From positions 70,664 through 107,442 of the forward strand of contig CAJXJZ010000003.1 in assembly GCA_913055745.1 (NCBI GenBank): 36,779 nucleotides of DNA, read 5' to 3'. This DNA comes from an uncultured bacterium. GTDB lineage: Bacteria > Hydrothermota > Hydrothermia > UBA1063 > CAJXJZ01. Below, one piece after another: positions 1-36,779 of the stretch. Below the pieces are notes generated by a model. It was given only the letters and a program-made list of their open reading frames with translations. It had not been told where the DNA came from and did no database searches. The position numbers were made by a program, and so were the translations under genes. Every line of letters starts with the position of its first letter. Positions within the stretch are counted from its first letter, which is position 1.

Positions 1-1391
1 TGGAACTTATTGATAACCTTGCATTTCTTACAGGATACAGAATAGGTGTAGCTATAACTACTGAAAAGAAGCTGAAACAACTTATTAATAAATACTATGG
101 GGAGGAAAGTAAGGCAGCTGAGGCGTTAAAGGAGGCAGAACAAGAGGCAAACGAGGCAGAAGTCGTTGAAGAAAAAGAAGAGTCAATAGAATCAGAGTTA
201 GAGGTTGCCAAGGATGCACCTGTTGTAAAGTATGTAAATGCACTATTGGTGGATGCTGTAAGAAGTGGAGCAAGTGATATTCACATAGAACCTTTTGAAA
301 AATTCATACGGGTCAGGTTTAGAATTGATGGTACACTACATGAACTTCCACGTCCCCCTCTCAGATGGAAACATGGGATTATAGCAAGGATTAAAATTCT
401 TTCCAAACTGGATATTGCAGAGAGAAGACTCCCACAGGATGGTCATATAAAACTAAGGCTTAAAGAAGGAGGCAAGGAAAAGGTCATTGACTTTCGTGTA
501 TCTACTCTACCTGTAAAGCACGGGGAGAAGGCAGTACTTAGAATCTTAGATAAATCAAATCTTACCCTTGACCTTCAAAAACTCGGATTTGAGAAGGAGG
601 CACTTGAAAAATTCATGTATGCAATTTCAAGGCCTTACGGGATCGTACTTGTAACAGGTCCAACCGGCTCAGGTAAAACAACCACACTATATTCTGCCTT
701 GAGCATCCTAAATAAACCTGATGTCAATATAATGACTGCAGAAGACCCTGTTGAATACGACTTTCCAGGACTCAATCAGGTTCAAATAAGGGAGGAAATA
801 GGTCTTACTTTTGCCGCTGCCCTTAGATCATTCTTACGTCAAGACCCAGATATTATCATGGTAGGAGAAATCAGGGATGAGGAAACCGCTTCCATAGCAG
901 TCAAAGCAGCACTTACTGGGCACCTTGTTCTTTCAACACTGCATACCAATGATGCACCAAGCACTATCACACGTCTTATAGATATGGGAATTCCGCCATA
1001 CCTCGTTGCAGACTCTCTTGTGCTTATACAGGCACAGCGTCTTGTTAGAAAACTATGCCCAAAATGCAAAAAACCCTATAAGCCATCAGAAAAGGAACTT
1101 AAATCTATTGGACTCGATCCTAAGGATTTGGAAGGCAAAAAGGTCTATAAAAAGGGGGACGGATGTGATGTGTGCAGAGGTAGTGGATACAAAGGGAGAG
1201 AGGGCATATACGAAGTCATGCTCATAACACCTGAAATAAGAGAAATGATTTTAGAAAGACGGCCCATTTCAGAAATAAGAGAAAAGGCCAGGGAGCAGGG
1301 GATGCTCACTCTAAGAGAGGCAGCAATACTTAAGTTCTTAAAGGGTATCACTTCCTTAGAAGAGGTGATAGCAAGAACCATGGAGGGATAG
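1..1391 (+). CDS. pilB: PilB/GspE-type pilus extension ATPase, 5' end cut by window edge
   Basis: Cytoplasmic hexameric ATPase that powers assembly of a type IVa pilus. The frame is open from base 3 with no stop or convincing start, so the gene begins left of the window. The visible part starts with the end of an MshEN-like N-terminal domain, then an acidic Glu-rich linker (about bases 105-220). The motor core follows: Walker A GPTGSGKT near 657-680, Asp box around EDPVEY, Walker B DPDIIMVGEIRD near 845-880, and His box GHLVLSTLHTND near 918-955. A four-cysteine zinc site (CPKC and CDVC) lies near 1057-1180; it is typical of PilB/GspE and absent from PilT. A TTG at 246 could look like a start but falls inside the conserved SDIHIEP domain. 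pilT follows after one base, so the two are co-transcribed. Confidence 0.96.
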   Translation, partial: ELIDNLAFLTGYRIGVAITTEKKLKQLINKYYGEESKAAEALKEAEQEANEAEVVEEKEESIESELEVAKDAPVVKYVNALLVDAVRSGASDIHIEPFEKFIRVRFRIDGTLHELPRPPLRWKHGIIARIKILSKLDIAERRLPQDGHIKLRLKEGGKEKVIDFRVSTLPVKHGEKAVLRILDKSNLTLDLQKLGFEKEALEKFMYAISRPYGIVLVTGPTGSGKTTTLYSALSILNKPDVNIMTAEDPVEYDFPGLNQVQIREEIGLTFAAALRSFLRQDPDIIMVGEIRDEETASIAVKAALTGHLVLSTLHTNDAPSTITRLIDMGIPPYLVADSLVLIQAQRLVRKLCPKCKKPYKPSEKELKSIGLDPKDLEGKKVYKKGDGCDVCRGSGYKGREGIYEVMLITPEIREMILERRPISEIREKAREQGMLTLREAAILKFLKGITSLEEVIARTMEG

Positions 1392-1392
1392 A

Positions 1393-2469
1393 ATGCTTAA
1401 TTTTACTATAAAAGAATTGCTTGAGGAAATGGTAATGAAAAAGGCTACTGATCTGCATCTTGTCGCAGGCGCCCCTCCTGTTTATAGAATAGATCAAAAA
1501 CTTATTCCTGCCCAACAATACAAGTTCCTAATGCCTAATGATGTAAAACAACTCGTATACTCTCTTTTGACCGATACACAAAGAAAGCGTCTTGAAGAAG
1601 AGTTAGAACTTGATTTTGCCATCAGTATAGAAGGTCTTTCAAGGTTCAGGGCGAATGCTTTCTTTCAACGTGGTTCTGTTGCTATTGCAATAAGGAGAAT
1701 TCCATTCCAAATCCCTCCATTAGAGAAACTTGGTCTTCCTCCAATCGTTCACTCTTTAATTGAAAAAGACAGAGGTCTCATACTTGTTACAGGTCCCACT
1801 GGTAGTGGTAAATCCACTACGCTTGCTGCGATGATAGATAGAATCAATACCACGAGAGCAGAACACATTATAACCCTTGAAGACCCTATAGAATACCTTC
1901 ATAGAAATAAAAAATCCATTGTCGCACAGAGAGAAGTCGGCCAGGATACACATAGTTTTGCTAAGGCACTAAAATATGTGCTCCGTCAGGACCCTGATAT
2001 TATAATGGTAGGTGAGATGAGAGATTTAGAGACCATTGCATCTGCTCTCACTGCGGCAGAGACAGGGCATTTGGTACTGGCAACGCTTCACACATCACGT
2101 GCCATAGATTCGATAAACAGAATTATAGATGTATTTCCACCCCATCAACAAGGGCAGGTTAGGGTTCAACTCGCTCAGGTATTAGAAGCCGTTATTACCC
2201 AAAAACTCTTGACCCATGCTAAAGGGAAGGGCATGGTCCTCGCAAGTGAAGTTCTCGTTGTTACTCCAGCTATTCAAACTGTGATAAGAGAAAATAGAAC
2301 ACATGAGGCATATGGTATTATGCAGACAAGTCAGGCATTTGGTATGCAGACTATGAATATGTCCCTTGCTGATTTATACAGAAAAGGGCATCTCACGCTT
2401 CAGGCAGCACTTTTGGTCTCCCCAAGGCCCGATGAATTGAAGCGCATGATAAGTAAAAAGGGAAGATAA
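1393..2469 (+). CDS. pilT: Twitching motility/retraction ATPase PilT
   Basis: Hexameric ATPase that depolymerises type IVa pili, allowing retraction, twitching or DNA uptake. At 358 residues it has the normal PilT length. It shows the PilT N-terminal signature (MKKATDLHL), Walker A GPTGSGKST, Asp box LEDPIEY, Walker B DPDIIMVGEMRDLETI, His box GHLVLATLHTS and the C-terminal AIRRIP/IIDVFP-type motifs. It lacks the four-cysteine zinc site of PilB. The ATG is one base after the pilB stop, and the ribosome binding site GGAGGG lies in the end of pilB (1382-1387). Extension and retraction motors side by side imply dynamic pili. The major pilin, PilM-N-O-P-Q and the prepilin peptidase PilD are not in this window. 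Confidence 0.96.
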   Translation: MLNFTIKELLEEMVMKKATDLHLVAGAPPVYRIDQKLIPAQQYKFLMPNDVKQLVYSLLTDTQRKRLEEELELDFAISIEGLSRFRANAFFQRGSVAIAIRRIPFQIPPLEKLGLPPIVHSLIEKDRGLILVTGPTGSGKSTTLAAMIDRINTTRAEHIITLEDPIEYLHRNKKSIVAQREVGQDTHSFAKALKYVLRQDPDIIMVGEMRDLETIASALTAAETGHLVLATLHTSRAIDSINRIIDVFPPHQQGQVRVQLAQVLEAVITQKLLTHAKGKGMVLASEVLVVTPAIQTVIRENRTHEAYGIMQTSQAFGMQTMNMSLADLYRKGHLTLQAALLVSPRPDELKRMISKKGR

Positions 2470-2502
2470 TATTTAAAATAATATATAAAAAGGAGGGTAG
2501 TT

Positions 2503-3699
2503 ATGCCTGTTTTTGAATGGACGGCAAAGGATGCATCTGGAAGATTAAGAAGTGGGAAAATAAAGGCCCGCAGCCTAAGTGATGCATCCCGTAAGATTCA
2601 GTCACGCGGATTGGCAGATGTTAATCTAAGAGAAATGCATGCAAAAAAAGGCGGACTTTTTAAAAAGGTCTCAACCAGAGACCTTGCGATATTCTCAAGG
2701 CAATTCGCTGTTATGATAGAAGCCGGCATACCAATAGTACAGGCGCTTGAAATAATGGCAGAGCAAACACAAAATGGATTTTTCTCCTCTGTAATAACTG
2801 AAGTAAGGGAAATGGTAGAAACGGGTAAAACACTTGCAGAGTCCATGGAGAAGTTCCCTAAGGCATTTCCTACACTTCTTGTTCAAATGGCAAAAGTGGG
2901 AGAAACCAGTGGCGCTCTCGCTGAAACACTCAGAGAAGTTGCAACTTATTATGAGAAAATGGATAATCTTAAAAGAAAGATAAAAGCTGCAATGATGTAC
3001 CCCATAATTGTCACTGTTATAACTATTCTTATATCTGCTGGTCTCCTTATTTTCGTTGTGCCACGTTTTGCTAAAATATACTCTGATATGGGAGCACAAC
3101 TTCCAGGTCCAACACTAATATTAATAAAGACATCTCACTTACTTGTCCATAATATACTATGGGTTACAATAGGAACCATCGTTTTAATTGTGCTATTTAA
3201 AAAAATCCTTGCTACAAAACAAGGGCGTGCCATGTGGGACTCATTTATTCTCCGGGCTGCGATATTTGGACCACTCGTACAAAAATCTGCCATCGCAAGA
3301 TTCTCCAGAACACTCTCCATACTCTTAACAAGCGGTGTTCCTATCCTACAGGCCCTTGAAATCACATCAAAGGCTTCAGGAAATTATGTCATTGCAAAGG
3401 CTATATTAAAGGCAAGAGAGCGCGTTGGTGAAGGTAAAAACATAGGAGGGCCACTCAGAGAGACAGGGGTATTTCCACCACTTGTAGTTCATCTTGTGAA
3501 TGTTGGTGAGCAGACAGGTAGGCTTTCTGAGATGTTAGATAGAGTTGCCACATTCTATGAAGAAGAGGTTGATGCGGCAGTTGAAGGCCTTGCCTCAGTT
3601 ATTGAACCCATTTTGATAGTATTCATAGGTACAATAGTTGGTGGTATGCTTATAGCGCTATACCTTCCAATATTTAAACTCGGCACCACCATCAAGTAA
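2503..3699 (+). CDS. pilC: Type IV pilus inner-membrane platform protein PilC
   Basis: Polytopic inner-membrane platform protein that couples the PilB and PilT motors to the growing pilus. Its 398 residues match the family. An N-terminal region (FEWTAKDASGR...) is followed by two copies of the T2SSF domain, each with the FSRQFAVMIEAGIPIVQALE or FSRTLSILLTSGVPILQALE type signature (about residues 66-85 and 268-287). Membrane segments lie near residues 165-190, 215-235 and 370-390. The start is set by AAAAGGAGGG seven bases before ATG 2503. It is the third gene in the pilB-pilT-pilC order common in many phyla. The small AT-rich gap to pilT (33 bases) holds no clear terminator. Confidence 0.95.
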   Translation: MPVFEWTAKDASGRLRSGKIKARSLSDASRKIQSRGLADVNLREMHAKKGGLFKKVSTRDLAIFSRQFAVMIEAGIPIVQALEIMAEQTQNGFFSSVITEVREMVETGKTLAESMEKFPKAFPTLLVQMAKVGETSGALAETLREVATYYEKMDNLKRKIKAAMMYPIIVTVITILISAGLLIFVVPRFAKIYSDMGAQLPGPTLILIKTSHLLVHNILWVTIGTIVLIVLFKKILATKQGRAMWDSFILRAAIFGPLVQKSAIARFSRTLSILLTSGVPILQALEITSKASGNYVIAKAILKARERVGEGKNIGGPLRETGVFPPLVVHLVNVGEQTGRLSEMLDRVATFYEEEVDAAVEGLASVIEPILIVFIGTIVGGMLIALYLPIFKLGTTIK

Positions 3700-3700
3700 A

Positions 3701-5212
3701 TTGCAAAAAGCACCGAATCAGAGAGCCAGGGAGCTCTTTTTTGTAGAACTCCTCGGCTCTCTTACAATTTTATTCATATGGGTAATAAGCCTCTATTTCC
3801 TAAAGGACATTACAGGATTTAAAAACTTTATCCGAATACTTTCTTATACCTTTGTTGTTTATGTTGCTTTTAGCATCCTTCAGGAAGAACTATTTGTAAG
3901 ATTTATAAATAGAACAGCCCTGCTTGTAGCAAATATATTTATACTTTCTATTATACTTGAGGGTATTTCGCTTGCAACAGGTATTCCATTTAATCGTCTT
4001 AACTATCTTCTTCTTTTTCCCGTAGTTATCTCGGCATATTTCTTGGGCCCTATTTCTGGCATAGGCTTTTCAATACTTACCATTTTTTTGTTTGCCATCT
4101 CACACATCTATTTTTTTAATACAAAAGAGAACATTGCTCTTCAAGAGATACTCTTTTACTCCACAATATATTTCTTTACTGACATCATGCTAATAGCAGT
4201 AGCCGCTTATATCCGCGAGAATATCAAGAAAACGACAGAGAAGTTAAAAAAGGCTGAAATATCAAAGGAGAGAATCTTAGAAAGCATACCCTCAGGGGTC
4301 CTTGTACTTGATGCAGAGAATCGCCCTATATATATAAATCCCCACGCCACATCTATTTTGGAAGATATATCATTTGAGGAATTTATTAGTAATATAACAA
4401 AACAGGCTTCAAACAAAAATATCTCTAATCAAAAAAGGATGGAAATTAACATAAAAGACAGAATATTTGGTTACTCTATAAGGACATTACCTGATAACGA
4501 AAAAATAATAATTTTTCAGGACCTAACAGATATCAAGAAGCTTGAAAAAGAGAAAGAACTCAACAAAAAACTCATAGCATTGGGAGAGATGTCATCACAA
4601 CTCGCACATGAAATAAGGAACCCACTCACATCAATCATTACAGCCAGCGAACTTTTAAAAGAACCCGAAGCGAACCATAATCTCCTTATTGATAAGATAA
4701 TGGAAGGGGCAGAGAGATTAAACAGATTAATAACGGAATTTTTATCCTTTACAAGGATAACAGACATTAAAAAAGAAAAAATAAACATATCATCACTTCT
4801 CTTAGAGATAGCAGAAGACTTTAAATGGAGATATCCCGATATAACCTTTAACATTGAGATACATGATAATCTTAACATACAGGGAGATGTAACTTCACTA
4901 CATTCTGTGTTCGAGAATATCTTGCAAAACTCCGTAGATGCCGTATCTGAAACGAAAGAAAAAATCATCACAATAACTGCCAAAGAAACAAATAATCAAG
5001 TTATAATTACAATCACTGACACTGGGGAAGGTATGGATGAAGAGACCAAGAAAAAGATATTTGACCCTTTTTACACCACAAAAACCTATGGAACAGGACT
5101 TGGTATGTCACTTGTAAGAAAAATATTGTTATACCACAGCGCAGAGATTAAAATAAATAGTAGGAAAAATGAAGGAACTTTGGTTAAAATCATATTTCAA
5201 AAAGTGAGTTAG
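3701..5212 (+). CDS. pilS: PilS-like membrane sensor histidine kinase
   Basis: Membrane histidine kinase, probably the partner of the next gene. About six transmembrane helices occupy residues 13-170, with very short loops, as in PilS. A PAS-like segment covers roughly residues 190-275 (RILESIPSGVLVLD...). The HisKA domain carries phospho-acceptor His303 in LAHEIRNPLTS. The ATPase domain has an N box (NILQNSVDAV), G1 box (DTGEGMD), F box (FDPFYTTK) and G2 box (GTGLGMSLV). The start is a TTG one base after the pilC stop with no good ribosome binding site, so translational coupling is likely. No ATG is available before the first helix. The PilS name rests on topology and on its place between pilC and a sigma-54 activator; the signal sensed is unknown, though in Pseudomonas PilS senses pilin in the membrane. 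Confidence 0.88.
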   Translation: MQKAPNQRARELFFVELLGSLTILFIWVISLYFLKDITGFKNFIRILSYTFVVYVAFSILQEELFVRFINRTALLVANIFILSIILEGISLATGIPFNRLNYLLLFPVVISAYFLGPISGIGFSILTIFLFAISHIYFFNTKENIALQEILFYSTIYFFTDIMLIAVAAYIRENIKKTTEKLKKAEISKERILESIPSGVLVLDAENRPIYINPHATSILEDISFEEFISNITKQASNKNISNQKRMEINIKDRIFGYSIRTLPDNEKIIIFQDLTDIKKLEKEKELNKKLIALGEMSSQLAHEIRNPLTSIITASELLKEPEANHNLLIDKIMEGAERLNRLITEFLSFTRITDIKKEKINISSLLLEIAEDFKWRYPDITFNIEIHDNLNIQGDVTSLHSVFENILQNSVDAVSETKEKIITITAKETNNQVIITITDTGEGMDEETKKKIFDPFYTTKTYGTGLGMSLVRKILLYHSAEIKINSRKNEGTLVKIIFQKVS

Positions 5213-5213
5213 A

Positions 5214-6563
5214 ATGAGAAGGCAATATAAGGTACTGATTGTGGACGATGATAAGGCAATAGGTGAGGTCTTATCCGAATACATGCATAAAAAGGGGCTT
5301 ACAGCGTTCATAGAAACAGACCCGCGAAAGGTCTTGTCCAAGGTAGATACCATCCTACCTGATATAGTTTTTCTTGATGTTAGAATGCCCCATATTGATG
5401 GGATGGAACTTTTAAAAAAACTCAAAAAAGAAAAAGATATATACATAGTGATGATGACAGCATTTGCAACTATGGAACATATTATAAAATCCTTCAGAGA
5501 AGGTGTAGACGATTATCTCTTAAAGCCTTTTAAACTACAAGACCTTGATATTACTCTTAATAGGGCATTGAAAATAATAAAATTGCAGGATGCCTATAAT
5601 ACATTACAGGATGAAATAAAAACCATTCTTGAAGAAGAAATAATAACTCAGAACAACAAGATGCTCAAAATTCTTGAAGATGCAAGGAGAGTTGCCCCAC
5701 TTGATGTAACCATCATCATTTATGGTGAAAGCGGTACTGGAAAAGATCTTTTGGCCAGATACATTCATCAACATTCAAGAAGAAAGAATGGGCCATTTGT
5801 ACCTGTAAATCTCGGTGCTATACCACATGAACTTGCAGAAAGTGAACTCTTTGGGCATGAAAAAGGTGCATTTACTGGAGCAACAGAAAAAAGGGAAGGC
5901 CTTTTTAAGGCTGCAGAGGGGGGAACTATCTTCCTTGATGAAATTGGAGAGGCTTCTTTGTCCCTTCAGGTAAAACTCCTTAGAGTAATTGAGACAAGAA
6001 GGATACTCCCTGTAGGTTCTTCCAAAGAGATACCCACAGACGTTAGGATTATTGCCGCAACAAATAGAAAACTTGAAAAAGAGGTTAAAGAGGGTAATTT
6101 CAGGGAAGACCTCTTCTTTAGATTAAATACTGTTCCATTTTATTTGCCATCTCTTATAGATAGGAAGGACGATATTCCTCTTTTAGTGGAGTATTTTTTA
6201 AAAAAATCTTCAATCCAACATGGGATCTCGGAAAAAAGAATAAGCAAAGAGGCCTTATCCAAACTACTTTCTTACAACTGGCCAGGAAACATAAGGGAAC
6301 TTAAATATGTAATAGAAAGGGCTGTAATCTTATCAAAGGGGGATGTAATAAAAGAAGAGGATATCATCTTACATCCCATTGAGACGAAAAAGGAAGAAAA
6401 GAATATAGAAAAGATAAAACCCCTTTCAGAGATAGAGAAAGAGGTCATAAAGAAGGCTCTAAAAATATACAGGAATAAAAAAGAGGCTGCAAAAATGCTC
6501 GGCATTGACCCATCAACACTTTATAGAAAAATGAAAAAATATGGGATAAAGGAGGAACAATGA
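5214..6563 (+). CDS. pilR: PilR-like sigma-54-dependent response regulator
   Basis: NtrC-family transcription activator of 449 residues. The receiver domain (1-120) has the acidic pocket Asp11-13, phospho-acceptor Asp55 in FLDVRMP, and Lys104 in LKPF. The AAA+ domain has Walker A GESGTGKD (171-178) and the sigma-54-contacting loop GAFTGA (218-223), followed by FLDEIGE (Walker B region) and a sensor motif RIIAATN. A Fis-type helix-turn-helix closes the protein (KKEAAKMLGIDPSTLYRKMKK). The intact GAFTGA loop means the genome should encode RpoN. The start is one base after the kinase stop, so the pair is co-translated. The likely target is a pilin gene elsewhere; I found no convincing -24/-12 element in this window. 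Confidence 0.92.
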   Translation: MRRQYKVLIVDDDKAIGEVLSEYMHKKGLTAFIETDPRKVLSKVDTILPDIVFLDVRMPHIDGMELLKKLKKEKDIYIVMMTAFATMEHIIKSFREGVDDYLLKPFKLQDLDITLNRALKIIKLQDAYNTLQDEIKTILEEEIITQNNKMLKILEDARRVAPLDVTIIIYGESGTGKDLLARYIHQHSRRKNGPFVPVNLGAIPHELAESELFGHEKGAFTGATEKREGLFKAAEGGTIFLDEIGEASLSLQVKLLRVIETRRILPVGSSKEIPTDVRIIAATNRKLEKEVKEGNFREDLFFRLNTVPFYLPSLIDRKDDIPLLVEYFLKKSSIQHGISEKRISKEALSKLLSYNWPGNIRELKYVIERAVILSKGDVIKEEDIILHPIETKKEEKNIEKIKPLSEIEKEVIKKALKIYRNKKEAAKMLGIDPSTLYRKMKKYGIKEEQ

Positions 6564-7498
6564 GAATACTTCTTACAGGTGGCGCAGGTTTTATAGGCTC
6601 ACATGTGGCAGACCTTTATATAAAGGAAGGTCACGAAGTATTGATAATAGATAATCTAAGCAGTGGCAGGGTTGAAAATATTAACAAAAATGCTGAATTT
6701 GAAGAGGTGGATATAAGGGACTATGATGCACTTTTGAAGGTTTTTAACAGATTTAAACCGGACATTGTAAATCATCACGCTGCACAAATAAGTGTCGTAT
6801 ATTCCATGCAAAATCCCAACTTGGACATTGATATTAACATAAAAGGTACATTAAACCTTCTTGAACTTTCAAGGGTTTTTAAGATCAAAAAATTTATATT
6901 TGCCTCAACAGGGGGCGCGCTTTATGGCGAGCCTATCTATTTACCTGCAGATGAAACTCATCCCATACTACCTCTTGCACCGTACGGTATAGACAAAGAG
7001 GCATCAGAGCATTATATCCGCATATACGCAAACACTTATAAATTTGATTTTGTCATCTTAAGGTATGCAAATGTATATGGCCCAAGGCAAGACCCCTTTG
7101 GAGAGGCAGGTGTTGTTGCAATCTTCACAAAGAGGATGCTTGAGGGCAAAGAATGTTTCATCTTTGGCAATGGCGAGCAGAAAAGGGATTTTGTATTTGT
7201 TCAAGATGTAGCACAGGCTAATCTCCTTGCATTGAATTACGCTCCAAAAAATGGAATACTCCCTGTGTTTAATATTGGCACAGGAAGACTAACTTCTGTA
7301 AATACACTTTTTGGTACCCTTTGTAAACTTACAGGATATGAAAAAGAGCCTGTTTACAAACCAAAAAGGGAAGGTGAGGTCTTTGAAATATCCTTAAGTT
7401 ATGAAAAGGCTAAAAAACACCTTGGATGGCAACCCACATATACCTTAGGCAAAGGGCTTTTAGAAACAGTTAATTGGTTTAAGCAAAAAGGAGGATAG
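6560..7498 (+). CDS. NAD-dependent sugar-nucleotide epimerase/dehydratase (GalE-like SDR)
   Basis: Extended short-chain dehydrogenase of 312 residues. The Rossmann NAD site GGAGFIG is at residues 7-13, and Asp31 in IIDNLSSG is the usual NAD-ribose ligand. The active site is STGGALYG (Ser116/Thr117) with Tyr142-x-x-x-Lys146 in APYGIDK. RYANVYGPRQDP and GEQKRDFVFVQDVAQA are typical of UDP-glucose or UDP-GlcNAc 4-epimerases of the archaeal/bacterial GalE type. The exact sugar cannot be told from sequence. ATG overlaps the PilR stop (ATGA) and has AAAGGAGG upstream. It probably makes a sugar for surface polysaccharide or pilin glycosylation; its place in the pilus operon is only suggestive. Confidence 0.9.
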   Translation: MRILLTGGAGFIGSHVADLYIKEGHEVLIIDNLSSGRVENINKNAEFEEVDIRDYDALLKVFNRFKPDIVNHHAAQISVVYSMQNPNLDIDINIKGTLNLLELSRVFKIKKFIFASTGGALYGEPIYLPADETHPILPLAPYGIDKEASEHYIRIYANTYKFDFVILRYANVYGPRQDPFGEAGVVAIFTKRMLEGKECFIFGNGEQKRDFVFVQDVAQANLLALNYAPKNGILPVFNIGTGRLTSVNTLFGTLCKLTGYEKEPVYKPKREGEVFEISLSYEKAKKHLGWQPTYTLGKGLLETVNWFKQKGG

Positions 7499-7499
7499 A

Positions 7500-9338
7500 A
7501 TGATACTATTATTGCTGAGTATGATCCTAAGCGGTAACAACAATATTCAAAAAGGTTTCTTTATAGATACAGTGCCTTCGTATAATGGACTATTAAAAGA
7601 GTATCAAACACTTGCAAAAGATGGGGATAAGAACATTGTAGTAACCCTTGACCTTCCATTCTATGCTTTTTCACAATTATTGGACGAAAGCGTATATGAA
7701 ATTGAAGATGGCATACTTTATAATAAACTCTTGGCATTACTCAAAGATATACACACTCGCACAACTAAATATAAAAATACTAAATGCATACGCGCCAAGG
7801 AAGGGGCACTACTTTTGGATGCTTACATAAAGATTCCTCTCTACTTTCTCTCACAGGACAAAAATCTTTTAGATAGAGAAGATATAAAAAATGAGGTAAA
7901 CCTTATTATACAGGCAAAAGGCATCAAAATATCCCCTGTTTTTAAATACAAGGAGGATTATTCTCAGTATAGGCCACGGGCACACTACACAAAAACCGAA
8001 AAAATGGAAAACTACTATAGGGCAATGATGTATTTAGGCCGTATGGGATTTTATCCTTTCTATAATGATACAACAAGTTCAACATATATGGCAGCAGCCC
8101 TTATACTGTCATCCATCATTGAAGAAAGCCCAAAAATCAAGAAGGAATATAACACAATCATGGATATAATAGACAATATTGTTGGCAAGAGCGACGACCT
8201 ATCTCCCACTGAATTCATAAAGGTTTTAAAAGGTTACAATGTATTACCACAAAATGCTCTATGCACGAAATCCTATGACGAGAAAATAAAACAGAGCCTT
8301 TCTCTCTACAGAAGGCCCAGTATCTTCTCTACAATCCTAAGTGACCAGGACACACCTTCCCTTAAATTGCTGTCCATCAAACTCTTCGGACAGAGATGGG
8401 TATTTGATGCATATATTTTCCAAAATCTTGTTTACAATAAAGTGGGCACTCGCAAAAAGCCACGACTTCTTCCAAATGCCCTTGATATTCCCGCTGTATT
8501 GGGTTCAAAAAAGGCTTTGGATATTCTCATTGACACCTACAAAGAAGACAGGTTTAAAAACTATCTCTCTCAAATGGAATTATTAAAGAAAAAGACAAAA
8601 GATTACGGAGATTCCATCTTTCAATTATCTCTTTACCACAACCTTCTTGGTATAGAACAAAAATACTTGCTTGCACAAAAAGAATCTCCCATATTTTTGT
8701 ATAGTGAAGATGCATACCAGACAAAAAAGTTGATTACAAGCCTTGCAACATGGGCGCACTTAAAGCATGCCACATCACTTTACACCAAGCAGAGTTATAC
8801 CATTGGAATAACCTCAGTGCCACCAACACTTCAGAAAAAAGGTCTATGCCTTGTAGAGCCATATAGTGACATCATAGAAGATATAAGGGCACTTACAGCA
8901 AGGATGAATAAATTAACGAAAGGCTTGGAGGTAAATAGGAACATAAGAGAATTATCCAAACTATTAGATCTTATGCTAAGGGTTGCACTCAAGGAAAAAG
9001 GTGGCATACCAGAACAAAAAGACATGGATGAATTGAGATTTTTCTTGAAAAACAATACGCTTTTGGACCTAAATGACAGGAGCCTTGATGTTCCATGCAA
9101 AATAACAGATGTACATTCTGACCCTAATTCTGGAAAAGTCCTTGAAGTAGGGACAGGATTCCCACTTAAAATAGTGTATAATCTCCAGGATCAGAAAAAG
9201 GCAACAGGCTTTATGATGTCTTTTTATGAATTTAGACAGGATATGAACAATAGGCTCACTGACACAAAGTGGAATAGCCTATTAAAAGCCCATAAAATAA
9301 ATATGCCACAATGGATCATAAAAAGGAGGGAAAAATGA
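7500..9338 (+). CDS. DUF3160 family exported protein
   Basis: A 612-residue protein with a short hydrophobic N terminus (MILLLLSMILS) that fits a weak signal peptide or membrane anchor. The segment around residues 175-195, with YYRAMMYLGRMGFYP, is the hallmark of the DUF3160 family, as are KLFGQRWVFDAY and the region near ITSVPP. DUF3160 proteins are exported and of unknown function, seen mainly in thermophilic and uncultured lineages. ATG 7500 follows AAAGGAGGATAGA. The stop overlaps the start of the next lipoprotein (ATGA), so the two are probably made together and may act together at the cell surface. No catalytic motif is apparent. Confidence 0.78.
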   Translation: MILLLLSMILSGNNNIQKGFFIDTVPSYNGLLKEYQTLAKDGDKNIVVTLDLPFYAFSQLLDESVYEIEDGILYNKLLALLKDIHTRTTKYKNTKCIRAKEGALLLDAYIKIPLYFLSQDKNLLDREDIKNEVNLIIQAKGIKISPVFKYKEDYSQYRPRAHYTKTEKMENYYRAMMYLGRMGFYPFYNDTTSSTYMAAALILSSIIEESPKIKKEYNTIMDIIDNIVGKSDDLSPTEFIKVLKGYNVLPQNALCTKSYDEKIKQSLSLYRRPSIFSTILSDQDTPSLKLLSIKLFGQRWVFDAYIFQNLVYNKVGTRKKPRLLPNALDIPAVLGSKKALDILIDTYKEDRFKNYLSQMELLKKKTKDYGDSIFQLSLYHNLLGIEQKYLLAQKESPIFLYSEDAYQTKKLITSLATWAHLKHATSLYTKQSYTIGITSVPPTLQKKGLCLVEPYSDIIEDIRALTARMNKLTKGLEVNRNIRELSKLLDLMLRVALKEKGGIPEQKDMDELRFFLKNNTLLDLNDRSLDVPCKITDVHSDPNSGKVLEVGTGFPLKIVYNLQDQKKATGFMMSFYEFRQDMNNRLTDTKWNSLLKAHKINMPQWIIKRREK

Positions 9339-10105
9339 AAAAAACAGCGTTACTTTTAAGCATAATGACCATCATCTTTGCAGGATGCGATAATCTTAAT
9401 GTAACGACACTAACCGTAGATGGTGCGGTTATCTATCAAGAATCAACATCAAAATTAAGCGGAGCCTATGGGGTGTTTGTTGTTGCAAAAGCAAATATTG
9501 ACTTTTATGACAGAAATGCAATGCCAGAGATTACCCCACCACAGCCTGATTCTGATACCCTGAATGCATTTGGCAAAATAGACCTACCATCCTTTTTAAC
9601 ACCAGAAAACAGGGCACAGGTTGTGGTAAATGGTACCGCATTGAATGAGATATATGATGGACAGTATCAAGGGAGCCTTGAGAATATCAACCCAGGAGAC
9701 TCCGTTTTTATAGATGTCTCAACACAGGATGGCGATACAGGCAAAGCAAAAATGGTTATGCCCGGGGCATTTAATTTAAGCCTAAATGATACAACAATCC
9801 CTTATGATTCCTTAGATTCAATTGATTTTACATGGACTAAGAGCGCACATGCAAATGCCTACATGGTACTTATGTACTATGTTGATTCGCTGAATAATGT
9901 AAGTCTAAAAATAAAAGAGACAACTCGAGATACCACATTTTCAATATCACACAATGAACTCTCACAAGGCAACTACCTTCTTCAGGTTGCTGCAGTTTAT
10001 GGCAAACTCAATGCCTCCATGCCACAGGAAGGCTCACTTTTGGGTGTAGTGGGGCAGGTTGCAACCCTATATATTAAAAAGCCTGTAATAATCACAATAA
10101 GATAG
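9335..10105 (+). CDS. Exported lipoprotein, beta-rich, unknown function
   Basis: A 256-residue lipoprotein. The signal peptide MKKTALLLSIMTIIFAGC ends in a lipobox with Cys18. The mature part is beta-rich. Its middle to C-terminal stretch (IDFTWTKSAHANAYMVLMYYVD... to NYLLQVAAVYG) looks like a fibronectin type III-like fold. The frame is open upstream to 9311, but ATG 9335 is preferred: it has AAGGAGGG upstream, gives a clean signal peptide, and overlaps the DUF3160 stop as ATGA. It may be a surface partner of the DUF3160 protein; this is inferred from coupling only. Confidence 0.75.
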   Translation: MKKTALLLSIMTIIFAGCDNLNVTTLTVDGAVIYQESTSKLSGAYGVFVVAKANIDFYDRNAMPEITPPQPDSDTLNAFGKIDLPSFLTPENRAQVVVNGTALNEIYDGQYQGSLENINPGDSVFIDVSTQDGDTGKAKMVMPGAFNLSLNDTTIPYDSLDSIDFTWTKSAHANAYMVLMYYVDSLNNVSLKIKETTRDTTFSISHNELSQGNYLLQVAAVYGKLNASMPQEGSLLGVVGQVATLYIKKPVIITIR

Positions 10106-10110
10106 AGTCC

Positions 10111-11568
10111 ATGAGCATAAATTGGAAGGGTATTTTAAAGAGAATAGACAATGTAAGGTGGGAAATACCCAAGGATTTTGATAAAAGGATGAATGTTCCT
10201 GCTCGCCTTATAGCAAGTGAAGAACTGATTGATAGCATCATAAGGGATAATGCCTTAATGCAACTTGTCAATGTCGCTATGTTGCCCGGTATTATAAAAT
10301 ACTCCCTCGCTATGCCAGATATACACTGGGGATACGGCTTTCCCATAGGTGGTGTTGCAGCATTCTCGTATGAAACAGGTATAATCTCTCCAGGTGGAGT
10401 GGGTTATGATATAAACTGTGGTGTGAGGATAATACGTTCTGACCTATCAGTAAATGATATAAAGCCCTATCTTGAAAAACTCGCAAATACTATTTTTAAC
10501 AATGTACCGTGTGGCGTAGGGAGTAAGGGTAAAATAAGACTTTCAAAGAAAGAATTGGAAGAAGTAATGGTAAAAGGCGCAAGATGGGCTGTAGAAAAGG
10601 GTTATGGATTTAGGGAAGATATTGAAAGGACAGAGGAGTTCGGACAATTAAAGGGAGCAAATCCTGATTTTGTCTCCCAAAGGGCCATAGAAAGAGGTAT
10701 GCCACAACTTGGTTCCTTAGGTGCAGGTAATCATTTTTTGGAGATTGAGCAGGTATCTGAAGTCTATGACGAAAAACTTGCAAAATCTATGGGTCTTGAA
10801 AAGGGCAAAATAACTATTATGATTCATACGGGTTCAAGGGGTTTTGGGCATCAGGTGTGTGATGACTATATTAAAATAATACTCAGGGCAATGCCTAAGT
10901 ACGGCATCAACGTTCCAGACAGGCAACTTGCTTCTGTACCTATAAAATCCAAGGAAGGCCAGCGTTATTTTGGAGCAATGGCATCCGCCGCAAATTTTGC
11001 ATGGGCCAATAGACAACTTATCACATTCTGGGTTCGTGAAAGTTTTGAAAAGGTTTTGGGTAGGTCTGCGGAAGACCTTGGAATGCATCTTATTTACGAT
11101 GTAGCGCATAACATAGCAAAGATAGAAGAACACATTGTAGACGGCAAAAAGATGAAATTGGTTGTTCACAGAAAGGGAGCCACAAGGGCATTTCCAAAAG
11201 GGCATCCATCTTTGCCAGAAGTCTATAAAGATATAGGGCAACCTGTTCTACTACCTGGAGATATGGGAAGTATGTCATTTATACTCGTTGGCACCCATAG
11301 AGCACTTACAGAAACCTTTGGCAGTTCTGCACACGGTGCTGGAAGGGTTTTATCAAGGAAAAAGGCCCTAAGGATAACAAAAGGAAGAAATATCTTTAAA
11401 GAACTTAAAGGAAAAGGCATCTTGCTTAAGGCTGCATCAGGTGAGACCGCAAGGGAAGAGGTGCCTGATGCATATAAAGATGTAGAGGCTGTAGCAGATA
11501 CCATGGCAGATGGAGGGCTTGCCAAGAAGGTTGTAAAACTCGTTCCACTTGCGGTAATTAAAGGTTAA
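10111..11568 (+). CDS. rtcB: RNA-splicing ligase RtcB (tRNA/RNA 3'-phosphate or 2',3'-cyclic phosphate ligase)
   Basis: Joins RNA 2',3'-cyclic-phosphate or 3'-phosphate ends to 5'-OH ends using GTP and Mn2+. At 485 residues it is like the archaeal form rather than the shorter E. coli form. All hallmark motifs are present: GVGYDINCGVR with metal ligands Asp100 and Cys103, GAGNHFLEI, MIHTGSRGFGH, VVHRKGATRAFPKGH, GSMSFILVGT, and SSAHGAGR, whose His is the guanylylated residue. The intein insertion found in some archaeal homologues is absent. The start ATG 10111 has only a weak ribosome binding site. No archease activator gene is adjacent. It sits in a run of envelope genes with which it has no obvious link, so co-transcription is probably incidental. 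Confidence 0.96.
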   Translation: MSINWKGILKRIDNVRWEIPKDFDKRMNVPARLIASEELIDSIIRDNALMQLVNVAMLPGIIKYSLAMPDIHWGYGFPIGGVAAFSYETGIISPGGVGYDINCGVRIIRSDLSVNDIKPYLEKLANTIFNNVPCGVGSKGKIRLSKKELEEVMVKGARWAVEKGYGFREDIERTEEFGQLKGANPDFVSQRAIERGMPQLGSLGAGNHFLEIEQVSEVYDEKLAKSMGLEKGKITIMIHTGSRGFGHQVCDDYIKIILRAMPKYGINVPDRQLASVPIKSKEGQRYFGAMASAANFAWANRQLITFWVRESFEKVLGRSAEDLGMHLIYDVAHNIAKIEEHIVDGKKMKLVVHRKGATRAFPKGHPSLPEVYKDIGQPVLLPGDMGSMSFILVGTHRALTETFGSSAHGAGRVLSRKKALRITKGRNIFKELKGKGILLKAASGETAREEVPDAYKDVEAVADTMADGGLAKKVVKLVPLAVIKG

Positions 11569-11571
11569 TGA

Positions 11572-12870
11572 ATGTGGCAGAGGTTATTTTTATTCTTACT
11601 TTTAATCTACCTTTTACTCAATCTTCCATTTATAACAACCAGGACATATAAAAGAGAAGTTTATCTTTATAAAAATGCTCTTGCCGTAGATTTTCTAAAA
11701 AAACACCCTGATATGAAAAAACTTGTTCACTTAACACGCAATACAAAACGCCACCCACTTTTTTTTATAACAGACAACCAAAAGGACACATTAAAAAAAT
11801 ATGTTGACCTTTTTTATTTAATAGGCAAAAAAGATGATATCTCTTTGATAAACCATATACCTACCCATGCCTTTATTGGTGATACTGTAAGGTTTAAATC
11901 CAATAATGGAAAAGACACCTTCATTGTTATATCCAAAAAGACAAATACCATTTATTTTAAAGAAAACAATATGCGCGTCGTAATAAAGGGTATACCAAAA
12001 AATGTATATGTAATTGATACACTTTGGAATTTCATGCCTTACCATGGTGCACTTAGAAGATACTTTGAACAAAAGCCTTTTATAACATTTGTTGCTATAA
12101 ATCCTTATCAAAACAGGCTTTATTTAGATGATAAAATAAAATTGGGCGGATTAAGGTTAAAGCCCATCATATACATCATCGGAAAAGACCTTATAGTAAA
12201 GAGTGATAATCCTGTAGAAAACCCAAGAGGATTCTATCTTGCCTTGGAAGATACTATATTGCCAGTTTCTATAAAAACCGTATCCCCTGCCAATATAACA
12301 CCTGACACAACACTGGCATACATTATAGGTGGACGCAAATATCCACTTTTCTTTATAAAAGATGGAAAAGGGTATATAACAACAAAAAAAATAGATGTCT
12401 TATATCGCAAATACCCTGCTGTATTCAATAAAATAATGGATAAAATGATTGAATTAACAGCAAGACCCGTTGTTATAGGGTATCCAGAAAAACATATTTA
12501 CAGATTACATGAACCTGTAACCATACATGTCTTAGACATACCACACATATCTACATGCTTCGTACAAAAAAACAGGCACAAGGAACCTTTTATATTCAAC
12601 ACATATACCTTCATTCCTGAAAAAAAAGATACACAAGTCATCGTGCTTTGCAAGGATATAAAAGATACGATAAAACTAACACTTATAAATAGAACAAAAA
12701 ACATACTCTTTAACCAGGATGAATTTATAAGAAGAATAAGGGCCAATGCCTATGTGCAAAAAATGCCATTTTTTTCTGGAGCGCAAGACAGTACTTTCTT
12801 CTATGTGCTCTTACTTATAGGTCTTGTAGTAGTATGGATAATTGAAAAGAAGAGGACGCAGAAAGACTAA
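11572..12870 (+). CDS. Membrane protein with N- and C-terminal anchors, unknown function
   Basis: I do not recognise a family. The 432-residue protein has an N-terminal hydrophobic segment (about residues 3-20), a long beta-rich region that should lie outside the cytoplasm, and a C-terminal helix (about residues 407-425, YVLLLIGLVVVWIIEKK) with a short basic tail that would be cytoplasmic. The layout resembles BatA/BatD-type or other double-anchored envelope proteins but no von Willebrand motif is visible. ATG 11572 lies three bases after the RtcB stop. It is the last gene of the left plus-strand run. Its stop is only three bases from the stop of the convergent gene. Confidence 0.65.
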   Translation: MWQRLFLFLLLIYLLLNLPFITTRTYKREVYLYKNALAVDFLKKHPDMKKLVHLTRNTKRHPLFFITDNQKDTLKKYVDLFYLIGKKDDISLINHIPTHAFIGDTVRFKSNNGKDTFIVISKKTNTIYFKENNMRVVIKGIPKNVYVIDTLWNFMPYHGALRRYFEQKPFITFVAINPYQNRLYLDDKIKLGGLRLKPIIYIIGKDLIVKSDNPVENPRGFYLALEDTILPVSIKTVSPANITPDTTLAYIIGGRKYPLFFIKDGKGYITTKKIDVLYRKYPAVFNKIMDKMIELTARPVVIGYPEKHIYRLHEPVTIHVLDIPHISTCFVQKNRHKEPFIFNTYTFIPEKKDTQVIVLCKDIKDTIKLTLINRTKNILFNQDEFIRRIRANAYVQKMPFFSGAQDSTFFYVLLLIGLVVVWIIEKKRTQKD

Positions 12871-12873
12871 GTA

Positions 12874-13359
12874 TTACCTAAATAATATATCCCGAGACCA
12901 CAAAGGCACCACATTCTGACACTTCGTTATGGATTCTTCAAAAAAGTGTTTGCCCTTCTTCTTGTTTCCACTCTGTAAAAGAAACCTTGCAAAAAAATAC
13001 ATGGACATACACTTGACTTTGTCATCTTCCATTTTATGCAAAACATGTTCTGCCTTTTTTTCATCATGCCCATGTATATAACATTCAAGGGCAAAAAACT
13101 TCAGTGCATCAGGAAATCCATCAGAAAAGATGCAGTTTCCTTTATAGTTTTCATATATTGCCTTGGAGAGGGCCTTCTTTTCTGCACTATCTTTGCCTCT
13201 TAGTATGTCTATTATAAAAAGGCCCTTTACATAGTCCTTTTCTTGCGATGATGCACTCTTTATATAATCTGCCACTTGTTTATCAAGTTCACCCCCCTCC
13301 TTATGCCATTTTTCTAAAACCTGACCGATATTTAAGGTCAAGAATAGCATAAAAATCAA
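12874..13359 (-). CDS. Small exported helical-repeat (TPR-like) protein
   Basis: A 161-residue protein with a short hydrophobic N terminus (MIFMLFLTLNIGQVL) that could be a signal sequence, then an all-helical body resembling degenerate tetratricopeptide repeats (for example residues 83-105 and 117-135, with AKFLLQSGNKKKG-like periodicity). The frame opens with TTG 13359, which overlaps the upstream stop as TTGA and has GGAG about eight bases before it. The internal ATG at 13350 is an alternative without a binding site. It is last in the divIVA-PNP-lipoprotein-HD unit. Function is unknown. Confidence 0.6.
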   Translation of the reverse strand: MIFMLFLTLNIGQVLEKWHKEGGELDKQVADYIKSASSQEKDYVKGLFIIDILRGKDSAEKKALSKAIYENYKGNCIFSDGFPDALKFFALECYIHGHDEKKAEHVLHKMEDDKVKCMSMYFFARFLLQSGNKKKGKHFFEESITKCQNVVPLWSRDILFR

Positions 13360-13904
13360 AGGCCCAACTCCTCACTAATCTCCTGCATACTCTTCAAAGA
13401 GAGATCCAAAAACTCATCAAGAGAGAGTCCTGTCTCTTCAATACTTTTCATTTGTTCTCTACTTGCGCCCTTTGCAAACCTTTTCTCCTTAAACCTCCTT
13501 TTAAGAAAACCAAGGTCAAGCCCCTTAAGGCTTTTTGTAGGATGCATAAGGGCACACGCTACAATAAAGCCTGTTACAGGGTCTGCTGCGTAGATGCATT
13601 TCTCCATAAGAGTCTCTCTTTCCTTTTTGCCACAGTGCGCCAAGATAGCACTATAGATATCCTCATCTTCAATACCTTCTTCCTTTAAAATATCCAAGGA
13701 AACAATACCGTGTTTTTGAGGGTTATCCTTTGTTCTCTCATAATCTATATCATGCAGCAGCCCTGCTATCTCCCACATAGCTTCGTTTTCATTGAAATGA
13801 CGGGCAAGGTGTTTCATAACAACACCCGTTGCTATCATGTGCTTTACAAGATTTTCATTCTTCACATATTTTCTTATCAATTTTATAGCCTGATCCCTCG
13901 TCAT
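13356..13904 (-). CDS. HD-domain metal-dependent phosphohydrolase
   Basis: A 182-residue stand-alone HD domain protein. The putative metal ligands are in order: His22 (KHMIATG), His51-Asp52 in LLHDIDYE, His90 in ILAHCG, and Asp108 in YAADPVTG. This is the pattern of the short HDIG/YqeK-like hydrolases, which act on nucleotides or related phosphoesters; the substrate is not predictable. The C-terminal third (FLKRRFKEKRFAKG and following) is helical and typical of this subgroup. ATG 13904 has AAGGAG seven bases upstream. It shares a minus-strand unit with purine nucleoside phosphorylase, which is consistent with a nucleotide substrate but proves nothing. Confidence 0.85.
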   Translation of the reverse strand: MTRDQAIKLIRKYVKNENLVKHMIATGVVMKHLARHFNENEAMWEIAGLLHDIDYERTKDNPQKHGIVSLDILKEEGIEDEDIYSAILAHCGKKERETLMEKCIYAADPVTGFIVACALMHPTKSLKGLDLGFLKRRFKEKRFAKGASREQMKSIEETGLSLDEFLDLSLKSMQEISEELGL

Positions 13905-13914
13905 AATCCACTCC

Positions 13915-14679
13915 TTAAAAGTTTAAGAACAATCCTGTTGTAAGATAGGCCTCATACCTTATTGGGTTTGAGTTATGTATATCATACATGTATCGTGGGA
14001 AAATCTTACCAAGTTCAATATTCCCACTTAAATTTGAGAATTTTATATTTAAACCAAGCCCTACAGACCCAAGATAGTCATTATAATATAGTTTATAGGT
14101 GTTATGAACAACGCCGCTATCAGTGGACATAGGCCTTTCCACGGTACCTGTAACATCGTATCGGTATAGGTTATTGGATATGTACAAAGTAACAATCTGC
14201 GGCAAAAAGAATTGGGGGGTCTCCTCTGAAAATAATATCTTTTGTAATGAAAGATTTAAGCCCATTATGCTTCCATTAACAATATCATGAGGTATAGGCG
14301 AAAAATTGGTATAAGATGCACCCAAACTCACCAGTGACCTATTATTTAAAAAATAATTTCCACCTATGGTTATACCAGCACCAAGTGCCTCATTATCCGA
14401 GGTGCTCCATTGATCCCCAACCCTGAAACCTGCAAAGAAGTATTTATTGTAAATCATAATATTAGTGCCCATGGGGACCACAAGGTATGACATATCCAAG
14501 CCTGCACTCAATGAGACATTTTTATTCAGTGAAATAAAAGAAGGCGTAGGATAATAACCAACTGATATGCTTTGAGGGTATTGGATACCATTTCCCCTTT
14601 CATAATCATACTGATATACAGCACTGGCACACCCTGATAGAAATATGATAAATAAAACCACAAATATTAGTCTTTGCAT
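13915..14679 (-). CDS. Outer-membrane-type lipoprotein with beta-barrel-like body
   Basis: A 254-residue exported protein. The signal peptide ends at LSGC (Cys17), a good lipobox. The mature part alternates polar and hydrophobic residues in short strands with many Gly, Tyr and Asn turns (VGYYPTPSFISL, AGFRVGDQW, LGASYTNFSPIP, VGLGLNIKFSNL), ending in aromatic Phe (LFLNF), as in outer-membrane beta-barrels. A lipid anchor combined with a barrel-like body is unusual, so it may instead be a soluble beta sandwich on the outer membrane. ATG 14679 follows GAGGGAAAA. No family name is offered. Confidence 0.68.
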   Translation of the reverse strand: MQRLIFVVLFIIFLSGCASAVYQYDYERGNGIQYPQSISVGYYPTPSFISLNKNVSLSAGLDMSYLVVPMGTNIMIYNKYFFAGFRVGDQWSTSDNEALGAGITIGGNYFLNNRSLVSLGASYTNFSPIPHDIVNGSIMGLNLSLQKILFSEETPQFFLPQIVTLYISNNLYRYDVTGTVERPMSTDSGVVHNTYKLYYNDYLGSVGLGLNIKFSNLSGNIELGKIFPRYMYDIHNSNPIRYEAYLTTGLFLNF

Positions 14680-14687
14680 TTTTCCCT

Positions 14688-15509
14688 CTATAAATATTCT
14701 AACATCTTCATTATAACTTTTGCGAGTTTTTCCCCTGATTTTTCTGCAACCTGGAGAACCTCCTCATGGGTTGCACCCTCTGTTTGAGACCTTCTCAAGG
14801 CATTAGTTATGATAGAGAAGCCTACGACCTTTACCCCCATATGCACTGCTGCAATAACTTCACCAACAGTGGACATGCCGACAGCATCCCCTCCAATGAG
14901 CCTCACAAAATTATATTCTGCGGGTGTTTCAAGGGAAGGGCCCTGTAATGCCACATAAACACCTTCCTTTAAATGCACGCCTAAGGTGGAAGATGCCTTC
15001 CTCGCAATTTCAAGAAGTTCTGGGGTATAGGCATTGGACATCTTTGGGAACCTTGGGCCAAATGCCTCAATATTTGGGCCTCTTAGAGGATTATCAGGGA
15101 TAAGGTTTATATGGTCTAAGATGAGCATTATGTCCCCTGCCTCAAAATACGGGTTTGTACCACCTGCAGCGTTTGTAACAATCAACACCTTCATTCCCAT
15201 CTTATAAAGCACCCTAAGAGGATAGACTACATCTTTTAATGTATATCCTTCATAGTAATGAAATCTTCCCTGCATGACAGCAACGCTTTTACCTGATAGC
15301 CTTCCAAAAATAAGTTTGCCTGCATGTCCCTGGACAGTGGACACAGGAAAATGTGGTATTTTTGAGTACGCAATATCTTTTCTATCTTCAATACTATCTG
15401 CAATATGTCCAAGACCAGAGCCCAATATCATCACAACTTCAATATCAAAACCTCCGCTTTGTCTTATAAATTCCTCAGATTCTTTAATTTTCAACATAAT
15501 ATCATCCAT
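14688..15509 (-). CDS. punA: Purine nucleoside phosphorylase, trimeric PNP-I/MTAP family
   Basis: Cleaves purine nucleosides with phosphate to free base and (deoxy)ribose-1-phosphate in purine salvage. At 273 residues it has the size of the trimeric PNP family. Motifs are the phosphate-binding GSGLG near residue 33, VQGHAGKL, MQGRFHYYEGY, the TNAAGG segment, GPSLETPAE with the conserved Glu, AVGMSTV and ITNALRRS...THEEVL. The last resembles PNP rather than MTA phosphorylase. The frame extends upstream to 15536, but ATG 15509 is chosen because AAGGAGA lies about seven bases before it and homologues start close to the MDDIM region. It overlaps the end of divIVA by eight bases, so the two genes are translationally linked. 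Confidence 0.94.
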   Translation of the reverse strand: MDDIMLKIKESEEFIRQSGGFDIEVVMILGSGLGHIADSIEDRKDIAYSKIPHFPVSTVQGHAGKLIFGRLSGKSVAVMQGRFHYYEGYTLKDVVYPLRVLYKMGMKVLIVTNAAGGTNPYFEAGDIMLILDHINLIPDNPLRGPNIEAFGPRFPKMSNAYTPELLEIARKASSTLGVHLKEGVYVALQGPSLETPAEYNFVRLIGGDAVGMSTVGEVIAAVHMGVKVVGFSIITNALRRSQTEGATHEEVLQVAEKSGEKLAKVIMKMLEYL

Positions 15510-15963
15510 GCTCTGTCTCCTTCTCTTCCCTTTCAATAATTCTTAAAAAGTATTCAAGTTCACCTTTAAAAGACTGTATAATCTCCCATCTCTTCTTTTT
15601 TAAGTTTTTAATCTCTTCTTTGAGTCTATCCCGCTCAAGCACAGCATCCTTTGTTTTAGATAGTGCCTCAATCTTTGCTTTTTCAATGATCATAGACGCC
15701 TCTTTTTTGGCATTTTCTACTATATCATGAGCATTCTTCTGTGCTAAAAGTAATGCTTGCTTAAGTTCATTCTCTACACTTTCGAATTCTCTAAGTTTAT
15801 CCTCAAGCAATTTGATCCTTACCTTCAATTCACTGTTTTCTTGCAGAAGTTCCTGCATTTCATCAGCAATAGCGCTAAGATATGCCTCAACCTGTCCAGG
15901 GTCATATCCTCTAAACTTCGTCCTAAAGCTGCTTTTACGAATATCAATGGGCTTCATTGACAT
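15502..15963 (-). CDS. divIVA: DivIVA-domain coiled-coil protein
   Basis: A 153-residue protein. Residues 4-35 (PIDIRKSSFRTKFRGYDPGQVEAYL) are a clear DivIVA N-terminal domain, the part that binds curved membranes. Residues 36-145 are almost entirely coiled coil with heptad Leu/Ile and many Lys/Glu. DivIVA proteins mark cell poles and septa and recruit division or cell-wall enzymes. In outer-membrane-bearing bacteria they are less studied. ATG 15963 has a modest AGGGG site; ATG 15957 is an alternative that would give the classical MKP start. It is first in a five-gene minus-strand unit with a strong promoter upstream. Confidence 0.88.
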   Translation of the reverse strand: MSMKPIDIRKSSFRTKFRGYDPGQVEAYLSAIADEMQELLQENSELKVRIKLLEDKLREFESVENELKQALLLAQKNAHDIVENAKKEASMIIEKAKIEALSKTKDAVLERDRLKEEIKNLKKKRWEIIQSFKGELEYFLRIIEREEKETEHG

Positions 15964-15995
15964 GAGTTTAACCCCTTTAGTGTTTTATTTGTTTA

Positions 15996-16024
15996 AGTAT
16001 AAACTCAAGGCCTTGAGTAGTCAA
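15996..16024 (-). promoter_or_regulatory. Sigma-70-type promoter of the divIVA unit
   Basis: On the minus strand, -35 TTGACT (16024-16019) and -10 TATACT (16001-15996) are separated by exactly 17 bases. The predicted transcript start is near 15989, about 25 bases before the divIVA ATG. Almost the whole spacer is the palindrome listed separately, so this promoter is a good candidate for direct repression. Confidence 0.75.
16003..16018. repeat. Perfect 16-bp palindrome in promoter spacer (candidate operator)
   Basis: ACTCAAGGCCTTGAGT reads the same on both strands. It fills positions 1-16 of the 17-base spacer of the divIVA promoter and lies about 20 bases upstream of the -35 box of the divergent promoter. 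A dimeric regulator bound here would block RNA polymerase on the divIVA side and could also affect the other side. The regulator is not identifiable from this window. Confidence 0.6.
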
Positions 16025-16037
16025 ATACCTAAATAAG

Positions 16038-16067
16038 TTGAATATACACCTCTTTATGCGTTATAAT
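16038..16067 (+). promoter_or_regulatory. Sigma-70-type promoter of the DUF1844-ubiA unit
   Basis: TTGAAT (16038-16043) and a perfect TATAAT (16062-16067) with an 18-base spacer. The expected transcript start is about 16074, essentially at the first base of the downstream ATG (16075), so the transcript may have no leader. Confidence 0.6.
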
Positions 16068-16074
16068 AAAGGGC

Positions 16075-16359
16075 ATGGAGGAGAAGAAAAAAGAGATTTT
16101 AAAAGTTGATACAATGCTCAGGGTATTTATTGGAGAACTTACCTTGAAAGGTTGGGCTTACCTTGGTGTTATCTCACACCCCGAAACAGAAGAGATAGAG
16201 TCTGACATTGAGCAAGCGAAATTGGCTATTGATGCGATAGAAAAACTTATGGAACTTGGTAAAAGCTTTCTAAGTGAGAAGGAGATAAAAGAAATGCAAC
16301 TCTCCCTCTCCAACCTGAAGCTCAATTATGTAAGTAAAAAGAATGAAAAAAATAAATGA
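16075..16359 (+). CDS. DUF1844 family small protein
   Basis: A 94-residue cytoplasmic protein. The central part, with ALGV-like WAYLGVISHPETEE followed by DIEQAKLAIDAIEKLMELGKSFLS, matches the DUF1844 pattern (helix, short proline loop, then the IDxLExL helix and a final helix). The function of this family is unknown. ATG 16075 has no usable ribosome binding site and lies at the predicted transcript start. The next in-frame Met is residue 14, which would remove part of the first helix. It overlaps the next gene by 17 bases. Confidence 0.75.
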   Translation: MEEKKKEILKVDTMLRVFIGELTLKGWAYLGVISHPETEEIESDIEQAKLAIDAIEKLMELGKSFLSEKEIKEMQLSLSNLKLNYVSKKNEKNK

Positions 16360-18499
16360 GGCCGTTCATAATGTAATATCTGCATTAGAACATAACCTAA
16401 AACGGCACTCTGTTCTCAAACTCCTCGTTATTGCATATTCATTTACACTTATTAGAAACTTCCTTGAATCTTCCTTTGAGGAGGCAGCACGCATAGGGTT
16501 TTCAACAGAGCCCTTTACATCTTCTATTGCATACTTCTACCATTATCCCCTTTACTATTTTGATGTTTACTTTTTCGTTGCTATTATACTTAGTATAAGT
16601 AAAGCCTACAAATACAAAGACGCATTGAAATTTAGTCTATTCTTCGCCTTCTGGGTTATATTGGCACCGTTCTTTGATCTCTTTTTAGGCGGTCATTTTG
16701 ATATAAACTACATCATGAGTTCAAAAGAGTTCCTATTTTATTTTCTCAACGCTTTAAACCCATTTGTAAAGGCCCCTGGTATTACATGGGGTATAAGGAT
16801 AGAATCTGCTCTTGCAATCATAGGTCTTTTCATTGTACTTACCTACAAAAATAAAAAAGTTCTTCTAAATCTTTTGCTTATGTTTGCCCTTTATGTATTT
16901 TTGTTGCTCACAGGAGGCACTCTTCAAGCCCTCTATGCTGAAATATTTGGCTATTCTTTTGACCAGGCCTTTAATTCACCAGGCCTTATATTTTATCCTT
17001 CACTCAGAATGGGTGTATTTCTTTTTATAATACTTGTCATTGAGGTAATTTTTGGGCTTTTTCTATCCTCTCCAAAAAGATTTAAAAAATACATAACTTT
17101 AATAAGATGGGAGAGAATACTTTTTTATTTATCGGTTGTTACCATGGGCTTTTTAATAGGGCTCAAAGCCATGGCATTTGGTTATCCCCTTGTATTCAGG
17201 AATCCTACAGATTATCTTGCCATTATATCACTTATAGGACACACCTTCTTTGGCTTTCTATTTGGACTTACAATAAATGACTATTACGATAGAAAAGGAG
17301 ATATTCTTTCAGGGCAAAAAACACCAATAACTCTAAGAATTATAAGGAAACAGCAAGTACCATATCTCGCATTGTTTTTCCTTATAAGTTCACTTGTATT
17401 CGCCTTTTCTATAAGTTATTATACCTTCCTCATAGCGCTATGTGCCCTTACTCTAAGTTATATATACTCAGCACCTCCTTTCCGCCTTAAAAAATACTGG
17501 CCCATATCCACATATACTATTACGACCATAGCATTTTTAGAAACATTAGTTGGGGTCTCTGTTTTTGCAAGATACGCCTCTGTGAATATACTTCCAAAAG
17601 AGGTCTTCTATGTATTCTTTTTGATATTACCCCTTGCCTTTGGTACCAAGGATTTGAAAGATTACAAAGGAGATAAAGAAACAGGTATATTCACCATCTT
17701 TACATATCTTGGTCTTGAAAAGGGATGTATTGTAAATGCTATACTTGTCTTTATTGCTTTTATGCTTGTCCCTTTGGTATACGGAAACCGCGTCTTCCTT
17801 TTATCATTTATCTTAGGTTTACCCGTCTCGCTCTATATTGCACTTTATCCAAAGATGAAACAGCCGAGGCCAAGAGAAATAATATTTTTCTCAGTACTTA
17901 TTTTCTATATCCTCTATATGGCTAAGGTTACTGTAGATAAGGTCAAACAACCAGTAAACCTACCAAAGCTAATGAAGGAACTCAACATAAAGGAATATGC
18001 CCTCTACCCTTCAAATTACAACGAGGAAAGACTTATATTTGACGCACTTATGAATAGAAAAGACAGTTTAACCTATATACTCCAAGCTAAAAACTATGTA
18101 AACAATAAACCAATCCTCTCATTCTATTACCTTTACAAATTCCTTGAGGTAATGAAAAAGAAACAAAACCCCGAGTTTTTTGACCCAACATTATATTTTG
18201 ATCTTAAGAAAAAGGCATTGGAACAACTCATTGAGGCAGATAGTTTAGATCTGGCCATTTCCTTTGCCATAGAAGGACTTTCCAGAGGGGTAATGTCAGA
18301 GGACTTCTACTCATTACTTGGCGAGATCCTTATGGAAGAGGATAGGTATGAAGGTGCACTATTGGCACTGAAAGGTGCCTATTTTTTACTACCCTCAGCC
18401 CGTACTGCCAAGGACCTTGCACTAACCTATAAAGAACTTGGATATCAAGACAGTTTTATTAAGTACTTTGGCGAATATCTAAAATATAGACCCAAATAA
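16343..18499 (+). CDS. Long UbiA-superfamily prenyltransferase with N-terminal membrane and C-terminal TPR-like extensions
   Basis: A 718-residue integral membrane protein. The UbiA core lies at about residues 255-530, with both Asp-rich motifs: NDYYDRKGD (312-320) and DLKDYKGD (437-444), plus YSAPPFRLKK near 375-384. Such enzymes transfer prenyl chains to aromatic or glycerol acceptors in quinone or lipid synthesis. Before the core are about 250 residues with roughly six hydrophobic helices of no family I recognise. After it are about 180 soluble residues with TPR-like helix pairs (for example DSLDLAISFAIEGL and DRYEGALLALKGAYFLLP). Typical UbiA proteins have about 290 residues, so this is a three-part protein. 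ATG 16343 overlaps the DUF1844 gene. The substrate is not predictable. Confidence 0.8.
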   Translation: MKKINEAVHNVISALEHNLKRHSVLKLLVIAYSFTLIRNFLESSFEEAARIGFSTEPFTSSIAYFYHYPLYYFDVYFFVAIILSISKAYKYKDALKFSLFFAFWVILAPFFDLFLGGHFDINYIMSSKEFLFYFLNALNPFVKAPGITWGIRIESALAIIGLFIVLTYKNKKVLLNLLLMFALYVFLLLTGGTLQALYAEIFGYSFDQAFNSPGLIFYPSLRMGVFLFIILVIEVIFGLFLSSPKRFKKYITLIRWERILFYLSVVTMGFLIGLKAMAFGYPLVFRNPTDYLAIISLIGHTFFGFLFGLTINDYYDRKGDILSGQKTPITLRIIRKQQVPYLALFFLISSLVFAFSISYYTFLIALCALTLSYIYSAPPFRLKKYWPISTYTITTIAFLETLVGVSVFARYASVNILPKEVFYVFFLILPLAFGTKDLKDYKGDKETGIFTIFTYLGLEKGCIVNAILVFIAFMLVPLVYGNRVFLLSFILGLPVSLYIALYPKMKQPRPREIIFFSVLIFYILYMAKVTVDKVKQPVNLPKLMKELNIKEYALYPSNYNEERLIFDALMNRKDSLTYILQAKNYVNNKPILSFYYLYKFLEVMKKKQNPEFFDPTLYFDLKKKALEQLIEADSLDLAISFAIEGLSRGVMSEDFYSLLGEILMEEDRYEGALLALKGAYFLLPSARTAKDLALTYKELGYQDSFIKYFGEYLKYRPK

Positions 18500-18500
18500 A

Positions 18501-18523
18501 AAAAGGGGCATACTGCCCCTTTT
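18501..18523. terminator. Bidirectional intrinsic terminator
   Basis: AAAAGGGGCA (18501-18510) pairs with TGCCCCTTTT (18514-18523) around a three-base loop, giving A/T tracts on both sides. It lies between the convergent ends of the UbiA gene (18499) and the last TadE gene (18550), so it can stop transcription from both. Confidence 0.85.
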
Positions 18524-18549
18524 GAAATTATAATCCTTTTTTGTTACTA

Positions 18550-19542
18550 CTACTGCCAGGTTTCCGCTTCCATCTGTGCTTTGTGAAGCGCTGAATCAGC
18601 ATCCATAATATCATAGATAGACATGGGAGCAGGATATGCAGCCGTTCCATCAAGCCATATATAGTCAAAGACAGAGTCACTAGGAGGCTTGGCATTCATA
18701 AACACGCTGGCTATTCTTACAAGGTCTCCTGCAATGGGTATTCTCTTTCTGTATTTTATCTTTGCTATTACAATCCACCCACCTACAGGGAAGGTATAAT
18801 GGTTATATGTATATTTACTATGGTTTCTATCAAAATGCTTGGGTTCCTCTCCATGATTAGGGTCTACAGGAGCACCGGTGAACTCATCCGAAAAACTATG
18901 TGGATACTTAACCCACCTGTTTTGATGGTCCTGTACTCTATCCCATCTCCAATACGCAGGGTGAACTGATGCCACTCCTCTTCTTACATTCTCTCTGGCG
19001 CCTCCACTTCTATCTCCATTATTGAAAGCATAGTAATTCCTATCACCATTGTTGTTATACGGTAATAATGCCTCTTGTGTTGCAACATAAGTAGGATTCA
19101 CCCTAACTTCCAGTTTAAAGTTGCTACTGTCTACCCTTAATCCACTTAGGCGTAAATATTTTTCCACTACATGTTGTGCCTGTTCTCTTCCTGATCTAAA
19201 GGCAACAGGCAAGTCAGCAGGGTCAATGAACTTCCATATGGTAGTATTTTTAAATAATTTTTTAGCGATACCGTAATTCACATTATAGAGAAATCCTGTT
19301 ATATTTTTCCCCAGAAAACCATTATTTAAAAGTCCACCATCAGGGCCGTATGGATAATACATGGCATTAGTAGGGTCGCTGAGTTTTGGATTTGCCACCT
19401 GTTGTGCAGCAATTCTCGCTGCCATCTCAAGTTTCATCTTCGTGTCTATATACTGACCCATTGCGTATATGCCAGCGAGAAAAACCACCAAAATAGGAAG
19501 CAAAATTACAAATTCTACAAGAATACTCCCACTTCTTTTCAT
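18550..19542 (-). CDS. tadE: Large TadE-like minor pilin
   Basis: A 330-residue protein with a TadE N terminus: basic MKRSG, then SILVEFVILLPILVVFLAG. Cleavage after Gly5 would leave Glu at +5, the type IV prepilin-like rule for TadV substrates. The typical EMAARIAAQQ stretch follows. TadE proteins are normally 150-200 residues. Here about 280 residues of polar, aromatic-rich, Asn/Tyr-rich sequence follow the helix and should sit outside the inner membrane. It probably caps or primes the Flp pilus. AGGAGGTG before ATG 19542 sets the start. It is last in the flp2 unit, just before the terminator. Confidence 0.82.
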   Translation of the reverse strand: MKRSGSILVEFVILLPILVVFLAGIYAMGQYIDTKMKLEMAARIAAQQVANPKLSDPTNAMYYPYGPDGGLLNNGFLGKNITGFLYNVNYGIAKKLFKNTTIWKFIDPADLPVAFRSGREQAQHVVEKYLRLSGLRVDSSNFKLEVRVNPTYVATQEALLPYNNNGDRNYYAFNNGDRSGGARENVRRGVASVHPAYWRWDRVQDHQNRWVKYPHSFSDEFTGAPVDPNHGEEPKHFDRNHSKYTYNHYTFPVGGWIVIAKIKYRKRIPIAGDLVRIASVFMNAKPPSDSVFDYIWLDGTAAYPAPMSIYDIMDADSALHKAQMEAETWQ

Positions 19543-19553
19543 TTTACACCTCC

Positions 19554-20654
19554 TTAGTGATGAGGTTTATTGTCTTGGTCCTGAACCACCCTTGTAATTG
19601 TCGGCCAGTACCAATTGAAATTACTCGATGGGGGCAACATCCCAAAATTTATATCAGGCCATATAGGCTTACCAAAGTATTGATCCTTCTCTCCCATAAT
19701 ACCAGAAATAGGAATTGAGAGCATAAAATTCGGTAGATGAGTAACATTATAGACATACACCTTGTTATCTTTAAAGGTTCTGGGTTGTGCTGCTGCTGTC
19801 GCATAAATATATCCAAGCCCTGGTGGAGTAATTTGAAAATTCCACTGATTTAACCAATTCATATTAATGAACTTTTCAAAAACAGTAGGAGCGAGATAAA
19901 CCCTCACTCTTGCAAAAAACCTCCCCAGTTTATCTGGTTGTAACTCCTGTTCATAGTTTACTTGAACATAATCACTATTACTGGAGTAATCTGGGAAATG
20001 ACTATTGGAAGGGTAGTTTATTCCCGACATCCATGGCATTATAAATGGATATTTCTTACTTGCCCCAAATAAAGCATTTGTAAGAGGTTTCCACAAATAT
20101 GGAAAGAGTGTTGGATCCTGCATTGCATCATCTAAATCAGGTACAGGATATAGGTTATAATTGACAACGTCTTTAATCCATTTGTCAAGGATGTATTTCC
20201 TTACAAGATTGGGCTGATATATACCACGGAACTTAACTGCTTTACTTTCATAAGATGCAAAAAACCTTGTAACACAGGCATCCTGAACATGGAAGGCATG
20301 ATGTGCCCTCTTCCATTCATCTTCAACTATCTTTTTCTCATCATTACGAACCATCCAATCCCTTTCGTGATAAACCTTTTTGAGCGCTTTTAAGAACATG
20401 GCATACTGCCATCTTGCCGCATTTTGAGCCATAGAGTCATAAATCTCCTCAAGTGCATAGTTGGTTGAGGCATTGTTACGCATATTACTGTAAACTATCT
20501 GCCCTGCCGCAGCTGCTGCATCTGCTGCATTCTGTGCCTTAATCTTGGCTACAGTAATCCTACCAGTTTCATAGATATATGAGAGAACGCCAAAGAGGAT
20601 GAATATAAGAAAAACCCCCATAACAAGTACAACACCTTTTCTATTATTACTCAT
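19554..20654 (-). CDS. tadG: TadG-like pilus assembly protein
   Basis: A 366-residue protein with one N-terminal membrane helix (residues 8-28) and then the Tad/TadG hallmark AQNAADAAAAAG (about 40-51). There is no von Willebrand factor A MIDAS motif, which longer TadG proteins carry. The rest is a secreted domain rich in Asn, Pro, Tyr and Trp. Position +5 after the Gly of NNRKG is not Glu, so it may not be processed like TadE. The frame is open to 20723, but ATG 20654 is preferred because AGGAGGTGTAAA precedes it and the longer version would overlap tadE by 59 bases. With the two TadE proteins it likely forms the pilus tip or initiation complex. Confidence 0.82.
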   Translation of the reverse strand: MSNNRKGVVLVMGVFLIFILFGVLSYIYETGRITVAKIKAQNAADAAAAAGQIVYSNMRNNASTNYALEEIYDSMAQNAARWQYAMFLKALKKVYHERDWMVRNDEKKIVEDEWKRAHHAFHVQDACVTRFFASYESKAVKFRGIYQPNLVRKYILDKWIKDVVNYNLYPVPDLDDAMQDPTLFPYLWKPLTNALFGASKKYPFIMPWMSGINYPSNSHFPDYSSNSDYVQVNYEQELQPDKLGRFFARVRVYLAPTVFEKFINMNWLNQWNFQITPPGLGYIYATAAAQPRTFKDNKVYVYNVTHLPNFMLSIPISGIMGEKDQYFGKPIWPDINFGMLPPSSNFNWYWPTITRVVQDQDNKPHH

Positions 20655-20664
20655 TTTACACCTC

Positions 20665-22017
20665 CTATCTTTGCTCATTACTACCTTCTCCCATCCAGTT
20701 GTGTTGTTCGTCTTTGGGATCATTTTGTGGAATAAGTTCAGCGTAATGTGCCATTCCAGATTGAGAACCCATACCCAATGCGTTCATTGACATACCACTT
20801 ACCTGATCAGGCCTATAATCTGGAACTCTATCCTCCCAACTAAAATGGTACCAGTCATCTTTTATATTCCAATAATCCGAGTAGTATGTTGCTGTGGCAT
20901 ATGACTCCGGTAATAAGGCAAGAGCCCATACAGCATTGTAAAAATTCCAGTAATTTCTTTTATTACTCCACATCCCACCACCTGCATGGGCATACACATA
21001 GTGCCGCACAGGAGTAAACTCACTTTTAGCACACCATATACAATGATGATGCCAGCCGTATACAGGGTGAGTACAAATTTCATGAGACTGGGCCCAGTAA
21101 AATGCCCCATCATCTTTTGACCATGCTCCTCCCATATCTGGGGTCCAAGAATTGGCGTAGTACTGTCCACCCCAACCAGTTGAACAACTCGGCCCAAATC
21201 TGTCCCAAGCAATGGGTGGTTTAGGAGAAGTTCCATAGCCCCAATAGTCTATCCTATCTTTTCCGTGCATAAAGCCTGTGTATTTTCTGGAAAGCCACTC
21301 ATCTTCTCCCCTACCAACTGGTGTGAAGCCAAACATCATATATGCATCAATCGCCTTCCTTGTATCTCTATCAAGATAGGCATACCACCAGAGCATCCCC
21401 ATCAAATTTAATTTAGCCGCTTCTAAAAAGGAGACGCCACCTACATTGACCTTTTCTGGATACCACTGCTTCATAAGAAAGCTTGAAAGCCCAGCACCAC
21501 TTGTACTCGTAACAACACCTTCTACCTTCGCCATTCCATTTCTAAAATCATTGTCAAATCCCTTTATTGCAGGCTCCCCATCATGAGTAGTTTGCCCTTT
21601 CCACTCATATGGAATATCTCTTGGATTAGAGTCTCCCATCTGAAAAGGAGCGACTGCTCTACTTACAAGGAAACTGTCCCATGGGACAAGCGCTACCGAC
21701 TTACTAACGTCATGTTCTATAGCAAGAAAATATACGCCAGAGGTATCATCCTGTTGTATTTCTTTCCTAACCGAGTTTTTTGTAACATTTCTGTAAAGGG
21801 TATGATATTCATCAAGGTGCTGACTTACTATGCTTGTATCAGGGGAATGCACCATCATAATCCTTGCGGTGTTATATGCGAGGAAGTTCATCTCAATCTG
21901 CCTTACAAAATATCTGGCAAAATCAAGTGTACCAAATAGTATAACGAGAATTATGGGGAGCGATATAACGGCTTCTACCAACATCTGCCCCTTCTTTTTA
22001 TCTTTTTCTTTTAACAT
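20665..22017 (-). CDS. tadE: Very large TadE-like minor pilin with His/Cys cluster
   Basis: A 450-residue protein with a TadE N terminus: KKKG then QMLVEAVISLPIILVILFG, with Glu at +5 after the predicted Gly10 cleavage site. This is more than twice the usual length. The roughly 400-residue exported domain is very rich in Trp and Tyr and holds a compact cluster CTHPVYGWHHHCIWC (residues 315-329, three Cys and four His), plus Cys278. This could bind metal or form disulfides. GAGGGGGTGATAGC sets ATG 22017, directly after flp3. The aromatic content suggests binding to carbohydrate or another surface, that is, a tip adhesin, but this is inference. Confidence 0.82.
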   Translation of the reverse strand: MLKEKDKKKGQMLVEAVISLPIILVILFGTLDFARYFVRQIEMNFLAYNTARIMMVHSPDTSIVSQHLDEYHTLYRNVTKNSVRKEIQQDDTSGVYFLAIEHDVSKSVALVPWDSFLVSRAVAPFQMGDSNPRDIPYEWKGQTTHDGEPAIKGFDNDFRNGMAKVEGVVTSTSGAGLSSFLMKQWYPEKVNVGGVSFLEAAKLNLMGMLWWYAYLDRDTRKAIDAYMMFGFTPVGRGEDEWLSRKYTGFMHGKDRIDYWGYGTSPKPPIAWDRFGPSCSTGWGGQYYANSWTPDMGGAWSKDDGAFYWAQSHEICTHPVYGWHHHCIWCAKSEFTPVRHYVYAHAGGGMWSNKRNYWNFYNAVWALALLPESYATATYYSDYWNIKDDWYHFSWEDRVPDYRPDQVSGMSMNALGMGSQSGMAHYAELIPQNDPKDEQHNWMGEGSNEQR

Positions 22018-22029
22018 GCTATCACCCCC

Positions 22030-22188
22030 TCACCACCAAAGATATTGCCAAAAAATCTTAAGCATTACTATATGTAACCTTATAGCAAGCCAGTAAATGG
22101 CAATAATAGCAACAAGTGAAATAAGACCTATTGTCATTGCGTACTCAACTGCACTTGCTCCTTCTTCATTTAAAATAAACCCTTTCAT
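22030..22188 (-). CDS. flp: Flp-type pilin (third copy, 52 residues)
   Basis: A 52-residue Flp pilin. Its start MKGFILNEEG is followed by the processing site G/ASAVEYAMT (Glu +5, Tyr +6) and a hydrophobic helix (IGLISLVAIIAIYWLAI), then a short tail ending in QYLWW. AGGAGGTGGATT precedes ATG 22188. It stops at 22030, 12 bases before the tadE start. It is shorter than most automatic length cutoffs and so easily missed. The aromatic, basic tail (LKIFWQYLWW) is unlike flp1, so it may be a minor or specialised pilin. Confidence 0.9.
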   Translation of the reverse strand: MKGFILNEEGASAVEYAMTIGLISLVAIIAIYWLAIRLHIVMLKIFWQYLWW

Positions 22189-22198
22189 AATCCACCTC

Positions 22199-22378
22199 CT
22201 ACGGATACTTCATATCTCTTATAGTTCTCAGGATATTGCCATAAGAAATATAAAGAGACAGCCTTACCGAAGCCCATATTTCATACATAGCAAACCCTAA
22301 GGTGCCTACCAATAACCCATATTCTACTGCACCTGCTCCATCTTCATTCGCAATAAAATTATACATTAATCTCTTCAT
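22199..22378 (-). CDS. flp: Flp-type pilin (second copy, 59 residues)
   Basis: A 59-residue pilin. Leader MKRLMYNFIANEDG, then the Flp motif G/AGAVEYG (Glu +5, Tyr +6), then a hydrophobic stretch interrupted by charged residues (FAMYEIWASVRLSLYI), which is less regular than in flp1. ATG 22378 has AAAGGAGGTG just upstream; the frame continues to 22483 but that extension overlaps the binding site and promoter. It is first in the flp2-flp3-tadE-tadG-tadE unit and ten bases before flp3. Confidence 0.9.
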   Translation of the reverse strand: MKRLMYNFIANEDGAGAVEYGLLVGTLGFAMYEIWASVRLSLYISYGNILRTIRDMKYP

Positions 22379-22406
22379 TTTTTCACCTCCTTTTAGTTTT
22401 AATAAT

Positions 22407-22435
22407 GTTATAAAACAAAGTCGGCGTTTTGTCAA
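22407..22435 (-). promoter_or_regulatory. Sigma-70-type promoter of the flp2-tadE/G unit
   Basis: On the minus strand, TTGACA (22435-22430), 17-base spacer, TATAAC (22412-22407). The expected start is near 22400, giving a leader of about 22 bases before flp2. The spacer contains CGCCGAC (22426-22420), also present in the promoter of the long tad unit. Confidence 0.75.
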
Positions 22436-22516
22436 GATATCTTTGAACGCCATCATTTTTCTATAAAAAACAACATAACCCATAAGCCCTAAATTATCTC
22501 ACCATAGATCCTGTGT

Positions 22517-24268
22517 TTATTTTATCGACACACTGTAGTATAGACTATCCTCCACGAAAAATTTCCATTTATCAATCAAGTTGTGAATATCATGATTTGT
22601 TACTTCTTTGTAGGTTTTACGAAAATCAAGGTTTGATATACTTTTTTCCATGAGTTTTAACACGCAACCTCTATCTAATTTATCAGCCAACTTTACCATT
22701 AAATAACTGAGTTCTATACCTTTTTGGGGATGACTTGCCCTCATGGGGTTCTCATAAAAGGAAACAACATCACTTTTTTTCAAAGATAGTACTTCCTCTA
22801 AGTTAACTCTGCAATTATCTCCACACACTAAAAATTTTGGCACTCCAAGAGAAAACCAGAGTGGAAGTTGTTTTTCCTCAACGCTATATCTCCTTATAAA
22901 ATCGCTTACAAGAAACCTGGCATATGCATTTTTAAGTTCTTTGAGAATTACATTTTCTTTTTTAAACTCATATGCGGGCACCCAATAAGTATGTACAGGG
23001 GAGACAGTATTTTTAAACGAATCTGCAAGCCATAGAGGCACCAACAAAACTGTATAATGGGGTTTGTAAAAGAAACCTACAGAATCTAACCAGAGAGAAA
23101 ACCTTTGCGAAATATCTCGGCCGTTCTTATAAAGGGACGAGATAACATAGGTTATGTTTCTCTCCTTATCTCTTATAATCCTTATAGTATCTCTTCTTTT
23201 CTTTATGTCATTGTAGTTTTTTATTATAAACTTTCCAACAGTGGGGAAAAGAGAATCTATTGGCATATTCATAAATCTATATATATGTTTTCTGTAGAAT
23301 ATTCCTATATCACCTTTATTTTTCACAATTTTTTCTTCATCTGGTGTAAGTGAAAATAATGCATTATAAATTTCCTTCTTACTCAGGCCTCTATTTTTGC
23401 TAAGATAATTCACAAACATATAACCCAATGGACCTGACATAGGTTTATAAAACACTATATTTTCTATAATACTTTTTCCAAGCATGCTAAAACTACCTGT
23501 GCTTATCTCTGATTTAACCCAATCACCATAGTCAATGCCAAAACTCTTATGGTGCCCATAATAAAAGTGATATATGCCCTCAACAAAGGGATATAAATAC
23601 TTGTTTTTATCTAAAAGAGCATGCATTAAAGATACCGTATCCAAAGGTTTTTGGGAAATACAAAGCCCATCGGTATAAAATGGTTCGGGCTCACCCGTGG
23701 TACTGCCTGAAAATAATGATTCTGGTGAAATTTGAGGCGTATACACATACATCAGTTTTCTATGGCAACAGTTTTTACAATTAGAGCACAAAGCCCTCTT
23801 AAATCTCACAAGGCGCTTAAAATGAAATTCTGCACTGTCATAAGATACTTGAATGGGATAAAAATATATTATATCCCCATTAGATATGTTTTTAAAACCA
23901 TTATTTAAGTAGTAGGCCAAAGGAACATGCCACTTACCTTTGTATGGAATAAGACCAATAGAAAAATTCTCCTTCCAAGGGAAGATAACATTAAACTTAT
24001 AAAGTGGCACATTCTGCTTAAAAGATACAAGACTCACAACCAACTTATAGTGTAATTTTTCAATGTCTTTAATTTGGGGTATGGAGTACTTTTCCATTAA
24101 TTTAAGGGATAGTGTATCAATATACTTGCCAAGTATAAGTGTATCCCTTAAAAGGAGTGCATCCACAAATTCAGTGCCGGGTATATTATAAGGAGTTTTT
24201 CTATGACAACTAAGAAGTGTTATAATTAAAAAAAAAGTTAATAATAATCTTCTTTTAGCGATTTTCAT
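22517..24268 (-). CDS. Lipoprotein with degenerate MA-type peptidase domain and Cys cluster
   Basis: A 583-residue lipoprotein: signal MKIAKRRLLLTFFLIITLLSC with lipobox Cys21. The middle has a tight CSNCKNCCH cluster (161-169) and Cys203, possibly a metal or disulfide site. The last 180 residues follow the layout of the peptidase MA-like (gluzincin) domain: LPLWFSLGVPKFL (468-480) where active members have LPxWLxEG, and GIELSYLMVKLADKL...LDFRKTYKEVTNHDIHNLIDKW at the end. The HExxH zinc site is replaced by KELKN (443-447) and the Glu of WLxEG is lost, so it should be catalytically dead. A TTG at 24283 extends the frame but lies in a hairpin loop; ATG 24268 gives the clean signal peptide though it lacks a binding site. 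The domain call is from pattern only. Confidence 0.6.
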   Translation of the reverse strand: MKIAKRRLLLTFFLIITLLSCHRKTPYNIPGTEFVDALLLRDTLILGKYIDTLSLKLMEKYSIPQIKDIEKLHYKLVVSLVSFKQNVPLYKFNVIFPWKENFSIGLIPYKGKWHVPLAYYLNNGFKNISNGDIIYFYPIQVSYDSAEFHFKRLVRFKRALCSNCKNCCHRKLMYVYTPQISPESLFSGSTTGEPEPFYTDGLCISQKPLDTVSLMHALLDKNKYLYPFVEGIYHFYYGHHKSFGIDYGDWVKSEISTGSFSMLGKSIIENIVFYKPMSGPLGYMFVNYLSKNRGLSKKEIYNALFSLTPDEEKIVKNKGDIGIFYRKHIYRFMNMPIDSLFPTVGKFIIKNYNDIKKRRDTIRIIRDKERNITYVISSLYKNGRDISQRFSLWLDSVGFFYKPHYTVLLVPLWLADSFKNTVSPVHTYWVPAYEFKKENVILKELKNAYARFLVSDFIRRYSVEEKQLPLWFSLGVPKFLVCGDNCRVNLEEVLSLKKSDVVSFYENPMRASHPQKGIELSYLMVKLADKLDRGCVLKLMEKSISNLDFRKTYKEVTNHDIHNLIDKWKFFVEDSLYYSVSIK

Positions 24269-24275
24269 AATAAAA

Positions 24276-24292
24276 GGGGGCAAAAAGCCCCC
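24276..24292 (-). terminator. Hairpin between the Cache/SpoIIE-like gene and the lipoprotein gene
   Basis: On the minus strand GGGGGC (24292-24287), loop TTTTT, GCCCCC (24281-24276), then TTTTATT. It starts three bases after the stop of the 24296 gene and ends seven bases before the lipoprotein ATG. The interrupted T tract suggests partial termination, so the lipoprotein may be expressed by read-through at a lower level, or the hairpin may protect or block translation. Confidence 0.6.
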
Positions 24293-24295
24293 ATT

Positions 24296-25621
24296 TTATG
24301 CCTTTATAAAACCAACAATACCAAAACCACCAAGGTCCTGTATCTTTTCAAGTTCCACTGGGCTAATATTCTGAATTTCTATCATCTTCTCCAAACGCTC
24401 TAAAACTGTTTCATCAGGGTAGGCTCCAATATACAAAGCGCTCTTTAGTTCCCCACCAACGGTTACTATATTACCTGGCAATAAAGCATCACCTATATTG
24501 GGTGAATATCCTATAGGATTTGAGTCTAATACCGTAAACTGAGCCTCATTCTCATCCTTTATATCAGCAAAATAGTTCCTACCTATAGATGCAATCTTAT
24601 AATCTGTACCATTTTTGTTTATTTGAATAAGTACCATATTGAATTTTGGTCCTCTCAATGCAGCATAATCAAGATAGAGATACATCTGGTCCATTATGCT
24701 ATCAAAGTTCACTTCTTCTTTTATAGCGCGGAGTACGGCTTGATGGAGCATTACTGCCCCTAAATATGAGTCTGTAGTTTCCATAGGAGATGAAATAAAT
24801 CCATAGAGTATGTCAGAACCTCTTTCTTTCAGAAATGGTAACAAAACCATTCCATCTTTTGCGAAATGCTCGAACTCAAGATCCATAGAATTGTTAGGAG
24901 GAAACTGAATAGGTCTTGTTATTCCCTTTATAAGCGACAAATGCTCAAATGAATCTGATGTGGTAATTACAATTCGCTCCATGGTATCTTCTGGGTATAC
25001 ACTTCCTCCCTCTGCTCCAGCAACACCTATAGCAACTATGACTAATATAACAAAAAGTGCAATACCCGACCAGAGATAGATTTTCTTTTTAAGTGATGCA
25101 AATGCTGCATATTCTGATGGCCCAATAACACTCTCATCGGCTGCAAGATATATGCTACCAAGCCTTGCTTTAATACCTTCTGGCGTAATGGGAATCCCTA
25201 TTTGATAAAGGGTTTCACCTCCACTTTTGACCTTGCCAAAAGCGACCACAGTACCTGTTTGCCTAAGCCACGCCTCTTTGGGCCTAAAGTACTGGTCACG
25301 TGTAGTAAGACCTGCCTTACCCACTATTCTATCATTTTTGTCCACGACAACAGCATACTTTATACCCTTATAATTTTGAAGTACATTACCTAATTGCCAC
25401 GAAATACCTAACTCATCTCCGGCTGATAGAAGGTCCTTTACTGAAGAGGAAACTGTCTGGGCTATCATCATCATTCTATGTCTTATAGTATTGGATTTCC
25501 AGTTACGCTCATAGGAAGAAAGTGCTATATCCTCCATTACAATTGCCAAAATACCTACAATCAAAACAATAATAACAAAGAGTATAGTTAAACCTACTTT
25601 TGATTTTTTATTACCTGCCAT
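24296..25621 (-). CDS. Membrane protein with Cache-like sensor region and degenerate SpoIIE/PP2C-like domain
   Basis: A 441-residue protein with two membrane helices (about 9-29 and 180-200) flanking a 150-residue outside region that resembles a single Cache/PAS-like sensor (VLQNYKGIKYAVVVDKNDRIVG near 80-101). The cytoplasmic part (about 270-440) follows the order of SpoIIE/PP2C phosphatase strands: FNMVLIQINKNGTDYKIASIGRNYFADI, then NPIGYSPNIGDALLPGNIVTVGG. Active members have AGH and TDG at these places, and their Asp/Gly metal ligands are missing here, so activity is doubtful. It could be a pseudophosphatase that senses the envelope and signals to the adjacent ATPase. ATG 25621 has AGGAGATGAG upstream. 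The fold call is mine from pattern and moderately sure. Confidence 0.55.
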   Translation of the reverse strand: MAGNKKSKVGLTILFVIIVLIVGILAIVMEDIALSSYERNWKSNTIRHRMMMIAQTVSSSVKDLLSAGDELGISWQLGNVLQNYKGIKYAVVVDKNDRIVGKAGLTTRDQYFRPKEAWLRQTGTVVAFGKVKSGGETLYQIGIPITPEGIKARLGSIYLAADESVIGPSEYAAFASLKKKIYLWSGIALFVILVIVAIGVAGAEGGSVYPEDTMERIVITTSDSFEHLSLIKGITRPIQFPPNNSMDLEFEHFAKDGMVLLPFLKERGSDILYGFISSPMETTDSYLGAVMLHQAVLRAIKEEVNFDSIMDQMYLYLDYAALRGPKFNMVLIQINKNGTDYKIASIGRNYFADIKDENEAQFTVLDSNPIGYSPNIGDALLPGNIVTVGGELKSALYIGAYPDETVLERLEKMIEIQNISPVELEKIQDLGGFGIVGFIKA

Positions 25622-25636
25622 AACTCATCTCCTTTT

Positions 25637-27964
25637 TTACCTTTTAAATAAAAGATGTTGAATTTCTGGATCCGGATTAAATATTTCATTTGGCAATTTA
25701 ATGCCCCTATATTTAATTTCTTCAAGGGCCATAGGCCTTACCCCTGTAGCAGAGAACTTACCTAATACCTTGCCCTTATCATCATATCCTGTTTGTCTGA
25801 ATACAAATATGTCTTGCATTGTTATCATGTCTCCCTCCATACCAGTAATTTCTGATATAGAGACAACCTTCCTGCTTCCATCTCTCATTCTTGCAAGTTG
25901 CACAACAATATGAATAGCAGATGATATCTGCTGGCGTATTACTCTATCAGGAAGTTCCATCCCAGCCATCATGATCATGGTCTCCAATCTTGAGAGCGCA
26001 TCCCGAGTGCTATTAGCGTGAACTGTAGTCATGGAACCTTCATGGCCTGTATTCATTGCCTGCAACATGTCAAGGGCTTCAGGTCCACGACATTCTCCAA
26101 CGATTATCCTATCCGGTCTCATACGAAGCGTATTAATAACAAGGTCTCTAATTGTTACCTCACCTTTACCTTCAATATTTGGTGGCCTTGCTTCAAGTCT
26201 TACTACATGTTCTTGTTGTAACTGTAATTCTGCCGTATCTTCAACCGTAATAATACGTTCATCATTGGGAATATACCCTGAAAGAAGATTAAGAAATGTT
26301 GTCTTACCACTTCCTGTACCTCCTGAAATTAATATGTTTCTCTTTGCAATAACAACGGCTCTTAAAAATTCAAGTATCTCCTTTGTAACTGAACCCAAAG
26401 CAATAAGGTCTTCTGCTTGAAGTTTTTTCTTTGAGAACTTTCTTATGGTAACAGTAGGACCATTGAGTGCAAGAGGTGGTATAATCACATTTACACGTGA
26501 ACCATCAGGCAATCTGGCATCAGCGTATGGCATTGCTTCATCTACCCTCTTTCCAAGGGGAGAGAGAATTCTATCAATTATTACTAACAATTGATCTTCA
26601 TTCAAAAATTTTGCATCTGTTTTATAAATCTTTCCCTTCCTTTCTATATATATATCAAAGGGCCCATTCACCATAATCTCTGTTATATCTGGGTCTTTAA
26701 GGAGTGGCTCAAGTGGACCATAACCAAGTGCTTCATCAAGTATTTCCTGGACAAATCTCTTTCTATCACTAACATCGGTTATATTTATGTGCAATCTCTC
26801 CATGAGTTCTATAATCATAGACTCCACACGATTTCTAAGTTGCTCTCTACCTTTCTCATCTTTGAATACGCTCTGAACCTCAGACCAGTTAACCTCAACC
26901 ATCAAGGCACGGTGAATATCCTCCTTCCATTTATGCCACTGTTTTTCCTCAACTTGAAACTCCTCTTCTTCTACTTCTGCGCCTGCAAGGGTAGAGATTG
27001 TACTATCTACTTCCATAGGACCTCCGTCCTTAGGTACATTGGGGGTTGAGGATGCTGCGACATTATCTTCAGTCATAAGTTGAAGCGCTTCTTCCAAGGC
27101 CGAATCAAGATCAGTTGAAGAAGACGCCTTTTTCTTCGGTTCTTCTTTCTTTTTAGATTTTCCACCACCAAATAGAGAAAACTTCTTTTTCTTTTCACCT
27201 TTCAACTCTCTTATAAGGTCTTCTTCTGTAACTTCCCCTCTAATATAGGCAACCAACTTCTGTAAATTCTTTGTTGTTTGACTGCCACTATCCAATTCTA
27301 CATAAGGTACTCCTCTATCAAGCGCCTCCACAGCTTTCTCTCCGGCATATGGTATTTCAAGAAGAACCTTATAAGGATTAGAGAGTTTAATAATATCTTG
27401 AGTATCTATCGTAGAAACTTCATGAGTATGGTTTACAATGATTTTAACTTTTTCAGGTGGAAAGTACTGATGCTTTAAAATAGAAATCTTACCCTGAAAT
27501 GCATTAAAAGAATGCAGGTCATTGGAAAGTATAAATAGCACTTCATCTGTAAGTTCCAAGAGTTGAGCACTCAGAGGATTTAATTGATTTATTCCATCGA
27601 AAATAACGTACGAAAAATCAAAAGAGTGCAACATAGAAATAAAAGACATAATGGAGGCAGGGGTGACATTCACAAGTTTCCTGCGTGGTACTGGAGGAGA
27701 GGAAATTATCTTGAGTTTATTATTCTTTGGAAAAACACTAATATAATCTCCTAATTCAGGCTTTTCTCCTTTCTCTAATTCTTCCAATAAATTAGCAATA
27801 TCACCCTTTACATTAACATTTAGCGCCATAGCAATGTCTGCACGCTCAAGCTGCATATCTACAAGTACAATAGGCTGTTTTAATGCAATTAACACTCCCA
27901 CATTGGAGACTAAGAAAGTAGACCCAACTCCACCTTTACTCTGAAAAAATGCTATTTTCTTCAT
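25637..27964 (-). CDS. cpaF: TadZ/CpaE-like ATPase fused to CpaF/TadA secretion ATPase
   Basis: A 775-residue fusion in one uninterrupted frame. Residues 1-245 are a MinD/ParA-like ATPase of the CpaE/TadZ type: SKGGVGST (9-16, with the signature Lys10 and Ser in place of the second Lys, as usual in CpaE), [14 protein letters not shown] with Asp36, and VIFDGIN. There is no N-terminal receiver domain. Residues 250-345 are a Lys-rich then acidic linker. Residues 346-775 are CpaF/Tad[22 protein letters not shown], Walker A GGTGSGKT (548-555), EDTAELQL, Walker [16 protein letters not shown], and [13 protein letters not shown]. The ATPase drives Flp pilus assembly and TadZ places the machine at the pole. 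The fusion would fix them in 1:1 ratio. It is followed at four bases' distance upstream by the secretin gene. Confidence 0.93.
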
Positions 27965-27968
27965 AATA

Positions 27969-29354
27969 TCACATTTTCTTTACATTTTTGATAATATGTA
28001 GAACATTTTCATACTTGTCCCACATAATCTCGAGATTACTAAATATTTGTTTAAACACCTTTAATTCTACCATTAAATTACCAAAATAGTTTTCGACATA
28101 AATCTCATTGAGTTGCTGACCAACAAGCATAGACTGGGTATCATAGTTAATCCGTATTTTCTGTCCCTTATACTTAAACTGTATTTCATTCTCTCCTTTC
28201 TTGACCCTGCATCCAAGTAGTTTTGCAAGTTCACCAATTGGAACAAGTACAGTCTCCTCACGAAGGAGAAGAGGAAGTTCATAGGACTTTGATTCATACT
28301 TATCCCATATATAGACCATCGATTTGGATTTTGGCAAAATTACTGGAGTAACAAGGAATATAATCTCTGATTCTTCCTTAGTTGCTGTCTTTATACTAAA
28401 CAAAGATCCCAGAATAGGTATAGAAGAGAGGATAGGTATACCAGTCTTTTTATAACTTGTCTTAGAATTAATAAGTCCACCAAGACCCACTGTTTCACCT
28501 GAGCGAACCCTTACACTCGCATCAACGCTTTTTCGCCTTATGGCAGGTACTGTATACCCCTGTATCTGAACGGCATTTGCCCAGTCAAGTTCACTAACAT
28601 CAGGCTTGATGGAGAGATTAATATAGTTCTTAAGATCAATAGATGGGGTTATTTTAAGATTTACCCCATATTCTTTCCATTCTACCGCCACCTGCCCCAG
28701 ACCTGCAGGAATAGTCACAGGGAACTCACCACCGACAAAGAAGTTTGCGCTCTTGCCCTCCAGCGTAATAAGTGTGGGAGAAGATAGTATCCGAGCCTTT
28801 CCATTCTCCACAAGTGCCCTAAGTGTCATAGTTATAGGACTCTGTCTTTTTATTGGACCTACCTCAGTAAGCCCGGGTATGGGGATAGGGTCTTCTTGCA
28901 AATTCAGAGCATCCACCCATTGAACACCAAGGTCATTATGCGAGCTTTTATTCATCTCTATTACATATACCTTAACGCCAATGGTCCTCTTCCCCTGAGT
29001 TAAGATACTCTGGGGGTCTATCTTAATATTAAATTCAGATTCAAGGCCGTCTCTTGTCTTGACTATTAAATTTGTTGCACCACTCTTCTTAGGGACGAGA
29101 AGAAGTTCATCCGGTGATATTATATCAACGGTAACGAGATCTTCATCGCCTATTATGGCCCTTTTGAGCATCGGGATCTTCATAACATGAGAAAAACCTT
29201 CAACGAGACGTATAGTAGGGAGAGGGGCTTCCTCGCCCACCAAAGGCGTAGTCTCAGCAGTCCCGGTTTGTTCTACTCCCTCACTTATTTGAGGAATTCC
29301 CTCTTCAGGCAATTGAGACACCAATAGTCCCATTACTAACAGTATACTTATCAT
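27969..29354 (-). CDS. cpaC: Tad secretin CpaC/RcpA with C-terminal copper-amine-oxidase-N-like domain
   Basis: Outer-membrane pore for the Flp pilus, 461 residues. A signal peptide (1-13) is followed by the CpaC N-terminal domain (RLVEGFSHVMKIPMLKRAIIGDEDLVTV, with the LLVPKKSGATNLIV motif) and the secretin core: RALVENGKARILSSPTL near 179-195, VGGEFPVTIP, and the signature VRSGETVGLGGLI...PILGSLF (283-319), ending with IIFLVTPVI. The BON domain of some CpaC proteins is not seen. After the core, residues 358-455 form two half-repeats (REETVLVPIGELAKLLGCRV... and NLMVELKVFKQIFSN LEIMWDKYENVLHI) like the copper-amine-oxidase N-terminal/stalk-type domain found in many envelope proteins. The start lies within the end of the previous gene (four-base overlap). 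Confidence 0.92.
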   Translation of the reverse strand: MISILLVMGLLVSQLPEEGIPQISEGVEQTGTAETTPLVGEEAPLPTIRLVEGFSHVMKIPMLKRAIIGDEDLVTVDIISPDELLLVPKKSGATNLIVKTRDGLESEFNIKIDPQSILTQGKRTIGVKVYVIEMNKSSHNDLGVQWVDALNLQEDPIPIPGLTEVGPIKRQSPITMTLRALVENGKARILSSPTLITLEGKSANFFVGGEFPVTIPAGLGQVAVEWKEYGVNLKITPSIDLKNYINLSIKPDVSELDWANAVQIQGYTVPAIRRKSVDASVRVRSGETVGLGGLINSKTSYKKTGIPILSSIPILGSLFSIKTATKEESEIIFLVTPVILPKSKSMVYIWDKYESKSYELPLLLREETVLVPIGELAKLLGCRVKKGENEIQFKYKGQKIRINYDTQSMLVGQQLNEIYVENYFGNLMVELKVFKQIFSNLEIMWDKYENVLHIIKNVKKM

Positions 29355-30943
29355 CTGCCACCTCCCAGAGCTTTGATATAATAATTTGTTTTTGATAAAT
29401 AATACCTTGCTTCTGAATTTTTGGGATCTAAAGAAAGAACCCTTTCAAAAATGGTCTTTGCTTCCTGGTAATTTCCCTGATAAAATAGAGACTTACCTCT
29501 CGTCATGAGGGCCTTTATATCAACCTTTGGTTTCTGTCCCTTTTTTGTGGTTTTCCGCTTACGTGCCGCTTGTCTGGCTGCTGCCTGACTTGCCCTCCTC
29601 TGAGATTCAATAGCTTTAAGACGTGCATTTATTCTCTTTATAGCAAACTGTGTTTCCTGGTCGTTTGGATAAAGATCTTTTATAGCATTCCAGTATTTTA
29701 GTGCAGTATTATAACGACCAAGTTTCTCGGCCTGCCTTGCCCTCACTTTATAAAGTTTTACCAATCTATCTACACGTGCAAGGATCTGGGTATAAACACG
29801 ATTAACCTGCCTATCAGTTGAATCAATCGCCCTTGCAAGAACAATTTCATTATATGCATCTTTAAGCAGATTTCTCCTAAGTTTTTCCTTAGCATTCCTT
29901 ATATGAATCAATAGCTCTTTATATGCGCCACTCTGTTTTAATCTCAAACCAAAATTTATCCTCGGCATATCACCTGTAAGTTCTATTACCTTTTCCTTTG
30001 GGTCATACTTAGGCTTAGCCTCTACCACAATTGTATACTTTCCAGGTAAAAGATTGAATACGAAACTTCCATCTTTCCTTATTTTTACCTCTTTCCCCGT
30101 TTCTTTAACATAAGCCCTTCCAAATCCTACTGGCAGTCCTGTTTCACCGTCATAGATCTTTCCAAAGACCACCACTTCAACCTTTTTCTTTGCCTTCTTT
30201 TTCATTGGGGTAAGTAATCTTTCATATCTCAATCCAGCCTCAAAATAATCCACAGTAAAATAAGAAAAGGTATAGTCGGCATACTTAAAATTAACAAGTG
30301 CCTCAAGACCCGGCATAAATCTAATACCAAGACCAATATTCCTCTTTTTACTGGGCATAAAGCCCTCCCAATATATTCCAAGAGCATTAACGGGTCTTAA
30401 TTCCACTCCCCAGAACCCTCCAAGGGTTGCAGTCTCTGTATAATTCCATGCGAATTTACCAAGACCAACGCCACCCGTTATTGTAAGAAAATCACTTATA
30501 TGCCTGGTTAGACCAAGATAAAAGGGTATCCTTGATAAAGTTGATGCCGCAGAGTCACTCGGCGTTCCCTCAGATTGAAGTTTTCCATCCTTTATAAAAG
30601 CATCATCAAGTCCCAATGTAATGGACGGCAAATTGCCCTGTTCACGTAGAAAAGTGTACTTAAGGTTAATTAAAATTCCATAGTCTGCGGCATAACCCAG
30701 ACTACCTTGAAAGTTCCCCAAACCACCACCAAGCATTAAACCAAAACTGCCAGGGAAAACTCCTGTATAACGCTGAGATATACCATTCTTTTCAATTCTA
30801 CCAGCGGAGAATAAGCCCAAATCTATTACAGGCTTATCGCTTGAGAATGACACTCCAAGGGGTACTTCCATCATATCGCCGGGCTTAACACTTGCTGCCG
30901 CAAAACCCATCAAAACCAATAATCCTACAACAACCCTTTTCAT
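29351..30943 (-). CDS. Outer-membrane-type beta-rich protein with carboxypeptidase-regulatory-like domain and TPR
   Basis: A 530-residue exported protein. Signal peptide MKRVVVGLLVLMGFAAAS. Residues 20-255 are Gly/aromatic-rich strands resembling an outer-membrane barrel (LMLGGGLGNFQGSLGYAADYG, LGIYWEGFMP). Residues about 265-345 (VVVFGKIYDGETGLPVGFGRAYV ... GKYTIVVEA) match a carboxypeptidase-regulatory/PEGA-like beta sandwich. The remainder is helical with two or more TPRs; the last is SLFYQGNYQEAKTIFERVLSLDPKNSEARYYL near 488-519. No TadD is present elsewhere, so this may take the place of TadD and a secretin-assisting protein. The frame is open to 31012, but ATG 30943 with AAAAGGAGG gives a clean signal peptide and avoids overlap with tadC. 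Confidence 0.7.
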   Translation of the reverse strand: MKRVVVGLLVLMGFAAASVKPGDMMEVPLGVSFSSDKPVIDLGLFSAGRIEKNGISQRYTGVFPGSFGLMLGGGLGNFQGSLGYAADYGILINLKYTFLREQGNLPSITLGLDDAFIKDGKLQSEGTPSDSAASTLSRIPFYLGLTRHISDFLTITGGVGLGKFAWNYTETATLGGFWGVELRPVNALGIYWEGFMPSKKRNIGLGIRFMPGLEALVNFKYADYTFSYFTVDYFEAGLRYERLLTPMKKKAKKKVEVVVFGKIYDGETGLPVGFGRAYVKETGKEVKIRKDGSFVFNLLPGKYTIVVEAKPKYDPKEKVIELTGDMPRINFGLRLKQSGAYKELLIHIRNAKEKLRRNLLKDAYNEIVLARAIDSTDRQVNRVYTQILARVDRLVKLYKVRARQAEKLGRYNTALKYWNAIKDLYPNDQETQFAIKRINARLKAIESQRRASQAAARQAARKRKTTKKGQKPKVDIKALMTRGKSLFYQGNYQEAKTIFERVLSLDPKNSEARYYLSKTNYYIKALGGGR

Positions 30944-30962
30944 TAAAACCTCCTTTTTATTG

Positions 30963-31892
30963 TCATTGATTCGGCCTAATGTTGTAAAGATAATTAAGTA
31001 AGATGGTGCCAAATATAACGAGAAAAATGGTAGGCAGAATCAAAAGAATCATAGGAAAGGTAATTTTAACAGGAGCCTTCTGCGCTTTTTCCTCGGCATT
31101 TTCCCATCTTTTGTTTCGTAAGTCATCTGCAACTGAACTTAACGTCTGTGAAATAGGTACACCAAGTTTTTCACCATACATTAACATGGATACCATTCTC
31201 TTTAAATCTTTATGTCCAGTTCTCTCTCCTATCCTCGCAAGCGCTTCCATTCTGGGAGAGCCAAGAAAGATTTCTTGAAGTGCTATTTCAAATTCATCCT
31301 TAATGGGGCCCTCTTTAAATCTTTTTGTGGTGAACTGAAATGCAGCGTTAGGCGCGAGCCCTGCCTTAACACTGGTAACAAGTTGATCAAGAAAATCAGG
31401 AAGTTGTTTATCAATCAACTCATGTCTGCGTTTTATTGCACTACTCAATGTAAAATCGGGGAGGAAAAAGCCCAGTAATCCGACAATTATACCCAAAATT
31501 ACAGACTTACCTAAAGGCTGTTTAAAAATCACATTAATTACAAGCGCACCAAGAATACCCAGAAAAACGAGACCTCCAAATTTCTGAGCAATAAACCTCC
31601 CCACTGATGTATCGTATTCTCCTGCCATGATTAACTTCTTCTCAATTGAGTCAAAGTACTTCGTAGGTAGTATATTTTTAAAAATTGGTTGAAACTTTTG
31701 CGATATAAAGAAGCCAACCCTTTCTGTAAAGCTCTCCATCTCAAAAGAAACAGCCTCACGTCTACGCAACGCAGTTCTCGCTCTCATTCTTTCAATTCTT
31801 TTCCTAACATCCACCTGGGTCTCTGATGGGATTAAGGCCAGCACTAAAAACATGATAAATCCAACGATACTTATAAATAGTAAGAATAGCAT
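30963..31892 (-). CDS. tadC: Tad inner-membrane platform protein TadC
   Basis: A 309-residue inner-membrane protein of the T2SSF/GspF family, Tad branch. Membrane segments are at about residues 3-23, 105-125, 130-150 and 280-305. The cytoplasmic F domain has the TadC motif LPDFLDQLVTSVKAGLAPNAA and the EIFLGSPRMEALARIGERTG and MYGEKLGVPISQTL segments. It forms the pilus platform with TadB, and is homologous to PilC in this same window. Overlap with the next gene is avoided if that gene starts at 30943. AGGTGAGGTGAT precedes ATG 31892. Confidence 0.94.
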   Translation of the reverse strand: MLFLLFISIVGFIMFLVLALIPSETQVDVRKRIERMRARTALRRREAVSFEMESFTERVGFFISQKFQPIFKNILPTKYFDSIEKKLIMAGEYDTSVGRFIAQKFGGLVFLGILGALVINVIFKQPLGKSVILGIIVGLLGFFLPDFTLSSAIKRRHELIDKQLPDFLDQLVTSVKAGLAPNAAFQFTTKRFKEGPIKDEFEIALQEIFLGSPRMEALARIGERTGHKDLKRMVSMLMYGEKLGVPISQTLSSVADDLRNKRWENAEEKAQKAPVKITFPMILLILPTIFLVIFGTILLNYLYNIRPNQ

Positions 31893-31905
31893 ATTATCAC
31901 CTCAC

Positions 31906-32754
31906 CTAATATTCAATTGTTATTATCTTCTTAATCCAGATAAATGCTATCACTATGAGAATAAAACATACTCCATTAATAAGTAATCCAAGCGGAGTTG
32001 ATATCATAGGACGGAAAAGGTCTCTCTGAGTAAGCCAAAGCATAAACTCAATGAAGAAGGGAAGCGCTGTTATCACATACGCAGAAAGCCTGCCCTCCGC
32101 TGTTAATGCCTGAATTCTTCTCTTAAGTTTCCTTCTAAGAGTGATAGTTTCAGCCACATGATTCAAAACCTCAGAAAGATTACCACCAGTTTGTAACTGT
32201 ATAACTACTGCCGAAGTAAAGGTTTTAAGACTTTCACTCTCAGGCACCTCCTCTTCAAGTTTTTTAAATGAATCTTTAAGTGTTCCACCCAGCCTAACAT
32301 CCCTTAGCATAGCCCTTATCTTATCTCTAAACGGGGGTTCTATCTGGTCAGCCACCAACTCAAGGCCTTGCATAAAACCAAGCCCTGCCTTGAGTGAGTT
32401 AGCCAAAAGATGTGTTGCATCTTCAAGTTGTCCTTCAAACAAGTCCAACCACTTTTCTCTCATGTTGTTCAAAAATGCACGAATACCAAAATAAGCAACA
32501 CCCTCAAGGAAAACCAGCATAATTATCTTATTGAGAATTGGACCAAAAGCCAAATAAACGAATACTGCAATTACTCCATAAACCAGAAGTTTGAAGTAGA
32601 AAATTTGTTCTTTTGTTTTAAAGAACAAAATATTTCCGGCCGGCGTTCCTGCTTCTTTCTTAACAACACCCGACAAGGACTGGAGCACTAAATAAACGAT
32701 TATAGCCCCTGTAAGGGAAGCCATAATAGCAACAACAAGGAGCATGCCATTCAT
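31906..32754 (-). CDS. tadB: Tad inner-membrane platform protein TadB
   Basis: A 282-residue T2SSF-family inner-membrane protein. Segments at about 3-25, 52-92 and two near the C terminus (228-278) bracket the cytoplasmic F domain with LEDATHLLANSLKAGLGFMQGLELVADQ and GGNLSEVLNHVAETITLRRKLKRRIQALTAEGRLSAYVI, a strong TadB signature. It works with TadC and the CpaF motor to add Flp pilins. AGAGGAGAGGTAAA before ATG 32754 decides the start. Thirteen bases separate it from tadC and 19 from cpaB, as in one operon. Confidence 0.94.
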   Translation of the reverse strand: MNGMLLVVAIMASLTGAIIVYLVLQSLSGVVKKEAGTPAGNILFFKTKEQIFYFKLLVYGVIAVFVYLAFGPILNKIIMLVFLEGVAYFGIRAFLNNMREKWLDLFEGQLEDATHLLANSLKAGLGFMQGLELVADQIEPPFRDKIRAMLRDVRLGGTLKDSFKKLEEEVPESESLKTFTSAVVIQLQTGGNLSEVLNHVAETITLRRKLKRRIQALTAEGRLSAYVITALPFFIEFMLWLTQRDLFRPMISTPLGLLINGVCFILIVIAFIWIKKIITIEY

Positions 32755-32773
32755 TTTACCTCTCCTCTATATG

Positions 32774-33853
32774 TTACTTTCCACACTTTCCACCAGGACA
32801 ACCAACCTTTTCAAGCAATTGCTTTATTTGATCGGGAGATACACCACCTGCACCTGCTCCTAATTGCATCTTAGAAAGGTTCTGACCGACCTGCTTCATG
32901 ATGGAGTTAATATCAACCCCACCAAGGGCAGAAGATAGACTACTACCACGGGCTGTCCCCTCACTTTTTATTTTATACACAGCACCTGTAGATGTTACCT
33001 TATAAACATCTCGCTTAATTCCACCATGCGAGCCACCATAAACCTCAATATATGTGTGAGTAATCCTTCTCCTGCGATAGGTTTTAAGTCCTAAATACTT
33101 TTTAAGCACATCATATGTATTCACTGCCTTAAGAGGTACATATTCTTTTTCACCTATAGGCTTTGGCACCACATAGAGGGTCGCTATCCTCTGAAGCAAA
33201 AGCAAGTCCTGTGCAGTATCAGGCGATACTGCAAAAGTAATTGTACTCGCACCTCCAGGAGCAGACAACTGCTCAAGTAAACTCTTTTTGCTTGATGAAG
33301 TAGCTGTTGTTACTGGCAATTTTTGTCCAACTGCTATAACAAGCATATTTTCAAATGGAACGATAACAGTGGGCTTTCTTACAACACCTCTCACATATTG
33401 ACTTACAAGGTCAGGTTCAAGCACGGCATAGAGATCAACAATATCTCCAGGTATTATAAGGCCCGCTGCACCTGTTAGCATATTAACATTAATGGTAACC
33501 GTCCTATATCCAGAAGGGATAAGTGCTGAAAGACCTCTAACCTGAGAAATATCAACAACAAAGTCAGACTGAATTTGTGTCCCTGCTTTTATTGGCACCA
33601 AAGACACTTTGCCTACAACGTCTTCTATACTCTTATAAGTTCCAGGCTGCAAGAACGCCCTTGGCACTTTACTGACTTCTACCATGTCTTGAGTAATAAC
33701 ACTACGAGCCGGTATGTCTGTGGCAGAAACTACAACCGTTTCCATCTCAAACCCTTTTAGTTTTCTGCTCTCAATACTCCGCAGATAGCTGATAGTGAAC
33801 ACGCCGGTTAAAACGGCGAAGAATAGCGCTACGAATAACAAACGCTTGTTCAT
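32774..33853 (-). CDS. cpaB: Flp pilus assembly protein CpaB/RcpC
   Basis: A 359-residue periplasmic protein anchored by one N-terminal helix (4-21). The SAF domain follows at about 38-105 (VVVSATDIPARSVITQDMVEVSKVP... VPIKAGTQI), then the RcpC domain with LSALIPSGYRTVTINVN and GLIIPGDIVDLYAV. CpaB/RcpC binds peptidoglycan-side parts and the secretin. The C terminus is extended by a Gly/Ser-rich linker and ends in CPGGKCGK, two Cys five apart, unusual for the family. AAGGAGGGTTTAA before ATG 33853 sets the start. The ATG overlaps the stop of tadV by four bases. Confidence 0.92.
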   Translation of the reverse strand: MNKRLLFVALFFAVLTGVFTISYLRSIESRKLKGFEMETVVVSATDIPARSVITQDMVEVSKVPRAFLQPGTYKSIEDVVGKVSLVPIKAGTQIQSDFVVDISQVRGLSALIPSGYRTVTINVNMLTGAAGLIIPGDIVDLYAVLEPDLVSQYVRGVVRKPTVIVPFENMLVIAVGQKLPVTTATSSSKKSLLEQLSAPGGASTITFAVSPDTAQDLLLLQRIATLYVVPKPIGEKEYVPLKAVNTYDVLKKYLGLKTYRRRRITHTYIEVYGGSHGGIKRDVYKVTSTGAVYKIKSEGTARGSSLSSALGGVDINSIMKQVGQNLSKMQLGAGAGGVSPDQIKQLLEKVGCPGGKCGK

Positions 33854-34452
33854 TTAAACCCTCCTTGTTCTATAATTAAATAAACGCTTATTACTATATT
33901 GGAAAAACCAAGAAAAACGCCATATCTTATTTTATTAAACGTGTTCTTTCTTCTGTTCTCTCCATCTTTCTCCATTTCATTCATAGGTATAAAGACGTTA
34001 TGTGTAATAGCAGATATTTTAAGGGATACAAACGCATTCTTTACCCAAGCCCAAATCACTTGAATAAGATCTTTTAATCCCTTTAGAACGAGCCTGCCAA
34101 TGCCCATTTTCTTCACCAGGGCATAAAGCAAAATTAAAATACCAGCACCCATAAAGGCAAGGAGTAAAAACCTCCCGCCTACAAGTGCGCCTGTAGCCAT
34201 AGCAAACTTAATATCTCCTGCCCCCATCCCACCTGATGCAAAAAATGGGAACATAATGACAAATCCTATCACAATGCCTGCTATGGAAGAAAGTATATGG
34301 TGCTGATACATAGCCATAATTATACCTATCAAAAGTACTGAAAAATTCAGCCAATTATAAATCTTACCATATCTGTAATCAGTGTACAATGCAATAAGGG
34401 AGACGATAGCAACTAATATATAGTTTATTTTATAAGACAGTGTATCCACCAT
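33850..34452 (-). CDS. tadV: Prepilin peptidase TadV/CpaA
   Basis: Aspartic membrane peptidase (A24A family, lacking the methylase domain of PilD) that matures Flp pilins and TadE-like minor pilins. The two active-site motifs are visible: TDYRYGKIYN with Asp25 and GMGAGDIK with Asp80. About five or six helices are predicted. The 200 residues are long because of a cytoplasmic C-terminal part. A GTG at 34473 would extend it by seven residues, but ATG 34452 overlaps the preceding stop (TAATG), pointing to translational coupling. No separate PilD lies in the window. Confidence 0.9.
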   Translation of the reverse strand: MVDTLSYKINYILVAIVSLIALYTDYRYGKIYNWLNFSVLLIGIIMAMYQHHILSSIAGIVIGFVIMFPFFASGGMGAGDIKFAMATGALVGGRFLLLAFMGAGILILLYALVKKMGIGRLVLKGLKDLIQVIWAWVKNAFVSLKISAITHNVFIPMNEMEKDGENRRKNTFNKIRYGVFLGFSNIVISVYLIIEQGGFK

Positions 34453-35030
34453 TATTGTTGAGTAATGTTCCACTTATAATATACCACAGTTGAATGTGGA
34501 ACATCCCATGTTATCTTATTACCTATTTCATCCTCACCCTCAAAATGTACCCTTTCCTGGAATGTAATTACGAGGGAATCAGGAAGGCCATTGAAATAGG
34601 GGAGCAAGGATCTTATGGCATGATCTATAACATCAAAAGAAACTGTATAAAGGTTTGCTGTTGCCTCATCTCCTGGTGGGACAAGGAGATTAAAACCTCC
34701 ATCCAATGGACCAAAGTCAAGTGTATCACCATAATTTGATGTTACAGATACATACTCTATTCTGTAATGCTGTATATCTGCCCATCTGCCTCCATACATC
34801 TCTTTAAAGGTAAATGCAACAGGCTGAGGGACCTCATATTCTACCCGAGACAAACTAAATCTTCCGCTGGTAGTATCATAAGCCACACTTGCCTGTACCA
34901 CTAAACTCTGATTTTCAGGGTCAACCTTTACAAGCCTTACCTCTGCTTTGGGGTAAAAAGGATTGTTATCACAACCTGATAGTACCAAAAACATCCCCAT
35001 CAGAAGAAAGGGAGCAATAAGTCTTTTCAT
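34452..35030 (-). CDS. Lipoprotein at the head of the tad operon
   Basis: A 192-residue lipoprotein of unknown family. Signal MKRLIAPFLLMGMFLVLSGC with a strong lipobox (Cys20). The mature part is beta-rich (VRLVKVDPENQSLVVQASVAYD) without known motifs. It is the first gene of the long tad unit, with AAAGGAGGAG before ATG 35030, and its stop overlaps the tadV start. The position fits an outer-membrane pilotin or secretin-assisting lipoprotein, a role unassigned in this locus. This is inferred from location only. Confidence 0.75.
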   Translation of the reverse strand: MKRLIAPFLLMGMFLVLSGCDNNPFYPKAEVRLVKVDPENQSLVVQASVAYDTTSGRFSLSRVEYEVPQPVAFTFKEMYGGRWADIQHYRIEYVSVTSNYGDTLDFGPLDGGFNLLVPPGDEATANLYTVSFDVIDHAIRSLLPYFNGLPDSLVITFQERVHFEGEDEIGNKITWDVPHSTVVYYKWNITQQ

Positions 35031-35053
35031 ACTAACTCCTCCTTTTGGTAAAA

Positions 35054-35082
35054 TTTATAAGGCAAAAATGTCGGCGAGTCAA
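35054..35082 (-). promoter_or_regulatory. Sigma-70-type promoter of the long tad unit
   Basis: On the minus strand TTGACT (35082-35077), 17-base spacer, TATAAA (35059-35054), with a start predicted near 35047 and a short leader before ATG 35030. The spacer begins with CGCCGAC (35076-35070), as in the flp2 promoter. It lies directly downstream of the flp1 terminator. Confidence 0.75.
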
Positions 35083-35090
35083 ATAAAAAT

Positions 35091-35121
35091 AAAAAAAGGA
35101 GGCGCGCACGCCTCCTTTTTT
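35091..35121. terminator. Intrinsic terminator after flp1
   Basis: AAAAAAAGGAGGCG (35091-35104), loop CGCA, CGCCTCCTTTTTT (35109-35121). On the minus strand this is GGAGGCG stem with long A and T tracts on both sides. It starts 15 bases after the flp1 stop and explains how flp1 is uncoupled from the rest of the tad genes, giving it its own expression level. Confidence 0.9.
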
Positions 35122-35135
35122 CAGATTTCTTTTCA

Positions 35136-35315
35136 CTATACGTTGGATGGATGAGCGACTGTCGAAAGGGAGTGGTACATTTCTCCTATAATCCGTGTAA
35201 CTTCTTTGCCCAGCTTCTGGAAAGCAATGAATGATACCAGGGCTATAAGCCCTACAATCATTGCATATTCCACTGCAGTTGCACCTTCTTCTTCTATAAT
35301 AAATCTCTTTAACAT
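35136..35315 (-). CDS. flp: Flp-type pilin (first copy, likely the major subunit)
   Basis: A 59-residue Flp pilin. Short leader MLKRFIIEEEG, processing site G/ATAVEYAMI (Glu +5, Tyr +6) and an even hydrophobic helix (VGLIALVSFIAF), then a short soluble tail. ATG 35315 follows AAAGGAGGTG; a GTG at 35336 is in frame, but the extension would translate the binding site itself. It has its own near-consensus promoter and its own terminator, the usual sign of the strongly expressed major pilin. Confidence 0.93.
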   Translation of the reverse strand: MLKRFIIEEEGATAVEYAMIVGLIALVSFIAFQKLGKEVTRIIGEMYHSLSTVAHPSNV

Positions 35316-35342
35316 AATAACACCTCCTTTTTTCACTCTTAT

Positions 35343-35371
35343 AATATAAACTTATCTAATGGTTTTGTCAA
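35343..35371 (-). promoter_or_regulatory. Sigma-70-type promoter of flp1
   Basis: On the minus strand, consensus TTGACA (35371-35366), 17-base spacer, TATATT (35348-35343). The expected start is near 35336, giving a leader of about 20 bases. It is one of the best consensus matches of the five promoters in the window and lacks the CGCCGAC element of the other two tad promoters. Confidence 0.8.
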
Positions 35372-35438
35372 ATATGTTGACCCTACCTTCTTTGAAATTG
35401 TCAGGTTCCATTTAAACTCACAAGTAATTATGCTCTTT

Positions 35439-36779
35439 TTAGCGATATGTGCATTTATTTCTCCATATTACGCAATGAGGGGTTTGGTGTTCAATTTTAA
35501 GACACCTCTCACAGAAAATCCCTATTTTTTTGTAATAACTCCTAGGCAACAAAACATAATCTGGTTTTAGCGTGCGAAGTTCGCTCTCACAATCCCCTTT
35601 AAATGCGAGAAAATCAAAGTAAGTCTTAATATATGTATCTTCTTGTGTAAGCGTAGCATCTATAGCAAAGTGGTGCCTCCCATGTGTAGAAAAATAAAGA
35701 TAAGGCACCCATGCCTGCAAGGTGAGTATGTTTTTCCCATCTTCTAATGACTTGAGCAAAGTCTCACATCCATATGGATGGCTTTGCTTTTTAAAGTATG
35801 TACTGAATCCAGGTGTCCTTAAGATGAAATATACACAAAACAACATTATATACAGAGGATATTGCATGGTTTCTTTTATCATATACTCAATTCCATCCAT
35901 AAAATGTATCTTTAAAGACATTATTATTGGCATCCCAGAAATAGCAAAAAAAGGAATAAAACGTCTAAAGCGTAATCCAAGTATTAGAAGTATTCCTCCA
36001 TAAATAGCCCATCCTAAATTGCGTTTTTTCACCACAGCATATATCCATAGAAAAATATAGAGTAAAAACACGACTCCATGGAAAGATACAAATTTTATAG
36101 GGAGCCATTCCTCAAAACCCTTCAGCAAAAAGGATTGCTTATATAAATGTGTGAAAATAGCAAGAGAGGAATGAGGAAGAAACAGTGGCAAAATAGCAAA
36201 AATCAAAGGCCATATTTTTAATATCCCACTTTTGATAGTGCTTCTTAAATTAAATGCTATATATAAAAGGAAAATAAGAGTGCCTAATATGTATGTTCCA
36301 TGAACAAAAGACCATAAAAGTACTAAGATACCCATAAGTACTGTATTATTTTTGTAAAGTCCATATATAAATAAAAGGAATACCAAGAGTGCAAACAAAC
36401 CAGGCCGCAGTGCAGTCCCGGGCAAAATGAGGAGTATATAAATAGGTAGTATTAGCGTATACATTGATGCATTTTCTCCAAACATGTAAAAAGGGGCTGT
36501 AAAAAGGAATACCAAAACAAGGAGTTTTACAATAATTATGGCCTTGTATTTTCCAATGGTATATAACAGATAGAACATATCATCGGACAGCCATGATGAC
36601 CTCTTAATCTGCTTAGTAGGAAGATAGGAAAAGAAATTATGTGTTGTAATATGCCCTTCCGTGATGTCCGCTTTCCCAAGCTCAATATGTTGCCATAGGA
36701 GATACCCCAACTCCATTGGGTATTTTAAATGGAATGACATAAAAAATATAATCAATAACTCAATGATGGATGGGAGTAA
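35439..36779 (-). CDS. Polytopic GT-C-like membrane protein, 5' end cut by window edge
   Basis: The frame runs without a stop to the right edge, so the N terminus is missing; the Met-like TTG at 36755 lies in the first helix and is probably not the start. The visible 446 or so residues have about ten membrane helices. Near the beginning, LGYLLWQHIELGKADITEGHITTHNFFSYLP resembles the first periplasmic loop of GT-C glycosyltransferases (pattern D-L-G-W-H-x-x-x-G ... DPFSYT), but the Asp is replaced by Met-Glu. The soluble C-terminal tail ends near Cys-rich CERCLKIEHQTPHC. It may glycosylate lipid-linked or pilin substrates, which is uncertain. No terminator follows before flp1. Confidence 0.65.
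   Translation of the reverse strand, partial: LLPSIIELLIIFFMSFHLKYPMELGYLLWQHIELGKADITEGHITTHNFFSYLPTKQIKRSSWLSDDMFYLLYTIGKYKAIIIVKLLVLVFLFTAPFYMFGENASMYTLILPIYILLILPGTALRPGLFALLVFLLFIYGLYKNNTVLMGILVLLWSFVHGTYILGTLIFLLYIAFNLRSTIKSGILKIWPLIFAILPLFLPHSSLAIFTHLYKQSFLLKGFEEWLPIKFVSFHGVVFLLYIFLWIYAVVKKRNLGWAIYGGILLILGLRFRRFIPFFAISGMPIIMSLKIHFMDGIEYMIKETMQYPLYIMLFCVYFILRTPGFSTYFKKQSHPYGCETLLKSLEDGKNILTLQAWVPYLYFSTHGRHHFAIDATLTQEDTYIKTYFDFLAFKGDCESELRTLKPDYVLLPRSYYKKIGIFCERCLKIEHQTPHCVIWRNKCTYR

Follow-up and report, generated by a model that had tools for sequence, protein, structure and literature searches.

Gene content and distribution of the Tad locus

The window, by which we mean the whole stretch of 36,779 nucleotides analysed here, contains a Tad (type IVc) pilus locus with a motor, a secretin, a prepilin peptidase, RcpC, TadB/C and two Flp pilins (Table 1). 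The assembly genes are those for the prepilin peptidase and RcpC/CpaB, TadC and TadB, a TPR ORF, the secretin and an ATPase in which ParA/MinD and TadA are fused. The pilin operon is ordered as a putative lipoprotein, two Flp pilins, a 450-residue TadE protein, a TadG-like protein, a second TadE and a terminator-like hairpin. The gene of the 450-residue TadE therefore shares its pilin operon with the genes of two further large minor pilins. The ORF listed for the TadG-like protein overlaps the TadE gene because its first ATG was taken; relatives align from MSNNRKGVVLVMG, whose ATG lies about 24 codons further downstream, is probably the true start and would abolish the overlap. In the longer of the two listed Flp-type pilins, conservation begins at about MKRLMYNFIANEDGAGAVEYGLL (about 59 aa).

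Table 1 Coordinates of the Tad locus features and of the residue clusters discussed in the text
Feature	Position	Strand	Basis or remark
UbiA-domain membrane protein	16343..18499	+	
Terminator-like hairpin past the second TadE, 10 pairs, T-rich tail	18501..18523	-	
Second TadE-domain minor pilin, 330 aa	18550..19542	-	Domain scan (PF07811, E 1.4e-8)
TadG-like minor pilin, listed ORF 389 aa	19554..20723	-	Domain scan (PF13400, E 8e-8)
TadE-domain minor pilin, 450 aa	20665..22017	-	Domain scan, prepilin site, homologues
Codons of residues 339-344 (HYVYAH)	20986..21003	-	Both His invariant in the genus
Codons of the Cys motif CTHPVYGWHHHCIWC, residues 315-329	21031..21075	-	Per-residue conservation in homologues
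Flp-type pilin, 52 aa, site EEG/ASAVEYAMTIGL	22030..22188	-	Below Pfam cut-off, E 1.3e-5
Flp-type pilin, listed 94 aa	22199..22483	-	Below Pfam cut-off, E 3e-4
Putative lipoprotein, first gene of the pilin operon	22517..24283	-	Fast-evolving
Terminator-like hairpin separating assembly genes from pilin genes	24276..24292	-	
Tad motor, ParA/MinD-like (TadZ/CpaE-type) domain fused to TadA/CpaF ATPase	25637..27964	-	
Secretin (RcpA/CpaC type)	27969..29354	-	Domain scan
TadB and TadC platform proteins, two T2SSF ORFs	30963..32754	-	
RcpC/CpaB (PF16976) and prepilin peptidase (PF01478)	32774..34473	-	

The putative lipoprotein had no Pfam match and is 40-44% identical within the genus, versus 65-89% for the rest of the Tad locus. 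The fused motor ORF encodes 775 aa, and the same fusion occurs at L010:2012-4336 (88.6% identical) and L026:4310-6484 (724 aa); it is absent from the TadA of G084 (an FHA-TadA) and of G119, the other TadE-bearing genomes in the phylum sample. In its C-terminal part (359-453), the secretin ORF also matched PF07833, the copper amine oxidase N-terminal domain, but weakly and just short of the cut-off (E 7e-5). A 718-aa membrane protein with a UbiA prenyltransferase domain and a TPR-like C-terminal part is encoded convergently to the pilin operon, and its gene is kept next to this operon in the genus.

Among 60 related genomes (WOR-3/Caldifarciminota), the family of the 450-residue TadE was found in eight, the source genome included, all of one class. 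Three homologues belong to genus relatives, at 71, 67 and 39% identity, and the four elsewhere in the class are about 23-27% identical; one of the homologues, that of genome G011, is incomplete, running into a contig end. The TadG-like PF13400 family is present in exactly the same eight genomes and in no others. Across the phylum sample, TadE was detected in 10 of 120 genomes. No relative of the 450-residue TadE was found in plasmid and viral collections.

The 450-residue TadE and its Trp-rich head

The TadE ORF starts with ATG and encodes 450 residues without an internal stop, in agreement with the preliminary description of this DNA, which gave no strand; the gene lies on the minus strand. 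The TadE domain (PF07811) spans residues 10-52 (E 1.7e-9, 38 bits against a cut-off of 22.9) and was matched in all seven family members scanned as well. It is preceded by a prepilin cleavage site, KKKG/QMLVE, in which G10/Q11 is followed by MLVE15 with Glu at +5, and this site together with the adjoining hydrophobic helix (KKKG/QMLVEAVISLPIILVILFG) is the signature of a type III prepilin. The prepilin-like N terminus described earlier is thus well founded. Based on conservation blocks, by which the inner boundaries were set, the protein consists of a leader (1-10), a TadE helix (about 11-55), a pilin-like stalk (about 60-120) and a Trp-rich head of roughly 330 residues (about 120-450). TadE was the sole confident domain in Pfam scans of all family members, NCBIfam returned nothing for the protein, and no PDB chain was matched in a sequence search with the family profile. 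Two AlphaFold models, one for the entire protein and one for its head, made with three sequences each, reached pLDDT values of 29.3 and 29.7 and were discarded.

Residues 46-450 contain 5.2% Trp and 15.6% Trp, Tyr and Phe together, and the 26 other ORFs of the window average 0.7% Trp. The aromatic-rich exported head reported for this protein is therefore genuine, and it is common to the class: the protein has 21 Trp residues, other class members have 19-25 where counted, and a Trp-rich head is present in every class member. Moreover, W185, W291 and W364 are invariant in all eight homologues of the realigned set. This invariance and the class-wide richness suggest that the Trp residues probably belong to a conserved fold. 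Blocks in the middle of the head are 77-87% identical to relatives whose overall identity is 67-71%, which would also fit a conserved folded head. A hypervariable adhesin surface was rejected, as close relatives share 60-87% identity over most of the head. Common ancestry of the three minor pilin heads was likewise unsupported, with profile comparison aligning the N-terminal helix only.

The protein had been singled out for its unusual size, which holds against canonical TadE proteins but not within its own lineage, where such a length is ordinary. Indeed, the first TadE of complete loci in the class measures 447-501 aa in all seven complete homologues, so that a large Trp-rich head characterises the lineage. 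The canonical TadE proteins (PF07811) of G084 and G119 share the TadE helix and the G/QxxxE prepilin site with the 450-residue protein, whereas they have only 216 and at most 242 aa and lack the 330-residue Trp-rich head.

Cysteine and histidine residues of the head

The preliminary description proposed a metal-binding His/Cys cluster at residues 315-329, and CTHPVYGWHHHCIWC indeed lies exactly there. In shuffles of the head, seven Cys/His within 15 residues were reached in 0.025% of cases, and three of the four Cys fell within 15 residues in 1.3%. Judged from the difference between these values, the rarity of the cluster comes mostly from the His run, which is its non-conserved part. In the realigned set of eight homologues, C315 is present in all and C326 in seven, while C329 occurs in all four genus members and in none of the four homologues outside the genus. 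C278 is found in three of four genus members, the fourth carrying a Cys two columns off. His323 and His324 are absent in all relatives, His325 varies, and two of the four genus members have another residue in place of His317. The GWHHH stretch aligns with DPWGH, GPWG and CDPWGCH in the genus relatives and with TPWG or DPWG in family f4, and PWG stands just ahead of the second Cys position in six of the eight homologues. The His part is therefore private to the 450-residue protein, and the cluster as first described is mostly a species-level feature atop a conserved Cys pair: its Cys positions stood up to the comparison, whereas its His positions, and with them the metal-binding cluster in its proposed form, did not. 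Further along the head, every genus member has H339 and H344 (10 and 15 positions past C329) and H391, and no homologue outside the genus has any of the three. The number of Cys per protein is even in the genus (4, 4, 4 and 10), and odd counts (5 and 3) occur in family f4. A c-type cytochrome or haem site was ruled out, the motif being CIWCA with no CxxCH nearby in the aligned homologues.

One reading of these residues is that disulphides, C315-C326 closing a loop and C329-C278, brace the extracellular fold and no metal is bound. The retention of C315 and C326 well beyond the genus, the PWG ahead of the second position and the even Cys counts in the genus agree with it, as do the many disulphides predicted in published Tad tips; the odd counts in family f4 do not. 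Enzymes for disulphide formation speak on both sides. Searches for DsbA, VKOR and Thioredoxin_4 in the source genome gave no match, and DsbA and VKOR are both missing from seven of the eight carrier genomes across the class, including the three genus relatives and the relatives of family f4. Because of these absences, the default assignment of the cysteines to disulphides is weakened, with unknown oxidases or spontaneous oxidation as possible substitutes. In contrast, G011 encodes both DsbA and VKOR, as neighbours on one contig, and its homologue retains the Cys cluster. On this evidence we hold the bracing disulphides to be a tenable but tentative explanation.

The lack of recognisable DsbA and VKOR in the genus and in family f4 makes reduced cysteines plausible, which would be compatible with the head being a metal-dependent binding or redox module that forms the functional surface of the tip. 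In this genus, the ligands of zinc or another metal would be C315, C326, C329, H339 and H344, probably with C278. The first five occur unchanged in all four genus members, spaced C-x2-C-x9-H-x4-H, and C326-x2-C329-x9-H339-x4-H344 together with C315 is a reasonable candidate for a metal site, composed of other residues than those first proposed. However, the four more distant homologues lack C329, H339 and H344, the eye-catching HHH run is unique to the 450-residue protein, and no metal-binding family was matched in the Pfam scan of family members. We thus regard a metal-dependent head as possible but doubtful.

Comparison with known Tad tips and the proposed place of the protein

In Myxococcus xanthus, models of the three minor pilins KilLMN show a spearhead tip that bears variable domains, and the pilus is abolished when all four tips are deleted; TadEFG of other bacteria were modelled likewise, TadG forming the large backbone (Herrou et al. 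2025, PMC12075869). CpaL of Caulobacter crescentus consists of a pilin module and a vWA domain, and its model places it at the tip alongside CpaJ and CpaK (PMC12607857). Like KilL, KilM and KilN, the present trio comprises three adjacent minor pilins that lie next to a Tad system and are predicted at the tip, and in both sets a lineage-specific C-terminal head follows a pilin-like N terminus. They differ in that the large distal domain of KilLMN is carried by the TadG-type KilN, whereas the largest head here is that of the first TadE-type protein, and no link to predation is known for the present trio. CpaL resembles the 450-residue TadE in fusing a pilin module to a large exported domain and in its placement with two other minor pilins. 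In contrast to CpaL, whose vWA domain holds a MIDAS metal site, the family studied here showed neither a vWA domain (no match in seven members at E 0.1) nor any other known domain in the head.

The 450-residue TadE is a real, conserved and lineage-specific minor pilin of the tip type with an uncharacterised head. The three minor pilin genes are adjacent and co-occur, a pattern looked for in a tip complex, and the families of the 450-residue TadE and the TadG-like protein share exactly the same eight of 60 genomes. By analogy with the KilLMN and CpaJKL tips, we consider it fairly likely that the protein is a tip minor pilin in a TadE/TadG/TadE priming complex, although the published tips place their large modular head on the TadG type rather than on TadE, which counts against this assignment. 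We infer its cleavage, complex formation, tip position and contact role, the tip position by comparison with these precedents. In the mechanism we propose, the prepilin peptidase of the same locus would cut the protein at G10/Q11, its TadE helix would pack with the helices of the TadG-like protein and the second TadE to form a three-pilin priming complex, and the Flp pilins would polymerise on this complex. The complex would stay at the pilus tip, so that the roughly 330-residue Trp-rich head would be carried out through the secretin and be the first part to meet surfaces or other cells. The aromatic residues and the C315-C326 pair would mainly hold the head fold together; C315, C326, C329, H339 and H344 possibly make up a metal site in the genus, or else a reducible Cys loop, and the HHH run would be a species-level addition. 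Of the tip adhesin or metal-binding head suggested at the outset, a Tad minor pilin with a large exported head is retained, probably at the tip as judged from context and precedent. As to the adhesin part, a PDB profile search and Pfam scans of the family revealed no known adhesin domain in the head, which is also not hypervariable.

TadE and TadF have long been described as pseudopilins, and the protein might accordingly work only inside the envelope, in assembly or secretion, with a head that never leaves the cell. That the fastest-evolving protein of the locus is the neighbouring lipoprotein and not the head would suit such a role. However, the tip models and genetic data from Myxococcus and Caulobacter speak for incorporation into the tip, and the head is far bigger than priming alone requires, which makes a purely internal function quite improbable.

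With the tip assignment preferred, the three large minor pilins probably make up the tip of a thin bacterial pilus. The recent concept that Tad tips are customised would thereby extend to the uncultured phylum WOR-3/Caldifarciminota, and the 450-residue protein suggests that a large tip head on a TadE-type pilin is possible. It seems unlikely that the head is all of the following, namely a new, class-specific fold serving as a contact domain on a TadE-type pilin, with a metal or redox site (C315, C326, C329, H339 and H344) acquired in the genus. If true, however, a metal or redox site on the head would make this an unusual metal-bearing pilus tip. The genus and family f4 both retain the gene order flp, TadE, TadG-like, TadE, and in the genomes of family f4 several tandem Flp pilin paralogues follow the minor pilins (L018:12672-13625).

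Follow-up and report, generated by a model that had tools for sequence, protein, structure and literature searches.

A Tad-type secretin of candidate division WOR-3 with a C-terminal copper amine oxidase-type stalk domain

Organization of the Tad locus

The DNA under study (termed the window, 36,779 nucleotides in full length) belongs to a 1.79-Mb assembly of 63 contigs, the relatives of which are members of candidate division WOR-3 (NCBI phylum Caldifarciminota). As judged from the sequence, its minus strand harbors an operon with the full Tad set (Table 1), in which a 461-codon open reading frame encodes a Tad/CpaC-type secretin; the plus-strand frame at positions 27969-29354 is full of stops.

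Table 1. Features of the Tad operon and of its secretin in the window
Feature	Position	Strand	Basis
Second TadE-like protein	18550..19542	-	Pfam
Tad/TadG-like protein	19554..20723	-	Pfam
TadE-like protein	20665..22017	-	Pfam
Operon-encoded membrane protein, family not assigned	24296..25621	-	no Pfam match at E 0.05
Fusion of the TadZ-TadA type: ParA/MinD-like part + TadA ATPase	25637..27964	-	Pfam + TIGR models
Gene of the stalk-tailed Tad/CpaC-type secretin (461 aa)	27969..29354	-	ORF + Pfam
Stalk domain PF07833 Cu_amine_oxidN1, residues 359-453 of the secretin	27996..28280	-	Pfam + model + fold comparison
Secretin domain, residues 180-340	28335..28817	-	Pfam
T2SS-T3SS_pil_N domain, residues 47-109	29028..29216	-	Pfam
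Partner gene upstream of the secretin (530 aa, counted from the probable ATG): signal peptide, barrel-like region, CarboxypepD_reg-like domain, TPR	29351..30943	-	
TPR repeat of the partner	29417..29515	-	Pfam
CarboxypepD_reg-like domain of the partner	29948..30169	-	E 0.001, below cut-off
Barrel-like region of the partner	30281..30742	-	OMP_b-brl, weak (E 0.013, under the cut-off)
T2SSF (TadB/TadC type) membrane platform	30963..31892	-	Pfam
T2SSF (TadB/TadC type) membrane platform	31906..32754	-	Pfam
CpaB/RcpC	32774..33853	-	TIGR03177 above cut-off
Prepilin peptidase A24	33850..34473	-	Pfam
192-aa protein with lipobox-like LSGC, second candidate pilotin	34452..35030	-	sequence read directly; no Pfam match
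Flp pilin	35136..35336	-	PF04964, E 3.5e-9

The fused ATPase matches the TadA model TIGR03819 with 334 bits, below the curated cut-off of 373. Its N-terminal part is ParA/MinD-like (TadZ-like), and relatives at the loci L036, L037, L098-L101 and L103 share this long form. Within 35090-35371 (minus strand), the Flp pilin gene is preceded by the best sigma-70-like site of the region (TTGACA, 17, TATATT) and followed by a strong terminator-like hairpin, which suggests that the major pilin is produced in larger amounts than the other operon products. At its other end, the window contains on the plus strand (246-6563) genes for two T2SSE ATPases and one T2SSF protein, after which come a histidine kinase and a response regulator of the sigma-54 type; the pilus-type genes of this stretch thus belong to a second locus beside the Tad operon.

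Overall architecture of the secretin

The secretin consists of an N-terminal pilus domain (PF13629, E 4e-9), a secretin domain (PF00263, E 1.4e-43) and a C-terminal tail. Between the N-terminal and secretin domains, Pfam detects no BON match in the window secretin, unlike the non-WOR-3 secretins scanned with Pfam, all eight of which possess one. Sequence search against solved structures revealed that its relatives are Tad and type II secretins, the best match being RcpA of Pseudomonas aeruginosa (E 1.6e-33), and that all of these matches stop at about residue 340-355 of the window protein. The two Pfam domains are found in a Tad operon setting that comprises a TadA-type ATPase, CpaB, a T2SSF pair, TadE/TadG and the Flp pilin. 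By every sequence feature tested, the protein is a Tad secretin, and it is predicted to form an oligomeric outer-membrane channel.

The C-terminal tail resembles the stalk domain of copper amine oxidases

PF07833 is a domain first known from copper amine oxidases. It matches residues 359-453 of the window secretin with an E value of 7.1e-5 and 23.2 bits in the protein scan, and with 25.9 bits in the genome search, compared to a curated cut-off of 24.2 bits. When scanned alone, eight of nine WOR-3 tails match PF07833 (best E 6.4e-9), the ninth being devoid of its first half owing to a run of N. The tails of one family, termed f4, score 32-36 bits.

The tail (residues 345-461) was folded alone on an alignment of six tail sequences, yielding a model with a mean pLDDT of 93.2 and a pTM of 0.85. 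The models contain two strand-strand-helix-strand-strand half-repeats, at about residues 363-395 and 420-455, in the positions where the first-pass annotation had placed them. Structural similarity search using VIA-align showed that the best solved match is the stalk domain D1 of Escherichia coli copper amine oxidase (residues 6-81), with a Z-score of 8.9 and a deviation of 2.3 Å over 72 residues. The other folds found by VIA-align (5h3k, frataxin and others) have Z-scores of 5.2 and below; the first of these rows is unrelated, and none was taken as kin. Foldseek also placed E. coli copper amine oxidase at the top among solved structures (E 0.016, probability 1.00), with no match reaching an E value of 0.001. 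The sequence profile of the tail found none of 177,635 distinct sequences of solved structures at E up to 10, and the link to amine oxidase D1 therefore rests on Pfam and the fold. The full-length model is mediocre (pLDDT 69.1, pTM 0.44) and supports the domain order only, with the same tail elements present; its top Foldseek rows are all secretins, which says nothing on the tail. Pfam found no match in the window secretin to the catalytic copper/TPQ domain of copper amine oxidases.

Altogether, the profile matches and models make it near certain that the tail is a complete stalk domain with the fold of amine oxidase D1. The first-pass annotation had proposed a domain of this type after the secretin signature, and the prediction bears it out, having yielded neither an ordinary secretin S-domain nor a disordered tail, the two outcomes which that annotation had regarded as speaking against it.

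Distribution and conservation of the stalk tail

In the class of the window's genome, PF07833 was found in 8 of 40 genomes, with one match each, always inside the Tad secretin and at its end. A ninth Tad secretin of the class (G011/L036) has a tail that is interrupted by the run of N, aligns with the others and shares 36% identity with that of the window. Every one of the nine Tad secretins in the class has thus kept the tail, and within the genus of the window it is the most conserved part of the protein; both points argue against a chance match. In the phylum search of 147 genomes, only nine secretins among the matches listed run end to end through the tail; a further one among them, from G136, reaches model position 403 via two in-frame stops. 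The nine tail-bearing secretins fall into three families, namely that of the window (f1, four genomes), f4 (four genomes) and f5 (one genome). In a tree of the secretin cores, built from 31 of 32 rows with L049 left out, the nine tail-bearing cores all fall on the same side of a branch supported at 93/98. This grouping is consistent with a single acquisition of the tail.

Within the genus of the window, the mean pairwise identity is 91.5% for the tail, compared to 79.3% for the secretin domain, and dN to the nearest relative is 0.045 versus 0.074 (synonymous sites are saturated, so that no dN/dS is given). Within f4, by contrast, the tail (73.1%) is less conserved than the secretin domain (79.0%). 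Between f1 and f4, the identities fall to 18.3% for the tail and 40.4% for the secretin domain, and the profiles of the two tail families align poorly, with an hhalign probability of 16.6. The tail is thus under strong constraint within a genus and has diverged widely from family to family. By separate PF07833 matches, the tails of f1 and f4 are both assigned as stalk domains, and their putative shared origin rests on these family-level matches.

Outside WOR-3, the Tad secretins of Zixibacteria are among the closest. A search of 132 Zixibacteria genomes revealed no PF07833-tailed secretin; none of 12 close CpaC-like secretins matches past position 348, and in all 12 the tail is short and of low complexity, with 11-69 residues after the match. 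One further row (G192) extends to position 407 but contains five stops on the way. For Bacillota, two overlapping draws of 398 and 299 genomes (about 400 in total) were surveyed at an E cut of 1e-30, with only some of the candidates in each genome scored. From these, 12 loci were taken, ten of which were scanned with Pfam, and no PF07833-tailed secretin was found; the Bacillota secretins with long matches or frames have other tails or none. One of the Bacillota secretins (L116:1252-2811, minus strand, G470) ends in two LysM domains (E 7e-19), possibly a self-anchoring architecture of its own. Another secretin frame (L127:325-3492, G459) continues beyond its secretin domain with a C-terminal extension of about 190 residues that matches no Pfam family.

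A search for further relatives gave 28 loci, five of them from WOR-3. No stalk tail was seen in the C-termini of the other 23, among which L042, L044 and L059 were not cleanly readable because of the frame or a contig end. PF07833 is absent from all eight secretin ORFs of these loci that were scanned with Pfam; it does occur in 7 of the 20 genomes searched for these 23 loci. The absence of the stalk tail outside WOR-3 is a statement on the samples searched only, and in all of them the stalk domain is as unexpected at the end of CpaC/RcpA as had been suggested from the window alone. A literature search, with most subscription papers outside its scope, found no paper describing a secretin with a PF07833 domain; in the available part of a paper on Veillonella, a copper-amine-oxidase-domain protein and a secretin are named as separate items.

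The gene upstream of the secretin

The gene directly upstream overlaps the start of the secretin gene by four bases in eight of the nine loci, including the window, and abuts it in the ninth. In the genus of the window it encodes the fusion protein of Table 1, which is kept in all four genomes with 76-82% identity. In f4, all four genomes have at this place, again with the 4-base overlap, a gene for a protein of 125-145 residues. All four of these small proteins have an invariant Cys at a lipobox-like site and match CarboxypepD families with a best E value of about 1e-5, below the curated cut-off; the f1 fusion hits these families as well (E 0.001). Direct alignment of the CarboxypepD-like domain of f1 with that of f4 was not convincing (hhalign probabilities of 4.6 and 3.6). 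The TadD-like TPR protein of f4 is encoded by a separate gene after the T2SSF pair, and it aligns with the TPR part of the f1 fusion (hhalign probability 95.7). In f5, a TPR-ended protein directly precedes the secretin without overlap. Tested as a TadD pilotin, the upstream protein has the TPR repeats and is devoid of a lipoprotein signal, as direct reading found no Cys after the signal sequence in the four f1 proteins.

Elsewhere in the operons, the membrane protein of the window at 24296-25621 does not match its f4 counterpart in a similar place (L037:15952-17229; E 0.15), the latter also being without a Pfam match at E 0.05. The Tad operon of f4 contains in addition an 857-residue β-propeller-like protein (L037:17234-19807, L098:16268-18841 and L100:976-3549), which has no match among the ORFs of the window.

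Comparison with known systems

The Tad secretin is part of a known machine, and its stalk-domain tail is a new variation on the secretin. According to the available text on P. aeruginosa RcpA (PMC10499894), the C-terminal tail is a random coil, the last four residues of which bind the TPR lipoprotein TadD, and TadD packs round the periphery of the pore and is required for pore assembly. Like the RcpA-TadD complex (8odn), the window combines a Tad secretin fold, an extra C-terminal segment after the barrel and a TPR protein in the operon; unlike it, the window has a folded stalk domain in place of the coil, and its TPR repeats form part of a multidomain fusion protein. In Caulobacter crescentus, the TadD counterpart CpaO is described as not essential, whereas CpaD, a lipoprotein and predicted peptidoglycan binder, was fitted as spokes wrapping the barrel (PMC13170226, as far as its text is available). 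In CpaC-CpaD as in the window protein, an accessory element is proposed to wrap round the rim of a Tad secretin barrel, but CpaD is a separate OmpA-like lipoprotein, whereas the extra domain of the window lies in the secretin chain and has another fold. The accessible portion of a further report (PMC12307814) states that the N-domain of RcpA binds RcpC and that the Tad pilus has no known peptidoglycan hydrolase.

The D1 stalk of E. coli copper amine oxidase shares the fold by profile and structure; here it occurs without the catalytic part, in an outer-membrane pore. The Bacillota secretin L116 also carries a folded extra domain at the same place, which is however LysM rather than stalk, and its N-terminus is of the STN/Secretin_N type, not the Tad type.

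A putative periplasmic collar that docks a partner

As in RcpA, the chain after the last barrel strand probably exits on the periplasmic side. About a dozen stalk domains would then encircle the pore at its lower rim, directly beneath the outer membrane. Because the stalk domain leaves the barrel at a place corresponding to the rim that RcpA and CpaD mark, we infer a built-in collar, sitting where TadD is found in P. aeruginosa or CpaD in C. crescentus. The most likely function of this collar is to dock a partner anchored in the outer membrane, which would deliver the secretin there and retain it in a pilotin-like manner. The leading candidate for this partner is encoded by the gene that immediately precedes that of the secretin: the barrel-like/CarboxypepD/TPR fusion in the genus of the window, and in sister family f4 the small CarboxypepD-like lipoprotein, together with the separate TPR protein. 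Taken as a whole, the proposal of a periplasmic stalk collar that docks a co-encoded, outer-membrane-anchored partner, drawn by analogy with the solved systems, is tentative, and we put its chance a little below even. Several points weigh against it. A partner common to f1 and f4 rests on family-level matches, the tails being only about 18% identical and the CarboxypepD-like parts not aligning; the barrel call on the fusion is weak (E 0.013); and the docking part of RcpA is a peptide of four residues, for which no folded domain is needed. Moreover, the second lipoprotein-like protein (34452-35030) could be the pilotin instead of the upstream protein.

The stalk domains might instead bind the wall and pin the pore against the forces of pilus extension and retraction, so that one chain does the job proposed for CpaD. 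The Caulobacter Tad secretin is indeed linked to peptidoglycan and wrapped by the OmpA-like CpaD, according to the available text (PMC13170226), and L116, albeit without a Tad-type N-terminal domain, has its two LysM domains at the same C-terminal position. However, PF07833 occurs in no other protein of the class (eight of 40 genomes, one match each), giving no sign of a general wall-binding module, and the literature search, within the texts it covered, found no test of peptidoglycan binding by PF07833. As the domain is confined to the Tad secretin in these eight genomes, once in each, it behaves here as part of the Tad machine rather than as a general envelope module. We favour the docking collar over the peptidoglycan anchor, its main rival, which we consider less likely than not.

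A purely structural role, in which adjacent stalk domains pack on each other round the barrel and hold the oligomer together, would fit their position directly after the last barrel strand, behind a short linker of low model confidence (residues 343-352), and the strong conservation that the entire domain shows among members of the genus; the drop of tail conservation to 73% in f4, under that of the secretin domain, weighs against this role, which we regard as improbable. The low identity between f1 and f4 tails might even suggest a neutral fusion, with the stalk domain as a passenger without a role of its own. Such a passenger is hard to reconcile with a tail that every one of the nine Tad secretins has retained and that changes less than the secretin domain within the genus (the dN values above, at saturated synonymous sites), and we disfavour this reading strongly. 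The least probable function is that of a channel gate or plug at the pore, which the first-pass annotation had considered alongside a peptidoglycan anchor and a pilotin-like signal and in favor of which nothing specific emerged: in the solved Tad secretin, the available description (PMC10499894) has the C-terminal tail running outside the barrel and the lumen to the peripheral TadD ring, and on this topology the gate was rejected.

A further-reaching reading would be that of a self-collared Tad secretin, in which the stalk replaces the separate rim proteins TadD or CpaD. The partner would be anchored by its own barrel in the genus of the window, or by the lipid on a separate CarboxypepD-type protein in sister family f4, and domain shuffling within a single phylum would have recreated the pilotin function at least once; this extension is speculative, and we regard it as unlikely.

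The delivery of secretins to the outer membrane and their retention there are solved differently from lineage to lineage, and the rim partner of the Tad secretin differs between the two studied models. A pore with a folded rim domain in its own chain would be a compact and testable case of a job moving between proteins. It would also assign PF07833, a widespread and functionally obscure domain, to a specific position in a machine whose architecture is known.
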